In this document: positions 1 through 64,000 of the stretch, in pieces
Numbering within the stretch: position 1 is the stretch's first letter
How the letters are laid out: each line of letters opens with the position of its first letter
Assembly (NCBI GenBank): GCA_943842505.1
Contig: CALTDI010000011.1
Coordinates: 1 to 64,000, forward strand
DNA: 64,000 nucleotides
DNA from: an uncultured Pseudomonadales bacterium
GTDB lineage: Bacteria > Pseudomonadota > Gammaproteobacteria > Pseudomonadales > Pseudohongiellaceae
Direction: 5' to 3'
Notes under the pieces: model-generated
The model's input: only the letters and a program-made list of their open reading frames with translations
Told to the model about the DNA's origin: nothing
Database searches by the model: none
Position numbers and translations under genes: made by a program

Positions 1-1
1 T

Positions 2-346
2 TTGGCTGTACTACTTTTATTGTTTGCCAGTTCATCGCATATCCATCTTCGTTATTGCCTCGATGGTGATGAAGCTCCCGTCTCTATTCACTTTGAGACT
101 GCTGATTCGCATCCGAGCGACCACACCGAAGTAGATAGAGCAGATGTAGAGAGCGAGCTTTCTCTAGACATTCTGATCGACAAAAATTTCAAATTATCAA
201 TTGATGCAGTTGCATTACCTAATTCCTATTCGCTTGCGACTGTAGTTAAATCTCAGACTTTATTCGTACCTCACATACGTGAGGATATCCCCGATAAGCC
301 AACAACACTTCTTCCTCCTTCCCGCGCACCTCCCGCAATAGCTTAA
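2..346 (+). CDS. Small exported protein upstream of czcCBA, 5' end cut by window
   Basis: The reading frame is open from the first bases, so the true start probably lies outside the window. The visible 114 residues begin with a hydrophobic stretch (AVLLLLFASSS) like the end of a signal peptide, followed by HIHLRYCLDG and an acidic, His-containing segment. Small periplasmic proteins of about this size often precede czcC in heavy-metal efflux operons (CzcI-type), and the position 75 bp before czcC fits that. I do not recognise a defined domain, so a role in metal sensing or binding is inference from context. Confidence 0.6.
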   Translation: MAVLLLLFASSSHIHLRYCLDGDEAPVSIHFETADSHPSDHTEVDRADVESELSLDILIDKNFKLSIDAVALPNSYSLATVVKSQTLFVPHIREDIPDKPTTLLPPSRAPPAIA

Positions 347-421
347 GTTGTACTTAAACAATTCGACTCGGACGAAATGTCTGAGGCGTTGCTTGTTCTA
401 ACAATTTGCGGGAGAAAGACT

Positions 422-1675
422 GTGAACCTTAAATATCTGGTGGTTGTGACTTGCGTCATGATCGCGAGCGCCACATGTAATGCGCAGGAGATGCTATCTG
501 GCACCATTACACTGCGTGATGCCCTGACTGCCACTTTATCTATGAACCCGAGGTTGCGTAGTTTTCCATTGCGTAATGAGGCTTTGCTAGGTGAAAAAGA
601 AATTGCCGATTTAAAACCACCTTTTATGCTAGGCGCTGAAGTTGAAGATGCCCTTGGTACGGGTGACATCAGGGACTTCACTGGAGCTGAGGCGACACTC
701 AGGTTATCAAGTGTGATTGAAATGGGCGGCAAACGAGCTGCTCGCGTAGGAACGGTCAATCGAAGAATAGACGTTCTGAACGCAGAGCAACGAGTTGTCG
801 AATTGGATTTGCTCGTGGAGGTCGTGAGGCGGTTCATTGATGTAGCTGTTACTCAGGAACAGGTAGCACTTCAGACACTGTCTACTGTCATAGCTCAGCA
901 AACTGTGGATTTGATTGAGCCTCTAGTTACGGCAGGGCAAGCCCCACAACTGGAAACGGACCGAGCGCAGGCAGCACTTCTACGTGCGCAACTAGCAGAG
1001 CAAGCCGCATACGCCCGTCTCGGCAGTGCGAGAATCCGATTGGCAAGTATGTGGGCGAGGAATACTCCTCAGTTTGATGCGGTGTCATCCAACATTCTTA
1101 CCGTCGAGCAAGCCGGGTCAATCGAATCCTTGCTAGCGGAGTTGGCATCGAATCCCGATATTGAAATCTTTGCTGCTGAATCCCGACTTCTGGAAGCTGA
1201 ACTTCGCCTCGCGCAAACGCGTCAGGAGGGCGACATTCAATGGTCTGCTGGGATACGTCACCTCAAAGAATTTGACGATTCCGGGTTTGCTTTTGGGGTG
1301 ACCATTCCTCTATTCAATAAGGCACGTGCGTCTGGTGCGGAACGTAGCGCTAGAGCCAATTTACAAGAAGTTGAAGTGCGCCAACTCACGGCCCTTAATG
1401 CAATCGAAGGTGAAATACGCTCACTCCATCGAGCGCTGCAACAAGCTATTGCTGAGGTAAACACCTTGCAGCTACAGGTCATTCCCGTCCTGCAAGACGT
1501 TCAGCAGCAAACACTGCAAGCGTATGGGGCTGGAACATACAGCTATGTCGAGTTGATAACTGCACAACAGGAATTTCTGGATGCTCAACTCTCGCTCATT
1601 TCCAGTGCTGGAAATGCACATCGGATCAGAGCCGAGATCGAACGTCTTAGCGGACTGCCACTAACAGGTCAGTAA
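422..1675 (+). CDS. czcC: Outer-membrane efflux channel, TolC/CzcC family
   Basis: This is the outer-membrane component of a tripartite metal efflux pump. An in-frame ATG lies at 377, but the GTG at 422 is preferred: it follows GGAGAAAG and gives a clean signal peptide (MNLKYLVVVTCVMIASATCNAQ). The mature part is rich in Ala, Gln and Leu heptads, as expected for the long alpha-barrel helices, and has two similar halves typical of the OEP family (about residues 30-220 and 230-415). Length (about 417 aa) is normal. Ten bases separate it from the adaptor gene, so the genes are one operon. Confidence 0.85.
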   Translation: MNLKYLVVVTCVMIASATCNAQEMLSGTITLRDALTATLSMNPRLRSFPLRNEALLGEKEIADLKPPFMLGAEVEDALGTGDIRDFTGAEATLRLSSVIEMGGKRAARVGTVNRRIDVLNAEQRVVELDLLVEVVRRFIDVAVTQEQVALQTLSTVIAQQTVDLIEPLVTAGQAPQLETDRAQAALLRAQLAEQAAYARLGSARIRLASMWARNTPQFDAVSSNILTVEQAGSIESLLAELASNPDIEIFAAESRLLEAELRLAQTRQEGDIQWSAGIRHLKEFDDSGFAFGVTIPLFNKARASGAERSARANLQEVEVRQLTALNAIEGEIRSLHRALQQAIAEVNTLQLQVIPVLQDVQQQTLQAYGAGTYSYVELITAQQEFLDAQLSLISSAGNAHRIRAEIERLSGLPLTGQ

Positions 1676-1685
1676 AGAGGACAAG

Positions 1686-2609
1686 ATGATGAACAGAATA
1701 TTTTGTAATTTTCGAGTTAAAACGCAGTTATTGCTCGTAGCGCTATGCGCTTCAGCAATGTTTTTAAGTACAAACACAGTAGCCGCAGAAGAAGAGCATG
1801 AGGAGGAGATCGTTCAGATTTCCGCCGCATTAGCTCAAGAACTAGGCATAGAGACTGAACTAGCCGGTGCGGGTGTGATAAATCGCAACGTGTTGTTGTA
1901 TGGCAGGACCATGCCAGATCCTCAGGGTATCAGCCATGTTTCTGCTCGCTACCCAGGCATGATTGTGTCGATGGCTCCCTCATTGGGCGACAGTGTAGAA
2001 GAGGGAGAAGTAATCGCAGTCATCGAGGCCAACACCAGCCTTCAGACCTATGATATTAAGGCGCCCTTAAGCGGCATAGTAGTTGAAAGACATGCGAACC
2101 TAGGCGAGTTGGCGTCAGGTCAGTCCCTTCTAACTATCGCAAATTACGACAACATTTGGGTGGATCTCACTGTTTTTCCTGGTGACTCACAACAGGTGCG
2201 CTCAGGCATGTCAGTGACTATTCGCATAGATGGTCGCGTGGCGGAAAGCGCGGTTCGATATATCAATCCCAGTCAAGGTGAATCACCAACTGTCATCGCT
2301 CGCGTGCCACTTGAAAATCTTGATTCGGTTTGGACGCCAGGATTGCTGGTGGAAGGACTGGTTCATGTTGAATCGGCAAACGTGCCAGTTGCTGTAAAGA
2401 ATGATGCATTGCAGCTTTTTGAAGACAACCAAGTCGTATTCGTTCTCGAAGGTGAAACTTATGAACCCCGCATGGTTACTTTGGGCAAGTCAGACCCGTT
2501 TCTGACAGAAATTTTATCAGGATTGGAATCTGGAGAGCGCTATGTGGTTACCAATAGTTACTTGATAAAGGCTGACCTTGAAAAAGAAGGCGTTGAACAC
2601 GACCACTAG
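1686..2609 (+). CDS. czcB: RND efflux periplasmic adaptor, CzcB type
   Basis: Membrane-fusion protein linking the RND pump to the outer-membrane channel. It has an N-terminal membrane or signal segment (about residues 12-34), an acidic, His-containing EEEHEEE stretch straight after it, a lipoyl/barrel-sandwich region (VSARYPGMIVSMAPSLGDSV to APLSGIVVERHANLGE), and a C-terminal beta-barrel and membrane-proximal part. At 307 aa it is shorter than CusB/CzcB (around 400-500 aa) because the helical hairpin and N-terminal extension are reduced. The tail ends VEHDH, a possible metal ligand. Start ATG 1686 follows AAAGAGGACAAG. Confidence 0.85.
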   Translation: MMNRIFCNFRVKTQLLLVALCASAMFLSTNTVAAEEEHEEEIVQISAALAQELGIETELAGAGVINRNVLLYGRTMPDPQGISHVSARYPGMIVSMAPSLGDSVEEGEVIAVIEANTSLQTYDIKAPLSGIVVERHANLGELASGQSLLTIANYDNIWVDLTVFPGDSQQVRSGMSVTIRIDGRVAESAVRYINPSQGESPTVIARVPLENLDSVWTPGLLVEGLVHVESANVPVAVKNDALQLFEDNQVVFVLEGETYEPRMVTLGKSDPFLTEILSGLESGERYVVTNSYLIKADLEKEGVEHDH

Positions 2610-2620
2610 GAGACGATGCG

Positions 2621-5600
2621 ATGCTTGAAACAATTATAAGGCAAATGATCCGCAGTCGTTGGATCGTCATGATGGGTGCGCTCACCATTTGCGCGTTTGG
2701 CGTGTGGAATTTTCAAAACCTTCCTATTGATGCTGTGCCGGACATCACCAATGTCCAAGTACAAATCAATACCGAAGCACCCGGATATTCTCCGCTGGAG
2801 TCCGAACAACGCATTACGTTTCCTATTGAAACAACACTGGCAGGACTACCGCAACTTTCTTACACCCGGTCACTTTCCGCTTACGGCTTGTCTCAGGTTA
2901 CAGTTGTTTTCGAGGAAGGCACCGATATCTATTTTGCACGAAATCTCGTGAATTCACGACTTAGCGCAATTAAAAATCAATTGCCCGCTAACCTTGAGCC
3001 AGAAATGGGGCCAATCTCGTCAGGTCTTGGTGAGATATTCATGTACACAGTTAGCGCCGAAGACGGTGCGTTGCAGGCAAACGGAGCGCCTTATGATCTG
3101 TTTTCACTGCGAGAGATACAAGACTGGATTATCAAGCGACAATTAATTCTGGTGGACGGTGTTACAGAAGTTAATACCAGCGGGGGATATGAGAAGCAAT
3201 ATCACGTAACGCCAGACCCAGCCAAGATGCTGCTTTGGGGTATAACTCTACCGGAATTGATATCTGCGTTATGGGATAACAATATTAATCAGGGAGCTGG
3301 GTACATCGAGCGCAATGGACAGCAGCTCATGGTTCGCTCACCGGGTCAACTGAAAACAATCCAAGACATCAAACAAGTCAGCATCGAATCACGGAACAGC
3401 ATACCTATTCAGGTTAAAGATGTAGCTGAGGTCTCTATTGGCCGAGAGCTAAGAACAGGTGCTGGCACACATTCGGGTCAAGAGGCCGTTATTGGCACAG
3501 CCTTTATGTTGTTGGGCGAAAACTCACGAACGGTAGCGCGTGAAGTCGCGGCGAAGCTTGAAGAAATCAACACAACGCTACCCGATGGTGTCATAGCCGA
3601 GCCGCTATACGACAGAACTGTATTGGTAGACAACGCCATTGCAACAGTGGAAGAGAATCTTGTCGTTGGTGCGCTTTTGGTTGTCGTTGTTCTATTTCTT
3701 CTGCTGGGTAATATCCGCGCGGCTCTTATCACCGCAACAGTCATTCCCATCAGCATGCTGGCAACTGTCTCAGGCATGGTTGAAGCTGGTGTTTCGGCTA
3801 ACCTAATGAGCTTGGGCGCGCTCGATTTCGGACTAATCGTGGATGGCGCGGTAATTATCGTAGAGAACTCCATTCGCAGGCTCGGCATGGCGACTCAAGG
3901 AACGAAAGTTCTGAGCCTGAAGGAGCGGCTGCAAGTCGTTTACGAGGCAACGAACGAAGTTATCAGGCCCAGTCTATTTGGTGTGGCCATTATAACGCTA
4001 GTCTACATTCCCATATTCTCCCTCACTGGAATTGAAGGGAAAATGTTTCATCCGATGGCGCTTACGGTCATTATTGCCTTGCTGTCTGCAATGGTTCTCT
4101 CGATATCTTTTGTACCAGCAGCCGTCGCGTTATTTATAACGGGCAAAGTCTCTGAGAAGAAGAACCCGATCATGAAAGGCGCAGAATGGGTTTACAAACC
4201 AGTGCTGCAAGCCTCGCTGAAGTTTCGTTGGTTGGTCGTCGTCTTCGCGTTATCGACAGTAGGCGGTGCAGGCTGGTTAGCTAGCACTATGGGCTCTGAG
4301 TTTATTCCCCAACTTGATGAAGGTGATGTGACAGTTCAGGCGCTGCGGCCACCGGGTACAAGTTTGCAGCAATCTATTGATATGCAGGACATCCTAGAGC
4401 GCCGATTGATGGACTTTCCTGAAGTGCAGGATGTGTTCTCCAGAATTGGTACACCAGAGATTGCCTCTGATCCAATGCCTCCCAGCATTTCGGATACCTT
4501 CGTAATTCTCAAAGATAGAAGCGAATGGCCTGATCCGTTCCGAGAAAAACGAGACTTATTGGAAGAGTGGGAAGAAACCCTTGTAGAGCTTCCTGGGCAA
4601 ATTTATGAAGTCACGCAACCGATTCAGATGCGATTTAATGAACTAATTTCTGGGGTGCGCTCTGATCTTGGCATCATGGTGTTCGGAGAAGATTTAGATC
4701 AACTCGGAATTACCGCGCAAGAGATTTTGGAAATCGTTGAAGAGATAGAAGGCGCAGCCGATGCGAGAATTGAGCAGACCGCTGGACTTCCTATGTTAAC
4801 CCTTACTCCAAAGCGTGATGTGTTGTCGCGTTATGGCCTGAGCGTTAGGGATGTGCAGCACCTGATAAGCACAGCCATAGGAGGTGAATCTGTTGGTCTC
4901 ATTTACGAAGGGGACCGTAGATTCCCGCTCGTTGTGCGACTGCCTGAAGAGATGCGTGTGGATATGGATAGGATAGGTAGATTGCCGATTCCCGTTCCTA
5001 CCTTAGCCAGTGAAACTGGCTATGTTCTGTTGTCTGAAGTTGTTGAAACAGAATTGATTTCATCTCCTAATCGCATTAGCCGAGAAAACGGTCAACGCCG
5101 AGTCGTGGTAAGTGCCAATGTAAGGGGGCGCGATCTAGGATCTTTTGTAGCGGAGGTACGTGTAGCTATTTCTGATCAGGCAGACATTCCACCCGGATAC
5201 TTTGTTGAATACGGAGGCACCTTTGAGCAACTTGAATCTGCGAGCCAGCGATTATCATTGGTTGTGCCTGCGACGTTAATTTTGATCTTCGGATTGTTGA
5301 TAGTTGTTCTGGGTTCATTTCGCGACTCGCTCATCATCTTTACAGGTGTCCCCCTCGCTCTAACTGGAGGAGTGCTCGCGCTTTATTTTCGCGGCATGCC
5401 TTTATCGATCACGGCTGGTGTTGGTTTTATCGCCTTATCAGGAATTGCGGTTCTGAATGGTCTGGTCATGCTCTCGTTTATCAAGGCCATGTGGCAGGAA
5501 ACTGGAGAGTTAGTGCCTTCTATCATTGAAGGGGCGATGACGAGGCTACGCCCAGTTCTAATGACTGCTCTAGTCGCCAGTCTTGGGTTTATTCCTATGG

Positions 5601-5749
5601 CGCTGAATACTGGGATTGGCGCTGAAGTTCAGCGACCACTCGCAACCGTCGTTATTGGTGGCATCGTCTCATCCACCTTGCTCACACTGGTTTTACTACC
5701 CGCGCTATACCTTATTGTGAATAAGAATCGCCATTTAGTGAACGAGTAG
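2621..5749 (+). CDS. czcA: Heavy-metal RND pump, CzcA type
   Basis: Proton-driven inner-membrane transporter of the HME-RND family, 1042 aa, the usual length. It has two sets of transmembrane helices with two large periplasmic loops. The TM4 signature reads DFGLIVDGAVIIVEN; this Asp/Asp/Glu pattern is that of the divalent-cation (Zn/Co/Cd/Ni) branch and differs from the CusA (Cu/Ag) signature, so Czc/Cnr-like specificity is more likely than copper or silver. It starts 11 bp after czcB and is followed 9 bp later by czcD. The exact metal cannot be read from sequence. Confidence 0.92.
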   Translation: MLETIIRQMIRSRWIVMMGALTICAFGVWNFQNLPIDAVPDITNVQVQINTEAPGYSPLESEQRITFPIETTLAGLPQLSYTRSLSAYGLSQVTVVFEEGTDIYFARNLVNSRLSAIKNQLPANLEPEMGPISSGLGEIFMYTVSAEDGALQANGAPYDLFSLREIQDWIIKRQLILVDGVTEVNTSGGYEKQYHVTPDPAKMLLWGITLPELISALWDNNINQGAGYIERNGQQLMVRSPGQLKTIQDIKQVSIESRNSIPIQVKDVAEVSIGRELRTGAGTHSGQEAVIGTAFMLLGENSRTVAREVAAKLEEINTTLPDGVIAEPLYDRTVLVDNAIATVEENLVVGALLVVVVLFLLLGNIRAALITATVIPISMLATVSGMVEAGVSANLMSLGALDFGLIVDGAVIIVENSIRRLGMATQGTKVLSLKERLQVVYEATNEVIRPSLFGVAIITLVYIPIFSLTGIEGKMFHPMALTVIIALLSAMVLSISFVPAAVALFITGKVSEKKNPIMKGAEWVYKPVLQASLKFRWLVVVFALSTVGGAGWLASTMGSEFIPQLDEGDVTVQALRPPGTSLQQSIDMQDILERRLMDFPEVQDVFSRIGTPEIASDPMPPSISDTFVILKDRSEWPDPFREKRDLLEEWEETLVELPGQIYEVTQPIQMRFNELISGVRSDLGIMVFGEDLDQLGITAQEILEIVEEIEGAADARIEQTAGLPMLTLTPKRDVLSRYGLSVRDVQHLISTAIGGESVGLIYEGDRRFPLVVRLPEEMRVDMDRIGRLPIPVPTLASETGYVLLSEVVETELISSPNRISRENGQRRVVVSANVRGRDLGSFVAEVRVAISDQADIPPGYFVEYGGTFEQLESASQRLSLVVPATLILIFGLLIVVLGSFRDSLIIFTGVPLALTGGVLALYFRGMPLSITAGVGFIALSGIAVLNGLVMLSFIKAMWQETGELVPSIIEGAMTRLRPVLMTALVASLGFIPMALNTGIGAEVQRPLATVVIGGIVSSTLLTLVLLPALYLIVNKNRHLVNE

Positions 5750-5758
5750 GGAATAAAT

Positions 5759-6640
5759 ATGCACGATCATTCGCATAGTAGCGATGTCAGTAGCCAGAGG
5801 ATTGGCTGGGCATTCGCATTGAACGTTGGGTTCACCGTTATAGAGTTCATAGGTGGCCTGTTTACCAATAGCACGGCAATCATGGCAGACGCTGTCCATG
5901 ATCTAGGTGATAGCCTTTCAATTGGTACAGCTTGGGTATTGAGTAAGCTCTCAAAAAAGAAAGCTGACAGTTCGTTTACATATGGCTACAAGCGGCTCTC
6001 GTTGCTTGGTGCCTTGATAAACGGCATTGTGTTGATTGCGGGATCAATCTGGGTGTTAGCGCAGGCGATTCCTCGGCTGTTTGACCCCGTTATGCCCGAA
6101 GCAGAGGGAATGCTGGCACTCGCCATTCTGGGTGTTACTGTCAATGGATTTGCGGCATATAAGCTCAGCGCGGGTACAACTCTCAACGAAAAAGTCCTCA
6201 ACTGGCATTTGTTAGAAGACGTATTGGGGTGGGCTGCGGTTCTAATAGTGTCAATCGTACTTATGTTTGTTGAAGTGCCGATATTGGATGCGCTACTCGC
6301 TGTGGGATTTACGCTGTTTATTCTATTTAACGTAGTAAGAAATACATGGTATGCCATTAAGCTCTTTGTCCAGGCTGTGCCTGAGCTTGGGCTAATCGAG
6401 AGAGTACGCAAAGAGTTACTGACTATTTCTTCTATCACCTCGATCCACCATGAGCACGCTTGGTCGCTTGATGGGGAATCAACTGTCTACACGGCGCATT
6501 TGGAAATGAGCTCCGCTATGTCATCAGAAGATCAGCTAGATATTAAGAATCAGATTGCACTTGTTCTAAAAGAGTTTCAATTTTTACATACAACAATCGA
6601 GCTAGAATTTCCCCAAGAAGACTGTAGAGATGAGAGCTAA
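5759..6640 (+). CDS. czcD: Cation diffusion facilitator, CzcD/ZitB-like
   Basis: Inner-membrane metal/proton antiporter of the CDF family (293 aa). It has a His-rich amino terminus (HDHSHSS), about six transmembrane segments, the metal-site motif ADAVHDLGD in TM2 and a second His/Asp pair in NWHLLED of TM5, then a cytoplasmic C-terminal domain of about 85 residues. CDF pumps move Zn, Co or Cd from the cytoplasm to the periplasm, where CzcCBA expels them, and the operon position directly behind czcA fits this two-step route. Confidence 0.9.
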   Translation: MHDHSHSSDVSSQRIGWAFALNVGFTVIEFIGGLFTNSTAIMADAVHDLGDSLSIGTAWVLSKLSKKKADSSFTYGYKRLSLLGALINGIVLIAGSIWVLAQAIPRLFDPVMPEAEGMLALAILGVTVNGFAAYKLSAGTTLNEKVLNWHLLEDVLGWAAVLIVSIVLMFVEVPILDALLAVGFTLFILFNVVRNTWYAIKLFVQAVPELGLIERVRKELLTISSITSIHHEHAWSLDGESTVYTAHLEMSSAMSSEDQLDIKNQIALVLKEFQFLHTTIELEFPQEDCRDES

Positions 6641-6646
6641 AGACTT

Positions 6647-7195
6647 ATGAGCGAAATATTGTTTGCAGCTCTATTAACATTAGAAATTACTCTTCTGGTT
6701 TTGGTGTTATCCCAGATTTTTGGGAGAGACTTTCGTATCTGGCCTCCATCCACAGGAAAATCAACTACTACATTCTGGGCACTGGGCATCTTTTATGTCC
6801 TAATAATCGGCAGTATTTGGCTTTGTGTGCTGCAGTGGTCAAACCCTCTATTTGATCAGAGTTGGATACGCTATTTCGGAGGGACACTGCTCAGCTTGGG
6901 GCTCATACTGTATGGTTGGTGCAGGGTGTATATGAGTAAAAAGGTTGAGTTCGGCAACAAGAATCACCTAATTACTCAAGGACCATACCAATATACTCGC
7001 AATCCTTTGTATATCGCTGACACCTTTATTTTCATTGGATTTGCCTTTCTAGGAAATTCACTACTTCTAATAATGCTAATGGCTTTGCTTGTAGTAACTA
7101 TTTTTTTGCTGCCGATAGTTGAGGAGCCATGGTTGTTAGAGCAATACGGTGAACTCTATAGAGACTATATGAAGACGACTCCCAGGTTCTTTTAA
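6647..7195 (+). CDS. Membrane methyltransferase, isoprenylcysteine/PEMT-like family
   Basis: A 182-aa integral membrane protein with four to five hydrophobic segments. The conserved SAM-binding region is present (QGPYQYTRNPLYIAD and, near the end, EEPWLLEQYGELYRDYMKTTPRFF), the hallmark of the ICMT/phospholipid N-methyltransferase family. Bacterial members of this family are commonly found next to metal efflux genes (for example CzcN); their substrate is unknown. It starts 6 bp after czcD and is the last gene of the operon, being followed by a terminator. Confidence 0.75.
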   Translation: MSEILFAALLTLEITLLVLVLSQIFGRDFRIWPPSTGKSTTTFWALGIFYVLIIGSIWLCVLQWSNPLFDQSWIRYFGGTLLSLGLILYGWCRVYMSKKVEFGNKNHLITQGPYQYTRNPLYIADTFIFIGFAFLGNSLLLIMLMALLVVTIFLLPIVEEPWLLEQYGELYRDYMKTTPRFF

Positions 7196-7222
7196 GCGTC
7201 TGTTTAGTGCTAAAAGCAGGCG

Positions 7223-7252
7223 TCCGGTAATACCTATTACCGGAAGCTTTTC
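7223..7252 (+). terminator. Rho-independent terminator of the czc operon
   Basis: Perfect 10-bp inverted repeat TCCGGTAATA / TATTACCGGA with a 2-base centre, followed by AGCTTTTCT. It lies 28 bp after the stop codon of the last operon gene. Confidence 0.75.
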
Positions 7253-7582
7253 TACCAACTTTGACTGCCCTAGCTTGAATCTATATGACAGGGCCTAAGC
7301 AACATCAATTCCCAGCTACTAAACTACTAGTATTGAGCCCTAAACCCGGCGACAAAGCGTCTTGTAGAGTCTAAGACGGCGTTCGTACACTTATTGTGTG
7401 GGAGGATGCAAGCAACCCAAGAATGGGGCTGTCAGGGCAATTAATATGGTTGGTTTGGTGGAACTTTACTGCAGATATTCGCCTAGTCCAACTCCGCATT
7501 CTCGCTCATCAAGTAACCAACCAATCCATTCCTACCAAGTTAACCTCGTAATTTGGCCTTTGGCGCAGAATTCATTATGCTG
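7253..7582. other. Spacer between metal operon and cassette
   Basis: About 330 bases with no convincing gene. A weak hairpin (CGTCTT/AAGACG near 7357-7378) and a G-rich stretch GGTTGGTTTGGTGG at 7448-7461 are visible. The latter recurs at 8561 and, on the other strand, at 10758-10782. Confidence 0.5.
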
Positions 7583-7607
7583 ACTATTACTTAATTCAAG
7601 TAATAGT
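7583..7607. repeat. Left palindrome flanking the TGT-like cassette
   Basis: Perfect inverted repeat: ACTATTACTT, spacer AATTC, AAGTAATAGT. Its central 21 bases (7585-7605) match 19 of 21 bases of the palindrome at 10712-10732 on the far side of the two-gene cassette. It ends 16 bp before the first ATG, so it could be an operator or overlap the promoter or leader. A recombination site is the other possibility. Confidence 0.8.
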
Positions 7608-7622
7608 GGTTTTGGAAGGCCA

Positions 7623-9395
7623 ATGGCGCAAAACGACAAGCAGCTCAACTCTGTAAAAAATCAGCTCTCAGAACTCCAAGAGAAAAGCGGAATAGTCAGT
7701 GCAGATGTGCGCCAATCCAATACGTCTCTGTATGGGCTGCTAAGCGAATTGTACCTGTGGTGGCGTGAAGCGAACGAGATCGAAGGCTTCTTGGATCAGG
7801 AATATTCGCTGTTGCCTCGTAAGCCAAAAAAAGTCAATTACGGTACTAACTACGGCCCACTGATGCGGATCACCTTTGGCATCAACAATCTCACCAATCA
7901 AAAAATTGATACCTATAGCCGCGCCCTTAACTCTGTACATCGAGAGTTTGAGGCGAATCCTAAGCTGTACGAAAAAGATGGTGCGGCCAAGTTAACCAAC
8001 TTCATCGATCAATCAAATGGCCTGTCAGCCTTGGCGGGGTATAGATTAGGAGAAGATCCTGTCGATGAGGGGAGTGGCATATTGCGATCGCCAGCCCAAA
8101 AGGCCACGGACAAAAAACTGATTGGTGAGTATTTGCTCAATGCTGCAAGGCTATTCTATGAAACTGCCTCGCTAAAGCCACTGGATGTAGCAGATTATTT
8201 CTCCACTGATGAGCATGACTATAGCCTATTGCTTGTTAAGCGCACTGACACTGAAGTTAAGTGGGTTGCTACGAAGCATGACAAGAAGCTGATCGAAACA
8301 ATGTTGATTAGTAACTACCGTGGGCGATTAGATGCAGCACAGCCAGCTATTCGCCTTTTACTTGAGCTGATCCAAACACAGTGTTTACCTAAGAATTTGA
8401 AAAAAATGACCAAGCAATTGGTAGATAAGAGTACGTTGGTCGAGGATGGCAAGTCGGAGAAGTTTACTTCACTGCGCCGTGTTATGTATCAGCACAGTAC
8501 GGGGCAATTCGTGCTTAGCCCTATGAGAGCTAATTCTGGCGTAGTTAGTTTGGTTAAGTTGGTTGGTTTGGTATTGGATGGTTGCGATCAGGACGTGTTT
8601 TTACCGCCTGTTCAACGTGCCATTATTGAGCGTAGGTGCTTACGAGAGCTTGATTTTAATCTGTATGATGCTGGCGAATCAGGCCAGTTTTCCAAGTACA
8701 AAGGCGATAACTCGGCCTCACACGTGTTGATGCTAGAGCACCGTATCTTGCCCCACGCCAGAATCCATCTTCAATTCTGGCCATTCTACGAGACTCTTCC
8801 GCAACCAATAGACCAAGTAACGCTCAATCCAAAGTATGTATTCAAATCAAAATGGAAAGTTGAATTGCCGCATTCGTGGTTCCAGCGGTTCAGTGATGAA
8901 TTCATGGATGAGTGGTTTAGCGAACAAGGGCTGTATTTGAAGAGGCCTCCTCAATTTTCTCTCAAGGTGACGTTTGGGCATGAGGGTATTGCCGTCGAAT
9001 TTATCTTCAAAAATGACGAATTTGAAAGTGAAGAAGCCGTTGCCCTTGATGGGAATAAGGTAACTGGCAATGAAGTTACTGTTTTGTTCGCTTCAAAAGA
9101 TTGGGCACCAGTAATGCGAAGTATTTCCTTGTTAGAAGTTGAAGGCGATGTTTCGCTAGCTGTGAACGATGATGTGATGCGTATCTGTTTCAAGACAGTT
9201 GGCACTGGTGGGGAGCATGAAATTCACATTCCCACGCTAGACAAAGACGACAATAGATCGACAGCTCCGTTTATCCGCTATAAACCAACAAGTGTTATCG
9301 ATGAGTACGAAGATCAGGATCAGGATCGCATGGCCGAAGAAGAAGAGATTTTCTATGTAGAACAAGAAATAGCGACCAAATGGCCGGATGCCTGA
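7623..9395 (+). CDS. Unknown 590-aa protein, partner of TGT-like gene
   Basis: I do not recognise a named family. The first 30 or so residues are Gln/Ser/Leu-rich and may form a short coiled coil. The middle is mixed alpha/beta with no Walker, nuclease or helicase motif that I can see, and there are no membrane segments. The C-terminal third is beta-rich. Around residues 475-545 the pattern VTVLFASKDWAPVMRSIS...GDVSLAVNDDVMRICF...HEIHIP weakly resembles one domain of a sliding clamp, and this is only a resemblance. The tail is acidic (DEYEDQDQDRMAEEEE). The stop is 11 bp before the next ATG, so the two genes are almost certainly co-expressed and functionally linked. Confidence 0.8.
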   Translation: MAQNDKQLNSVKNQLSELQEKSGIVSADVRQSNTSLYGLLSELYLWWREANEIEGFLDQEYSLLPRKPKKVNYGTNYGPLMRITFGINNLTNQKIDTYSRALNSVHREFEANPKLYEKDGAAKLTNFIDQSNGLSALAGYRLGEDPVDEGSGILRSPAQKATDKKLIGEYLLNAARLFYETASLKPLDVADYFSTDEHDYSLLLVKRTDTEVKWVATKHDKKLIETMLISNYRGRLDAAQPAIRLLLELIQTQCLPKNLKKMTKQLVDKSTLVEDGKSEKFTSLRRVMYQHSTGQFVLSPMRANSGVVSLVKLVGLVLDGCDQDVFLPPVQRAIIERRCLRELDFNLYDAGESGQFSKYKGDNSASHVLMLEHRILPHARIHLQFWPFYETLPQPIDQVTLNPKYVFKSKWKVELPHSWFQRFSDEFMDEWFSEQGLYLKRPPQFSLKVTFGHEGIAVEFIFKNDEFESEEAVALDGNKVTGNEVTVLFASKDWAPVMRSISLLEVEGDVSLAVNDDVMRICFKTVGTGGEHEIHIPTLDKDDNRSTAPFIRYKPTSVIDEYEDQDQDRMAEEEEIFYVEQEIATKWPDA

Positions 9396-9406
9396 GGATA
9401 AGACCC

Positions 9407-10693
9407 ATGAGCATTATCAGTCCTGATTACGCTGTTTTTACGCCAGCAATCAATAGTATGTATGTAGATGCCATTGCCTCCACTCTGCCAAATGATCGCC
9501 AATTGCCCGATGGCCTTACATTAGATGACTTTGCTTTTTGGCTAAAATCCTCAAACCTCTGGCACCATGAGCATTTTCTGCACTCCATCGGCCAGTACAA
9601 GGTAGGAAAGCAATTTAACAATGCTGTGACGCAACGTGGCCGCACAGATGGAGTACTGATAGGCGATAGCGGAGGCTACCAAATCGGCAAAGGTAAACTG
9701 GAAGGTTTGGATGGTTTGGTTGCTGGTATGAGCGGAAACGATGCTTGTGCTGCTTGGCGTAGTGCATATGACGCTAGGAAATGGATTGTTACTTGGCTGG
9801 AGACTTACACAAACTATGCAATGACACTGGATATGCCGCTTTGGGCTACAGGAAGCCTTGGTAAATCGTCGCCTTTTCACAAGTGCACAGATAAGCAGCT
9901 AACGGATATGACAGTAGAAAATCTGCAGTTCATTGATAGCCACCGCCAAGGCCGCACCAAGTGGCTCAATGTCATACAGGGGCTAGATGCTGCGGGTATG
10001 ATTAAGTGGTGGAAGGCCGTGAAATGGTTTGATTGCGCTGGGTATGCCTGTACCAGTGTAATTGGGAAAAAGCTTGGATTGCGAGCTGTATTAGAGCCAT
10101 TGTTAACGATGCGTGACGATGATGCCTTCAGGAAAGGGCGCGATTGGATACATTTCTTGGGTATATCGACTGCGCCATGGGCTGTGATGTATACAGCTAT
10201 CCAGCAGGCCATTCGCGCAGAAATAAACCCTAATCTGCGTATAAGCTATGACAGTGCAAGCCCTATTAGACTCGCTTCAGTAAATGAGCAGTACAACACT
10301 TCGCCCGCCTTTGGTTTGGATGAAAATGGTTGGGGTATTGGTAAAGTACAAACACCTCAGAGCAAAAAGCTTGTGGGCAGTCAGGAGCCAGTACCATTCA
10401 ACTCGCCGCTTGGTGATCGACTGACTTTAGGTGATTTGAACTTCCGCGAAGGCAACAAGTTCACTCGCAGGCAGTTTGATACTCTCAGCCTCGTGTACCT
10501 AATAAACCATAATATTTGGGTATATCTAACGGCATTCCAAACGGCAAATGACCTCGCTTTTGCTGGTAATCGCAGCCAAATACCGCCGAAATACAAGGCA
10601 TGTATTGAAGTCATAGAGGAGACGTTCAAAGTGGATGACTGGCAAGGCCTCTTGTCTAAAGAGCAGGTATTACTTGATAGTTTCACGGGGTAA
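9407..10693 (+). CDS. Divergent tRNA-guanine transglycosylase/DpdA-like enzyme
   Basis: 428 aa from the ATG at 9407, which sits 9 bases after GAGG; an earlier in-frame ATG at 9380 overlaps the upstream gene and lacks a ribosome site. The motifs of the TGT TIM barrel occur in order: DSGGYQ (87-92), LDMP (141-144), VIQG (189-192), LGIS (251-254) and YDSASPIR (281-288, compare FDCVLPTR of TGT, whose Asp is the nucleophile). Asp87 and Asp282 are therefore the likely catalytic pair. The Cys-rich zinc site of true TGT is absent. This combination is reminiscent of DpdA enzymes, which insert 7-deazaguanines into DNA. Whether the substrate is DNA or tRNA cannot be decided here. Confidence 0.75.
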   Translation: MSIISPDYAVFTPAINSMYVDAIASTLPNDRQLPDGLTLDDFAFWLKSSNLWHHEHFLHSIGQYKVGKQFNNAVTQRGRTDGVLIGDSGGYQIGKGKLEGLDGLVAGMSGNDACAAWRSAYDARKWIVTWLETYTNYAMTLDMPLWATGSLGKSSPFHKCTDKQLTDMTVENLQFIDSHRQGRTKWLNVIQGLDAAGMIKWWKAVKWFDCAGYACTSVIGKKLGLRAVLEPLLTMRDDDAFRKGRDWIHFLGISTAPWAVMYTAIQQAIRAEINPNLRISYDSASPIRLASVNEQYNTSPAFGLDENGWGIGKVQTPQSKKLVGSQEPVPFNSPLGDRLTLGDLNFREGNKFTRRQFDTLSLVYLINHNIWVYLTAFQTANDLAFAGNRSQIPPKYKACIEVIEETFKVDDWQGLLSKEQVLLDSFTG

Positions 10694-10711
10694 TACGAAG
10701 CCAAAAACTGC

Positions 10712-10732
10712 TATTACTTAAATTAAGTAATA
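10712..10732. repeat. Right palindrome flanking the TGT-like cassette
   Basis: Perfect palindrome with arms TATTACTTAA and TTAAGTAATA around a single A, lying 18 bp after the stop codon of the TGT-like gene. It matches the central 21 bases of the left palindrome (7585-7605) at 19 positions. As it has no T-tract and recurs upstream, it is not a typical terminator. Confidence 0.8.
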
Positions 10733-10757
10733 AGCCCATCGAGAGCCGTAATTTCTT

Positions 10758-10782
10758 CCAAACCAACCAAACCAACCAAACC
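10758..10782. repeat. CCAAACCAA tandem repeat, possible G-quadruplex on minus strand
   Basis: Two and three-quarter copies of the 9-mer CCAAACCAA give six CC pairs spaced by 2 or 3 A. The minus strand reads GG-TTT-GG-TT-GG repeatedly, the form of a two-quartet G-quadruplex. Confidence 0.7.
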
Positions 10783-10817
10783 ACTTACGAATTGCCTGTT
10801 TTGGTCTGATTGTGAGC

Positions 10818-11141
10818 CTAGTGTATTGATTCCGCAGTAATATCGCTCAATACCACCTCAGATAATCGCTTAAACAGCAAGTGGTTGTGCCATGTCCTGC
10901 TTGATGTAGACATAGAAGACGACTCCGCTATTTCCCTCCAAGTAATGCTCAAGCCATTTAAATTCCTGTATAGAGCCAATAAGGCAGACTCCGAAATGTC
11001 TAGTTGCTTGTGCTTCATTACAGAGATGTAGCTTCTGCTCCTATTAAGGTACTGCTTGCTGAATTCGTTATCCGATATAGGCATCACTTCTCTTTTGTTG
11101 AGTTCCATTCTTATGTTTTCAATTAGTTTGATTCCTTTCAA
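10818..11141 (-). CDS. Small unknown protein of the mobile element
   Basis: About 107 aa. The start chosen is TTG at 11141 because a strong Shine-Dalgarno (AAAGGAGGAGC) lies directly upstream; a longer frame from TTG 11159 would place that site inside the gene. The protein is helical and polar with the segment FSKQYLNRSRSYISVMKHKQLDISESALLALYRNL, which looks like a helix-turn-helix-type DNA contact. No family is assigned. It is the last gene of a leftward block with the HUH gene, so it may regulate copy number or replication. Confidence 0.6.
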   Translation of the reverse strand: MKGIKLIENIRMELNKREVMPISDNEFSKQYLNRSRSYISVMKHKQLDISESALLALYRNLNGLSITWREIAESSSMSTSSRTWHNHLLFKRLSEVVLSDITAESIH

Positions 11142-11325
11142 TAGCTCCTCCTTTTCCAATAATCTCTATTTTAGTATTCACTTTATTTTGGCGATAGTAA
11201 CTGCACTGTTAATTAAAACAGTTTCGATTATCACCGCGATTTGCAGTTTAGTAGCCTATGTCAGCGGCATTCTACGGGGCGCTCGCTTTGCAAACTGTCC
11301 CATGCCGCTTACGGCTACTATGTGC

Positions 11326-11883
11326 TTATCGCTGCTTTTCTTTTACAGCTTGGCGATTCTTTTGCAGTTTCGCATTATCTGAGCATAGCTCAACAAATAC
11401 GCCAGTATTTCCCATGTCACTTTCTTTGAGGCAGTAGTTAACTACGCCAAGCACGCCACCCAGCTCTAGCTGGACATGTTTGAATTTTATATTCGCGTCA
11501 CCGCAGATTTCAGACCACAGCTCAACAAACACATACCTAAAAGCATTATCTGAAATGTTCGCTGGCCACTCAATCAACCAATGTGCGTGTGTTGTGTCGC
11601 GAGCACTAGTATTAAGCTGCTGGCCTTCTTCAAGCCACAATGCCTTGTAGAGGCGCTGCTTAGTTCTGCCATGCACTAAGCGATCAATACGGTTGCGAAA
11701 ATGCGAACAGCACTTGTGTACGTCTACCTGCTTGGCTTTGCTGAAATGCGCTGTAACGAAGAAGTGCAGCTTATCTTCAGGCGCAATGCTGTCGCCAGCT
11801 AGAATGAAGTTTGCGGCGTCATAGAATGCGTTTAAGCGAGCATTGTTGTGAGCTGTTGAGTCTGTTAATTGTAGTATTTCCAT
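11326..11883 (-). CDS. Rolling-circle replication initiator-like HUH protein
   Basis: 185 aa. Three features in the right order suggest an HUH endonuclease of the Rep class: a beta strand FFVTAHF (41-47), the metal-binding pair HAH in THAHWLIEWP (99-101), and a YxxK catalytic motif in VVNYCLKE (Tyr150, Lys153). Such proteins nick a single-strand origin in small plasmids, filamentous phages and some integrated elements. There is no helicase domain, as is usual for single-strand phage and plasmid Reps. The neighbours are small unknown genes and a recombinase, consistent with an integrated replicon. Confidence 0.65.
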   Translation of the reverse strand: MEILQLTDSTAHNNARLNAFYDAANFILAGDSIAPEDKLHFFVTAHFSKAKQVDVHKCCSHFRNRIDRLVHGRTKQRLYKALWLEEGQQLNTSARDTTHAHWLIEWPANISDNAFRYVFVELWSEICGDANIKFKHVQLELGGVLGVVNYCLKESDMGNTGVFVELCSDNAKLQKNRQAVKEKQR

Positions 11884-11932
11884 ACTACTTACTTAGCAAA
11901 ACTAACGAATTAAGCGCTCAAACGGCCTGTTT

Positions 11933-12232
11933 TTAGCGAATTCCGGCACCTTTTCGCTCTAATTGCCTCTGTACGTCTCGCAGAGCTATGTATGCGCTAG
12001 CGCATGTGCCTGCATCGTTTAGTAGTTGATGATCTGTTTGTGCAGGTGATCTGTGGTTCATCTGTTGAGAGTGCCAGTACAGCTTGCCTATAAAGGCTTC
12101 ATCCTTACTCAACCTGACCAACCAATTCATATCTTTCTGGCTGATTGGCTGGAAGCTCCAAATTCGGTCAATCTTCCTAGCCTGCCCAATAATTGTTGGA
12201 TTCCCCATATTAAAAAATTCGTACAGTCTCAT
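11933..12232 (-). CDS. Small unknown protein of the mobile element
   Basis: 99 aa, started by ATG 12232 with AAGGAGA 5 bases upstream, which is a good ribosome site. The sequence is polar and basic (for example MGNPTIIGQARKIDRIWSFQPISQKDMNWLVRLSKDEAF) with no membrane segment and no family that I recognise. It lies 49 bp upstream of the HUH gene on the same strand, so it is likely the first gene of that leftward operon. Confidence 0.55.
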   Translation of the reverse strand: MRLYEFFNMGNPTIIGQARKIDRIWSFQPISQKDMNWLVRLSKDEAFIGKLYWHSQQMNHRSPAQTDHQLLNDAGTCASAYIALRDVQRQLERKGAGIR

Positions 12233-12637
12233 TCGTTCTCCTTGTTAGTGCATATGTATTTACCTCCATAAGCGAGTTCTTACAGCGTTAAGCACTAGTT
12301 CTGCCCAATTGGGTTCTCTATAACGCGCTTACAGCTATTTGCGACAGAAAGTAATGTCTACTTACATATACCTAGTTTCGTCAAAGGTACTAACGTGTGG
12401 TTCTACAGAGTTCCACACGAGAACCGCGCGAAGCCAGTTAAAACAATACATAACAATCATTCTAGATTTCAGTAGGAATTCGAATGTTATGAAGCTAAGT
12501 TTATTAGTACTTAAGCACACATTATGAACAGGCAATGAACAAAGACTGGAAGCTAACAGCAGAACAACTACAAGAATTGCTCTTAGTGCGGAAAGTCGTA
12601 ATCAGTCCGACTATTGGCGAACAACTGGAGAACGAAG
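12233..12637. other. Divergent spacer between Rep block and recombinase
   Basis: About 400 bases, AT-rich, between the leftward Rep-like operon and the rightward recombinase. It contains overlapping inverted repeats: GTGTGG (12395-12400) with CCACAC (12413-12418), and GGTTCT (12399-12404) with AGAACC (12420-12425). Such a region would be where promoters, a replication origin or a nick site might lie; none can be assigned. Confidence 0.4.
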
Positions 12638-13219
12638 ATGAAGCAAGCAAAAGTACTAAACGAAGACGAATTGAAGAGATTGCTAAAGATAGTCAGATTC
12701 ACAAGACATCGGGAGAGGAATAGGCTAATTGTGCTTTTCTCGTTCTTGGCTGGATTAAGAGCATGTGAGATCGCACAACTTCGCGTTAAAGACGTAATAA
12801 CTGAAGCAGGCGAAGTAAAAGGCATGATCTACTTGAAGTCATATCAAACTAAAGGTAGCTCAGACCAGCAAGTAATAGTCAGCGAGGCGTTACGTAAGGA
12901 AGTTGGGATCTTTATCAGCAAGAATCCAATATTGCTAGAGAACAGAGAAGGGCATCTGCTGCGATCACAGAAGACCCGTAAAGGCTTTTCTTCACAGACA
13001 ATCCAAAACCTGTTCAGATTCCTATATCAGGAGGCTCATATTGAGAATGCATCAAGCCACAGTGGCAGACGCAGTTTTATTACCAATTTGAGCGAAAAGG
13101 GCGTGTCTGTGCGCGTAATACAGGAGTTAGCACGCCATAGTAGTATGGTAACGACACAGCGTTACATAGATGTGTCCGTGGATAAGCTTAAGAATGCTGT
13201 TGAACTGGTTGGGCTTTAA
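12638..13219 (+). CDS. Minimal tyrosine recombinase
   Basis: 193 aa, essentially only the catalytic domain of the phage integrase family. Catalytic residues are visible: Arg in LAGLRACEIAQL, the HxxR box in SSHSGRRSF, a His in ELARHSS and the Tyr nucleophile in TTQRYIDVS. The ATG at 12638 is chosen because CTGGAG lies 8 bases upstream; a TTG at 12614 is an alternative. There is no N-terminal SAM-like or arm-binding domain, as in FimB/FimE-type invertases. It might act on the element itself or on the palindromes flanking the upstream cassette, but this is unproven. Confidence 0.85.
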   Translation: MKQAKVLNEDELKRLLKIVRFTRHRERNRLIVLFSFLAGLRACEIAQLRVKDVITEAGEVKGMIYLKSYQTKGSSDQQVIVSEALRKEVGIFISKNPILLENREGHLLRSQKTRKGFSSQTIQNLFRFLYQEAHIENASSHSGRRSFITNLSEKGVSVRVIQELARHSSMVTTQRYIDVSVDKLKNAVELVGL

Positions 13220-13229
13220 ATCTTTCTGT

Positions 13230-15043
13230 TTAGTCACAAACAGTACTAATATCAATTAGCATTTCAGTAAACTCGAATCTATTTTCTCCTTCTTCTGTAT
13301 ACATTTCGGCATCCCTGATTTGCTCTACAGTCATGAGTGACCAGTAATCTTCTAGGACATTCTGTTTGCGGCTGCGTTTTTCGTTTGCTATCAAAGTCTT
13401 TGCATCGTCAGTATCCGTGAATGTGAAGTTGCTGTTCGCCGGTAATTGCAAGCAATCTACATTTATGTAATTTTCCGGTTCTCTTTTTTTGGTCAGATAG
13501 GCCTTTATACCGTCAGCATGTAGTTCTGCTATCTTGTCCTTATTGGTCTGGTGTTCGCTAGTTCCCAAGTCTGAATCTAGGAAAACACAGTAAGGAATGC
13601 CGAATTGGTTAGCGAGCTGCAATGTTTTCCAGTGCTTAATGTTCCCGCACCCACCTATTGGGACTATTGCTATTCTCTTATCTTGCAGCGTATGAGCGAT
13701 ATGTCCCCCAGCCTTGAGTTGGTCGGCAGTGTGATTTACAAAAAACACATCACTTTTACCTTCGACTAGTAGTATCGCCGTTGCATCTTTGGGTATTGGG
13801 TCTGGCAAAATACCTAATGCTTCAACAATTTTCTCAAATGCGGCATCCGATCCCATTTCTACGCTTCTGTCGTGACCTATTTTCTCTACAAATCGTAGTG
13901 AGGATAAAGGCAGCAATCCAGCTAGAGCTGGTGTGTGAGTTGTTAGAAGAATCTGACAGTTATCTGTATTTGATAATTCAATAAATGAATTTATTAGCAT
14001 TTCCTGGTGGTCAGGGTGTTGCGAAGTTTCTGGTTCCTCAAATGCAAAAATAACGCTATTACTATCTCTCTGCGACTGTCTTCTTTCGGCTTCTGCCCTG
14101 AAGAAGCTCAGCAGGATTAGCCTCCTTACACCGCTCCCCCTTTTATTGACTGAGATATCATCTTCTGACTTTATTGAGAGTTTAAACTGGGAGTCGAATT
14201 TGGGCTCGCTCTTAAAGCTTGGTACAAGTTGATCAGCAAGATCTGGAGACATTTCTTGCAATTTTTCCAGAGTTCTATTCGCGGTTTCCTCCGCTCTAAG
14301 TTGCACTTCCTGTTTAATGTGGTTTAGCTCCGCGTCTAGCTCTAATAATGCTTGTTTGACTGCTATTTGCATTGGGTCCGTAACTTCTTTGTCATCATCT
14401 TGGCTTCTTCGATCAGATTGAAAAAGAGCAAATAGTGGGAGATAATTTTCGATTGCCTCATAGACTTTTTTTGTGTCTTCTTTATCAACGTAAAGATCAG
14501 TATGAACTATTTGAAGGTCTTGGAAGCTATTTCTAATTGCTTGTCTAATAGAAGCGTTTACAGCTCCGTTATAGTTTTCCCCTGGCACGTCTAGTTCATT
14601 GGCTCTAGCTATCAGCGCTGCTCGTTTTAGTGTCAGTAAGTCATCCCCGCTCGCTACGCTTGGATGGTCGCAAGTGATGTAAATTTTGGGGCTTGGATTA
14701 ACAGATGTGGCGGGGTAAACTTTCTTTATTTCAAGCTGACCATCCGCGTTGAGAAGATACTCATCACCGAGATTTGTAGGGTGGGCAGCATCAAGAACTA
14801 GTTCTTCTGGCAAATCAACAAAAACACAGCTTATCTCAATTAAGTTATTGTCTGCCTCGATATTCAGGTCCGCTCTTTCGCATTTAACTAGTTTGTTATT
14901 GAAGAATATTTCTAGAGCCTCGAATACTGAAGACTTTCCAGCGTCATTCTTACCTATAAACGCTGTTAAGTTCTCTATGGGAATTACAGTTTTCAGTTTT
15001 GTACCCCCTAAAAATGCTTTAGTTTAACTGTAAGCAATCTCAT
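13230..15043 (-). CDS. OLD-family ATPase/Toprim nuclease (frameshifted near start)
   Basis: Overcoming-lysogenisation-defect type protein: N-terminal ABC-like ATPase with Walker A GKNDAGKSS, signature region around RGSGVRRLILLSFF, Walker B FAFEEPETSQHP and the switch TTHTPA, then a C-terminal Toprim nuclease with LLVEGKSDVFF and FLDSDLG. About 604 aa. The natural start is ATG 15043 (MRLLTVKLK...), with GAGAGG upstream, but one A is missing in the run at 15018-15020, which stops that frame; the rest reads on in frame from there. No UvrD-like partner follows, so it resembles solitary class 1 OLD rather than Gabija. It could be a phage-defence nuclease. Confidence 0.85.
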
Positions 15044-15184
15044 GGTGAGCCTCTCTCGTTAACGGAGCTTTATGTTGAAATTTATTCTGCAAAGAATCTA
15101 AGGGTTGAGCGAGAAAGGTTATAATGAAAATGACGGGATTGCGATAGTTATTATGGTAATTTTTGAGTAGGTGGTTTGTAGATG

Positions 15185-16466
15185 CTACCGCCCAGCATGC
15201 TCAGCAGCATTCATCCTCGCGCTGACTTTGCTGTAGAACTTCTCAAGCATCTCAACGCTAGTGCCCATCTGAACAGCCAGCTTGTGTATGTCCCGGCCAG
15301 CCGCCAATGCTGATGTTGCGTATGTATGCCGCAAGCTATACAAAGAGCGGTTCTTGCCATCCGCCCCTGCTCTCATATTGTGGTGTTCAAGGAAAAGTCT
15401 AAATGCCCTTCGTAGGTTTGCAGTAGTAACTCGTTCGCCGCTTCGATCCACAAAGACGTATTCATCCAGTTTGGCTTTTATGGCTGACTCAACTGTCTTG
15501 TGCTTGATTCGGGGATGATACTCAATGATCCTCTCCAAATGAGCCTTCACCACATCTCTAGCGACCAGCTCTCTTTTGCCGCGTTTGCCGTCAACGTTCA
15601 CCGCTAGATAGTCTATTGAGTTTTTCTTACCTGAACCAAACAGTGAGAGATTCTTCCATTTCAAGTTGTAAGCTTCTGTGCCTGCTCTTACGCCTGTGTG
15701 GCCTAGGAAGCCAACGTAGTCGAACATTACTTCTCGCAGTTCGCGTGTCTCTTGCTTGTGGCCCATTTGCGACCAGTCCCACATGTTCATACAGATGAAG
15801 TTCCACTCGTCATTAGTGAATGCACCACGACTCTCGCTCTTAATGCCTTTATTAAGAAGTTTGGGTTTTATTGATTCTGTAATCCAGCCATGAACTAATG
15901 CCTCATCAAAAACACGGTTCAATGCTGAATTGTGAGTATTGATAGTGCTCTGCTTGGCTTTGAATTTTGCTTTGGGGATTTGTTTCGCAATTTTGGCTTG
16001 AGTAGGCTTTTTGGCGAGTTTCTTTTTCTTAGTCAGCTCGCGCTGCTCAATCTCAAGTCCCATCTTGGCATCTCGCCACGCTTCGTATTCTTTTAGAAGC
16101 TTCACGTTCACATTGGCAATGTCGTACTTGCCAAAGAACGGAATGAGGTAGTTGTTGATTACGCGGATATAGTCTTTGTAGGTGACTTTGCCGCTGCCGC
16201 CATCCAATTCAGTCTGCATGCGATCAGCGGCAAATTTGGCAACATTACGGAACTTACGAGTACTTTGGGGGAGTTTGTTTTCAGCTTTAGCTTCGGCGCC
16301 ATAGAATAGCTTTAGTGCTTTTCTTTGGCTTCAGCTTCATCGTCAGTGCCAGTAGAAAGCGTTCCCACTTTCCATTCTTAAGCTTGATGGCTGCTTGCCA
16401 CTTATTGCTGCGGCCTCTTTTATAAAGATTAACTTTCTTGTCGAGTACGCTGATTGCTTCTCGCAT
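15185..16466 (-). CDS. tRNA-type site-specific integrase (two frameshifts as read)
   Basis: Large tyrosine integrase beside tRNA-Phe. The C-terminal 344 aa are open (15185-16219) with catalytic Arg in HTGVRAGTEAYNL, SLRHTYATS, and the Tyr nucleophile in EKFYSKV. Upstream, the arm-binding domain is still readable (NLYKRGRSNKWQAAIKLKNG..., then STGTDDEAEAKEK, then ALKLFYGAEAKAENK) but in three frames: one base is missing at the A-run 16356-16358 and one at the T-run 16319-16322. The start would be ATG 16466. It is either inactivated or affected by sequencing error. Position and orientation next to the 3' end of the tRNA show it to be the island integrase. Confidence 0.88.
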
Positions 16467-16534
16467 AAAGGCGATTCCGAATAGCTATTTCTGCTTTTCG
16501 TTAACTGTACAATCAATAAAACGGGAATACTAGC

Positions 16535-16556
16535 GGTGTGCTACAGGTGTGCTATA
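16535..16556. repeat. 11-bp direct repeat between integrase and tRNA-Phe
   Basis: Two adjacent copies of GGTGTGCTACA/GGTGTGCTATA (10 of 11 identical), 50 bp from the tRNA 3' end and 68 bp upstream of the integrase start. Position suggests integrase arm-type or excisionase binding sites; this is an inference. Confidence 0.6.
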
Positions 16557-16606
16557 GAATATTAGAACGAAGAGTTTCGCTAACTATTTGAAATATAACT
16601 AAAAAA

Positions 16607-16682
<76 letters not shown>

Positions 16683-16895
16683 TTTTTGATCTGCTGCTCT
16701 CGGTGATACTTCGTTGAAGTCCGACATCTCACTCGATCACTTACCTAAGTAAGCTCCCTCCTTCGATTCGGTCTTCGCCTCGTCTCACCTTCTCTCGCGA
16801 CGCTCAAAATCTGAGCTAGATTTGATAGATCGTCGATTTGCGCAAGCCGCGTATTAAATAGAATCTGGGCTTTTTAGTCAAGAGAGGCAGCGAAT

Positions 16896-17168
16896 TTACT
16901 CGCTTTCGGGCACGAAGCCCTCGGCGCGGTCGAAATCTTCGTTGTTGAGGAACCTATCCATCTGGTTCTGCAGGTATTTACGATCGTCGGCGTTCATCAT
17001 ATTTAGCTGCTTTTCGTTGATTAGCATGGTCTGGTGGGCTTGCCACTCGCCCCAGGCCTGCTTTGAGACGGTTTCGAAGATCTCCTGGCCCTTGGGGCCG
17101 GGGTAGGGAGGCGCTGCCAGGGCAGGGAGTTCTTTGTCGTATTTCTTGCAGTGGACCGTGCGTGACAT
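16896..17168 (-). CDS. yggX: Fe(2+)-trafficking / oxidative damage protection protein
   Basis: 90 aa, the normal family length, with the conserved start [40 protein letters not shown] and [15 protein letters not shown]. YggX protects iron-sulfur proteins against oxidants and is genetically linked to MutY, whose gene lies 40 bp upstream on the same strand. The pair probably forms one transcript with the asmA-like gene. Confidence 0.95.
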
Positions 17169-17208
17169 AGCTGTTCTCGTCTTCTATTGCGTGGATCTAG
17201 AGTTGTAG

Positions 17209-18270
17209 TTAGGAATTCTTGGCTAACTTGGATAGCAGCTTCTTAACCGGTGCTGCCAATCCGACTTCCAGTGAGTGATCTAAAGGGTACCAGAGCCAGC
17301 GATCGGTTTCCGCTATTTCATCCTGTTTGCCGGCGCGCAGACACACCGGGGTGATGTCTAGATGGTAGTGGGAGAAGCTGTGTCGGATTGGCTCGAGCTT
17401 CTCTCTCTTGCCACCTGCCGGTTCACTGATACTGATGCCGCCCAATTGGGGGAGCGAGTCTGTCTCGGGTGATTCCGGCAGGCTGTAGAGAGACCCCCAG
17501 ATGCCGGTATCCGGTCTCTTCTGCAGCAGCACCTCGCCCGCGTCGTTGAGCACTACAAACATGGCTACGGATTTAACCGGCAGCGTCTTCTTCGCCTTCT
17601 TGCCGGGGAATTCTGCCGTGCGCTCTTGCTGGTAAGCCGCGCAATCGGACTGGAAGGGGCAACTCTGGCAGGCGGGTTTACTGCGGGTGCAGAGGGTGGC
17701 GCCCAGATCCATGATCGCCTGGGTATAGTCGGCGACACGCTCCAGAGGCGTTAGTGACTCTGCGATTTCCCAGAGCTGCTTCTTTACGGCGGATTGTTCG
17801 GGCCAGCCTGCTATGCAGTGGTAGCGCGCCAGCACGCGTTTCACATTGCCATCCAGGATGGGTGCGCGCACGCCCATGGAGATTGCCGCTATGGCACCGG
17901 CTGTGGATTGGCCGATGCCATCCAGTTCCATTAGGCCCTCGACGGTTTGCGGAAACACGCCTGCATGGGAGTTCACTACCGTCTTCGCGGCTTTGTGCAG
18001 GTTGCGTGCCCGGGCGTAGTAGCCAAGACCGGTCCACAGATGAAGAACCTGATCGGTCTGTGCCGCGGCGAGTGCATCGACGGATGCGAAGCGCGCCATG
18101 AAGCGTTCGAAGTAGGGTATGACGGTGGCGACCTGAGTCTGCTGCAACATTATCTCAGAGACCCAGACGCGATAGGGCGTGCGGTCGGTTTGCCACGGCA
18201 GGTCATGACGGCCGTGTTGATCGAACCAGTCCAGAAGCTGTTGCGAGAAGAGAGTTTTATTGCTTGGCAT
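17209..18270 (-). CDS. mutY: Adenine DNA glycosylase
   Basis: Removes A mispaired with 8-oxoguanine. 353 aa. Visible features: the substrate-recognition start [24 protein letters not shown], the helix-hairpin-helix [14 protein letters not shown], catalytic Asp in ILDGNVKR, a [4Fe-4S] cluster motif C-x6-C-x2-C-x5-C ([17 protein letters not shown]), and a C-terminal NUDIX-like MutT domain ([15 protein letters not shown]). It lies 19 bp after the asmA-like gene in the same direction. Confidence 0.97.
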
Positions 18271-18289
18271 TGGTCGAGAGATCGACGTG

Positions 18290-20398
18290 TTAATTCAGCA
18301 GGTTTCGAAGCAGGCCTCTGGCGCCGTCTCTCACTTCCTCTGGAAGTTGATCGGTGATGGCCTCATTCAAACGATTTCTCACGGCGTTGGTGCCCAGCTG
18401 TGTAAATATTTCACGCACCTGGGTGAAGTCGGGCCTGCAGTATTGGTTAACTTCGTCTTCGATGTTGGCCGCGCATTCTACCGGCCAGGACACATCGTGA
18501 TAGAGCTCGTCTACGGATATGGTTTGCAGATAGGGCTCGCCCAGAATGGTGAACAATAAGTCATAGTCAAAGTTCTGCTGCGTCAGGTCGATGCCGCCAG
18601 TGCCTGAAATGTCGAAGTTGTCCATGCGCAGATTGATCTGCTGGTTCTCGGTAACGCCGCCATTAAATAGGATAAAGCCGCCGAGTTCGGCGAAGCGAAT
18701 TACATCCGGCCATTGTTCTATGGTGCTGCCGGTAGGGCTTAGGGCAGAGATTGCGGTAAATACCTGTTTGATTACGCCTATGTCTACGCTGTTCTCGGTG
18801 ATGGCGAAGGTGGTGGAGCCGGTCAGTGAATCCATCAGCTCATTGCTGTTCTGTCCGCTGGCGCTGAGGTCAACTTCCACGTCGAGATTGCCGGTGACCG
18901 AGTTGAGTCTGGAGACACTGGGGGCAAGGTCGATCACGCTGAGCTGACTAACAGACAGCTGTGTACTCAGCGCGGCGTCTTCGTTGCGGCCGTCCACTCG
19001 AATATTGCCGGCGATGCTTCCCTCGAACGCGGAAACCGGCTGCAACTCGACATCCAATACGCCGTTCTCGATATTGGTAAATATATTGATGCCGGTAAAC
19101 TGGAAGTCGTTGGCCAGCAGAGATTCGATCGCGATTGAGCCAATCACATTAAACGAGTTGAGTAGCTCGCTAGGTATTGGTGTGCCCTCTGCAGAGGGAG
19201 GGGCAGGTGTAACTGTATCTGTAGGCTCGATAGCGACGTTGTCGGCGCCGGCTGTTACTTCTTCTGTGGGCATTTCATCTGGGCTGCTAGACGCCAGGAA
19301 CGGGGTTAGGTCGATCTGATTGCTTACAATTTCATAACTAATGTTAGCTGGCTGCAGGCCGCTTGCAAAATTCACATTCGCCTCGGCCTCTATAGTGCTA
19401 TTGGATAGTTGCAATATCATCTCTGGGATTTCTATACCGCCCTCATCGCCACTGAAGTTCAGATTAATGCTTGCCAGTGGGTTAGCAGCATCTTGCATGA
19501 GTGAGCTGGAGGCATCGAACTCGTCCTGCGTCTCGCGTGCCCCAATTGTTTGCATCAGGCCAAAGACATGAAACTCGTTGGAAGATAGCGAGCCCTGATA
19601 GGCCAGGGCGTCGTGTAGATCGCTTATACTAATCTCGCCCTGCAGCAACATCGGGGTAAGACTGAAGTTAATATCCCGTACGTCGATGTTCCCCGCATTG
19701 ATGTCTGCAGTTACGTTTCCTCTGAAGCCCATGGTCATCGGCTTGGTCATGCCGTTGTTCAGAAAATTGAAATCCATTTCTACATCGAAGGGTAGTCCTT
19801 CGATGTTGGTGTTCTGGCTGCTGAGGTTCAAATTGTTGACGCTGTAACGCAGGCCCTGGGAGAGGTCTTGAATGTCGACGCTGGCGTTCTCGATGCGCAG
19901 CTGTTCGAAAGAGACGGTGACGATGTCGGGGCCGTTTGCCGCTGCAGGAATATTCTGTTGCTGCGTGGAAGATGATGGAGCAGGGGCCGGTGTCGAACCG
20001 GCGCTGAGACTAGGCGTCTGAGTGTTCCAGTTGCTTCTTCCCTGCGCGTCAATGTAATAGTTGATATGAAAATCATCGGTAGACAGCTCGCGAATAAAGA
20101 TCTCGCCCCCGATCAGTGCGCGCAGGTCTACCTGCAGCAGGGCTGCCGATGTCGAGGCAAGCTCCAGAGGCGATGCCGGATTCTTCAGGCGTACGTCGTT
20201 GAGCGTGAGCCCCACGGATGGGAAGAAGGAGATGTCCATGTCGCCGGCGATAGTGAGCTCGTAGCCGGTGCTGGAGAGTACGGCGGCCTGAATTGCCGCC
20301 TTATTCTGCTCTGTATTCACAGACATGAGCAGAATCACACCCGCTACGATCAATAGCAGGACTAATCCAAGAAGTAATCTGGCGAGTTTCTTAATCAT
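18290..20398 (-). CDS. AsmA-family protein
   Basis: 702 aa, with one N-terminal membrane segment (about residues 8-28) followed by a long periplasmic beta-rich region. The amino end ([30 protein letters not shown]) is characteristic of the AsmA family, which is linked to outer-membrane biogenesis and lipid transport. A Ser/Pro/Ala-rich linker lies near residue 125-150, and another low-complexity acidic stretch near 375-410. The gene heads the asmA-mutY-yggX cluster and is divergent from hisB. Confidence 0.88.
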
Positions 20399-20544
20399 TT
20401 CTACCTGGTCAGTGTGATTTGTGAGGGCAAATTTCTAGTATTGAGTTGCGAATTCGTCCAAACCCCGCGGGCCTTACAGTTTAACGGATTGAGTTATCAC
20501 TTGCACGAAGGGCGGCGCTAGCTCGAATTGCCCGTATCTGCTGC

Positions 20545-20573
20545 TTTCAATGCGCCAGAGCGGGCATTATAAT
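20545..20573 (+). promoter_or_regulatory. Candidate sigma-70 promoter of hisB
   Basis: Consensus -10 TATAAT (20568-20573) 17 bases after a weak -35 TTTCAA (20545-20550), about 120 bp upstream of hisB in the divergent spacer. Confidence 0.45.
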
Positions 20574-20610
20574 GCGCTCTTTCCAGAGGGGCCATAATCC
20601 CTTCTCTATC

Positions 20611-20633
20611 TAGAGGGCTATTAGAGCGGCTAT
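20611..20633. repeat. 11/12-bp tandem duplication in hisB leader
   Basis: TAGAGGGCTAT followed directly by TAGAGCGGCTAT. One of the series of short tandem duplications seen in spacers across the backbone. Confidence 0.6.
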
Positions 20634-20691
20634 AGCGATCAGGCATGCCAAATAGCTCCTACTCTAGCAATCTCAACTACAGTGACCGACC

Positions 20692-21276
20692 ATGAGAACA
20701 GCATCAGTAGAACGTAATACCAAGGAAACCCAGATTTCGGTAGCCGTGAACCTCGATGGTACGGGTAAGCTCGAGGTCGAGACGGGGCTGCCTTTTCTCG
20801 ACCATATGCTGGATCAGATTGCGCGACACGGCCTGATCGATATCTCGGTCAAGGCGGTGGGCGATCTGGAGATCGATGCCCATCACACCGTCGAAGACAT
20901 CGGCATCACGCTTGGCCAGGCCTTCGATCAGGCCCTGGATAAGACAGGGATACGCCGCTACGGCCATGCCTATGTGCCTCTGGATGAGGCCCTGTCTCGA
21001 GTAGTGATCGATTTTTCAGGTCGGCCGGGTTTGGACTATCACGTTCAGTTCGTGAAGGGCACTGTGGGTGCGTTCGACGTGGATCTGTTTCACGAGTTCT
21101 TTCAGGGCTTCGTCAATCACGCTCTGGTTACCCTGCACATCGACAATCTTCGCGGCAAGAACGCGCACCATCAGATCGAGACCATTTTCAAGGCCTTCGG
21201 AAGAGCGGTGCGCATGGCGGTCGAAGCAGACCCACGGCAGGCTGGTGTCATTCCGTCTACCAAGGGAACACTCTAG
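20692..21276 (+). CDS. hisB: Imidazoleglycerol-phosphate dehydratase
   Basis: Histidine biosynthesis, sixth step (IGP to imidazole acetol phosphate). 194 aa with the metal-binding His motifs [36 protein letters not shown] and GKNAHHQIE. Monofunctional: no HAD phosphatase domain as in Enterobacteria. First gene of hisBHAF, as in Pseudomonas. Confidence 0.97.
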
Positions 21277-21344
21277 GGGCAGTGAAACCGGCGGGAAGTT
21301 TTGCTTCTGCCTGGCTTCGCTGCTTTTTTCACTCCGGGCACTTT

Positions 21345-21368
21345 AATTCGAGCTACAATTCGAGCTAC
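21345..21368. repeat. Perfect 12-bp tandem duplication before hisH
   Basis: Two exact copies of AATTCGAGCTAC end 19 bases before the hisH start codon. Confidence 0.85.
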
Positions 21369-21387
21369 TTTTTAGAATATTCCTCAG

Positions 21388-22043
21388 ATGAATAAGATCG
21401 CAGTAATCGATTACGGCATGGGTAATCTGCATTCAGTCGCCAAGGCATTAGAGCATGTCGGCAGCGAGTTGAATCGGCAGGTTGAAGTCAGCGTGACCGC
21501 CGATGCCAACGAGATCGCAGCGGCCGATCGCGTCATCTTTCCCGGTGTCGGCGCGATACGCGACTGTATGGCGGAAATTCTGCGGCTAGACGTCGATCAG
21601 ATAGTGAAAGAAGCTATTCAATCCAAGCCCGTTCTCGCCATATGCGTAGGCATGCAGGCCCTGATGAATTCCAGCGAAGAAAACGGCGGCGTCGACTGTC
21701 TTGGATTCCTCGACGGCGAGGTTCGTTATTTCGGCGATGACTTGCGCGATGCAGATGGGGGCGTTTAAAGGTTCCGCACATGGGTTGGAATCAGGTAAGC
21801 CAGACTATCGATCATCCGCTTTGGAAAGACGTGCCGGACAATAGCCGCTTCTATTTTGTGCACAGTTACTATGTGCAAACTGACAGGCGCGACATGGTCA
21901 GTGGTATCGCAAACTACGGGACAGACTTTGTCGCCACGCTTGCCGATGGCAATATTTTCGCAACCCAGTTTCATCCCGAGAAGAGTCAGACGGTAGGGCT
22001 GACACTGCTGCGTAATTTCTTGCAGTGGGATGGCTCGGTATAA
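21388..22043 (+). CDS. hisH: Imidazole glycerol phosphate synthase glutaminase (frameshifted as read)
   Basis: Supplies ammonia to HisF for making IGP and AICAR. The first part (21388-21768) has the glutaminase start [11 protein letters not shown], the oxyanion motif FPGVGAI and the nucleophile Cys in AICVGMQ; the second part carries VPHMGWNQV and the His-Glu pair in ATQFHPEKS. The frames join if one G is added to the five-G run at 21757-21761, restoring [14 protein letters not shown] and a protein of about 218 aa. Every functional residue is kept, so a sequencing error is more likely than decay. Confidence 0.92.
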
Positions 22044-22076
22044 ATTTTTGCTTATCCGCCGCGACAAATTAAATAC

Positions 22077-22129
22077 TAGTTAGCAATAGTTAACAATAGT
22101 TAAACAATAGTTAAGTAATAGTTAAAGAG
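22077..22129. repeat. Five tandem 10-11-bp units before hisA
   Basis: Degenerate units of the form TAGTTAACAA (TAGTTAGCAA, TAGTTAACAA, TAGTTAAACAA, TAGTTAAGTAA, TAGTTAAAGAG) fill the hisH-hisA spacer up to the ribosome site. Confidence 0.85.
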
Positions 22130-22147
22130 TAAGTGAAGAGTAATGAC

Positions 22148-22888
22148 ATGTTAGTTATTCCAGCAATTGATTTGAAAGATGGGCAGTGCGTGCGCCTGCG
22201 ACAGGGGCGAATGGAAGACTCCACGGTTTTCTCCGACGACCCGGCAAGCATGGCGGGTATCTGGCAGGCGAAGGGTGCGCGACGGCTGCACATCGTCGAC
22301 CTTAACGGCGCCTTTGCCGGCACTCCGGTTAATGCCGAGATTATTACCAAGATTGCCGCCGCCTATCCAGATCTGCCGATTCAGATCGGTGGAGGCATTC
22401 GCAATCTTGATAGTGTTGGATTCTATCTAGATGCCGGTGTCAGCTATGTGATTATTGGAACGCAGGCGGTTAAGAACCCCGAGTTTGTAAGAGAAGCCTG
22501 TCTGGCCTATCCGGGCAAGATTATTGTTGGCATCGATGCTATCGAGGGCATGGTGGCTACCGAGGGTTGGGCAGATGTGTCGGATGTTTCTGCCGTGACT
22601 CTCGCTGAAAAATTTGCCGACTTCGGTGTCGAGGCTATCGTCTATACCGACATAAACTGCGACGGCATGATGCGCGGTGTAAACCTCGAGGCGACGAAGG
22701 AATTGGCAGACCATTCGCCGATTCCTGTTATCGCCTCTGGCGGCGTGAGCAAGCTGGCTGATATTGCTGCCATACGCGAACTCTCTGAAGAATCTTCCGG
22801 CGGGGGAATCATGGGTGTCATTACCGGGCGCGCCATCTATGAGGGGTCTCTCGATCTGACCTTGGCTCAACAACTCTGTGACGAATAA
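22148..22888 (+). CDS. hisA: ProFAR isomerase
   Basis: Histidine biosynthesis TIM barrel, phosphoribosylformimino-AICAR-phosphate isomerase. Start ATG 22148 gives the family start [20 protein letters not shown]; an upstream in-frame start at 22133 would add five residues and is less likely. It has [32 protein letters not shown] and the phosphate-binding IASGGVSK. About 246 aa. Confidence 0.96.
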
Positions 22889-22913
22889 TTGGAACTCAGG
22901 ATTCTAACTCAAC

Positions 22914-23687
22914 ATGGCATTAGCTAAACGAATAATCCCCTGTCTGGACTGCGAGAATGGACGCGTCGTAAAGGGCGTTAAGTTTCTCGATATCCGCGAT
23001 GCGGGGGATCCGGTAGAGGTTTCCAAGCGCTACTGTGATGCCGGTGCCGACGAGATTACCTTTCTCGATATCACTGCCAGTCACGAGGGAAGAGAGACCA
23101 CCGTGCACACGGTCGAGGCTATCGCCAGTCAGGTGTTTATTCCCTTGACGGTCGGCGGTGGTATTCGCACCCTGGAAGATATTCGCGCAATGCTTAACGC
23201 GGGGGCAGACAAGGTTGCTATCAATACGGCGGCGGTCACCAACCCCGAGTTCGTGCGCGAGGCGGCGCAGCGTTTTGGCTCGCAGTGTATCGTGGTTGCC
23301 GTGGATGCCAAGCAGGTATCGAAAGAAGGCGAGCCCCTGAGGTGGGAGATATTCACACATGGTGGGCGTAAGCCAACGGGTATCGATGCGATCGAATGGG
23401 TTAAGCGCATGGTGACGTATGGCGCCGGCGAGATATTGCTAACCAGCATGGACAGAGACGGCACCAAGATAGGCTTCGATCTGGATCTGAATCGCGCGGT
23501 CAGCCGCGCCGTGCAGGTGCCGATTATCGCCTCCGGTGGTGTGGGTAACTTGCAGCATCTGGTCGATGGTGTCTTGGAAGGGGAGGCAGATGCCGTGCTT
23601 GCGGCTAGCATCTTTCACTTTCAGGAATATTCTATCCAACAAGCGAAACAATATATGGCCGACAAGGGAATCGAAGTTCGAATCTGA
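22914..23687 (+). CDS. hisF: Imidazole glycerol phosphate synthase cyclase
   Basis: TIM-barrel partner of HisH, 257 aa. Conserved [54 protein letters not shown] and IASGGVG. The catalytic Asp residues (Asp11-equivalent in CLDC and Asp in SMDRDG) are present. It follows hisA by 25 bp and ends the his cluster. Confidence 0.97.
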
Positions 23688-23715
23688 AGTTTGATTCCCC
23701 GAGTTCTGGCCTTAG

Positions 23716-23760
23716 TCCTTGTCTTATCCCTTGTCTAGCCCTTGTCTAGCACTTGTCTTA
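23716..23760. repeat. Four tandem 11-12-bp units between hisF and ctpA
   Basis: Units of the form (G/T)CCCTTGTCTA between convergent genes. Read on the minus strand, each begins TAAGACAAG or TAGACAAGG, so the first unit carries the ctpA stop codon (23758-23760) and the duplicates each repeat a stop. Confidence 0.85.
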
Positions 23761-25173
23761 GTTCAGGTTACTCTGTGCGAACGAGCCCGTGCTGTTGAGC
23801 GGACGCGCCGGTTTGAATGCATTAATTCCCTTCAGAACATTTAGCGCCTCGTTCAGGGGGTAGTCGCTAACCAGTACCTCTTCTGCCGAGATTAGCGCCT
23901 CCGCCAGCCTATCGTTTTCCGTCGCAGTGCCATTGCCATTTTCCAGATGGCCAGCGAGATCGGACTCATTGTATTGCATGACATTGCGCGAGCGCCGGGT
24001 AACCAGCGCCTCGTCGACCTCGATGTCAGGCTCAATGCCCTGGGCCTGAATAGAGCGACCGCTTGGCGTAAAGTAGAGCGAGGTAGTTAATTTTATTGCG
24101 CGTCGCTCATCCAGAGGCAGCACGGTCTGCACCGAACCCTTGCCGAAGCTACGCTTGCCCATGATGATGGCGCGGCCATGATCCTGCAGGGCGCCAGCGA
24201 CAATTTCAGAGGCCGAGGCGGAACCGTTGTTGATGAGTACTACCAGAGGTACATCTCCCGCCACGGTCTTGCGTGTCGCCGAGAAATCGAGACCAGTCTG
24301 TTCGAGTCGGCCTTCGGTGTACACGATGCGCCCCTCATTGATGAAGGCGTCTACTACGGAAACCGATGCCTGCAAAATTCCACCGGGGTTGTTACGCAGA
24401 TCCAGCACCATGCCTTTGATGGGCTGATCGATGGCTTCGTTTTCTGCATACAATTGCTCTATCTCTTCTTCGAGTTCGGTGCCGGTGTTGACTCTAAACT
24501 GCGAGATGCGCAGGTGGGCATAGCCAGGGGCGATGATTCGGCTGCGCACACTGCTAAGGGCTATCACTTCGCGGGTGATGGTAAGGTCGAAGGGTTCTTG
24601 TCCTTCTCTGGCAACGGTGACAGTGACATCGGTGCCGGGTGCGCCACGCATCATCTGCGCTGCTTCTTCGGGCAACATCTCTCTTAGAGGTTTATTGTTT
24701 ATCTGAATAATGAGGTCGCCTGCCTTGATGCCGGCTCGATCGGCGGGTGAGTCATCGATGGGGCTGATTACGCGAATGTAGCCATTCTCTCTGCCTACTT
24801 CGACGCCGAGCCCACCGAACTCGCCGGTGGTTGTCTCTTCGAGTAGATCGAATTCATCGCCGGCCATATAGGCGGAGTGTGGGTCCAGCCCCGCGAGCAT
24901 GCCGCGTATGGCGTTCTCCAGCAGTGTCTGGTCGTCAATCTCTTCCACATAGGACATGCGTATTCTATCCAGGGCCTCGGTGAACATTCTGACTTCGTTT
25001 AGGGGTAGCGGAAGAACCTGTTGCTGTGCCTGTTGTTGTTGCTGTGTTTGAGCACTCGCTGATGTCGAAAGAGCCAAGCCCAGAAAGATCGACAGGGAAA
25101 GACTCGCGGCTGTAGAGCCAGAAAATAGCTGCCTTGCCGAGAAACGTGAAAAGGTGGATGGAGTAAAAGTCAT
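23758..25173 (-). CDS. ctpA: Carboxyl-terminal processing protease, S41 family
   Basis: Periplasmic serine protease involved in cell-wall hydrolase turnover. 471 aa with a signal peptide (FLGLALSTSASA), a Gln-rich linker, a PDZ domain (GGLGVEVGRENGYIRVISPIDDSPADRAGIKAGDLI) and the catalytic Ser/Lys pair in NNGSASASEIVAGALQDH and GKRSFGKGSVQT. It lies downstream of envC, as in Pseudomonas, and both act on peptidoglycan remodelling. Confidence 0.95.
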   Translation of the reverse strand: MTFTPSTFSRFSARQLFSGSTAASLSLSIFLGLALSTSASAQTQQQQQAQQQVLPLPLNEVRMFTEALDRIRMSYVEEIDDQTLLENAIRGMLAGLDPHSAYMAGDEFDLLEETTTGEFGGLGVEVGRENGYIRVISPIDDSPADRAGIKAGDLIIQINNKPLREMLPEEAAQMMRGAPGTDVTVTVAREGQEPFDLTITREVIALSSVRSRIIAPGYAHLRISQFRVNTGTELEEEIEQLYAENEAIDQPIKGMVLDLRNNPGGILQASVSVVDAFINEGRIVYTEGRLEQTGLDFSATRKTVAGDVPLVVLINNGSASASEIVAGALQDHGRAIIMGKRSFGKGSVQTVLPLDERRAIKLTTSLYFTPSGRSIQAQGIEPDIEVDEALVTRRSRNVMQYNESDLAGHLENGNGTATENDRLAEALISAEEVLVSDYPLNEALNVLKGINAFKPARPLNSTGSFAQSNLN

Positions 25174-25416
25174 GGCTAATTCCTGATAATTCTCTACTTG
25201 CCCGAAACGGAAGAGTGGGCTGTCTAGACTTGTTTATACGACGATTCCTAGTGTTTCAGTTTATGTCTTAATACGCAAATTGGATGGGAGAGCCTCGGGC
25301 GTTTATCTGGGGGGCTAGATAAGGCTCTATCAAAGGGGCTTTCTAGGATCTTTATAGCGGTATATCTGGGCGTTAGCTCAGGCCCATGGTTAGGCCGACA
25401 CAGTGGAATAAGCCTG

Positions 25417-26622
25417 TCACTTCGCGAACCAATTTGCCGGGTTTTGGGCCTCGCCGTGATGACGGATTTCGAAGTACATGCCGGGGCGGGTCTGTGCATT
25501 GTCCGGCCCCCCTGTGGGTTCATTGGCTAATCCCGAGGTTGCGACGATGTCGCCGGTATCGACCCAGTCGCCGGCCTGTTTGGACAGTGCCTGATTGGCG
25601 CCATACAGAGACATATAGCCCTCGCCATGGTCGATAATCACTAGCAGCCCCGTGCCTCGCAGCCAGTCGGAGAATACCACGCGCCCCGGATGAATCGCCT
25701 GCACCGGGGTTCCCTCGGCAACGGCAAGTGTGACTCCCTGACGACGCTGGTCGCCCTCGCCGTAGCGAGACCCGAAGCTGCTGAGCACCTCGCCCGCAAC
25801 AGGCATCTGCAGTTTGCCGCGCTGCGCATCGAAGGGGGCATTTCTCATTGCGCTGGGAATATCTGCAACGGCGCGATTGATCTGTTCAATTAATTCTTGC
25901 AGTTGCACCTGGTCCATTTCCAGCTGTTCCAGTTCTGAGCTGCGTGCGGCGATATCGCTGCGTAATTGGCGCAGGGCAGTCTCGCGCTGCTGTTTCGATG
26001 CGTTGAGATCCTGCAGGGTGCTGCGTAGAGTTTCCTGTTCGGCTTGCAGAGTCGTGGCCTTGATTGCCAGTTCTTGATTTACGGTTGCTATCTCATCCAG
26101 GGTTTCCTGAAACGATGCGATGCTGTTCAGCTGTGCCTCAGTAAAGAGGCGATGATAGTGAAGCATGCGTGTGGTTCTGGAAATATCATTCTGGTTTAAC
26201 AGAAGTTCTATGGTGCTTTGATTGCCCGATAGATAGGCGGTACGAATAGCCTGTTCGAGGATTTTGCTCTGCGCGGCTTTTTCGCCATCCAGTGTTTCAG
26301 CCTGTCGCGAGAGGGCGCTGATCTCAGATTCTATGTCGGACAGCGCGGATTCGGCTCTGCTAACCGATTGGCTGAGATCTGAAATTTTCAGGTCTGCCTG
26401 CTGCAGATTTTCGATCTCGTTGGACTGCGTAGACCGTGCCTCGACGAGCCAGGATTGAATCTCGTCTATGGCGCCGCCTAGCGCGACAAGCTCCTGCTGC
26501 GCGGCTTCGGCATCGCTCTCTGCCGCAAGCAGAGAAGAAGAGTTAGACACGCTCGCGGCTACAAGAGTTGCCAGCAGAGCGATCCTGAAAGTTAAAATTG
26601 AATTGCGCAGTAACTCATTCAT
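25417..26622 (-). CDS. envC: Murein hydrolase activator EnvC
   Basis: Periplasmic activator of cell-division amidases. 401 aa with a signal sequence, a long coiled coil (about residues 35-270) and a C-terminal LytM/M23 domain (LSSFGSRYGEGDQRRQGVTLAVAEGTPVQAIHPG). The metal-binding HxGxD of active M23 peptidases is replaced by RQGVTLA, so the domain is degenerate as in E. coli EnvC. Confidence 0.92.
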   Translation of the reverse strand: MNELLRNSILTFRIALLATLVAASVSNSSSLLAAESDAEAAQQELVALGGAIDEIQSWLVEARSTQSNEIENLQQADLKISDLSQSVSRAESALSDIESEISALSRQAETLDGEKAAQSKILEQAIRTAYLSGNQSTIELLLNQNDISRTTRMLHYHRLFTEAQLNSIASFQETLDEIATVNQELAIKATTLQAEQETLRSTLQDLNASKQQRETALRQLRSDIAARSSELEQLEMDQVQLQELIEQINRAVADIPSAMRNAPFDAQRGKLQMPVAGEVLSSFGSRYGEGDQRRQGVTLAVAEGTPVQAIHPGRVVFSDWLRGTGLLVIIDHGEGYMSLYGANQALSKQAGDWVDTGDIVATSGLANEPTGGPDNAQTRPGMYFEIRHHGEAQNPANWFAK

Positions 26623-26679
26623 CGCAAAAATCTTGTTGCTTTTAGAGTTTGCTGACTCGCTTTTCTTCTACTCTTTATT

Positions 26680-26724
26680 ACTGTTTCTTCTGCTTCGTCT
26701 ACTGTTTCGTCTACTGTTTCTTCT
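26680..26724. repeat. 12-bp tandem repeat spanning the gpmI stop codon
   Basis: Copies of ACTGTTTCGTCT/ACTGTTTCTTCT at 26680, 26701 and 26713, with a shortened copy between. On the minus strand the unit contains the last codons and stop (TAG) of gpmI, repeated into the spacer. Confidence 0.85.
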
Positions 26725-28276
26725 GTCCGAGAAGAACTTTGCCGGTCATTTCTTCGGGTACAGGCATGTCCAGAAGTGTGAGTAATGTGGGTGCTAGGTC
26801 CGACAGGCTGCCCGCGCTTATGAACTGCCTGCCACTAGGGCCAACATAGACCAGGGGCACGGGGCCGCTGGTATGGGAGGTAAGTGGCTGATTGGTTTCG
26901 GGGTCTAGCATCTGTTCGACATTGCCGTGGTCGGCGGTGATCAATAGTTCGGCGCCGGTGTCTTCGATGGCGGCTACGATCTGTGCCAGACACTTGTCTA
27001 CGGCCTCTACGGCCTTTACTGCCGCATCGAAATCCCCCGTGTGCCCAACCATATCGCCATTGGCGTAGTTGCAGATGATCGCGTCGTATTTCTGCGAGCG
27101 AATGGCGGCGACAAGATTATCGGTGAGTTCGAAGGCCGACATCTCCGGCTGCAGGTCGTAGGTCTTCACATCCGGGGATTGAATCAGTGTGCGCTCTTCA
27201 TTATCGAAGGGAGCCTCGCGTCCGCCATTGAAGAAGAATGTCACGTGGGCATACTTCTCGGTCTCGGCGATGCGCAGCTGGGTCTTATTCTGATCGGCCA
27301 AATATTGGCCAAGTACGTTGTTGAGTTTCTGTGGCGGGTAGGCGCAGCTGGCGGCTATGTCGGCCGCATATTCGGTAAGCGTGACGAAGTCGCCGAGTAG
27401 CGGCATGGCATTGCGTTGAAAGCCATCGAAGTCATCATCGACGAAGGCGCGGGTTAGTTCGCGCGCGCGGTCTGCTCGAAAATTCATGAACACGACTACG
27501 TCGCCATCGGCAATCGTAGCCGAGGCATCGTCTTTCGCTCCGACCAGGGTGGCCTGCACAAACTCATCGTCTTCGTCGCGCTGGTAGGCGGCGGCAAGCG
27601 CAGCGCTGGCATTGTCATACTGATGATCTGCCTTGCCCTCGGTAAGCATGTCGTAGGCTGGCTGTACCCGGTCCCAGCGATTGTCTCTGTCCATGGCATA
27701 GAAGCGGCCGCAGATCGACGCGACTCGCCCCTTGTTTGAGCCGGTAAGTGTCTTCTCTGCGCGAATCAGGCTGGGCAGTGCGCTGCGCGGTGGCGTGTCA
27801 CGGCCGTCCAGAAACGCATGCAGATAGATTCTCGGCGCGCCGTTGCGAATGGCGAGCTCTATCATCGCGATAATTTGATCTTCGTGGCTGTGAATGCCGC
27901 CCGGTGACATGAGCCCGAATATATGCAGCGCCGAATCCGCCTCGATGGACTTCTTTACGGCGTCAGTCAGGACGGGATTGCGGAAGAATGTCTCTTCCTC
28001 TATGTCTTTGTCGATACGCGTCAGGCTCTGGTAGACAACCCTGCCCGCGCCCAGATTCATATGGCCTACCTCGGAATTGCCCATCTGTCCTGCCGGCAGG
28101 CCCACGGATTGTCCCGAGGTATCGATGAGGGTATGGGGCCTGTCCTTCCACAGAGCATCCCACACCGGGCTATTTGCACTGTGAATAGCGTTGCTGCTGG
28201 TCTCTTCCCGATAGCCCCAGCCATCCAGTATTAGAAGTAGCGCGGTCTTTTTCTTGCCGGTATCGATATCAAGCAT
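26711..28276 (-). CDS. gpmI: 2,3-bisphosphoglycerate-independent phosphoglycerate mutase
   Basis: Glycolytic/gluconeogenic interconversion of 3- and 2-phosphoglycerate. 521 aa with the alkaline-phosphatase-like metal sites: [11 protein letters not shown], the phospho-serine in [25 protein letters not shown], and GDMVGHTGD with [10 protein letters not shown]. Its last codons lie inside a tandem repeat (26680-26724). Confidence 0.97.
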
Positions 28277-28607
28277 GAGGTGCTTCGAGTTCCTGTTCTA
28301 AGCTGCTTATTGGAGCGCATTATTATCCTCGAAACCGTCAGGCATAGCGAGAAGCTTGCGCCTGCTTGAGTTTCTCGCTGTGGTAATTCCGCCAGCAGAC
28401 AATGATGTCTGGCCAGTCGTGCGCAGACCTTCTTAAAGCCGCGGGACACGTGTATACTTGCACCCCTTTTTTGCGGCCCTTATCTTAACTGAAGCGTAGC
28501 GCAATCGTAGTCTAAATCCGTAGCTACGCTCAGCCGTTCGATAGGTGTCTTGTAGAGTTTGATGTACAGGTGGGCAAGCAGGTCAGCCCCGGAATACCGA
28601 GTAGACT
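28277..28607. other. Divergent spacer gpmI / rhodanese
   Basis: 331 bases holding the promoters of both directions. A TATACT hexamer at 28453-28458 followed by a C/T-rich run is visible; no gene is seen. Confidence 0.4.
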
Positions 28608-29021
28608 ATGGCGCAATTTTTAGAATTTATTGGCAATCACCTGGTGCTATCCAGCTTATGGTTGGTTGCGTTCGGTGCGATTGTCTTCTACCACCAGCGC
28701 ACAGGCAGCAAGGGCGTTGGACCGCAGCAGGCGGTAATGCTGATAAACCGCAGCGATGCTATTGTGGTAGATGTGCGTGATAAGAAGGAGTTCGAGAGCG
28801 GGCACATCGTCGATTCGATCCATATTCCCCTGGCGAAGCTGGATCAACGGGTTACCGAGCTCAAGAAATACCAGGATAAACCGGTCATCGTCGTCTGCAA
28901 GCTTGGGCAGCATTCCGGCGATGCGGCGAAGAAGATTCAGGCGGCGGGGCATGAACAGGTGTTCAAGCTCTCCGGCGGCGTGACCGAATGGAAGGCACAG
29001 TCGATGCCTCTAATCGTCTAG
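28608..29021 (+). CDS. Membrane-anchored rhodanese (YibN-like)
   Basis: 137 aa with one N-terminal membrane helix (about residues 10-28) and a single rhodanese domain: VDVRDKKEFESGHIVDSIHIPLAKL and the active-site loop VCKLGQHSGDAA with its Cys. It lies between gpmI and secB, where grxC usually follows in related genomes; here grxC is absent. Its stop codon is part of a tandem repeat array. Confidence 0.9.
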   Translation: MAQFLEFIGNHLVLSSLWLVAFGAIVFYHQRTGSKGVGPQQAVMLINRSDAIVVDVRDKKEFESGHIVDSIHIPLAKLDQRVTELKKYQDKPVIVVCKLGQHSGDAAKKIQAAGHEQVFKLSGGVTEWKAQSMPLIV

Positions 29022-29092
29022 GCGCCACAATTGTCCAAGTACTACAATCGTCTAAGAACCACAATTGTCTAAGGGCCACAATTGTTTAAGTA
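29008..29092. repeat. 17-bp tandem array between rhodanese gene and secB
   Basis: Four clear units of CCACAATTGTCTAAGNN (29025, 29042, 29059, 29076) preceded by a more diverged unit (29008-29024) that contains the last codons and stop of the rhodanese gene. Confidence 0.9.
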
Positions 29093-29148
29093 CCAGGAAA
29101 TTGCAGCATAACTACCAATAAACAAATCGTTAAAATATAGGATTGAAC

Positions 29149-29664
29149 ATGGCAGAGAATGAAGGCAACACCCAAGAAACCGCAGCAGCAGAGCAGTCCG
29201 AACAGCGACAATTCGCCTTGCAGCGCATCTATCTGAAGGATTCATCTTTCGAGTCACCGGGCAGCCCTGCAGTCTTCCAAGGCGAATGGCAGCCGAAGAT
29301 TAACTTCGATATCAAGACCCGAAACGCCAAGATGCAGGACGACCTGTTTGAGGTGGTATTGGTGCTGACCGTTGAGGCCACTCAAGAAGATAAGCCGGCA
29401 TTCGTAGTCGAAGTGCATCAGGCGGGCGTATTCACGGTCAGGGATTTCGAGGGTGAGCAGCTTGAGCAGCTTCTGGCTACTTTCTGTCCAAATATTTTGT
29501 TCCCTTACGCGCGCGAGGTTATCGACTCGCTGGTAGTGAAGGGAAGCTTTCCTGCGCTGATGTTGGCGCCAATCAACTTCGAGGCGCTCTACGCGCAGCA
29601 GAAGCAGGCGCAGCAGGACGCGGCCGCGAATGCCGAGGCACCAGCACCTGAGGAAGTTAACTAA
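29149..29664 (+). CDS. secB: Protein-export chaperone SecB
   Basis: Tetrameric chaperone that keeps preproteins unfolded for SecA. 171 aa from ATG 29149 (a TTG two codons upstream is less likely). Conserved FALQRIYLKDSSFESPGSP, WQPKINFDI and the C-terminal core FCPNILFPYAREVIDSLVVKGSFPALMLAPINFEALY. A Gln/Ala-rich tail follows. Confidence 0.97.
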   Translation: MAENEGNTQETAAAEQSEQRQFALQRIYLKDSSFESPGSPAVFQGEWQPKINFDIKTRNAKMQDDLFEVVLVLTVEATQEDKPAFVVEVHQAGVFTVRDFEGEQLEQLLATFCPNILFPYAREVIDSLVVKGSFPALMLAPINFEALYAQQKQAQQDAAANAEAPAPEEVN

Positions 29665-29669
29665 GCCGG

Positions 29670-30134
29670 CTATTTGCCTGTAGCGAAGCCTAGCTGACGC
29701 CAGGCTTCGTAGACCACGACGGCCGTCGCATTGGAGAGATTTAGGCTACGGCTTTCGGGCAACATGGGGATGCGCAGCAACTGCTCAGTCCCCAGCTGCT
29801 CCCTGATAGCGTCAGGTAAGCCGCGGGTCTCAGGCCCGAACACCAGAAAATCACCCGCCTCGAACCTAGCCTCGTTATAGTGCGCCGTTGCCTTGGTGCT
29901 GATCCCGAATAGCCGACCGTCTCCATGCTTGCCCATGAAGTCCTGCCAGCCGTCATATTGCGAAATACCGGCATACTCGTGGTAGTCGAGACCGGCTCGC
30001 CGCATTCTCTTGTCATCTAGCTCGAACCCGAAGGGTTTGATCAGATGCAGGTGTGAACCTGTATTTGCAGCTAAACGGATAATATTTCCCGTATTTGGGG
30101 GTATTTCAGGCTCAAAAAGTACGATATTGATCAA
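29670..30134 (-). CDS. trmL: tRNA (cytidine/uridine-2'-O-)-methyltransferase TrmL
   Basis: SPOUT methyltransferase acting on position 34 of tRNA-Leu. Conserved NIVLFEPEIPPNTGNIIRLAANTG, LVFGPETRGLP and the SAM knot IPMLPESRSLNLSNATAVVVYEA. TTG 30134, 5 bases after GGTG, gives 154 aa, the normal size; an in-frame ATG at 30176 would add 14 residues not usual in the family and has no ribosome site, so it is the alternative start. Convergent with secB. Confidence 0.92.
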   Translation of the reverse strand: MINIVLFEPEIPPNTGNIIRLAANTGSHLHLIKPFGFELDDKRMRRAGLDYHEYAGISQYDGWQDFMGKHGDGRLFGISTKATAHYNEARFEAGDFLVFGPETRGLPDAIREQLGTEQLLRIPMLPESRSLNLSNATAVVVYEAWRQLGFATGK

Positions 30135-30176
30135 AAATTCACCAGTTTGGTAGACAGTGCTCACTTCTCGCAGCAT

Positions 30177-30511
30177 AAAAATCGAGAAAATTGGATTTGT
30201 AGGTTATTCGAATCTTTCCCGCTTTTTGCCCGAGCTTTTATCAGTCAAAAGCCACTTCTTCCCAAGCGCCTGAATATTATCCCTAGTTTATCCAACTGAT
30301 TAGAGCATATTGTTTTAGAATTTAGTGGCTTAAACGATATTCCTGTATGGCTTCCTTAAACTCTTGGACGCGTTTGCGTGCAAGACGGGATCTTTAGCCT
30401 CCGAAACAGAGCAAAGTCTTGGGATTCCGAATGTCTTTACTGATTATATGATTCGTCGCCAAGCTAATAAGGCAGCACTGCGGTGCCATGCCGCTTGGTT
30501 TGAAGCATCTG
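30177..30511. other. Spacer between ntrC and trmL
   Basis: 335 bases, AT-rich. I see no gene, clear terminator or repeat in it. Confidence 0.4.
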
Positions 30512-31939
30512 CTAGCTAGCGGATATTTTAGTATTGTCTTCATCGGCACCCAGTTCTTTAATTTTTCGTGTGAGGGTATTCCTTCCCCAGCCAAGCAGAT
30601 TCGCCGCATCTCTTCGGCGTCCCGCCGTGTGTTTAAGTGCAATATCGATCATAGTGCGCTCGAACATCGGTGTAGCCTGATTCAGGATGCCCACGTTGCC
30701 CAGGCTGAGTTGCTGGTCTGCCCATTGGTGCAGACCATTAGTCCAGTCGCCGCTCTGACCAACAGTGGCTTCCTGTGCCGCAAACTCGGGAGGCAGGTCG
30801 GCCATATAGACCTCACGGCTAGATGCCATGACGGTTATCCAGCGACAAAAGTTTTCCAGCTGGCGAACATTGCCAGGCCAGCTTAGGCCGGTGAGGTATT
30901 TCTCTGTTTCCGGGCGCAGTGTCTTCGCTTCTACATCCAGTTCCTTCGCGGCCGTATGCAGAAAATGGCTGGCTAGCTTTGGAATGTCTTCGCGTCTGTC
31001 GCTAAGGCGTGGAATATGGATGCGAATGACATTCAGGCGATGAAACAGATCTTCGCGAAACTCATGCAGCTCAACGAGCTTCTCCAGATCCTGGTGCGTC
31101 GCGGCGATGATTCTCACATCGACCTTGATTGAAGTGTGTCCGCCAACGCGATAGAACTCGCCGTCGGAAAGCACGCGCAACAGGCGTGTTTGGGTGTCCG
31201 CCGGCATGTCGCCGATCTCATCCAGAAACAGGGTGCCGCCATCGGCCTGTTCGAAGCGCCCGGTGCGCTGGGAGGTGGCTCCGGTGAACGCACCTTTCTC
31301 GTGGCCAAATAATTCGGACTCGATTAACTCTTTCGGTATCGCTGCCACATTCAGGGGCACGAAGGTCTTACCGCTGCGCGGACTATGCTGATGCAGTGCT
31401 CGAGCTACCAGTTCCTTGCCGGTGCCGGATTCGCCGTTGATTAGCACGGAGATGTTCGACTGTGAGAGTCTGCCTATGGCGCGAAAGACTTCCTGCATTG
31501 CCGGCGCCTCGCCGATGATCTCTTGTTGTTTAACTATCTCGGCATCACTGGTTTCTTCGCTCTGCTCGCGGGCGTGTTCCAGCGCGCGATTTGTCATCGC
31601 GATCGCATCTTCGATATCGAAAGGCTTGGGTAAGTACTCGAAGGCGCCGCGGCTATAGGATGAAACGGCACTATCGAGATCGGAGTGTGCCGTCATGATG
31701 ATCACTGGAAGCTCGGGATGCTGCTCCTGAATCGTTGATAGCAGGTCCAGCCCACTGATGCCGGGCATACGGATATCGCTGATAATCGCGTCGGGTAATT
31801 CCTGCTCGAGTCTATGCAATAGGTCATTGCCGTTCTCAAAGGATTCGGTATGCAAGCCAGTCTTGCCCAGAGATTTTTCCAGTACCCAGCGGATGGATCG
31901 ATCGTCATCCAAAATCCAGACAGAATTATTCGAGTTCAT
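30512..31939 (-). CDS. ntrC: Nitrogen regulator NtrC
   Basis: Response regulator activating sigma-54 promoters under nitrogen limitation. 475 aa: receiver domain with phospho-acceptor Asp55 (IISDIRMPG) and Lys near 105, AAA+ domain with Walker A GESGTGKE (169-176), the sigma-54 contact loop GAFTGA (216-221) and Walker B LFLDEIGDMP, then a Fis-type helix-turn-helix (RRRDAANLLGWGRNTLTRKIKEL). Its gene follows ntrB by 76 bp. Matching binding sites lie in front of the glutamine synthetase gene. Confidence 0.97.
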   Translation of the reverse strand: MNSNNSVWILDDDRSIRWVLEKSLGKTGLHTESFENGNDLLHRLEQELPDAIISDIRMPGISGLDLLSTIQEQHPELPVIIMTAHSDLDSAVSSYSRGAFEYLPKPFDIEDAIAMTNRALEHAREQSEETSDAEIVKQQEIIGEAPAMQEVFRAIGRLSQSNISVLINGESGTGKELVARALHQHSPRSGKTFVPLNVAAIPKELIESELFGHEKGAFTGATSQRTGRFEQADGGTLFLDEIGDMPADTQTRLLRVLSDGEFYRVGGHTSIKVDVRIIAATHQDLEKLVELHEFREDLFHRLNVIRIHIPRLSDRREDIPKLASHFLHTAAKELDVEAKTLRPETEKYLTGLSWPGNVRQLENFCRWITVMASSREVYMADLPPEFAAQEATVGQSGDWTNGLHQWADQQLSLGNVGILNQATPMFERTMIDIALKHTAGRRRDAANLLGWGRNTLTRKIKELGADEDNTKISAS

Positions 31940-32015
31940 AAATCAGTACCTTTTCAAACAGTAGGCTTGCGCCCGAAAATAGTTGAATTCTAAAAATAGG
32001 CGTTCTGCATTGCTG

Positions 32016-33098
32016 TTAAGTTCCAGCCGCTGCTACAGGCAGAATCACCGTAAAACAAGTTGCGCCGGGTCTGCTCTCGCATTCTATGACCCCCTTGTGC
32101 TGATTGACGATCGAATGTGTGATCGACAGGCCCAGGCCGGTACCCTCGGCACGGCCGCTAATCATTGGATAGAAAATAGAGTCAATCATCTCCGGCTTGA
32201 TGCCAGGGCCGTTATCGATAATCTTTATACTGGCCGCTAATCTGTGAAACTTGGCGCCTATGGTCGCATTCCGAATAATGCGGGTGCGCAGATAGATGCG
32301 GCCGAGGTTATGTTCTACCTCCGGGCTGAACAGTGCCTGCATCGCGTTTCGCACGATATTCAACATCGCCTGAATCAGCTGCGATGAATCAGCTAATACA
32401 GTTGGTATGCTGGGGTCATAGTCTCGAATTAATTCGATGCCGTTCCCACTAATCTCTGCCTCTACCAAGTTGCGTACCCGCTCCATAACCTCATGTAGAT
32501 TGACTGGCTCCATCTTTAGCGGCTGGCGGGAGCCTACCAGCCGGTCTACGAGCTTGTGCAGGCGATCTGCTTCCTCGATGATTACATTGGTATAGTCGCT
32601 CAGCTCTTCGCTGTTGAGTTCCGCTGCCAGCAACTGGGCGGCACCACGAATACCACCAAGAGGGTTCTTTATCTCATGAGCGAGGCCGCGAACTAATTCT
32701 CTTGTGGTCGCGTGTGTGCTATTCAGCGACTCTTCGCGACTTATTCGATACGAATGCTCAAGAGACGTTATTTCTAACAGAGCCCTGCGCTCGCCGTTCT
32801 CTTCGAAGGGCGTTATTGTGTAGTCAACGTCTACAGTCTTGCCGTGCATCAGCTTTAGCTGGGCCTGCCGCTTGGTAAAGCTGTTGCTGTTGGCCAGGGC
32901 TGTCTGCATCTCACCTATATCTTCTGCCGCCTTAATCAACACATCGCCGATGAAGAGCATATTGGCTTTGCGCACGCTGATCTCCAGCAAATTCTCGGCA
33001 GCTACGTTCAGATAGAGCAGGCGCAAGTCCTTATCCAACATCACAACACCTGTCTTCAGGTTGTCTAGTAATCGCTTGTGCACATTGTCCTGGGTCAC
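32016..33098 (-). CDS. ntrB: Nitrogen sensor kinase NtrB
   Basis: PAS-containing histidine kinase/phosphatase for NtrC, controlled by PII. 360 aa, no membrane segments. It has an N-terminal PAS domain (VVMLDKDLRLLYLNVAAENLL), the H box RGLAHEIKNPLGGIRGAAQLL with the phospho-His, the N box QAMLNIVRNAMQAL, and ATP-binding boxes DNGPGI and GRAEGTGLGLSI. It is separated from the glutamine synthetase gene by a terminator, so it probably also has its own promoter. Confidence 0.96.
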   Translation of the reverse strand: MTQDNVHKRLLDNLKTGVVMLDKDLRLLYLNVAAENLLEISVRKANMLFIGDVLIKAAEDIGEMQTALANSNSFTKRQAQLKLMHGKTVDVDYTITPFEENGERRALLEITSLEHSYRISREESLNSTHATTRELVRGLAHEIKNPLGGIRGAAQLLAAELNSEELSDYTNVIIEEADRLHKLVDRLVGSRQPLKMEPVNLHEVMERVRNLVEAEISGNGIELIRDYDPSIPTVLADSSQLIQAMLNIVRNAMQALFSPEVEHNLGRIYLRTRIIRNATIGAKFHRLAASIKIIDNGPGIKPEMIDSIFYPMISGRAEGTGLGLSITHSIVNQHKGVIECESRPGATCFTVILPVAAAGT

Positions 33099-33364
33099 TG
33101 TCGCTACTTCTCTATCGATGGTCTCGCGGCGGTTTTGTTGGGTCTCAACCCTGCAGCCCTATTCATGGAGCGGGAGAGTTACCCACCAGACCGCGAAAGC
33201 TTCTCACTACATGCTATGCAATAAGCAAACCAAGAGAAGCTATAGTGGTGAAGACCACTGTTTACGGGGCTTATCCAGAGTTTTGGATCGGCAATTCCGG
33301 CTGCGAAAGTTAATAATGCACCATATTAGTGCGTATGCCGACGGGCTGCAATATTAAGGAACAC

Positions 33365-33390
33365 AAAAAAGCCCGGTCAATGACCGGGCT
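33365..33390 (-). terminator. Rho-independent terminator of glutamine synthetase gene
   Basis: On the minus strand, AGCCCGGTCA-T-TGACCGGGCT followed by a run of T (A-run 33365-33370 on plus). It lies 24 bp after the stop codon. Confidence 0.9.
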
Positions 33391-33413
33391 TATGTGTAGA
33401 GCTAAGCTGACTA

Positions 33414-34427
33414 CTAAGCAAGACCTTCTTTAGTGGTCTTGATAATAGCCGCTGCGACCTTGTAGGGGTCAGCGTTCGAGGCAGTACGTCGGTCTTCAAG
33501 ACGTCCTTTCCAGCCATCTTCAACTGTGCCGATTGGAATGCGAATCGACGCGCCACGATCGGATACGCCGTAGCTAAATTCATCGATCGACTGAGTCTCG
33601 TGCAGACCTGTCAAGCGATGATCGTTGTTGGCGCCATAGACGCTGATGTGACGATCGATATTCTTGCCGAATTCCTCACAGATCTTAGTGAAGATAGACT
33701 CGTCACCGTCTTCACGCATCGCGCCATTGGAGAAGTTGGCGTGCATGCCGGAGCCATTCCAGTCTAGCTCCTTACCTAGTGGCTTGGGCTCATAGTTGAT
33801 CGACAGACCGTAGCGCTCAGCTGTGCGCTCCAGGAGGTATCTTGCTACCCAGATTTCGTCGCCAGCTCTTTTCGCGCCCTTGGCAAAAATTTGAAATTCC
33901 CACTGACCGGCAGCAACTTCGGCGTTGATGCCTTCGAAGCCAAGACCGGCTTCAAGACACAGGTCCATGTGGTCTTCTATAACTTCGCGGCCGAACGCAT
34001 TCTGGGCGCCAACGGAGCAGTAGTAGGGGCCTTGAGGGCCGGGGTAGCCGCCCGAAGGAAAGCCGGGAGGAAGATTAGTCTTTAGATCCCACAGGAAATA
34101 CTCCTGTTCGAAACCGAACCAGAAGTCTTCATCGTCGTCATCGATAGTGGCGCGGCCATTTGATGGGTGGGGTGTGCCGTCGGCATTCAATACTTCAGTC
34201 ATTACCAGGTAGGCGTTCGCGCGATCTGGGTCTGGATAGACAGCTACTGGCTTGAGTAGGCAGTCGGAATCATTGCCTTCGGCCTGTCGAGTGGAGCTGC
34301 CGTCGAATGACCACACCGGGCACTCTTCGAGTGTGCCGCCAAAATCCTTGCGGACTTGAGTCTTGCTGCGCAGTGTTTGAGTTGGCTGATAACCGTCAAG
34401 CCAGATGTATTCTAATTTAGATTTCAT
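33414..34427 (-). CDS. glnII: Type II (eukaryote-like) glutamine synthetase
   Basis: Makes glutamine from glutamate, ammonia and ATP. 337 aa, far shorter than GSI (about 470), and motifs are those of GSII: EYIWLDG and WSFDGSST at the N-terminus, GFEQEYFL, GQWEFQI, DWNGSGMHANFS and HETQSIDEFSYGVSDRGASIRIP. It occupies the place of glnA between thiI and ntrBC. GSII has no Tyr adenylylation site of the GlnE type, so control would be mainly transcriptional; two NtrC boxes and a sigma-54 promoter lie upstream. Confidence 0.93.
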   Translation of the reverse strand: MKSKLEYIWLDGYQPTQTLRSKTQVRKDFGGTLEECPVWSFDGSSTRQAEGNDSDCLLKPVAVYPDPDRANAYLVMTEVLNADGTPHPSNGRATIDDDDEDFWFGFEQEYFLWDLKTNLPPGFPSGGYPGPQGPYYCSVGAQNAFGREVIEDHMDLCLEAGLGFEGINAEVAAGQWEFQIFAKGAKRAGDEIWVARYLLERTAERYGLSINYEPKPLGKELDWNGSGMHANFSNGAMREDGDESIFTKICEEFGKNIDRHISVYGANNDHRLTGLHETQSIDEFSYGVSDRGASIRIPIGTVEDGWKGRLEDRRTASNADPYKVAAAIIKTTKEGLA

Positions 34428-34645
34428 TTTCTATCCCTTCTCCTAATCGCTATCGACTATTTGATAATGTGTGACTTGTGCTCTTTTTCTTGCCCCCTCG
34501 GCTTAGGGCCTACTGCTTTATACCGACACGGCGAAGCTGAGAGAGCCTATCAGCTTTTGCTGTTTCTTTAGCAAGGACCAGCGACTAAATATGCGCTGCG
34601 TAATCAGCTATACTTCCGCGGCTTGCCTTGTGTGCTAGAGGAAGA

Positions 34646-34660
34646 GCAAAATATATGCCA
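34646..34660 (-). promoter_or_regulatory. Sigma-54 promoter of glutamine synthetase gene
   Basis: Minus strand TGGCATATATTTTGC: the GG (-24) and GC (-12) elements are at exact sigma-54 spacing. About 220 bp upstream of the start codon. Confidence 0.8.
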
Positions 34661-34720
34661 TTACTGGCATCGCTGCAAAGCCCTATTTTACTGGGCGAGC
34701 GAGATGCGAATCAAATAGAT

Positions 34721-34737
34721 TGCACTATAAATGTGCA
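34721..34737. promoter_or_regulatory. NtrC binding site 1
   Basis: Dyad TGCAC-N7-GTGCA, the NtrC consensus form, about 60 bp upstream of the sigma-54 promoter. Confidence 0.75.
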
Positions 34738-34750
34738 TCTACAAATATAA

Positions 34751-34767
34751 CGCACAGATATGGTGCA
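34751..34767. promoter_or_regulatory. NtrC binding site 2
   Basis: CGCAC-N7-GTGCA, one mismatch from site 1 in the dyad arms and placed exactly 30 bp (about three helical turns) from it, which suits cooperative NtrC binding. Confidence 0.7.
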
Positions 34768-34834
34768 AAAAGTGTGTTATTCCTTGATTGTTGCGCCCTC
34801 AAGCTACCGTTGCTGCTGCGCGCTGCACTATTTG

Positions 34835-34873
34835 GGCAACAAATAGAGTCTAGGCAACAAATAAAGCCTTCTA
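34835..34873. repeat. 18-bp tandem duplication before thiI
   Basis: GGCAACAAATAGAGTCTA followed by GGCAACAAATAAAG...CTA, 20-58 bases before the thiI start. Confidence 0.75.
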
Positions 34874-34892
34874 AAGAGTTGATAAAGACAAG

Positions 34893-36377
34893 ATGTTATT
34901 CCTCATCAAGCTTTTTCCGGAAATTACGATCAAGAGCCGCCCCGTGCGCAGGCGATTTATTCGTCAGCTGCTTAAAAACATAAGGTCGGTGATCGTTGAG
35001 CTCGACCCCGGGATTACGGTTACTGGAGAATGGGACAATCTAGAGGTCGAAACCTCGACGGATGATGCCCAGCTAGTGGCGCAAATCAGCGAACGGTTGG
35101 CCTGCACGCCGGGAATCGCGAAGTTTCTGGAAGTGGATAAGCATCCTCTTGGAGACCTGGATTACATATTGGATCTGGCGCTGAAGTATTACCGCGGGAA
35201 ATTGCAAGGGAAGACATTCGCCGTGCGCTGCAAGCGCACAGGCAAGCAAACTTTTCAGTCTACCGATGTCGAGAGCTATGTGGGCGCAGGCCTCAACAAT
35301 CAGACTGAGGCGGCCGGGGTGAGACTAAAAAACCCGGATGTGACCGTTCTGATAGAGGTGCGGCACGACTCGGTATTCATGGTGAGGGAACAGAAGACTG
35401 GCATGGGTGGTTTTCCCCTGGGCTGTCAGGATTCGGTGCTGTCTCTTATATCCGGAGGTTTCGATTCTTCGGTTTCCAGCTATCTATGCATCAAGCGGGG
35501 TTTGCAGACCCATTACTGCTTCTTCAATCTGGGCGGCAAGGCGCACGAATTAGCGGTAAAAGAGGTGGCTCTCTTTCTGTGGATGAAATATCACGCGTCT
35601 CATAGGGTGAAATTCATCTCCGTACCCTTCGAGGGTGTGGTCGAGGAGATCCTGAACAATGTGGATAATGCGCACATGGGTGTTGTGCTAAAGCGCATCA
35701 TGCTGCGCGCCGCCGAGAAGTTGGCGCAGGGCCTTCATATCGAAGCGCTAGTAACCGGGGAGAGTGTAGCGCAGGTATCCAGCCAGACCCTGGCGAATCT
35801 TTCTGTTATCGATAGGGCGACTGACTGCCTGGTGCTGCGGCCGCTGGCAACCTCGGACAAGCAGGAGATTATCGACATCGCCCGTGCGATTGGCACCGAG
35901 GAGTTTTCCAAGGATATTCCCGAGTATTGTGCGGTTATCTCGAATAAGCCAACCACCCGCGCGAAGCTGGAGCGGGTCGAGTGGGAGGAGAGTAAATTCG
36001 ACATGGCGGTGCTGGATACGGCGCTGGAAAATGCAAGGCATCAGCTTATCAGCGAGTTAGTGGATGATCTCAGCGCAGAAGCTGCCCAGCTAAAGATCGT
36101 ATCGACGCTAGATAGCGATAGTACCGTAATCGATATTCGTCACCCCGACGAAGTCGATATTAGGCCGGTTCCCCTGTCGGGTGAGGCCCTGAAGGCCGAA
36201 TTATTGAACATCCCGTTCTATAGGCTTAGAAGCAGCTTTACCGACCTGGATAAAGACAAGCGTTATCTGCTGTATTGCGGTAAGGGCATGATGAGCCGCC
36301 TCCATGCCGCTAATCTAGTCGATGAGGGCTTTGGCAATGTTGCGGTACTGGAACTGGAAAGCGCCTCAAAGCAGTAG
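34893..36377 (+). CDS. thiI: tRNA 4-thiouridine synthetase ThiI
   Basis: Sulfurates U8 of tRNA and, in many bacteria, supplies sulfur for thiamine thiazole. 494 aa: N-terminal ferredoxin-like and THUMP domains (about 1-165), PP-loop adenylation site SGGFDSSV (near 189-196), and a C-terminal rhodanese domain with the persulfide Cys in YLLYCGKGMMS, as in gammaproteobacteria. Divergent from the glutamine synthetase gene. Confidence 0.96.
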   Translation: MLFLIKLFPEITIKSRPVRRRFIRQLLKNIRSVIVELDPGITVTGEWDNLEVETSTDDAQLVAQISERLACTPGIAKFLEVDKHPLGDLDYILDLALKYYRGKLQGKTFAVRCKRTGKQTFQSTDVESYVGAGLNNQTEAAGVRLKNPDVTVLIEVRHDSVFMVREQKTGMGGFPLGCQDSVLSLISGGFDSSVSSYLCIKRGLQTHYCFFNLGGKAHELAVKEVALFLWMKYHASHRVKFISVPFEGVVEEILNNVDNAHMGVVLKRIMLRAAEKLAQGLHIEALVTGESVAQVSSQTLANLSVIDRATDCLVLRPLATSDKQEIIDIARAIGTEEFSKDIPEYCAVISNKPTTRAKLERVEWEESKFDMAVLDTALENARHQLISELVDDLSAEAAQLKIVSTLDSDSTVIDIRHPDEVDIRPVPLSGEALKAELLNIPFYRLRSSFTDLDKDKRYLLYCGKGMMSRLHAANLVDEGFGNVAVLELESASKQ

Positions 36378-36578
36378 AATTAGCTGTAATAGGCCTGTTC
36401 TAAAATCAAATAAATCCCCGAGATTACTAATCTTTCCCTGCTGTCTCGTGTATACTCGCCGCCTTTTGTGTAGCCGCTCGCCAAGGCGGGATTCAGGCTG
36501 CATCTCTCGTCTTTCTTAAGGGTTACGGGCTTAGGGTGACGAGTAAAATTTATTTAGTAAAACATTGGTGGAACTACT

Positions 36579-38405
36579 GTGATTGAGAAGATTCGAAATA
36601 TTGCGATTATCGCGCACGTTGACCATGGCAAGACGACTCTGGTCGATAAGTTGCTGCATCAATCGGGGACCCTCGAGTCTCGCGGCCAGAGTGTCGAGCG
36701 TGTCATGGATTCCAATGATCAGGAGCGTGAGCGCGGCATCACGATTCTTGCGAAGAACACGGCAATTAACTGGAACGGTTACCACATCAATATCGTGGAT
36801 ACTCCGGGGCACGCCGACTTTGGTGGCGAGGTTGAGCGGGTGCTGTCTATGGTCGACAGCGTACTCCTTCTAGTCGATGCAGTTGACGGGCCGATGCCAC
36901 AGACTCGCTTCGTAACACAGAAGGCTTTCGCCCAGGGCCTTAACCCGATCGTAGTCATTAACAAGATAGACCGTGACGGCGCCAGACCTGACTGGGTAGT
37001 CAACGAAGTGTTCGATCTCTTCGACAAGTTGGGTGCAACAGATGAGCAGCTAGATTTTCCTATAATCTATGCTTCGGCCCTGGACGGAATTGCGGGCCAT
37101 GAGATGGATCAGATGGCAACGGACATGCAGCCGCTGTTCGAGACAGTCATCGAGAAGGTTCCGCCACCCGATGTAGTTATTGACGCACCATTCAAGATGC
37201 AGATTAGTGCCCTGGACTACAACAGCTACGTAGGTGTGATTGGCGTAGGTCGTGTCACTGGTGGCAAGGCGCACACCAACCAACAGGTAATCATCATCGA
37301 TCGTGAAGGAAATTCACGTAAGGGAAAGATTCTCCAGGTTAAGAGTCATCTAGGTCTGGAGCGTATCGATGTCGCCGAGGCGCAGGCCGGAGAGATTGTT
37401 TGTATTTCCGGTATCGATAAGCTGAATATTTCTGACACGCTATGCGATCCAGATCATCCTGATCCGATGCCGCCACTGTCTGTGGATGAGCCGACAATCA
37501 GCATGACGTTTCAAGTGAACGACTCGCCATTTGCCGGGCGCGAGGGCAAATACATCACCACGCGTCAGATCAAGGATCGCCTCGAGAGAGAGTTGCTCTA
37601 TAACGTAGCGCTGCGCGTAGAGCAGGGTGAGACACCGGATAAGTACAAGGTCTCGGGTCGTGGAGAATTGCATCTTTCAGTGTTGATCGAGAGCATGCGT
37701 CGCGAAGGGTTTGAGCTCGCGGTGTCCAGACCAGAAGTTATTCTGCATGAAGAAGACGGCGTATTGAAAGAGCCTGTCGAGTCACTGGTCATCGATTGTG
37801 ATGATCAACATCAGGGCTCGGTCATGGAAGAGTTGGGTCTCAGGCGTGCAGACCTGCAAGACATGCTCCCAGACGGCAAGGGCCGAGTGCGCCTGCAGTT
37901 CTTGATTCCTACTCGTGGATTGATTGGCTTTCGCTCTATGTTCTTAAGCATGACATCGGGCTCAGGTTTGATGACTCACGTATTCGATCATTACGGCGAT
38001 TACAAAGACATGGAACTGGCTGCGCGCTCTAGAGGTGTCTTAGTGTCCATGGTGAAGGGTAAGGTACTTGGCTTTTCGCTATTCAACCTGCAGGAGCGTG
38101 GCAAATTATTCGTAGGACCAAACGTAGAAACCTACGAGGGCATGATCATCGGCTTGCACAGTCGCGAGAATGACCTGGCTGTTAACCCAATCAAGGGCAA
38201 GCAGCTGACGAATGTACGTGCCTCAGGAACAGATGAAAACATTGTTCTAACCCCGCCAACTACACACACGCTAGAGCAGGCCATGGAGTTCATTGCCGAT
38301 GACGAGCTCGTCGAGGTGACTCCAGAGAATATTCGGCTGCGCAAGAAATTGCTTACTGAAAATGAGCGCAAGCGACATAGCCGTGGATCTACCGCCAGAG
38401 GCTAG
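36579..38405 (+). CDS. typA: Ribosome-associated GTPase TypA/BipA
   Basis: Translational GTPase involved in ribosome assembly at low temperature and stress. 608 aa, starting at GTG 36579 ([26 protein letters not shown]). G motifs [17 protein letters not shown] and NKIDR are present, followed by domain II, EF-G-like domains III and V, and the BipA-specific C-terminus ([21 protein letters not shown]). Confidence 0.97.
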
Positions 38406-38439
38406 CGTAGCGAGGCTGACTGGCCTAACATAGGGTTTT

Positions 38440-38461
38440 GCACCCTCAGCGATGAGGGTGC
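38440..38461 (+). terminator. Hairpin after typA
   Basis: GCACCCTCA-GCGA-TGAGGGTGC, a perfect 9-bp stem with a GNRA tetraloop 35 bp after the typA stop. It lacks a good T-run on the plus strand, so termination may be partial or Rho-assisted. Confidence 0.55.
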
Positions 38462-38493
38462 TGTAATCATCTAGTTAGCTTTAGGTTGTCGCT

Positions 38494-39453
38494 ATGCAGA
38501 TACTCTATCCCGAACTCAAGCCCTATAAGCGCCACCAGCTTAAAGTCTCCGATCAACATGAGCTGTATGTCGATGAGGCTGGAAATGTCGACGGTATCCC
38601 TGTCTTGTTTGTGCACGGTGGACCGGGCGGTGCCTGCGACGCAAGTTCCCGCCGCTTCTATGATCCAGCCGTCTACCGCATTATCACCTTCGATCAGCGC
38701 GGCTGTGGACGCTCCACGCCCCATGGCGAGCTAGGCAATAACACAACTGAAGATCTAATCGCCGACATGGAGAAAATACGCGAGTTTCTTCAGGTAGAGA
38801 AATGGGTGCTGTTTGGTGGTTCCTGGGGTTCTACATTGAGTCTGCTGTACGCACAGTCTCACCCTTCGCGAGTACTCGCCCTCATCCTGCGCGGCATCTT
38901 CCTGTGCCGGCAGTGTGATATCGACTGGCTCTACAAGGATGGTGCGCGAAGAATCTTCCCTGACTATTGGGAAGAGTTCGAGGGCCATATTCCCGAATCG
39001 GAACGCGGCGACCTACTGCAGGCTTATCACGACAGGCTGACCGGTGATGATGAACTCGCACGGATGGCGGCCGCGAAGCATTGGTCGGCATGGGAGGGTA
39101 ACTGCTCTAAATTACGACCTAGCCCCGAGGCCTTAGCTAGCTTTACCAAACCCCACAATGCGCTGGCTCTTTCTCGTATCGAGATTCACTATTTTATGAA
39201 CAAGGGTTTTATTGACGAGAATCACATTTTAGAAAATATGCAGCTGATCGCTGACATACCGGGTCGAATTGTTCACGGCCGCTATGATATGGTCTGCCCC
39301 CTCGACAACGCACTGGCCTTGCATCAGCAGTGGCCCGCGGCAGAACTCCATATCGTTCGCGAATCTGGACACTCCGCATCGGAGCCTGGAACTGTAGATG
39401 CGCTGATACGTGCAACGCAAGACATCGCGAAGAAACTCGAGCGAGAAGCCTAA
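38494..39453 (+). CDS. pip: Proline iminopeptidase
   Basis: Alpha/beta-hydrolase releasing N-terminal proline from peptides, 319 aa. It has the oxyanion motif HGGPGGACD, the nucleophile elbow GGSWGS, the catalytic Asp region HGRYDMVCPL and the catalytic His in RESGHSASEP. It precedes dtd by 46 bp in the same direction, as in Pseudomonas. Confidence 0.95.
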   Translation: MQILYPELKPYKRHQLKVSDQHELYVDEAGNVDGIPVLFVHGGPGGACDASSRRFYDPAVYRIITFDQRGCGRSTPHGELGNNTTEDLIADMEKIREFLQVEKWVLFGGSWGSTLSLLYAQSHPSRVLALILRGIFLCRQCDIDWLYKDGARRIFPDYWEEFEGHIPESERGDLLQAYHDRLTGDDELARMAAAKHWSAWEGNCSKLRPSPEALASFTKPHNALALSRIEIHYFMNKGFIDENHILENMQLIADIPGRIVHGRYDMVCPLDNALALHQQWPAAELHIVRESGHSASEPGTVDALIRATQDIAKKLEREA

Positions 39454-39499
39454 AGCAATCGGCTAGCTCGCGCTAACAACAGGCGGGCAGGGGAAGCAT

Positions 39500-39937
39500 G
39501 TGATCGCACTTATTCAACGCGTCAACTGGGCGCAGGTTCATATCGAAGGTTCTCTGCATGCCGATATTGGGCAGGGCCTACTCGCGTTGATTGGCATCGA
39601 GAAAGACGACGACGACAGGCTCGCCCAGAAGTTGCTAGACAAGATTCTGGCCTACCGAATCTTTGCCGACAACGATGGCAAGATGAATCTCGCTCTTAAA
39701 GACATAGGCGGAGATCTACTGCTCGTGTCGCAATTTACGCTTGCCGCCGAGACCGAGAAGGGTCTACGCCCAGGCTTTTCTACTGCAAAGCCACCGGCTG
39801 AGGCCGAGGTGATTTACGATAACTTGCTGCGCTGCGCTAAAGATCAGCATGAGTTCGTTGAGTCAGGAAAGTTTGCTGCGGACATGCAGGTTAGGCTAGA
39901 GAACGATGGGCCAGTTACGTTTATTCTTAGGGTTTGA
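39500..39937 (+). CDS. dtd: D-aminoacyl-tRNA deacylase
   Basis: Hydrolyses D-amino acids mischarged on tRNA. 145 aa, GTG start at 39500 after AGGGGAAG. Conserved GLLALIGIEKDD, the active-site motif SQFTLAA and the Gly-cis-Pro motif NDGPVTFIL. Confidence 0.96.
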   Translation: MIALIQRVNWAQVHIEGSLHADIGQGLLALIGIEKDDDDRLAQKLLDKILAYRIFADNDGKMNLALKDIGGDLLLVSQFTLAAETEKGLRPGFSTAKPPAEAEVIYDNLLRCAKDQHEFVESGKFAADMQVRLENDGPVTFILRV

Positions 39938-39972
39938 CCTAGATGCCTCTAAGTAACTCTTTAGCACCTAGC

Positions 39973-41112
39973 CTACTTTCTGAGTGCTTCCCACCAAGGG
40001 TTTTCTGGCAAGTAGCTTAAGTCAAATACTTCGCCTATCAATGGGCTAGCAACATTGACATTTTTTTTCGCCGCCTCTTTAGTGGTGCGAATTATGGGCT
40101 CATCCCAAGGGTGAATAGACAGGTCGAATTTAGACCAGTGAATCGGAAAAAGGACTTTGGCTTTTAAATCGATGCTAGCCTGAACGGTTTCATTGGGGAA
40201 CATATGCACCTCAGACCACTGGGCATTGTAAGCACCGTTTTCAATAAAGGCTATATCAAACGGGCCGTATTGGTCACCTAGCGCCTTAAATGTCTCTGAA
40301 TAACCCCCGTCGCCACTGAAGTAGACTTTTACTTGTTCTGACGAGATTATCCATGAACCCCACAAAGTTGAGTTTCCTTTTCCCGGCGCTCGTCCGCTAA
40401 AATGCTGGGCAGGTGTTAGGGTAAATTCAACATTCTTGTAGTCTTCACTGTCATGCCAATCAAGCTCGCTAATTTTATTGGCATCAACCCCCCACTTCTC
40501 CAGGTGAGCTTTTACTCCCAGAGGAACAAAGAAACGATCAACGATCTCTGCAAGGTCTTTGATCGCTGTGGAATCGAGATGGTCATAGTGGTCATGAGAG
40601 ATCGTGACAACATCAATTTTTGGCAAGTCATCGATGCTTGTTGGGTTCTCATATGCAAAAGGTTTGCCGAAAATAGGCAGCGGCGAGGCTCTGTTGAAAA
40701 CGGGGTCTGTCATCACAATCAAACCAGCGGTATTCATTAGTAGTGTGGAGTGGCCGAGCCAAACAAATTTACCTGCGGTTAATGAATCTCCCTGAAATTT
40801 AAGCGTTGGAATGGCTGTTAAAGGATTCTTGCCTTCAGGGGGAGATAAGAAACTCATTATTGTTGAGCCGTTCTCGGAAGAGTTCGGAAATGATGATGAG
40901 TTATCATAATCTGACTCTATGTTTTGGAATCTACCATTAACAAAGTTTTCTGAATCTTCAATAGCGCTTTTGCTTCTCGCATTCGGGGAGGCGCCAAAAA
41001 CAGGCGAGAGATTGAGAAAAGAATAGATCAGAAAGATAAAAATGAATAAAGCGTAGATTAGATATTTAACTAAGCCAGGTATGTTGTAAAAAAATTCCAA
41101 AAAGAGTCTCAT
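39973..41112 (-). CDS. Membrane-anchored MBL-fold hydrolase, NAPE-PLD-like
   Basis: 379 aa with one N-terminal membrane helix (about residues 14-35) and a metallo-beta-lactamase domain: FVWLGHSTLLMNTAG, the metal motif ISHDHYDHLD, PAQHFSGR, YFSGDGGYSE and a late His in PIHWSKFDLSIHPW. This pattern is that of the NAPE-phospholipase D/UlaG-like group, so a membrane lipid phosphodiesterase is possible; the substrate is unknown. It is convergent with dtd and AT-richer than its neighbours. Confidence 0.85.
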   Translation of the reverse strand: MRLFLEFFYNIPGLVKYLIYALFIFIFLIYSFLNLSPVFGASPNARSKSAIEDSENFVNGRFQNIESDYDNSSSFPNSSENGSTIMSFLSPPEGKNPLTAIPTLKFQGDSLTAGKFVWLGHSTLLMNTAGLIVMTDPVFNRASPLPIFGKPFAYENPTSIDDLPKIDVVTISHDHYDHLDSTAIKDLAEIVDRFFVPLGVKAHLEKWGVDANKISELDWHDSEDYKNVEFTLTPAQHFSGRAPGKGNSTLWGSWIISSEQVKVYFSGDGGYSETFKALGDQYGPFDIAFIENGAYNAQWSEVHMFPNETVQASIDLKAKVLFPIHWSKFDLSIHPWDEPIIRTTKEAAKKNVNVASPLIGEVFDLSYLPENPWWEALRK

Positions 41113-41208
41113 GCCTTAGCTGGCCGCAATTTTAAATGCTATAAAATTTTGTAAGCTGTATTCCTGTGGGTTCGAGAAAATGCCCATTGTTCGGATCAGT
41201 TCAGGGGG

Positions 41209-41967
41209 CTAGTCTTCTGCGTCTACTTCGTCACGAGATTGACGTTTTTCTACCATGCGTCCGGCAATTATTCCTACCTCAAATAGCAGCCACATCGGTA
41301 TTGCCAGCATCGACTGGGTGAACGGATCGGAAGGCGTCAGTAGCATGCCGACGATGAAGCAACCGACGATCACATAGGGTCTCTTCTCAGCAAGCGAGTC
41401 TGGCTCGGCAATGCCTGCCCAGATTAGTATGAACACGGCTATGGGTACCTCGAAGGCGATGCCGAATGCGAGGAATATGGTTAGAGCGAAACTGAGTACG
41501 CTGTTGATATCCGGGGATACGGATATGCCCTCGGGTGCGACCGATATGAAGAACGCAAAGGCAAAAGGAAATAGCACATAGCGGGCGAAGGCAATGCCGC
41601 CGTAGAAAAGCAACACGCTGGAGATAAAAAGCGGTATCGCTACGGTCTTCTCGTTCTTATACAGCCCGGGTGCTATGAATGACCACAGCTGGTAGAGCAC
41701 ATAGGGTGCCGCAAGAAGAAACGAGACATAGAAGGTAAGCTTGAATGGCGCGAAGAAGGGCGAGGTCGGATCGATTGCTATCATCGTAGACCCTTCCGGC
41801 AATGCCTCGATTAGAGGATTGACGACATAGGTGTAGATATCATTCGAGAAGGAAAAGAGAATGAGAAATATCACGATGATCGCGATGACGCTCCGAAGAA
41901 TGCGATCTCGAAGTTCGACCAGATGATCGATGAGTGTCAATTCTTTGTGTTCGTCAGCTGATGTCAT
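41209..41967 (-). CDS. tatC: Twin-arginine translocase subunit TatC
   Basis: Signal-peptide receptor of the Tat pathway, 252 aa, six membrane segments. Conserved [16 protein letters not shown] at the amino end and [36 protein letters not shown]. It overlaps tatB by 14 bp. The C-terminal tail is polar ([14 protein letters not shown]). Confidence 0.97.
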
Positions 41968-42481
41968 TATCTTTGGTGGTTTCTGCAGAGTCTTCTGAAT
42001 TGGCTAACTTGGGGTTCTTGCCACCGCTGTAGATTTGCTTGGTTACTTCATCAACCTGATTGCTTGCGTCTTTTAATTCGTCGCTAAGCGATTTGTCATT
42101 CTTGGCTAGAGATTCTACGGCAGCGCTCTCGTCATCGCTGTCTTTCTTGGTGGCGTCGCTTGTAGCCTTAGAGGCGCCAGGGTCGAAATTGGCAGAGTTT
42201 ACGATGTTGTTAACAGAATTTTCCGTATCTTTTGCCATGCCTTCGATGTTGGACTTGGCGTCTTCGATCTCGGCCATAACAGTTTCATTGTGGAGCTGGC
42301 GGCGTATTTCGTCGGCGTTCAATTCTCTTTCTATTTCGTTCTTAACCTTATAGAAGCTGCGACGGAATCTGCCTACCCAAAGGCCGGTCGTGCGCACGGC
42401 GCCGGGCAGGCGCTCTGGGCCGAGCACTAGCAGCGCAATGATAAATATCAGCAGAACTTCGAAAGAACCGATGTTAAACAT
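41954..42481 (-). CDS. tatB: Twin-arginine translocase subunit TatB
   Basis: 175 aa: N-terminal membrane helix [26 protein letters not shown] with the TatB-type GPERLP hinge, an amphipathic helix, then an acidic, Ser/Lys/Asp-rich cytoplasmic tail. It lies between tatA and tatC in one operon. Confidence 0.93.
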
Positions 42482-42562
42482 AAGACATAACCGGATTCGC
42501 AGGGAGCGCCTGCGAGTAGAGAAGTGATGCTCGTGGCATCCGAAAACCTTGCGGTGATCTAC

Positions 42563-42784
42563 TTACTTGGTTTCAACTTTTTCGGCAGTGGAATCTATGG
42601 TCTCGCCATTGACGCCATCATCGGTTTCGGAAGATTGCTCTTCTTCGTCTTCCTTGATTGCAGTCTTAAAGCCTTTTAAGGCGCCGCCAAGATCTGAGCC
42701 CAAGTTCTTAAGTCGCTTAGTACCAAAAAGCATGACTACGATTAAAAGAATAATCAGCAGTTGCCAAATTCCAATTCCACCCAT
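42563..42784 (-). CDS. tatA: Twin-arginine translocase subunit TatA
   Basis: 73 aa: membrane helix [31 protein letters not shown] hinge, amphipathic helix [14 protein letters not shown] and an acidic tail. It is the pore-forming Tat subunit. Confidence 0.96.
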
Positions 42785-42828
42785 GATAAACCTCCAAATC
42801 TGATGTGCAATTTACTGCGCATCGGTAA

Positions 42829-43163
42829 CTAGTTTTGTCGCGAAGCCTTTTCGTCAAGGCCGGATATGTTAAATCGATCTTCTAATTCCGCCAACACTTG
42901 TTGGGGAGTCAAATCAAGATGGCTAAGCATGACCATCGTGTGAAACCATAAATCTGCAGTCTCGTTAATAAGCGCCTGCTGGCTCGACGCGTTCTGCGCG
43001 TCGCAGTCTTTGGCGGCCAGGATAGTTTCGGTTGCTTCCTCGCCTACCTTTTCCAGAATTTTATTTAGGCCCTTCTCATGCAGGCTGGCCACATAGGACT
43101 CACCGCTGGAAGACTTCTTTCGCTGTTCTAAAATTGCCGCTAACTCTTTAGAACGTCACTCAT
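42829..43163 (-). CDS. hisE: Phosphoribosyl-ATP pyrophosphatase (frameshifted as read)
   Basis: Histidine biosynthesis, second step. The conserved core [31 protein letters not shown] is intact. The family start MSDVL at ATG 43163 is in another frame: adding one A to the T/A run 43147-43149 gives [28 protein letters not shown], the full family N-terminus and about 111 aa. The start codon lies inside an 18-bp tandem duplication. A start at GTG 43092 would remove the first helix of the fold. Confidence 0.9.
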
Positions 43164-43196
43164 GTTAAGTACGTCACTCATGTTAAGTACGTCACT
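43153..43196. repeat. 18-bp tandem duplication containing the hisE start codon
   Basis: ACGTCACTCATGTTAAGT occurs at 43153 and 43171 with a partial third copy (43189-43196). On the minus strand each copy contains ATGAGTGACG, so the hisE start exists in duplicate. Confidence 0.9.
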
Positions 43197-43199
43197 GGT

Positions 43200-43589
43200 T
43201 CAACTAGTCTTGTATAGCTGGTCTGGTTCAACCAATACTGGATCAACCGACTCCCAGGTTTCATTAGTCAACTTCTTATAGAAACAGCTCTCCCGCCCTG
43301 TGTGACAGGCGATACCACCAACCTGTTCAACTCGGTAGCACAGTGAGTCATTGTCGCAATCGAGCAGAACTTCTACAAGCTTCTGCACCATGCCTGATTC
43401 TTCGCCCTTCCTCCACAGCTTGGACCGTGAGCGTGACCAGTATACCGCACGGCCCTCGGAAACGGTCGTTTTCAGTGCCTCTCGATTGACCCAGGCCTGC
43501 GTCAGAACTCGCCCGGAGCCTGCATCCTGCGTGATTACGGGCACCAGGCCCTGTTCGTTCCATTGAATTTGATCGAGATAGGAAGGCAT
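43200..43589 (-). CDS. hisI: Phosphoribosyl-AMP cyclohydrolase
   Basis: Histidine biosynthesis, third step, 129 aa. Conserved [39 protein letters not shown], zinc/magnesium ligands [30 protein letters not shown]. Separate from hisE, as in Pseudomonas, and directly upstream of it. Confidence 0.97.
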
Positions 43590-43606
43590 CGGCTAAGTAT
43601 GCAGTC

Positions 43607-45338
43607 TCACCGTCTAAAACACAAAAGGTAAACACCCGCCAAGGCTAGGAATGCCGTGGCAATTGGCAGGTTTGTCAGGCCTGCCTGAATCCCCGGAATG
43701 AGGCTAAGTGCCGCGGCGACGAGTAATGCGCCGCCCAGGAAACGAAATTTCCTGCTCTGGCGGCTAGCGTTCTCCTGCAGCTGTCTCTGCTGTAGTTGCA
43801 GCGCCTCGTTTATCTCGCCCAGCTGCTTGCTTTGTGTTGCAGCGTCGATAAACAGCTGTGGCAGCTCGGGCAGTTGATCGATCCAGTTCGGGATATTCTC
43901 CTGAATTCTTCCCATCAGCGTGAAGGGGTTAAGGCGCTTCTTGTTCCAATTTTCTAGATAGGGAAGTGCTGTTTGCCACAGATCCAGATCCGGGTAGAGC
44001 TGCCTGCCCAGACCCTCAACATTCAATAGCGTCTTCTGCAGTAATACCAAGGAAGGCTGCACTTCCATGTCGAAGCGACTTGCGGTGCGAAAAAGTTGGA
44101 TCAGCAAGTTTGCAAATGAAATCTCTTTCAGAGGCTTCTCGAATATCGGTTCGCAGACACTGCGAATTGCGGATTCGAATTCATGGATTTTTGTGTTCTG
44201 CGGAACCCAGCCGCAGGCGACATGCAGCTCGGCAACTTTTCTGTATTGCCGCTTAAAGATGGCGAGCAGGTTCTTCGCCAAATATTCCAGGTCGTCTTTG
44301 CTTAGGGAGCCGATTATGGCGCAGTCGATCGCGATGTACTTCGGCTGTTCGGGTGTCTCATAAGAGACGAAGATATTCCCCGGATGCATGTCGGCATGGA
44401 AGAAATTGTGATCGAACACCTGGGTGAAGAAAATATCGACGCCGGTCTCGGCAAGTTTCTTAAGATTTGTGTTCTGCGCGTTGAGGGCATCGACATCGGC
44501 GACGGGGATGCCGTGAATGCGCTCCATGACCATCAAGTTCTTGCTGCAGAAATCCCAATAGACTTTCGGCACATACAGTACGGGAGAGTTTTCAAAGTTT
44601 CTCTTTAGCTGCGACGTGTTTGCCGCTTCTGCGAGCAGGTCTAGTTCATCATGAATGATTTGCTCATAGTCATTAACCACCTCGACCGGATGCAGTCGCT
44701 TGCCGATGTCTGTGCGTGTCTCAATCAGAGCGGCGATCCATTTTAATAGCTTGAGATCGGCACTCACTACTCTCTTCGATTCCAGGACGGGTGACCTTGA
44801 TGACGACTTCCTCGCCGGTCTTCAGCGTGGCCTTGTGCACCTGCGCCACCGATGCCGAGGCAAAGGGCTGGCTATCGAGCTCGCTAAAAATTGTATCGGC
44901 ACTCACGCCAAGCGAGCTTTGAATGAGTTCATGAATAGAGGGAGATGCAAAAGGGGGCACATTATCCTGAAGAGACTGCAGCTCATCGGCGAGCTCGGTG
45001 TCGAGAAAGTCTCTGCGGGTAGAAAGTAGTTGGCCGAACTTAATATAGATGGGCCCTAGTTCTTCCATCGCCATGCGCAGGCGCGCATTTCTATGGGCGG
45101 CGCCATGGGAGCTGAACATCCATGCCAGACGATAGGGCAGCAAGATCAGGCCCAGTCCTCTGGCCCCGGGCTGGCCGAGCACAAACTCATCGAGACGATA
45201 CTTCGCGATGACGTTGAGTACTCTATGGAGTCGAGGGAGATGTGACACGATCGGCGGCTTGCGCTCTGCTTGATTTGAGGGCTTGCAAAGATACCACCAC
45301 AGGCCAGCGCTAACAAGCGCGAAGCCTCGGTTAAGCAT
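43607..45338 (-). CDS. ubiB: Ubiquinone biosynthesis kinase-like UbiB (frameshifted as read)
   Basis: Atypical kinase/ATPase needed for ubiquinone synthesis. The 5' part (44721-45338) has [13 protein letters not shown], the Ala-rich loop [11 protein letters not shown] and [11 protein letters not shown]; the 3' part (43607-44767) has the catalytic [12 protein letters not shown] and AIDCAIIG and ends with two C-terminal membrane helices. The two frames meet near 44769-44776; one extra base or two missing bases restore [14 protein letters not shown] and about 576 aa. All catalytic motifs survive, so a reading error is likely. Confidence 0.93.
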
Positions 45339-45352
45339 TTGTTTTTAGTGGG

Positions 45353-46001
45353 TTATTTAGCCTGAGGAAGCAGAGCGAGACGGCGCTGCAACAGTTCGGT
45401 TTTGGCCTCTAGTCGGTCTATACCCAGGCGCAGATGGTCAAGCCGGTTGGAGAAGCTGTCAACTTCCAGGGCAGTTGGGACCAGGCGCGCTTCCTCGCTT
45501 AGGTAGTCACGCACATTTCTGCGCATGCTGCCGCCAGCAGACCTCCCCCAATCTTTCGCGCTGCGTTCGACTTCACCCAATTCATTGCTAAGTACGTCGC
45601 CAAGAATGGGCGCCAGATAGTCTTGCCAGTTTATATCCAGCGACTCAATCGTCATCTGCAGGTCTTGCACTAGAGTGGCGTCTCCGGAAATATCTAGCGC
45701 GGCATTGGCCAGCGGGCGCTGATCGGATTTCTGACCCAGAAGCCGCAGCAGGGTTTCTGCCTTACCGCTGATTGTAGCGTCTGCTTCAATGCCCAGACTC
45801 TCAGTGTCGATCGCACTGAGCCTGACCGCGCCGTCTTCGAAACGCAGGTTAAGAGTGAGGCTGGGTTGGCGACTAATGATTTCTATGCACTTGGAATCGA
45901 ATGCCAGGAATTGCTTTCGCTATGTGTGGGTCGCGCCCGACAATCGTGTTGAGTATTTTCTCGACGGGTATTAAGGCGAGGCTTCCAAGAAATGGATTCA
46001 A
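45353..46001 (-). CDS. ubiJ: Ubiquinone biosynthesis accessory factor UbiJ (frameshifted as read)
   Basis: SCP2-domain lipid-binding protein of the Ubi complex. The visible frame covers the C-terminal half (MTIESLDINWQDYLAPILGDVL...). Upstream it reads through DSKCIEIISRQPSLTLNLRFEDGAVRL to a stop; a second frame supplies the N-terminus NPFLGSLALIPVEKILNTIVGRDPHIAK from TTG 46001, preceded by AAAGGAAAGAG. Removing one A at about 45915-45919 joins them as HIAKQFLAFDSK, giving about 215 aa, the normal size. Order ubiE-ubiJ-ubiB is standard. Confidence 0.85.
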
Positions 46002-46020
46002 AATATCTTCTCTTTCCTTT

Positions 46021-46052
46021 AAATGCGCTTCGCTTCAAATACACTTCGCTTC
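46021..46052. repeat. 16-bp tandem duplication before ubiJ
   Basis: AAATGCGCTTCGCTTC followed by AAATACACTTCGCTTC (14 of 16 identical) in the ubiE-ubiJ spacer. Confidence 0.75.
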
Positions 46053-46096
46053 GTCTGGGTTGCTATGCAGTGGATATTGCTTATGCCTAACTGAAC

Positions 46097-46858
46097 TTAG
46101 AGGGGCTTGAAGCCGATATGAATCGCACAGACCCCACCCATCACATTGTGGTATTTGCATTTGACGAGTCCGGCATCGCGCATCATTTGCAGCAGTGATT
46201 CCTGATCGGGATGCATGCGAATCGATTCGACGAGATAGCGATAGCTGTCGGAATCTCCGGTGATGGCCTTTCCCGCAATTGGCCATAGCTTGGAGTAGAC
46301 ATCGTAGGCCTTGCCGACCAGATCATTCGTTGGTTTTGAGAATTCGAGAACTAACACGCGACCACCGGGTTTTAATACCCGCTGCATTGAGGCTAAGGCG
46401 GCCTCCTTGTTGGTGACATTGCGCAGGCCATAGGCAATGCAGATGCAATCGAAGGTATTGTCGGCAAAGGGCAGGTGCTCTGCGTTTACCTGGGCGATGT
46501 CTATGTTAGAGCTGAGTCCCCTGTCTATGATCCTGTCTCTACCAACCTGCAACATAGACTCGTTGATATCGGCGAGTACGACTTGACCGGTCTCTCCTAC
46601 GATAGTCGAGAAACGGATGCTGAAATCGCCGGTACCACCGGCGAGGTCAAGTACCTTCTGGCCTTTTCGGAGTGCGCTTAGCTCAATGGTAAATCGCTTA
46701 ATGAGCCGGTGGGAGCCTAGCGACATGACATCGTTCATTATGTCGTAGCGATTTGCAACGGAGGCAAATACCTGCCCCACGCGCTGCTCTTTCTGCGCCA
46801 CTGGAACTTCTTCGTAGCCGAAATGGGTGGTCTCTTCGCTATCGCTGGTGTTGCTCAT
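46097..46858 (-). CDS. ubiE: Ubiquinone/menaquinone methyltransferase UbiE
   Basis: SAM-dependent C-methyltransferase of quinone synthesis, 253 aa. Motifs: [22 protein letters not shown] motif [16 protein letters not shown], and [13 protein letters not shown]. Ends with [12 protein letters not shown]. Confidence 0.97.
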
Positions 46859-46903
46859 GGCTAGTCGCTGCTATTACTTCAGATGAGGGGTGGCGCCAGA
46901 TGG

Positions 46904-47311
46904 TCAATCTGATGATGAGGGCATGATGTTAATCACTTGTGTTCCCTCTGGCAATGGCTCTCGGCTGGCTTTTGCGGCTTCCAGCTTGGCCAGGTAGTCA
47001 TTCCATAGGTCGTCGTGAGTTCGCCCCAGCTCTCTCAGATAGGTCCAGGAATAGATGCCAGTGTCGTGTCCATCATCGAAACTTAGTTTGATGGCATAGT
47101 TGCCAACGCTCTCCAGGTTGGCGATCTTTACGTGGCGTTTTCCGGTCTGCAGAACTTCCTGCCCTTTGCCGTGACCGCGCACCTCCGCCGAGGGAGAATG
47201 TACGCGCAGAAATTCGGCGGCCAACGTATCGCTAATGCCATCGGCATAGCTAATCTCCAGGGTCCCTGATTTCTTGTGCAGCTTGATCTGACTTGGTGTG
47301 TTAGTAGTCAT
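46904..47311 (-). CDS. DUF971 (gamma-butyrobetaine hydroxylase N-terminal-like) protein
   Basis: 135 aa single-domain protein: LEISYADGISDTLAAEFLRVHSPSAEVRGHGKGQ, VGNYAIKLSFDDGHDTGIYSWTYLRELG. The stand-alone form of this domain is frequent next to hslVU and ubiE in gammaproteobacteria, and its function is not established. Confidence 0.9.
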   Translation of the reverse strand: MTTNTPSQIKLHKKSGTLEISYADGISDTLAAEFLRVHSPSAEVRGHGKGQEVLQTGKRHVKIANLESVGNYAIKLSFDDGHDTGIYSWTYLRELGRTHDDLWNDYLAKLEAAKASREPLPEGTQVINIMPSSSD

Positions 47312-47346
47312 TTCGCCTACCGAATTTAGTTTGTTGTGAGCATGAC

Positions 47347-48700
47347 CTATAGGATATAACGACTGAGGTCTTCGTCTTGCGCCAGTTCGTCCAATTGCTC
47401 CTCGACATAGGCTCTATCGATAACGAGTGCCTTGCTGTCGCCTATGCGCCAGATCCGACGCAGAGAAGGAGACCTCCTCTAGCAATCTTTCCATTACCGT
47501 GTGTAGCCGTCTGGCACCGATGTTCTCCGTACGTTCGTTTACCTGCCAGGCGGTCTCTGCGATTTTTTTGATACCGTCTTTGGAGAAAGATATCTCCAGG
47601 TCTTCGGTCGCGAGCAGTGCCTGATACTGCTCCGTGAGCGAGGCATCCGGTTCTTCCAGAATACGTTCGAAGTCTTCGGCTGTCAGTGCCTCGAGTTCTA
47701 CGCGGATGGGGAGTCGCCCCTGCAGCTCGGGAATGAGATCCGAAGGTTTACTCAGGTGAAAAGCACCCGAGGCGATAAAGAGTATATGGTCTGTCTTGAT
47801 GCTGCCGTATTTGGTGGTGACTGTGGACCCTTCAATCAGCGGCAGCAGGTCTCGCTGTACGCCTTCTCTGGACACGCCCGCGCCGCCCTGGTCGTTGCGA
47901 TTGGTGACCTTATCTATCTCGTCTATAAAGACAATGCCGGTCTGTTCTGTTGCCTCCACGGCGCGATTGCGAATCTCATCTTCATTGACGAGCTTGGCGG
48001 CTTCTTCATCTTTCGCAGCTTTTAATGCGGCCTTGACCGTCATGCGCCGCGAGGTCTTCTTACCGCTATTCATAGTAGAGAACATGCTCTTCAACTGGCT
48101 GGTCATATCCTCCAGGCCAGGGGGAGCCATTATCTCAACGCTCCCTGGTGATTCGCTTAGCTTTATTTCTATCTCTTTGTCGTCGATCTCGCCCTGTCGA
48201 AGTTTCTTTCTGAAGACTTGTCTTGCGGCTGAATTGGAATCTGTCTGGCTGGGGTCGCCTGCATCAGCTGCCTGTTCGGTTCGTGCCTGCGGCAGCAGCA
48301 CGTCGAGGATGCGTTCTTCGGCCCTATCTTCTGCAAGGTGTTGCACCTTGTTCATCTCGGTTTCCCTGAGCATCTTGATCGCAACATCAACGAGGTCTCG
48401 AATAATAGACTCGACGTCTCTGCCGACGTAGCCAACCTCGGTGAATTTTGTCGCCTCGACCTTAATGAAAGGTGCCTGCGCGAGTTTGGCGAGGCGCCGG
48501 GCTATTTCGGTTTTACCGACACCGGTAGGCCCGATCATGAGGATATTCTTTGGTGAAATCTCTTCGCGCAGTTCTTCATCGAGCTTCATGCGCCGCCATC
48601 TATTGCGCAGGGCGATCGCCACGGCACGCTTTGCAGCCGCCTGGCCGACTATGTGTTTGTCCAGTTCGGATGTGATTTCGCGGGGTGTCATTGTGGACAT
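47347..48700 (-). CDS. hslU: HslU ATPase of the HslUV protease (frameshifted near 3' end)
   Basis: AAA+ unfoldase that feeds HslV. Walker [16 protein letters not shown], Walker [11 protein letters not shown]-domain between about residues 110 and 240, and sensor motif [24 protein letters not shown]. As read, the frame stops at 47414. In another frame the normal end is present ([32 protein letters not shown], stop at 47347-47349). One extra G or a two-base loss near 47441-47450 explains the break. The last residues normally insert into HslV, so the frame matters for function. Confidence 0.94.
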
Positions 48701-48755
48701 GCATGGATACCTGTATTCGAAAATGCCATGGGTAAGGTTCAGTGCCAGATCGGGA

Positions 48756-49301
48756 CTATTCCCTTATATCTAGCTCTTCAACCGTATGGTGATGATTTGT
48801 GTAGACGCAGATATCTGCGGCGATGGTTAGACTCTTCTCGACAATCTGTCGAGCGTCGAGTTCGCTGTTCTGTAGTAGGGCTTTTGCTGCTGACTGGGCG
48901 AATGGCCCGCCGGAGCCTATCGCCATAATAGAGTCTTCCGGTTCTATGACATCGCCATTGCCCGTTATGATCAGAGAGGATTCTTTATCGGCAACTACCA
49001 GCAATGCTTCAAGCCTGCGCAGCGAGCGCTCGGTGCGCCACAGCTTGGCTAGTTCTACCGCTGCGCGAACCAGTTTGCCGTGGTGCTTCTCCAGCTGTTC
49101 TTCGAAACGTTCGAATAGCGTGAATGCATCCGCCGTGCCGCCAGCGAATCCTGCGATGACCTGATCTTTGTAAAGGCGCCTGACTTTGCGGGCGTTCCCT
49201 TTCATTACGGTGTTGCCCTGCGAGACTTGTCCGTCACCGCCTATTACGACCTTGTTGTCGCGGCGAACCGATACGATAGTTGTGCCTCTATATTGATCCA
49301 T
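48756..49301 (-). CDS. hslV: HslV peptidase subunit
   Basis: Proteasome-like threonine peptidase, 181 aa. The catalytic Thr lies in [23 protein letters not shown], slightly downstream of the start as in Pseudomonas. Conserved [29 protein letters not shown] and [17 protein letters not shown]. It is followed by hslU 55 bp downstream; a sigma-32 promoter lies upstream. Confidence 0.97.
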
Positions 49302-49479
49302 TGCAGCTATTCCTGTTTCTTCTACAAGGCTCTGAGCCGTGTATTGGGCAAACTCATCTGTCAGCTGAGGACTGATTGCGAGTTAGGAAGAGTCGGTAGA
49401 ATTGACTAGCAATGACTCTAGATCAGGCTTTCACATATCAGCTGCCAGCATTCGATGAAATCTGGTGTGCGATCCTAGG

Positions 49480-49507
49480 ATATGGGGTGAGACACAGGAA
49501 ATTCAAG
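49480..49507 (-). promoter_or_regulatory. Sigma-32 (heat-shock) promoter of hslVU
   Basis: Minus strand CTTGAA, 14-base spacer, CCCCATAT: an almost exact match to the RpoH consensus, about 180 bp upstream of hslV and downstream of the SPOR gene stop. Confidence 0.85.
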
Positions 49508-49537
49508 CAACAACGGGGCTTTGGCGTGGTTTTCTGT

Positions 49538-50191
49538 CTACTGAATGCTCATGCGCAGGCTGGGGATGTTATTTGCTCTTAGCAATTGCTCGGCCTGATT
49601 CAGTATATTGCTGCTGGTATAGGGTCCGGATTGGACCAGATAGAGGGTTCTGCCTAGCAACTCTTGCTGCTTAACATTCACTTCAAGGCCCAGCAGCTTC
49701 TGCCGCTCACTCTCGGATCGGGCGGACTCGAATTGCTGGAAAGCGCCGGTTTGCAGTATGAAGCCCGGGTCGAAGGTCTCGTCAGGACTGGTCTCGGCCT
49801 GGGCTGGAGCCAGTGATGCAGCGGCGGCTGTTGCTGCCGCATCGTTCGCCACTCCTGCTTGCTGCTCAGTTAGCTCGACGGGATGGGCATCTACCGGCAC
49901 CTCGTAGATGGGCAGCTCGGTATAGAACTCCAGCTCCAGTTCTTCCGCTACCGGTTCTTCGGCAGCCACCACCGTCGCCGCCTGACTTACCGGAGGGATA
50001 GTGTTAGTAGAGACTTGATTGATATTCAAGGGAGGCACGTTCCCGGAAAGATAGAACAGGAAACAGCCGAAGACGCCCAATGCCAGGCCTACTATCAGTC
50101 CGGTAAACATCAGTGACCATGCCGGCGGCGTGGCGACGGTTTTTCGCTCTAGGAGCGGTTCCGGTTTAATTTTGGCAAAATCGTGTGTCAT
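49538..50191 (-). CDS. SPOR-domain protein, FtsN-like
   Basis: 217 aa: short cytoplasmic start, one membrane helix (about residues 27-49), a Pro/Ala/Glu-rich periplasmic linker, and a C-terminal SPOR domain (FILQTGAFQQFESARSESERQKLLGLEVNV...TLYLVQSGPYTSSNILNQAEQLL) that binds denuded septal peptidoglycan. Its place between priA and hslV is that of ftsN in Pseudomonas. Confidence 0.88.
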   Translation of the reverse strand: MTHDFAKIKPEPLLERKTVATPPAWSLMFTGLIVGLALGVFGCFLFYLSGNVPPLNINQVSTNTIPPVSQAATVVAAEEPVAEELELEFYTELPIYEVPVDAHPVELTEQQAGVANDAAATAAAASLAPAQAETSPDETFDPGFILQTGAFQQFESARSESERQKLLGLEVNVKQQELLGRTLYLVQSGPYTSSNILNQAEQLLRANNIPSLRMSIQ

Positions 50192-50355
50192 GACTTGGTT
50201 GGAACACTTCTGTAGGCTGCGATATTTTAAGTTATTGTTTTAAATGGCAATAATGCCTAGAAAACTTTGTGCCACCCCAATTATCGGTTGTCTGACGGTA
50301 AGCTAAAGCTGAATCATCAGACTTTTACCTGTAACAGCCGACAGCAGCGATGGGC

Positions 50356-52587
50356 CTAAACGAGGTCTTGCGGGTCAACATCGATGCTGAAGCGCACAGA
50401 TCTGGGCAGCTTCATAGTGTCTAGCTCGATACACAACTGAGATAGCAGTGCTTGCAGGTTACCGCGTTTCTCCGCTTTCAGCAGCAACTGTACGCGATAC
50501 TTGCCAGCCCTCTTTTCCATAGGGGCGGGAAGCGGCCCCAACTGCTCTATAGGCAGGGAATTGTGTTGCGAGAAGCCCGCACACATTTTCGCCAATTGCT
50601 CGAGAAATTGGAGCGCGGGCTGCATCTGGCTCGCCTCTGCTCGCAGCAGACACAGATGAAAGAACGGCGGCAACTGCGCGCTGCTTCTCTCTTGTAGCTG
50701 TTGTTCAGAAAATTTTGAGTAGGCATCGTTGGCTAATGTCTGCAGTGTCTCGTGGCTGCCATGTCGAGATTGAATCAGAACCTCTCCAGCACGATCCGCT
50801 CGACCCGCTCTGCCTGCGACCTGCACTATCGTCTGGCCCATGTGTTCTTGGCCGCGGAAGTCGGCACTAAACAAACCTGAATCGGCATCGAGAATGGCTA
50901 CCAGAGTGATATTGGGGAAATGATGCCCCTTCGCGAGCATCTGTGTCCCCAGCAAGATGCAGGGTGCGCCCTTGTTTACCTGGTCCAACATTTTCTGCAG
51001 GCTATCCTTGCGCCGCGTTGAGTCACGATCGATTCGAATTACCGGTGTGCTTGCAAATTGGCTCTGCAGAAAGGTTTCGATGCGCTGAGTACCTATGCCT
51101 ATAGTGTTCAAATCCTTCGATTTGCACTGCGGGCAGGCTCTGGGAAGTCTCGCCGCAGTACCGCAATGATGACAGCGGATGCTCGGTGGGTTCGAGTGGA
51201 CTGTAAACTGTGTGACGCAATTTTCACATTCACAGATCCAGCCGCAGGTTTGGCAATTCAGTATTGGTGCGAAGCCACGCCTATTGATGAACACAAGCAC
51301 TTGGTTTTTTCGCTCTATGTGTTTGCGAATTCGATAGAGGAGTTGTTCTGAGAACCCCTCTTGCAAAGTTTCGTTTGCAACATCGATGATTTCCATACCA
51401 CAGTTCTGCTTACTGCCGGTTCGTTGAGTAAGTTGCAGATGAACAAACTTCTTGCTGCGCGCATTGTGCAGACTTTCAAGGCTGGGTGTTGCGGAGCCGA
51501 GGATGATACAAATATTTTCCTCCCGCGCTCGAATTACCGCGAGGTCTCTTGCCGAATAGCGAAACCCGTCCTGTTGTTTAAACGATGAGTCGTGTTCCTC
51601 ATCGATGACGATTAGCCCCGGGTTTGCCAGAGGTGTGAATACAGCGGAGCGGGTACCAATCACTATTCCCGCGCTACCGTCTCTCGCCTGCTTCCAGGCT
51701 GTTAATCGCTCTGTTTCATTTAGGCCAGAATGGAGGCTTGCTACTTTGCAGCTGAATCGCTGCTGAAATCGAGAGACGGTCTGTGGGGTGAGACCAATCT
51801 CGGGGACTAGGACCAGGCATTGCAGGCCCTTCGCTAGCTGCTCTTGCATAACGCGCATATACACTTCGGTTTTACCCGAGCCGGTGATGCCATCGAGCAG
51901 GAAGCAGGTATAGCTATCCAATGCCTCGCTAATCTCAGTCACTGAAGAGAGTTGCTCCTCATTCAACTCGATCTCGAACTTCGTAACTTTAGACGCGGGT
52001 TCGAAGGCAGGCTCGGCGGCCCCGGCGCGACTCTTCTCGGTAACTAGCTGCTTGAGTTCCAGCTGCTTGAGTAGCTGGCTACTAAACCCCGCCTGGCGCA
52101 CTTCATGATCGGTGACTTCTTTCTCGGCGCGGATGAAGTCGAGCAGGGCTTTCTGTTTCGCTGCACGCCCAAGCAGTTCCCCCTGCTGTGGCGATGGCTC
52201 GGTGCCAGTCCAAACTCTGGTGCTATCTCTCAGTGCAACGCCGTTGCGTAGCTTGCTAGGCAGGGCCGTAGCGAAGACTTCGCCTACTGGGTGTTGGTAA
52301 TAGTTGGAGGCCCATATCAGAAGCTGGAAAAGTGAATCATCAAGCAAGGACTCGCTGTCCAGCGCTGCAAGAATTGGTTTTAACTTTTTCTTCTCCAGGC
52401 TTGAGCCGGAAGAGACAGAAACGACGATGCCGATTAGTTGCTGTCGGCCGAAGGATACCTTGACCCGGGTTCCAGGTAGCGCCTGTTTGTTGCTTAGAGG
52501 CAGGTAGTCGAAAACCCTGCGCAGCGGAGAAGGAACGGCGACTTGCAGGACCGTTCCTTGGTAGTTGCTTGGAGTCTCGGCTGGCAT
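50356..52587 (-). CDS. priA: Primosomal helicase PriA
   Basis: Restarts stalled replication forks. 743 aa: N-terminal DNA-binding domain (VAVPSPLRRVFDYLP), Walker A DGITGSGKTEVY, DEEHDSSFKQQ, eight zinc-binding Cys (CQTCGWICECENC ... CHHCG ... CPQC), and helicase motif V/VI (LGTQMLAKGHHFPNITLV, QVAGRAGRADRAGEV). argS, which usually follows in relatives, is missing between this gene and the SPOR gene. Confidence 0.97.
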   Translation of the reverse strand: MPAETPSNYQGTVLQVAVPSPLRRVFDYLPLSNKQALPGTRVKVSFGRQQLIGIVVSVSSGSSLEKKKLKPILAALDSESLLDDSLFQLLIWASNYYQHPVGEVFATALPSKLRNGVALRDSTRVWTGTEPSPQQGELLGRAAKQKALLDFIRAEKEVTDHEVRQAGFSSQLLKQLELKQLVTEKSRAGAAEPAFEPASKVTKFEIELNEEQLSSVTEISEALDSYTCFLLDGITGSGKTEVYMRVMQEQLAKGLQCLVLVPEIGLTPQTVSRFQQRFSCKVASLHSGLNETERLTAWKQARDGSAGIVIGTRSAVFTPLANPGLIVIDEEHDSSFKQQDGFRYSARDLAVIRAREENICIILGSATPSLESLHNARSKKFVHLQLTQRTGSKQNCGMEIIDVANETLQEGFSEQLLYRIRKHIERKNQVLVFINRRGFAPILNCQTCGWICECENCVTQFTVHSNPPSIRCHHCGTAARLPRACPQCKSKDLNTIGIGTQRIETFLQSQFASTPVIRIDRDSTRRKDSLQKMLDQVNKGAPCILLGTQMLAKGHHFPNITLVAILDADSGLFSADFRGQEHMGQTIVQVAGRAGRADRAGEVLIQSRHGSHETLQTLANDAYSKFSEQQLQERSSAQLPPFFHLCLLRAEASQMQPALQFLEQLAKMCAGFSQHNSLPIEQLGPLPAPMEKRAGKYRVQLLLKAEKRGNLQALLSQLCIELDTMKLPRSVRFSIDVDPQDLV

Positions 52588-52815
52588 TCTGGGCGGCTTT
52601 GTTAAAGTAGCTTGCTAGGCATCGCATAGTAAGTTCAAAAGGATTGGCAAACAACTGAACTGACATAATTGGTATGAAAACAGTGCTCACGAAGCGGCCT
52701 CCTAGCCTAGTGATCCTTGCGCCGTTATCTCGATGGTTTATACTTCAGCGGGTTCCGGCCGCTCTAATGCCGGCTAGGGAATATTGCTCCATGGCAAGGT
52801 AGTAAATCTGGAAAT

Positions 52816-52940
52816 GCTGTAGAAAGTAGTTAGCTGTAGAGAGTAATTAGTAGTAGGGCAGCTTCGAGACAGGCCGGAGCAAGATAAAGTAGCAAGATAC
52901 AGCGGCAAAATAATAGAACAGTAGAGAATAATAGAAGGGA
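52816..52940. repeat. Three successive tandem duplications before aroQ
   Basis: GCTGTAGAAAGTAGTTA twice (52816 and 52833, 15 of 17 identical); AGCAAGATAAAGT twice (52878 and 52891, 11 of 13); AATAATAGAACAGTAGAG once plus a partial copy (52909 and 52927), the last ending in GAAGGGA, which serves as ribosome site for the next gene. Confidence 0.8.
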
Positions 52941-52947
52941 CAACAAG

Positions 52948-53238
52948 ATGACTTCGCAGTCACCGCCAGCAGAATTGCTCGCCGCCCGAGAACAGATCGA
53001 TACGATCGACAGGGAATTACTGGAATTACTTGGTAAGCGCTTCGAGCTGACGCACCAGGTCGGCCTGCTGAAGGCAAGCAAGGCGCTAGACGCTGTCGAC
53101 GCCACGCGTGAGTCTGAGAAGTTGGCCGAGCTGAGCGCCCTGTGCGAGAAGCACAAACTGAATCCAGCTCTGGTTACCGAGCTGTTCAGTAAGATCATGG
53201 AAGAGGCGGTTAAGAATCACCGTCAATTGCGCGGCTAG
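52948..53238 (+). CDS. Chorismate mutase, AroQ class
   Basis: 96 aa, all-helical, with the AroQ pattern LLAAREQIDTIDRELLELLGKRFELTHQVGLLKA and ELFSKIMEEAVKNHRQL; catalytic Arg, Lys and Glu positions are kept. It converts chorismate to prephenate and is monofunctional and without a signal peptide. Divergent from priA. Confidence 0.88.
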   Translation: MTSQSPPAELLAAREQIDTIDRELLELLGKRFELTHQVGLLKASKALDAVDATRESEKLAELSALCEKHKLNPALVTELFSKIMEEAVKNHRQLRG

Positions 53239-53329
53239 GCTTCTGGCACTCAAGTGCCTGTCAGCCTGTATTCCGCCTAAATTCGAATCTGGTGCAAGCC
53301 CATGCCCTCAGCTGGCTCTACCGGAGAAC

Positions 53330-53357
53330 TTGCGTCTTTTTCCTTCTCTGTTAGAAT
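53330..53357 (+). promoter_or_regulatory. Candidate promoter of rpmE
   Basis: TTGCGT (53330-53335), 16-base spacer, TAGAAT (53352-53357), about 115 bp upstream of rpmE. Confidence 0.35.
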
Positions 53358-53470
53358 GCACGCCCCCAGACAGATATGCCGCATAAAACAGGCGATTCTG
53401 GGTGGAAAGCAGATGTGGTGCAGTAGCGAATAGACGACTGCTGTAGCGACATTAACTCAGAGGAAACAAC

Positions 53471-53680
53471 ATGAAACCCGATATTCACCCCAAATACGAA
53501 GCCATGAAAGCGACTTGTAGCTGTGGCAATGTGGTTGAGACTAAGTCTACCTTGGGCAAAGACATTCTTATTGAAGTCTGTTCCGAGTGCCACCCGTTCT
53601 ACACTGGAAAGCAGAAGATTCTAGATAGCGGTGGTCGAGTAGATCGATTTAAGAAGCGATTTGCTTCCAGACGAGTCTAA
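53471..53680 (+). CDS. rpmE: Ribosomal protein bL31
   Basis: 69 aa of the zinc-containing form: Cys ligands in CSCG and CSECH. Conserved [16 protein letters not shown] and [22 protein letters not shown]. It overlaps the convergent mrcA gene by four bases. Confidence 0.97.
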
Positions 53681-56063
53681 AAGATCGTTTCCGTGGAAAG
53701 CTCCTCGCTTTCTACGCTTGCAGGATCAATACCAGGTAACGCGCCGTCAGTTGTAGGCGCGTTTTCCGTTCTGAAGTATTCAAATATGGTGTCCGGCTCG
53801 CCCGGTGTGGCCGGTGCCCCCGTCGTCTTGTTAATCAGACGATCTTCGATACCGTCTGGGCGTTTCATCGTGTTCTCGGGCATGCCCTGAAGTGCCACCT
53901 TCATGAAATCGATCCAGATTGGCACGGCAATGGTTGCGCCTTGCTCTCTTTCCCCTAGTGGTTCTGGTTGATCGAAGCCAACAAACACCGTCGTGGCAAT
54001 GTCTCTATTGAAGCCCGAGAACCAAAGTTCTTGCGGCCCGTTGGTGGTGCCGGTTTTGCCCATAAGGTCTGAGCGGCCTATCTCTCTGTTTACTCGGGCG
54101 CCACTGCCTTCCTCGATCACAGAGCGCAGCATCGAATTAAGAATAAACGCAATCTGAGGGTCGATAATTCGGGGGGCCGGAATAATGTCGTTGGCATCGT
54201 CATTGAGCGTAGATGGGCAATTCTCACAGACTGTCACCGGCGTCGCCTTGTAGATAGAGCCGTCGGTGAGATTCGAGATCTCCTTTATAAACCAGGGCTC
54301 TACCTTGTAGCCGCCGTTTGCGATCGCGGAGTAGGCCGTGACGATTTCCAGTGGTTGCACGTCTTGGCTGCCCAGCGCTACAGTCAAATCGTTACGCGGG
54401 AAATTCTGTGTTTGAAAGCCAAACTTCGCGGCGAAGGCGAGTACCTTGTCATCTCCAACCTGATCATACAGTCGTACCGCCGGCACGTTGCGAGATTCCT
54501 TCAGGGCGTAGCGTAGCGTAATTGGCCCCAGGAAGTTGTTCTCATAGTTATTTGGACGGTAGCCGCCTCGAGTTAGAGGAGCATCGTTGATGGTCGTCGC
54601 GGCGGAGTAGCCTTGCTCTAGAGCCGTGCCGTAGAGAAAGGGCTTGAAGTTCGAGCCCGGAGGTCTTGGCGTTATGACCCGGTTAACCTGGCTGCGACGA
54701 AAATCGTAGCCGCCTACCAGGGCAATGATTTCACCGTTAGTCGGAGACATGGAAACCAGGGCGCCTTGAATGTCCGGAATCTGTCCAAGCTGCCAGGCGC
54801 CATCCGTATTTTTGACTCGGATAAGGTCGCCTACCTGCACGGCATCTGCCGCCACTTGCGGAGGTGGCCAGGCATCGTTTCTCGAATTGAATTTATAGGC
54901 CCAGCTAATGCCATCCCATTCAACCTTTACGGTCTCGCCCGATTTAAGTACTGCCTCAAAACTCAAGTCATCCAGCGCGGTGACTATGGCAGGGTGTTGG
55001 CTCCCGAGTACCGGTACCAGCTGCAATTCGTCAATCCAGGCGGTGCTTGCGTCACCAGTCTGATCTGCGTACAGCTCCTGTGGATAGTTAGCGGTGGCGC
55101 CTCGGTAGCCATGGCGCCTGTCGTAGTAGGTTTCCAGGCCTTCAACCAGCGCCTTGTTTGCAGCGAGTTGTCTATCCCCGTCGATGGTCGTGACTACTTC
55201 GAACCCCTGGGTGTAGGCCTTTTCTCCGTGCTCATCAAAGAGTTGCTGGCGCACCATCTCGGCGACGTAGGGCGCCGAGATGGCAATATCACGATTGCGT
55301 CGTCTGGCGGTGATTGGTTCGCGGTCCGCCGCTGCGAATTCGGCCTGGCTGATCATGCCCTCGTTCAGCATGTTTGCGAGTCTGACGCGGCGACGCTCGA
55401 TTGCTCGCGTAGGATTACTCAGAGGGTTGCAGGTTGAGGGGCAGGGCAAGAGTGAGATCATCATGGCGGCCTCTGCCAGAGACAGTTCACTGACTTCCTT
55501 GCCATAGTACACGTAGGCGGCCGCACCGATGCCGTCAGCACCGGCGCCGAAGTAGATGGTATTCAGATACAGTGTGAGAACTTCTTCTTTGCTGAGCTCT
55601 CTTTGGATCTGCAGCGCGAAGGGGATTTCCTTGAGTTTGCGCAGATACAGGTTGTCGCTGTCGAAAGACAGGATCTTCGCCAGTTGCATGGTGATCGTGC
55701 TGCCACCCCCCAGGTTTACGCCGCGAATAAGGCCATAAAATACGCGACCCAGCTCTGCAGGTCGACACCGGGGTGAGAATAGAAGCGTACGTCTTCTGTC
55801 GCTATGACCGCATCGGTGAGTATTTGCGGAATATCTTCGAAATTAACCGGGTTTCGCCGATTGCCGATCTCATCGATCAGGCGTCGATCAGCCGTATAGA
55901 TTCGCAGCGGCGTTTCCAGCTGCACGTCTCTGTAGGTTTCGGCTGAAGGAAGCAGGGGCGCTAGATAGAGATAGGCGGCACAAACGACCATGACAGCGCC
56001 AGCCATCCCAGCTACCGCTGTGATCGCAATCCACTTGAGAGTTTTCTGAATCTTTGTGTTCAC
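53677..56063 (-). CDS. mrcA: Penicillin-binding protein 1A (frameshifted as read)
   Basis: Bifunctional peptidoglycan glycosyltransferase/transpeptidase, about 795 aa when joined. The first part (55716-56063) has the membrane anchor and the glycosyltransferase motif [15 protein letters not shown]; the second has [12 protein letters not shown], the OB-fold insert and transpeptidase motifs SNFK, SRN and KTGTT. The frames meet at about 55751, where adding one C restores [25 protein letters not shown]. It is divergent from pilM, as in Pseudomonas. Confidence 0.94.
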
Positions 56064-56761
56064 GGGTTACTTAAGTCTCGAAGAGTAGCTGCTCAGATGT
56101 GGAGCTTTCGTACCTGGCTTCCTATCTTGCTCCCCGCCAGCTGAGGAGATATCGGTGAGTTGAATCACCGAATCAGCCCAATAAGCCGCATGTTCTGAGG
56201 CTGTAGGCGGACTGATTATTATACACTCGGCATCCATCAATGCCTTATTATTCTGAGACTTAATGGCTGAGATGTCTGAATTTGAGATATTTCTCACGCT
56301 GTGCCGGTGATACGTGGAGAATAATTGATAAATTTTCTACGGCGGAAACGGAGCCAAATTGCGATGTGATTGGCACTATTCACATATCGAGGAGGAACCG
56401 AGTCGAAAAATTGATGAGAATACCCAGAAGCCAGAGATAATCTGCTATTCAGGCGGGTTGCCAGCCCTGCAAACGTGACCTGATTCAAAGAATTGCAGGG
56501 GGGCTTGCTTCATTATTTAATGGTAAAGTTGTTTGTTCTGAAAGTCTGATAATTAATTGATAACTATAAAAAATTTATTGTCGGCCGATACTGAAATCTG
56601 GGGCATTTAAATTTGCAGATGATTTCGCTAAGGTTTTGTTATTATTAGCAATATTTTAGAGGTCTGAGATTGAACTGGGCCGTTGAACCGCAGTATAAGG
56701 GGCGGGGAAGGCGAGCCGCTCTAGAAAACAGGTCGAAATAGAAGGGATTAGGGGTTACTAA
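56064..56761. other. Long divergent spacer mrcA / pilM
   Basis: About 700 bases, AT-rich near 56510-56660. No convincing gene; short open frames there have no ribosome sites or protein-like composition. It should hold both promoters. Confidence 0.5.
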
Positions 56762-57850
56762 GTGCTGGAAAAGCTACGAAATATTAGTGCTTTAAGCAAT
56801 TTTGGCAAGAAAGCCAGCACTATGCTGGGGGTCGACATTAGTACGACTGCTGTCAAAATTTTGCAGCTGAGCCCGAGTGGCAACAAATACAAGGTGGAGA
56901 ATTATATTATCCGGCCTTTGCCAGCTAATTCAGTCGTCGAGAAGAATATCAGCGACATTGACGCCGTGGGTGAGTGTATTGCGCAGGCGGTTAGCATACT
57001 CAAGCCCTCGCTCAAAGATGCGGCAGTCGCGGTTGCGGGCTCTGCGGTGATCACAAAGACCATCGAGATGAATGCGGCCTTGTCTGATACGGAAATGGAA
57101 AACCAGATTGTGGTAGAGGCGGACCAATATATTCCCTACCCCCTCGATGAAGTGTCGATAGACTTCGAGCGGCAGAAATTATCCGAGCGCAGTCCCGAAA
57201 TGGTTGAGGTCTTGCTGGCAGCGTGCCGCCGAGAAAATGTGGACGCCAGGGTTACCGCGTTGGAGCTAGGCGGGCTTAACGCCAAGGTAGTAGATATCGA
57301 AGCCTATGCCATTGAGCGCGCCTTTACATTGCTGGCAGAGCAGATTGGTTCTGAAGATGAACAAACAGTAGCGATTATCGATATCGGTTCGATGATGACC
57401 ACGTTGAATGTGATTCTGGCAGGGAAGACGATCTATACCAGAGAGCAGATGTTTGGTGGTAACCAGTTATCTGAAGAAGTGCAGAGGCGTTTTGGTCTCA
57501 GTGCGGCCGAAGCCGAGAATGCAATGAAGCGAGGTGGTTTGCCAGAGGAATATGAATTCGAAATCCTTGCGCCGTTCAAGGAGTCTGCTGTTCAGCAAGT
57601 TAGCCAGACTCTACAATTCTTCTTCTCGTCCAGCCATTACAATGAAGTAGATCATGTGCTGTTGGCCGGTGGCGTGGCAGCGATTGAGGGGCTTGCCGAT
57701 TTAGTGCAAGAAAGTTTATCTACGCCCGTCAGAGTTGCCAATCCGTTTGCCGATTTGGTTATAGGCTCGAAGATTAACCAGACAATGTTAAAGAATGACG
57801 CTCCCTCCTTGCTGATTGCATGTGGCTTGGCCATGCGGGGTGAATACTAG
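56762..57850 (+). CDS. pilM: Type IV pilus assembly ATPase-like PilM
   Basis: Actin-like cytoplasmic protein that binds PilN. 362 aa, GTG start at 56762. Motifs: MLGVDISTTAVKILQLS, VAIIDIGSMMTTLNVI and LLAGGVAAIEGLADLVQ. First gene of the pilMNOPQ operon. Confidence 0.95.
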   Translation: MLEKLRNISALSNFGKKASTMLGVDISTTAVKILQLSPSGNKYKVENYIIRPLPANSVVEKNISDIDAVGECIAQAVSILKPSLKDAAVAVAGSAVITKTIEMNAALSDTEMENQIVVEADQYIPYPLDEVSIDFERQKLSERSPEMVEVLLAACRRENVDARVTALELGGLNAKVVDIEAYAIERAFTLLAEQIGSEDEQTVAIIDIGSMMTTLNVILAGKTIYTREQMFGGNQLSEEVQRRFGLSAAEAENAMKRGGLPEEYEFEILAPFKESAVQQVSQTLQFFFSSSHYNEVDHVLLAGGVAAIEGLADLVQESLSTPVRVANPFADLVIGSKINQTMLKNDAPSLLIACGLAMRGEY

Positions 57851-58419
57851 TGGCTCATATTAATTTACTCCCATGGCGAGAACGTCTGCGTGAAGAGCGT
57901 AAGCGAGAGTTTTTTACAATCGTGGTAGGTATGGTGATTATCTCTGCGGGTGTCCTGTTTTTGGTCGATCGCTATTTTAATGGGGAGATCGATATGCAGA
58001 CCTCGCGCAATGATTTCATTCGGGCGGAAATTGCGGTTCTCGATGAAAGAGTGGCGGAGATTAATCAGCTGCGTCAGCAGAAAGAAGACATTCGTTCGCG
58101 TATGAACGTTATTACCGACTTGCAGGGAACGCGCCCGGTAATCGTTAGAATTTTCGACGAGCTTGTAAACACATTGCCGGATGGCGTGTACTACGAAAGT
58201 CTTGTTCGAGTAGACAACACTATTTCGATTGAGGGTGTTGCAGAGTCTTATGCTCGTATTACAGAGTTACTACGAAGGCTCGATGATTCCAATTGGTTTC
58301 AAGATTCAGATTTAGACGATATCTCTGCGCTGGATGCAGGCAGCAACGCTTTGAGCAATGCCTTTACATTTACACTTAGCCTTTCTCTTCAGTTACCGTC
58401 GCAGCAGGAAGAGGTGTAG
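57850..58419 (+). CDS. pilN: Type IV pilus inner-membrane protein PilN
   Basis: 189 aa. It starts with the PilM-binding motif INLLPWRERLREERKREF, then one membrane helix and a periplasmic ferredoxin-like fold. Its GTG start overlaps the pilM stop by one base (TAGTG). Confidence 0.95.
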   Translation: MAHINLLPWRERLREERKREFFTIVVGMVIISAGVLFLVDRYFNGEIDMQTSRNDFIRAEIAVLDERVAEINQLRQQKEDIRSRMNVITDLQGTRPVIVRIFDELVNTLPDGVYYESLVRVDNTISIEGVAESYARITELLRRLDDSNWFQDSDLDDISALDAGSNALSNAFTFTLSLSLQLPSQQEEV

Positions 58420-58424
58420 AGCAG

Positions 58425-59048
58425 ATGTCACTATTTACTAACATAGCTAACGATTTACGTAACTTTGATTGGAATGATCTCCAAGACGTCGACACTATTG
58501 GCGTCTGGCCTGCCCCGGTAAAGGTCATAATTGTTATAACTGTTGTTGTGAGCTGCCTGGCGGCTGGTTATTTCTTCCATATTCAGAATCTTCAAGCGGA
58601 ATTGCAAACGGTCTCAACCGAAGAAGGTACCTTACGAATCGAGTTTGAACAGAAAGCCTTTCTCGCCACCAACCTCGAAGAGTATCGGGCTCAGACCGTG
58701 CAGATGGAAGAGTCATTTACTGAATTGCTGCGTCAGCTGCCTTCCGTGACAGAGGTGCCAGGCCTTGTGGATGACGTTACGGAAACTGGTGTGGGCAGTG
58801 GGCTAGAATTCTCGAGATTAGACTTGCCGCCGGAAGAGGTCCAGGAATTTTATATCGAAATCCCTATGAATCTAGATGTCGTTGGTGACTTTCACGATTT
58901 CGGTACATTCGTCAGTGGTGTTGCCAGTCTGGACCGAATTGTAACATTGCATGATTTTGCTATATCGGCGCGAGATGACGCGTTTCTCAGTATGAACATT
59001 GTTGCTAGAACATATCGCTATAAAGATGTTGACGAGGCTGTCCAGTAG
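58425..59048 (+). CDS. pilO: Type IV pilus inner-membrane protein PilO
   Basis: 207 aa. Membrane helix near residues 28-48, coiled coil about 50-90, then a periplasmic domain with LPSVTEVPGLVDDVTETGVGSGLEFSRLDLPPE. It forms a heterodimer with PilN. Confidence 0.95.
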   Translation: MSLFTNIANDLRNFDWNDLQDVDTIGVWPAPVKVIIVITVVVSCLAAGYFFHIQNLQAELQTVSTEEGTLRIEFEQKAFLATNLEEYRAQTVQMEESFTELLRQLPSVTEVPGLVDDVTETGVGSGLEFSRLDLPPEEVQEFYIEIPMNLDVVGDFHDFGTFVSGVASLDRIVTLHDFAISARDDAFLSMNIVARTYRYKDVDEAVQ

Positions 59049-59585
59049 ATGAGTCTGCACTGCATACAATTTAGAAGCATTTTTGGAGCATGCGCAGTAC
59101 TGCTAGTTGCGGCCTGCGCGCCAGCGAATAATTTTTCAGACTTACAGAATTTCGTCACCGAAGTTAACTCCAGACCGAGCGCGCCAGTTGATCCAGTGCC
59201 AGAATTCGTACCTTATGAAGGTTTTATTTACGGGGCGGCATCTTTGCGCAGCCCGTTCGATATACCACTGGTAATCGACACCAAGAGCGGTGCGGTAATG
59301 AATCAGAATGTAGTGCCAGACTTCGAGAGAATTCCTGAGCTACTGGAAAACCAATCTCTAAGCGAGCTAACTATGGTTGGCAGACTTACAACCACCGATG
59401 GCGTCTACGAAGCGCTTATCGAAGATGGGTTTGGTGAAGTTCATCGAGTTGGGATTGGAAACCATATGGGTCGTAATTATGGCCGTATCGAACAGATATC
59501 TGACTCACAACTAAACATGATAGAAATAGTTCCCAGTGGCAGCGGTGGCTGGGTAGAAAGACCACAAACCCTCACGTTGCAATAA
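59049..59585 (+). CDS. pilP: Type IV pilus lipoprotein PilP
   Basis: 178 aa with a lipoprotein signal (LLVAAC at the lipobox) and a C-terminal beta domain (LSELTMVGRLTTTDGVYEALIEDGFGEVHRVGIGNHMGRNYGRI) that contacts PilQ. It abuts pilO without a gap. Confidence 0.94.
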   Translation: MSLHCIQFRSIFGACAVLLVAACAPANNFSDLQNFVTEVNSRPSAPVDPVPEFVPYEGFIYGAASLRSPFDIPLVIDTKSGAVMNQNVVPDFERIPELLENQSLSELTMVGRLTTTDGVYEALIEDGFGEVHRVGIGNHMGRNYGRIEQISDSQLNMIEIVPSGSGGWVERPQTLTLQ

Positions 59586-59608
59586 ATTCGTGAGCTGAGG
59601 TTATTAGT

Positions 59609-61954
59609 ATGTTTAACAATAATGGAACGCTGAAGAATCATTTACCCCTGGGCAGAACGGGAAGCTCTAGCATGGCGGCATTGATAAGGCGCGGCTTACT
59701 TGGCTTGCTGACATTATTGATGTCATCAGCAACTATCGCACAGGATTCAGTAACGCTTGATAGTATTGGCTTCGCGAACTTGCCAGGGGATAGCATAGAG
59801 ATTCAATTGACCTTTGATTCAGTTCCGCCAGAGCCATCTGGATTTGTGTTAGATAATCCTGCGCGTATTTCGCTAGACCTGATGGGTGTGTCAAGTGGAC
59901 TGTCCCAACAGCGTTTTAATATCGATTCGAACAATGCCCAAAGTGTTATGGTGCTCGACGATGGGGCCAGAACCAGACTCGTAGTAAATCTTGATCAGCT
60001 AGTAAATTATGAGACGCAGCTTGTAGGAAACCAGCTAACGATTCAGGTGGGTAATGATGCGCAGGCTGGTGGGGTTACTGCGGCGGGCAGAGTGGCGGCG
60101 GGAATAACGGGCGCCATAGACAATGCCATCACCGATGTGTCTTTCAGGCGCGGCGACGATGAGGAAGGTCAGATCGTTATCGATCTTTCTAGCGATCAGG
60201 TTATCGGTAGTGTCGAGCAAGTAGGTGCTCGCGTCTATGTTGAGTTTAGTGATACTTCGGTGCCAGACGATCTAAATCGACGTCTCGATGTTAGTGATTT
60301 CGCAACAATGGTTTCCACGGTAGATGTGTTAGGCCAAGCTAATCGTGCGACGGTGGTAATAGACGTGGACGGTGCTTACGAGTATGTGGCTTTCCAAAGC
60401 GGAAGTCAGTATACCGTCAGCGTAAGGCCGCCGGTTACCGATGTGGCTAGTGATGGTGCTACGTCGGCTTATACCGGTGAGATAAGCAGCCTTTCATTTC
60501 AAGATATCTCAATCCGATCGGTGTTGCAGATTCTGGCCGATGTCTATGATTTCAGCCTGGTCGCTGGAGATGCGGTCTCTGGAAATATCACTATTGTTCT
60601 CGACAATGTGCCTTGGGATCAGGCGCTCGATTTGGTACTGCGTACTCAGAACCTTGGTAGCCGCCTGGAAGGCAATGTATTGTATGTGGCACCTTCTAAT
60701 GAAATCGCTGCTCAGGAGCAGCTGGAACTCGAAGCTGTGCAGCAGGCGCAAGCATTAGCGCCGCTTTTTACCGAATTCATGCAAGTCAATTATGCGGAAG
60801 CCGACGACATAATGGCATTGCTTACTGGTGAAAATTCCGGGGCGGTTGCCGCGGGTGCGGGTGCGGTAGCAGGAGCAGCCGCTGGAGCACCTGGCGCTGT
60901 AGCAGCGCCGAGCGGAGGCATTCTGTCCTCTAGAGGAACGGCGACAGTCGATGCGCGTACGAATATTATCATCGTCCGTGATATTGAAGAAAAATTAGAA
61001 GAAGTGCGAGCCATGATGGCGAGGCTAGACGTCGCGGTTAGACAGGTCTTAATAGAGGCCAGAATCGTCAACGTTTCCACTAACTTCGGTAGAGACCTGG
61101 GTATTCGCTGGGGTGGTGCTGGCAGTCTAACCGGAACCGGCGACAACTTCCGTTACGGGGGGGCACTGGAGGGGACGACTGAGCAGGGTAACGGCAGGCT
61201 TGCGCAAGAAGTTGCGCTACAGAATGCGTTAATTGCCGGCGAGACTGCGAGAGTGCAAGCCTTGCAAGATGGTACCGATCCAAGTTTGATTCAAACGCTC
61301 GTTAACCAGGCTATAGCAGGCATCCCAATTCCTTCTATCCCCACAAGCTTCCCGGATGCTTTGGCCGTCGACCTCGGCGTTGCGAGCCCCGACGCTTCAG
61401 CTTTTTCTATCGGCTACACTGGCAACAGTGCGCTTATCGAGCTTGAGCTTTCGGCGCTGGAATCCAGTGGCAACGGCGAGGTTATCGCCAGGCCTAAGGT
61501 TACTACTCAGGATAAAGTAGAAGCCCTGATTCAGTCTGGTGTAAGAATTCCCTATCAATCTCAGGCCGGCGGTACTGCTGGTGGTTCGACAACAGAATTT
61601 GAAGAAGCGGTGTTGTCCTTAACTGTAACTCCACAAATTACACCAGATGGCCGTATCAACATGGAGCTGGACATTCGGCAGGATTCCGTAGCCGCAGGTT
61701 CTGGAGGCGCTAACGGTATTCCTGCGATTAATACTAATCAGGTTACCACCAGTGCCTTGGTTAGCGATGGTGAAACTATTGTGTTGGGCGGAGTGTTCAG
61801 GGAAGAGTCGACGACATTGGAAACCAAGACTCCGATCCTTGGCGACCTACCTTATGTTGGGCAACTGTTTAAGCGCACGTCGAATACCAGTCGTCGCACT
61901 GAGTTGTTGATCTTTATTACGCCTAAGATTATTACCGAGATAAGCGTTAGATAA
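59609..61954 (+). CDS. pilQ: Type IV pilus secretin PilQ
   Basis: Outer-membrane channel for the pilus, 781 aa. Signal peptide, two AMIN domains (about 45-135 and 170-260), STN/N0 domain (ISSLSFQDISIRSVLQILADVYDFSLVAGD), N1 domain, a Gly/Ala-rich loop (about 410-440) and the C-terminal secretin barrel with VRIPYQSQAGGTAGGST and GDLPYVGQLFKRT. Confidence 0.96.
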   Translation: MFNNNGTLKNHLPLGRTGSSSMAALIRRGLLGLLTLLMSSATIAQDSVTLDSIGFANLPGDSIEIQLTFDSVPPEPSGFVLDNPARISLDLMGVSSGLSQQRFNIDSNNAQSVMVLDDGARTRLVVNLDQLVNYETQLVGNQLTIQVGNDAQAGGVTAAGRVAAGITGAIDNAITDVSFRRGDDEEGQIVIDLSSDQVIGSVEQVGARVYVEFSDTSVPDDLNRRLDVSDFATMVSTVDVLGQANRATVVIDVDGAYEYVAFQSGSQYTVSVRPPVTDVASDGATSAYTGEISSLSFQDISIRSVLQILADVYDFSLVAGDAVSGNITIVLDNVPWDQALDLVLRTQNLGSRLEGNVLYVAPSNEIAAQEQLELEAVQQAQALAPLFTEFMQVNYAEADDIMALLTGENSGAVAAGAGAVAGAAAGAPGAVAAPSGGILSSRGTATVDARTNIIIVRDIEEKLEEVRAMMARLDVAVRQVLIEARIVNVSTNFGRDLGIRWGGAGSLTGTGDNFRYGGALEGTTEQGNGRLAQEVALQNALIAGETARVQALQDGTDPSLIQTLVNQAIAGIPIPSIPTSFPDALAVDLGVASPDASAFSIGYTGNSALIELELSALESSGNGEVIARPKVTTQDKVEALIQSGVRIPYQSQAGGTAGGSTTEFEEAVLSLTVTPQITPDGRINMELDIRQDSVAAGSGGANGIPAINTNQVTTSALVSDGETIVLGGVFREESTTLETKTPILGDLPYVGQLFKRTSNTSRRTELLIFITPKIITEISVR

Positions 61955-62108
61955 GACCGTAAAAATTCGGCCGAGTCACCAGTTGTTCCTGCTTGTTCTG
62001 ATCGGTTGCTCTTCTATGTTTTTCCTGCGTCAGCGAATCGGTTTCGGCAGCTTTTGTGTGATCGTATAAATCAAGTAACGAGTCGGCGGTATTCTGAGTG
62101 CGTAGTAT

Positions 62109-62639
62109 ATGAGTTATTCCGGAAATGTATTTCTCGTTGGCCCTATGGGTGTCGGTAAGACCACTATAGGTCGTGTTCTGGCGGATGCTCTTGGTCTAGA
62201 GTTCTACGATTCGGACCGTGAGATAGAGGCGTCGACGGGCGCAGATATTCCCTGGATTTTCGATGTTGAAGGGGAGGCTGGGTTTAGAATTCGTGAAACA
62301 CGCATGATCGAACAGCTAAGCCAAAAGAAGAATATTGTACTGGCTACTGGTGGCGGGGCTGTCATGTCGACGGAAAATCGCGAGTGGCTTAAGGCTCGAG
62401 GTGTAGTGGTTTATCTACGAGCGCCTATTAGTCAACAGGTTGAGAGAACCAACCGCGACAAGACTCGCCCGCTTCTACAAACACCAAACCCAGAACAGAA
62501 AATTCGTGAACTAATGGAAATTCGCGAGCCTCTCTATCAAGAGGTCGCCGATATGGTGGTAGATACCTACCGACGAAATCCTAAGACCGTGAGCCAGGAA
62601 ATTTGCAAACAATTACGATTTGACATGGGTTGCTCGTAA
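62109..62639 (+). CDS. aroK: Shikimate kinase
   Basis: Fifth step of the shikimate pathway. 176 aa: Walker A GPMGVGKTTIGR, shikimate-binding DSDREIE and FRIRETRMI, GGGAVMS, lid RDKTRPLL. Downstream of pilQ and upstream of aroB, the usual arrangement. Confidence 0.97.
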   Translation: MSYSGNVFLVGPMGVGKTTIGRVLADALGLEFYDSDREIEASTGADIPWIFDVEGEAGFRIRETRMIEQLSQKKNIVLATGGGAVMSTENREWLKARGVVVYLRAPISQQVERTNRDKTRPLLQTPNPEQKIRELMEIREPLYQEVADMVVDTYRRNPKTVSQEICKQLRFDMGCS

Positions 62640-62687
62640 GAATAATAACTCTGTTGAGTTTGTCGCTTAAATTTTGGAATCAAAAAA

Positions 62688-63779
62688 ATGTTTACTGTAG
62701 ATGTCGAACTGGGCGAAAGATCCTATCCAATATTCATAGGTCAGGGCTTGCTCGGCAAGCCGGATCTGGTTGCGCCTTTCATCGGTAAGGGCAAAGTTGT
62801 TATCGTTAGTAATGACGTGGTTGCGCCACTTTACTTGGAGCAAACCAGACAACTATTTCCCGAGCTTGATGTTGCAGAAATTATTCTGCCAGATGGTGAG
62901 GCGAACAAAAATCTCGATGCCATCAGTCACATCTATGACACGCTTCTCGCCGGCAAATACGATCGCAACACCCTGCTGGTAGCGCTTGGTGGCGGTGTCG
63001 TTGGCGATATCACAGGTTTTGCTGCCGCGACTTATCTGCGCGGAATTAACTTCATACAGATCCCTACTACGGTGTTGGCCCAGGTCGACTCATCTGTCGG
63101 TGGCAAGACTGGCGTTAATCATCCCCTGGGCAAGAATATGATCGGTGCGTTCTATCAGCCTCGCTGTGTCCTTGCAGATACCGACGTTCTGACAACGCTG
63201 CCGCTGCGCGAGGTGAAGGCTGGGCTGGCTGAAGTCATCAAATATGGCCTTGTCTATGATGCGCCGTTTTTTGACTGGCTGGCGGAAAACAGTAAGGGAA
63301 TTGGTGAGTCAGATTCGGCACTGCTGTCGCAGACAATTAAGACCTGTTGTGAGATCAAGGCGGCTATTGTGGCCAAAGACGAAAAAGAGTCAGGTGTTCG
63401 CGCGCTTCTTAATCTGGGTCACACCTTCGGTCACGCCATCGAAACGGCTAGTGGCTATGGCAATTGGTTGCACGGCGAAACCGTAGCTATGGGAATGACC
63501 ATGGCGGCGGACCTATCCCGCAGACTGGGCTGGATAGAGCCGAATGTGGCACTGCGAATTCGCTCGGTTTTAGAAGAAAATTTTGGTATGCCAGTGCTGC
63601 CTCCGGCCGATATATCAGTAGAGCAATATTTGGATTTAATGTTGTCAGACAAGAAGGCTGAATCGGGCAAAATCAGGTTTGTTTTGCTTAGGGCGATAGG
63701 GCAAGGGGTGGTTGAAGGCGATATTGCGCCTGCATTGCTCGAAGAAACCCTGACTTCTGGAGACAACCTCTGTAGATAG
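62688..63779 (+). CDS. aroB: 3-dehydroquinate synthase
   Basis: Second step of the shikimate pathway, NAD and zinc dependent. 363 aa: ALGGGVVGDITGFAAATYLRG, PTTVLAQVDSSVGGKTGVNHPLGKN, zinc ligands in GLAEVIKYG, NLGHTFGHAIE and LHGETVAMGM. Confidence 0.97.
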   Translation: MFTVDVELGERSYPIFIGQGLLGKPDLVAPFIGKGKVVIVSNDVVAPLYLEQTRQLFPELDVAEIILPDGEANKNLDAISHIYDTLLAGKYDRNTLLVALGGGVVGDITGFAAATYLRGINFIQIPTTVLAQVDSSVGGKTGVNHPLGKNMIGAFYQPRCVLADTDVLTTLPLREVKAGLAEVIKYGLVYDAPFFDWLAENSKGIGESDSALLSQTIKTCCEIKAAIVAKDEKESGVRALLNLGHTFGHAIETASGYGNWLHGETVAMGMTMAADLSRRLGWIEPNVALRIRSVLEENFGMPVLPPADISVEQYLDLMLSDKKAESGKIRFVLLRAIGQGVVEGDIAPALLEETLTSGDNLCR

Positions 63780-63793
63780 GCAGTGTAGAGGCT

Positions 63794-64000
63794 ATGAATA
63801 AATATACGCAGTGGCTGGGTCTCGATTTCGATCCCTTTGTGCCGAGTTCGTCCAGTCGCGATTTCTATTGCAGTGGTGATCGACAGCAACTGCTAGATCA
63901 GATCGTGGAGTTCTCGCTCTACAGCAATGCGATGATAGCCGTTACCGGTCCCTTAGGTGCGGGTAAGACGACTCTTGCTACAAACTTCTGTGAGCGATTT
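63794..64000 (+). CDS. damX: DamX-like AAA ATPase, 3' end cut by window
   Basis: First 69 residues only: MNKYTQWLGLDFDPFVPSSSS... with Walker A GPLGAGKTTL. Location behind aroB and the FDPF start match the DamX/ExeA-type ATPase with C-terminal SPOR domain; that domain is outside the window. Confidence 0.75.
   Translation, partial: MNKYTQWLGLDFDPFVPSSSSRDFYCSGDRQQLLDQIVEFSLYSNAMIAVTGPLGAGKTTLATNFCERF

Follow-up and report, generated by a model that had tools for sequence, protein, structure and literature searches.

A TGT-fold enzyme of a proteobacterial island is paired with a predicted clamp-fold protein and may form with it a two-protein DNA-modification module

How enzymes of the DpdA type reach DNA rather than tRNA is, to our knowledge, an open question, and it is raised anew by a gene in the 64,000-nucleotide stretch of DNA of an uncultured Pseudomonadales bacterium analysed here (the window, which starts at base 1 of its contig). 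In a preliminary description made from the letters alone, the product of this gene had been read as a zinc-less relative of tRNA-guanine transglycosylase (TGT) and DpdA carried on a mobile island. The gene is:

9407..10693, + strand: putative base-exchange enzyme P0001, TGT fold, 428 aa, zinc-less (motifs, residue conservation, structural model, Foldseek)

The frame translates into 428 aa with no internal stops, and the motifs follow one another as DSGGYQ (residues 87-92), LDMP (141-144), VIQG (189-192), LGIS (251-254) and YDSASPIR (281-288). The CxCxxC zinc site was found in none of 148 aligned sequences (P0001 and 147 relatives), so that the motif order, the length and the missing zinc site given in the preliminary description were all borne out by translation and alignment. 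An alternative upstream ATG at 9380 falls within the preceding gene, and the start at 9407 is supported because the closest relative, L007, aligns over residues 1-428. Among the 148 sequences, D142 is present in all, D282 in 145 (with gaps in the other three), and Q191, H368 and N369 in 143, 142 and 143, respectively. D87 is present in 148/148, but this count is weak as proof because DSGG served as the retrieval pattern. Loss of Asp87 or Asp282, which had been named beforehand as a sign against such an enzyme, thus did not occur. From the alignments, Asp87, Asp142 and Asp282 together with Gln191 and His368-Asn369 are presumed to form the catalytic set; their roles are assigned partly by TGT chemistry and partly by a profile alignment at permissive settings with E. 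coli TGT (probability 85%), which places DSGG, D142, QG, D282 and HN of P0001 on their TGT counterparts. H368 and N369 are retained despite the missing cysteines, the TGT counterpart of H368 being a zinc ligand.

The TGT barrel that had been proposed for P0001 held under structure prediction and comparison. An AlphaFold2 model built from 82 sequences (pLDDT 96.6, pTM 0.94) gave 19 Foldseek matches in the PDB at E<=0.001, all of them tRNA-guanine transglycosylases (best 7.9e-8), with moderate TM-scores of 0.37-0.47 by query across the 19. The computation thus shows, for the predicted structure, a TGT barrel fold with conserved active-site residues. P0001 shares with bacterial TGT the barrel and the aligned residues, but lacks the CxCxxC zinc ligands and any match to the Pfam TGT family PF01702, which was found neither with P0001 (E up to 1) nor with 82 members (E up to 0.01). 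Across Pfam, PHROG, NCBIfam and PADLOC no family match was obtained for P0001; 81 aligned relatives returned nothing beyond three families, each matched by one member, and the best PDB sequence-profile match of P0001 was a TGT at E 0.87. P0001 and its relatives make up a large TGT family that is missing from all four of these libraries.

Sequence comparison places P0001 in a large family that has no name and is found on proteobacterial islands and in large phages. By tblastn, relatives of 25-28% identity were found in large phages (the PA5oct group, Phosso and Vibrio phage 2.275.O) and on an Azospirillum plasmid. P0001 as a single sequence retrieved no relatives from genome and viral contigs, whereas a five-member alignment did, yielding 64 loci on bacterial or archaeal genome contigs, from 355 pattern matches, and at least 571 matches on viral contigs. 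The best 80 of these at least 571 were analysed and, with L001, L003 and L004, make up the 83 viral loci counted below. Five phage-like contigs (L032, L043, L045, L051 and L070) were reclassified as viral instead of bacterial, and left out of the counts were L068, which has no enzyme frame at E 1e-3, the own-genome copies L005/L151 and the fragment L006/L152. The distribution is patchy, with matches in 2 of 390 genomes of the order and in 5 of 398 genomes of a phylum sample, where four are clear, P0001 among them. The fifth phylum match (G619; 18.6 bits) contains a stop and was judged spurious. In a genome of the same order (G051, L006/L179), a truncated enzyme gene lies between a short recombinase and a gene of a 147-aa family, and this is probably a decayed island.

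The gene directly upstream of the enzyme stops 11 bases before the enzyme start:

7623..9395, + strand: partner, 590 aa, with a helical N-terminal module of ~200 aa, a predicted PCNA-like clamp fold and an acidic C-terminal tail
8220..9287, + strand: predicted clamp-fold part of the partner, residues ~200-555, limits estimated from the secondary structure of the model

This gene was absent from the preliminary description. The partner is not convincingly matched by any family of Pfam, PHROGs, NCBIfam or PADLOC, and it has no match among PDB sequence profiles or, by tblastn, in plasmids and phages. Neighbourhood clustering placed a partner-type gene beside nearly every bacterial relative of the enzyme, in three sequence groups that are linked by profile comparison (1.1e-24, 7.6e-11 and 9.7e-9). 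Compared by BLAST with two Azospirillum neighbours, the partner showed no similarity; one of these two joins the superfamily by profile (90.4%). Two Azospirillum cases join it in this way, at 90-92%. In total, a partner of this one superfamily was found in 56 of the 59 bacterial loci (26 + 12 + 16 + 2). As for the other three, L013 offers merely 123 bases of upstream sequence, the contig of L061 stops 46 bases downstream, which is the partner's place in its clade, and L067 has instead a 666-aa gene that does not match the superfamily. The partner is mostly the direct neighbour of the enzyme, with exceptions that include L020 (595 bases) and L062 (1.8 kb), and in 20 of the 26 loci of the P590 group the two genes are separated, or overlap, by at most 14 bases. 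In the phylum sample it adjoins three of the four clear enzyme genes, the fourth gene being truncated. On the enzyme tree, partner type changes label 7 times against a shuffled mean of 45: P600 forms one clade (support 100), P590 with the partner-cut L013 another (99), and 34 of 36 clamp-phage rows fall in a third (98). This indicates, at the level of gene sequences and gene order, that the enzyme-partner pairing is conserved.

A model of the partner from 27 sequences (pLDDT 85.8) gave 407 Foldseek matches in the PDB at E<=0.001 (best 3.3e-9), and PCNA or sliding-clamp chains make up all of the top 50 listed; in a viral structure library, clamps were most of the named matches listed. TM-scores among the 50 of 407 matches listed were moderate, at 0.25-0.31 by query and 0.54-0.63 by target. 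From about residue 200 the model runs in strand-helix-three-strand units like gp45, which has been described with such units (PMC12746103), and the two-domain clamp fold is present in the prediction. The partner is therefore predicted to have a sliding-clamp (PCNA-like) fold, and on this model it may work as a clamp. It shares the predicted fold with PCNA and gp45, but differs from them in the extra helical N-terminal module, the acidic tail and the presumed pore helices, which are not basic. The family means of the five helices expected to face DNA range from -0.44 to +0.19, and those of the window partner carry +2, 0, +3, -4 and +1, with the helices chosen from the model. The N-terminal ~200 residues behave as a separate module, since partial matches to the partner profile were found in 13 other genomes of the sample. 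Among 11 such loci fetched, the module stands at the end of 435-693-aa proteins in 8 (L183, L184, L185, L187-L190 and L192, in genomes without an enzyme match), and in one it is a 127-aa piece adjoining the 147-aa family.

Considering enzyme and partner together, we favour, at a probability of roughly 60%, a DpdA-like DNA base-exchange enzyme that is guided by its own clamp-fold subunit, the two proteins forming a DNA-modification module. The partner would hold the enzyme on DNA or dock it to the replication machinery, and this contact would make modification processive or let it follow replication. The base, the DNA target, the enzyme-partner contact and the biological role are what we infer here.

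The phage relatives bear on this reading in two respects, a neighbouring gene and a terminal peptide. Upstream of the enzyme, 78 of the 83 viral loci have a presumed clamp gene that codes for 239-291 aa and ends no more than 1.3 kb away; in 62 of those 78 it lies within 400 bases. Of the remaining loci, L087, L092 and L144 have less than 610 bases upstream (L087 retains a piece), and in L071 and Phosso the gene is absent. All 26 members scanned match phrog_12062, a family of "unknown function", and one of the 26 also matches the PHROG "DNA polymerase processivity factor" (6.7e-5). The assignment as a clamp is presumed from this one match together with gene position; a profile of the family did not match T4 gp45. 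Still further upstream, 75 of 87 loci have a gene for a DNA polymerase; the single representative that was scanned contains family B domains.

FxxLF is present in the C-terminal tail of 31 of 46 non-redundant viral enzymes, where 1000 shuffles gave a mean of 1.7 and a largest value of 7. Searching the last 12 residues of 1791 phage ORFs for Fxx[LM]F gave 88, compared with about 5 in shuffles: 71 DNA polymerases, 12 enzymes of the P0001 family and 5 others. Seen from the polymerases, 71 of 80 end in this way, for example PA5oct gp171. T4 polymerase, whose tail reads ASLDFLFG, binds its clamp via a C-terminal SLDFLF according to PMC12746103, and a C-terminal PIP motif is treated in PMC3012046. 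By its residues, then, the phage enzyme tail resembles the T4 clamp-binding peptide, and the phage enzymes seem tied to the phage's own clamp; they would reach the same end as the island pair by a clamp-binding-type, polymerase-like peptide in the enzyme tail. FxxLF was found in 0 of 51 bacterial enzyme tails, and because it is absent there, the case for an enzyme-partner contact in bacteria is made by the gene pairing. The broad pattern hydrophobic-x-x-[LMIV]-F also occurs in 29 of the 51 bacterial tails (shuffled mean 5.9), apparently due to a helix, and for this reason FxxLF alone was used.

These layouts could be fortuitous, the adjacency of clamp and enzyme in phages being replication-gene clustering and the clamp fold of the bacterial partner a chance resemblance. 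Replication genes do cluster in phages, and profiles of the partner types match those of the phage clamps only weakly (probability 0.4-27%, best E 7e-4), with no profile similarity of the partner types to T4 gp45 or to the clamp of phage 9g. We nevertheless regard coincidence as very improbable: gene order has no bearing on the tail peptide, the 407 matches of the partner have clamps on top, and the same layout recurs in a second enzyme lineage that has no detectable profile similarity to the first, as set out below for phage 9g.

As to the base that a clamp-guided enzyme would insert, genes of 7-deazaguanine synthesis or transport lie near the enzyme in the 83 viral loci, many of which are short: FolE in 44, QueE in 35 and YhhQ in 6. 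QueC was found in 2 of the 83 with three QueC queries, again on contigs many of which are short. Since FolE and QueE are common but QueC is rare, an earlier intermediate may be what some phages insert, or they may rely on the QueC of the host. In 75 of 87 loci there is also a gene of 131 aa that matches QueD at E 1e-3, with no QueD match in Pfam, and is perhaps QueD-like. On the bacterial side, genes of YhhQ-type transporters occur in 8 loci (domain checked for one). A link of the family with 7-deazaguanine is thus supported by the phage relatives and these 8 loci. A GT-B-type glycosyltransferase was also observed in 64 of the 83 viral loci. A glycosyltransferase-like family with a weak Pfam match below the cut-off accompanies the phage enzyme in 62 of 87 viral-type loci (for example L001:11596-12657 and L043:7859-8932) and stands beside YhhQ in Roseobacter-type loci. 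The inserted base is perhaps glycosylated where such a gene is carried. In Vibrio phage 2.275.O, an amidoligase-like gene (L004:11495-12607; PF12224, E 1.8e-4, just below the cut-off) sits between the enzyme and annotated QueF, transporter, queuosine synthesis and FolE genes, and an amino-acid adduct on the base is possible there.

The preliminary description had noted that the window holds no preQ0 genes and had suggested host queuosine synthesis as the source of the base. Of the genes searched for, QueC, QueD, QueF and YhhQ, none was found in the window, and the genome matches to an ordinary TGT, QueC, QueD and QueF are all on other contigs, so that the host is likely able to supply the base; YhhQ was not found in the genome. 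In TGT chemistry, a covalent Asp-sugar intermediate is formed, guanine leaves and a 7-deazaguanine enters. By analogy, the island enzyme would form the Asp-sugar intermediate on its substrate, guanine in DNA, release the guanine and insert preQ0, preQ1 or a relative from the host queuosine pathway. The island would use this to mark its own DNA or that of its carrier, or to protect it against nucleases.

DNA is preferred over tRNA as the target because of the clamp-fold partner. If the enzyme were instead a TGT variant that modifies tRNA or another RNA, the partner would be a substrate-binding or scaffold protein that does not slide on DNA; the TGT fold of the enzyme and the non-basic presumed pore helices of the partner would suit this, and base-synthesis genes serve tRNA too. 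The zinc site of TGT, however, is part of the tRNA-binding region and is missing in 148/148 sequences, an ordinary TGT is already present in the genome, many phage relatives have 7-deazaguanine genes, a DNA polymerase and a presumed clamp as neighbours, and phage enzyme tails are like the terminal peptide of the polymerase. We consider the RNA target unlikely.

Downstream of the pair, and within the reading frames listed for positions 1-24000, the presumed island continues as follows:

10818..11159, - strand: DUF6626 small protein, related to cluster 8, which is found in 10 of the relatives' loci (Pfam, clustering)
11326..11883, - strand: protein related to cluster 9 (8 loci), E 2.1e-6
12614..13219, + strand: short tyrosine recombinase, 201 aa, catalytic domain only (library matches, clustering)
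13230..14813, - strand: AAA_15 ATPase with OLD-like TOPRIM, AriA/GajA-like (Pfam, PADLOC)
15185..16219, - strand: tyrosine integrase, C-terminal piece (Pfam); a piece matching the N-terminal part lies at 16290-16484 in another frame
16607..16682, - strand: tRNA-Phe(gaa), presumed integration site (tRNA search)

That the DUF6626 protein binds DNA and that the cluster 9-related protein has a replication role are guesses. The integrase gene looks interrupted because its N-terminal matching piece is in another frame. A mobile island, as first proposed, remains plausible in that tRNA-Phe and the integrase pieces mark one side, while no exact repeat of the tRNA-Phe region of at least 13 bases was found elsewhere in the window. 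Relatives of the short recombinase occur in 40 of the 59 bacterial loci; it was rejected as a defining part, as relatives are found on 325 plasmid records, mainly of Acinetobacter and Piscirickettsia. The 147-aa neighbour family was not found in positions 1-17500 of the window. By eye, positions 377-6640 hold a metal-efflux-type operon (outer-membrane channel, RND pump and cation-diffusion-type protein) of lower G+C, and the OLD-like protein at 13230-14813, with its AriA and GajA matches, is a candidate defence gene on the island.

The position of this AAA_15/TOPRIM protein, 2.5 kb from the enzyme, would fit self/non-self marking as in the dpd cluster, with the pair modifying host DNA and the linked OLD-like nuclease attacking unmodified DNA. 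The gene is not conserved, though: L057 is the sole fetched locus with a relative, and the neighbours that do recur across bacterial loci are the short recombinase, the 147-aa protein and presumed replication genes, which makes this reading quite improbable. The least probable of the alternatives is that the enzyme joins the deazaguanine base to a protein, for example the partner, in the way of Cap10/Cap9 of type IV CBASS. Cap10-CdnD (9ntn; E 2.0e-3) is among the nearest non-TGT structures to P0001, enzyme and partner are closely paired, and deazaguanylation of proteins exists, Cap10 being a TGT-family enzyme that handles a 7-deazaguanine (PMC11996544). Cap10, however, acts on a protein N-terminus, TGTs score about four orders of magnitude better than Cap10-CdnD in Foldseek, only the OLD-like one of six island proteins matched in PADLOC, and no CBASS part is named among the 25 listed of the 72 PADLOC families that it matched.

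Comparison with known DpdA lineages would extend the clamp-guided reading beyond the P0001 family. In phage 9g, where TGT-like base exchange acts on DNA and FolE, QueD, QueC and QueE genes surround dpdA, the DNA carries dG+ with up to 27% of dG replaced (PMC6884629); the word clamp does not occur in this paper. The 9g enzyme, tested as one sequence, has no detectable profile relation to the P0001 family (hhalign probability 0.2%). After 9g, nine more 9g-type loci were chosen from the closer part of the similarity list (45-76% identity) before tails were inspected. In 10 of the 10 Queuovirinae-type loci, a clamp gene comes after dpdA, either immediately or with one or two small genes in between (for the nine, identity was confirmed by sequence), and by annotation a DNA polymerase then follows in 8 (the next gene of L173 is hypothetical and L171 is unannotated). 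LF stands at or near the C-terminus of all 10 proteins (LFDE in 9g), as counted by eye afterwards, and the broad pattern hydrophobic-x-x-[LMIV]-F occurs in 5 of 10 (shuffled mean 0.56). The island enzyme differs from 9g DpdA in having a dedicated clamp-fold partner and neither a tail peptide nor adjoining synthesis genes.

Among more distant DpdAs, LF-type tails are found in Dp-1 (RRLF), R5C (SLF) and ACP17 (DELFE), and are absent from Vibrio phage nt-1 DpdA2, mycobacteriophage Arbiter DpdA and Cellulophaga phage phiSM DpdA. The profile of the P0001 family may relate distantly to nt-1 DpdA2 (one sequence; probability 83.5%, E 8.3e-6), whose gene also adjoins 7-deazaguanine genes. At the level of sequence profiles, the DpdA likeness first proposed for P0001 is distant at most for DpdA2 and absent for the 9g type. 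DpdA2 differs in that tblastn with P0001 missed it, a search with DpdA2 itself reaches no phage of the PA5oct group (the two Pseudomonas records that it gives are pf16), and the 23.5 kb fetched contain no annotated clamp and the protein no tail peptide.

Clamp gene and tail peptide thus occur together in two phage lineages without detectable profile similarity. We give about even odds to the wider proposal that 7-deazaguanine DNA transglycosylases are widely clients of sliding clamps, and that islands evolved a private clamp-fold subunit for replication-coupled or processive exchange. If true, the island type would be a new two-component DNA-modification system, and a clamp partner or a clamp peptide would be a simple answer to how DpdA-type enzymes reach DNA. 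Functions are thereby suggested for the partner and for phage phrog_12062, both of them protein families without a name. A precedent for a DNA-base-modifying enzyme bound to a sliding clamp is T4 alpha-glucosyltransferase with gp45, which has other chemistry and lacks a dedicated clamp subunit; PMC13216743 concludes that the clamp contact is not the main cause of its modification share. The kind of enzyme found here, a DpdA-like DNA transglycosylase, is known, and in the portions of the literature searched we found no published link of DpdA or another 7-deazaguanine transglycosylase with a sliding clamp. ParB-like genes were observed beside several DpdA genes: in phiSM one (L194:3603-4067) overlaps with dpdA and codes for a protein that has NLF at its end, and in some mycobacteriophages such genes flank DpdA. 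A ParB-family protein, DpdB, usually accompanies DpdA, as stated in PMC6392294.
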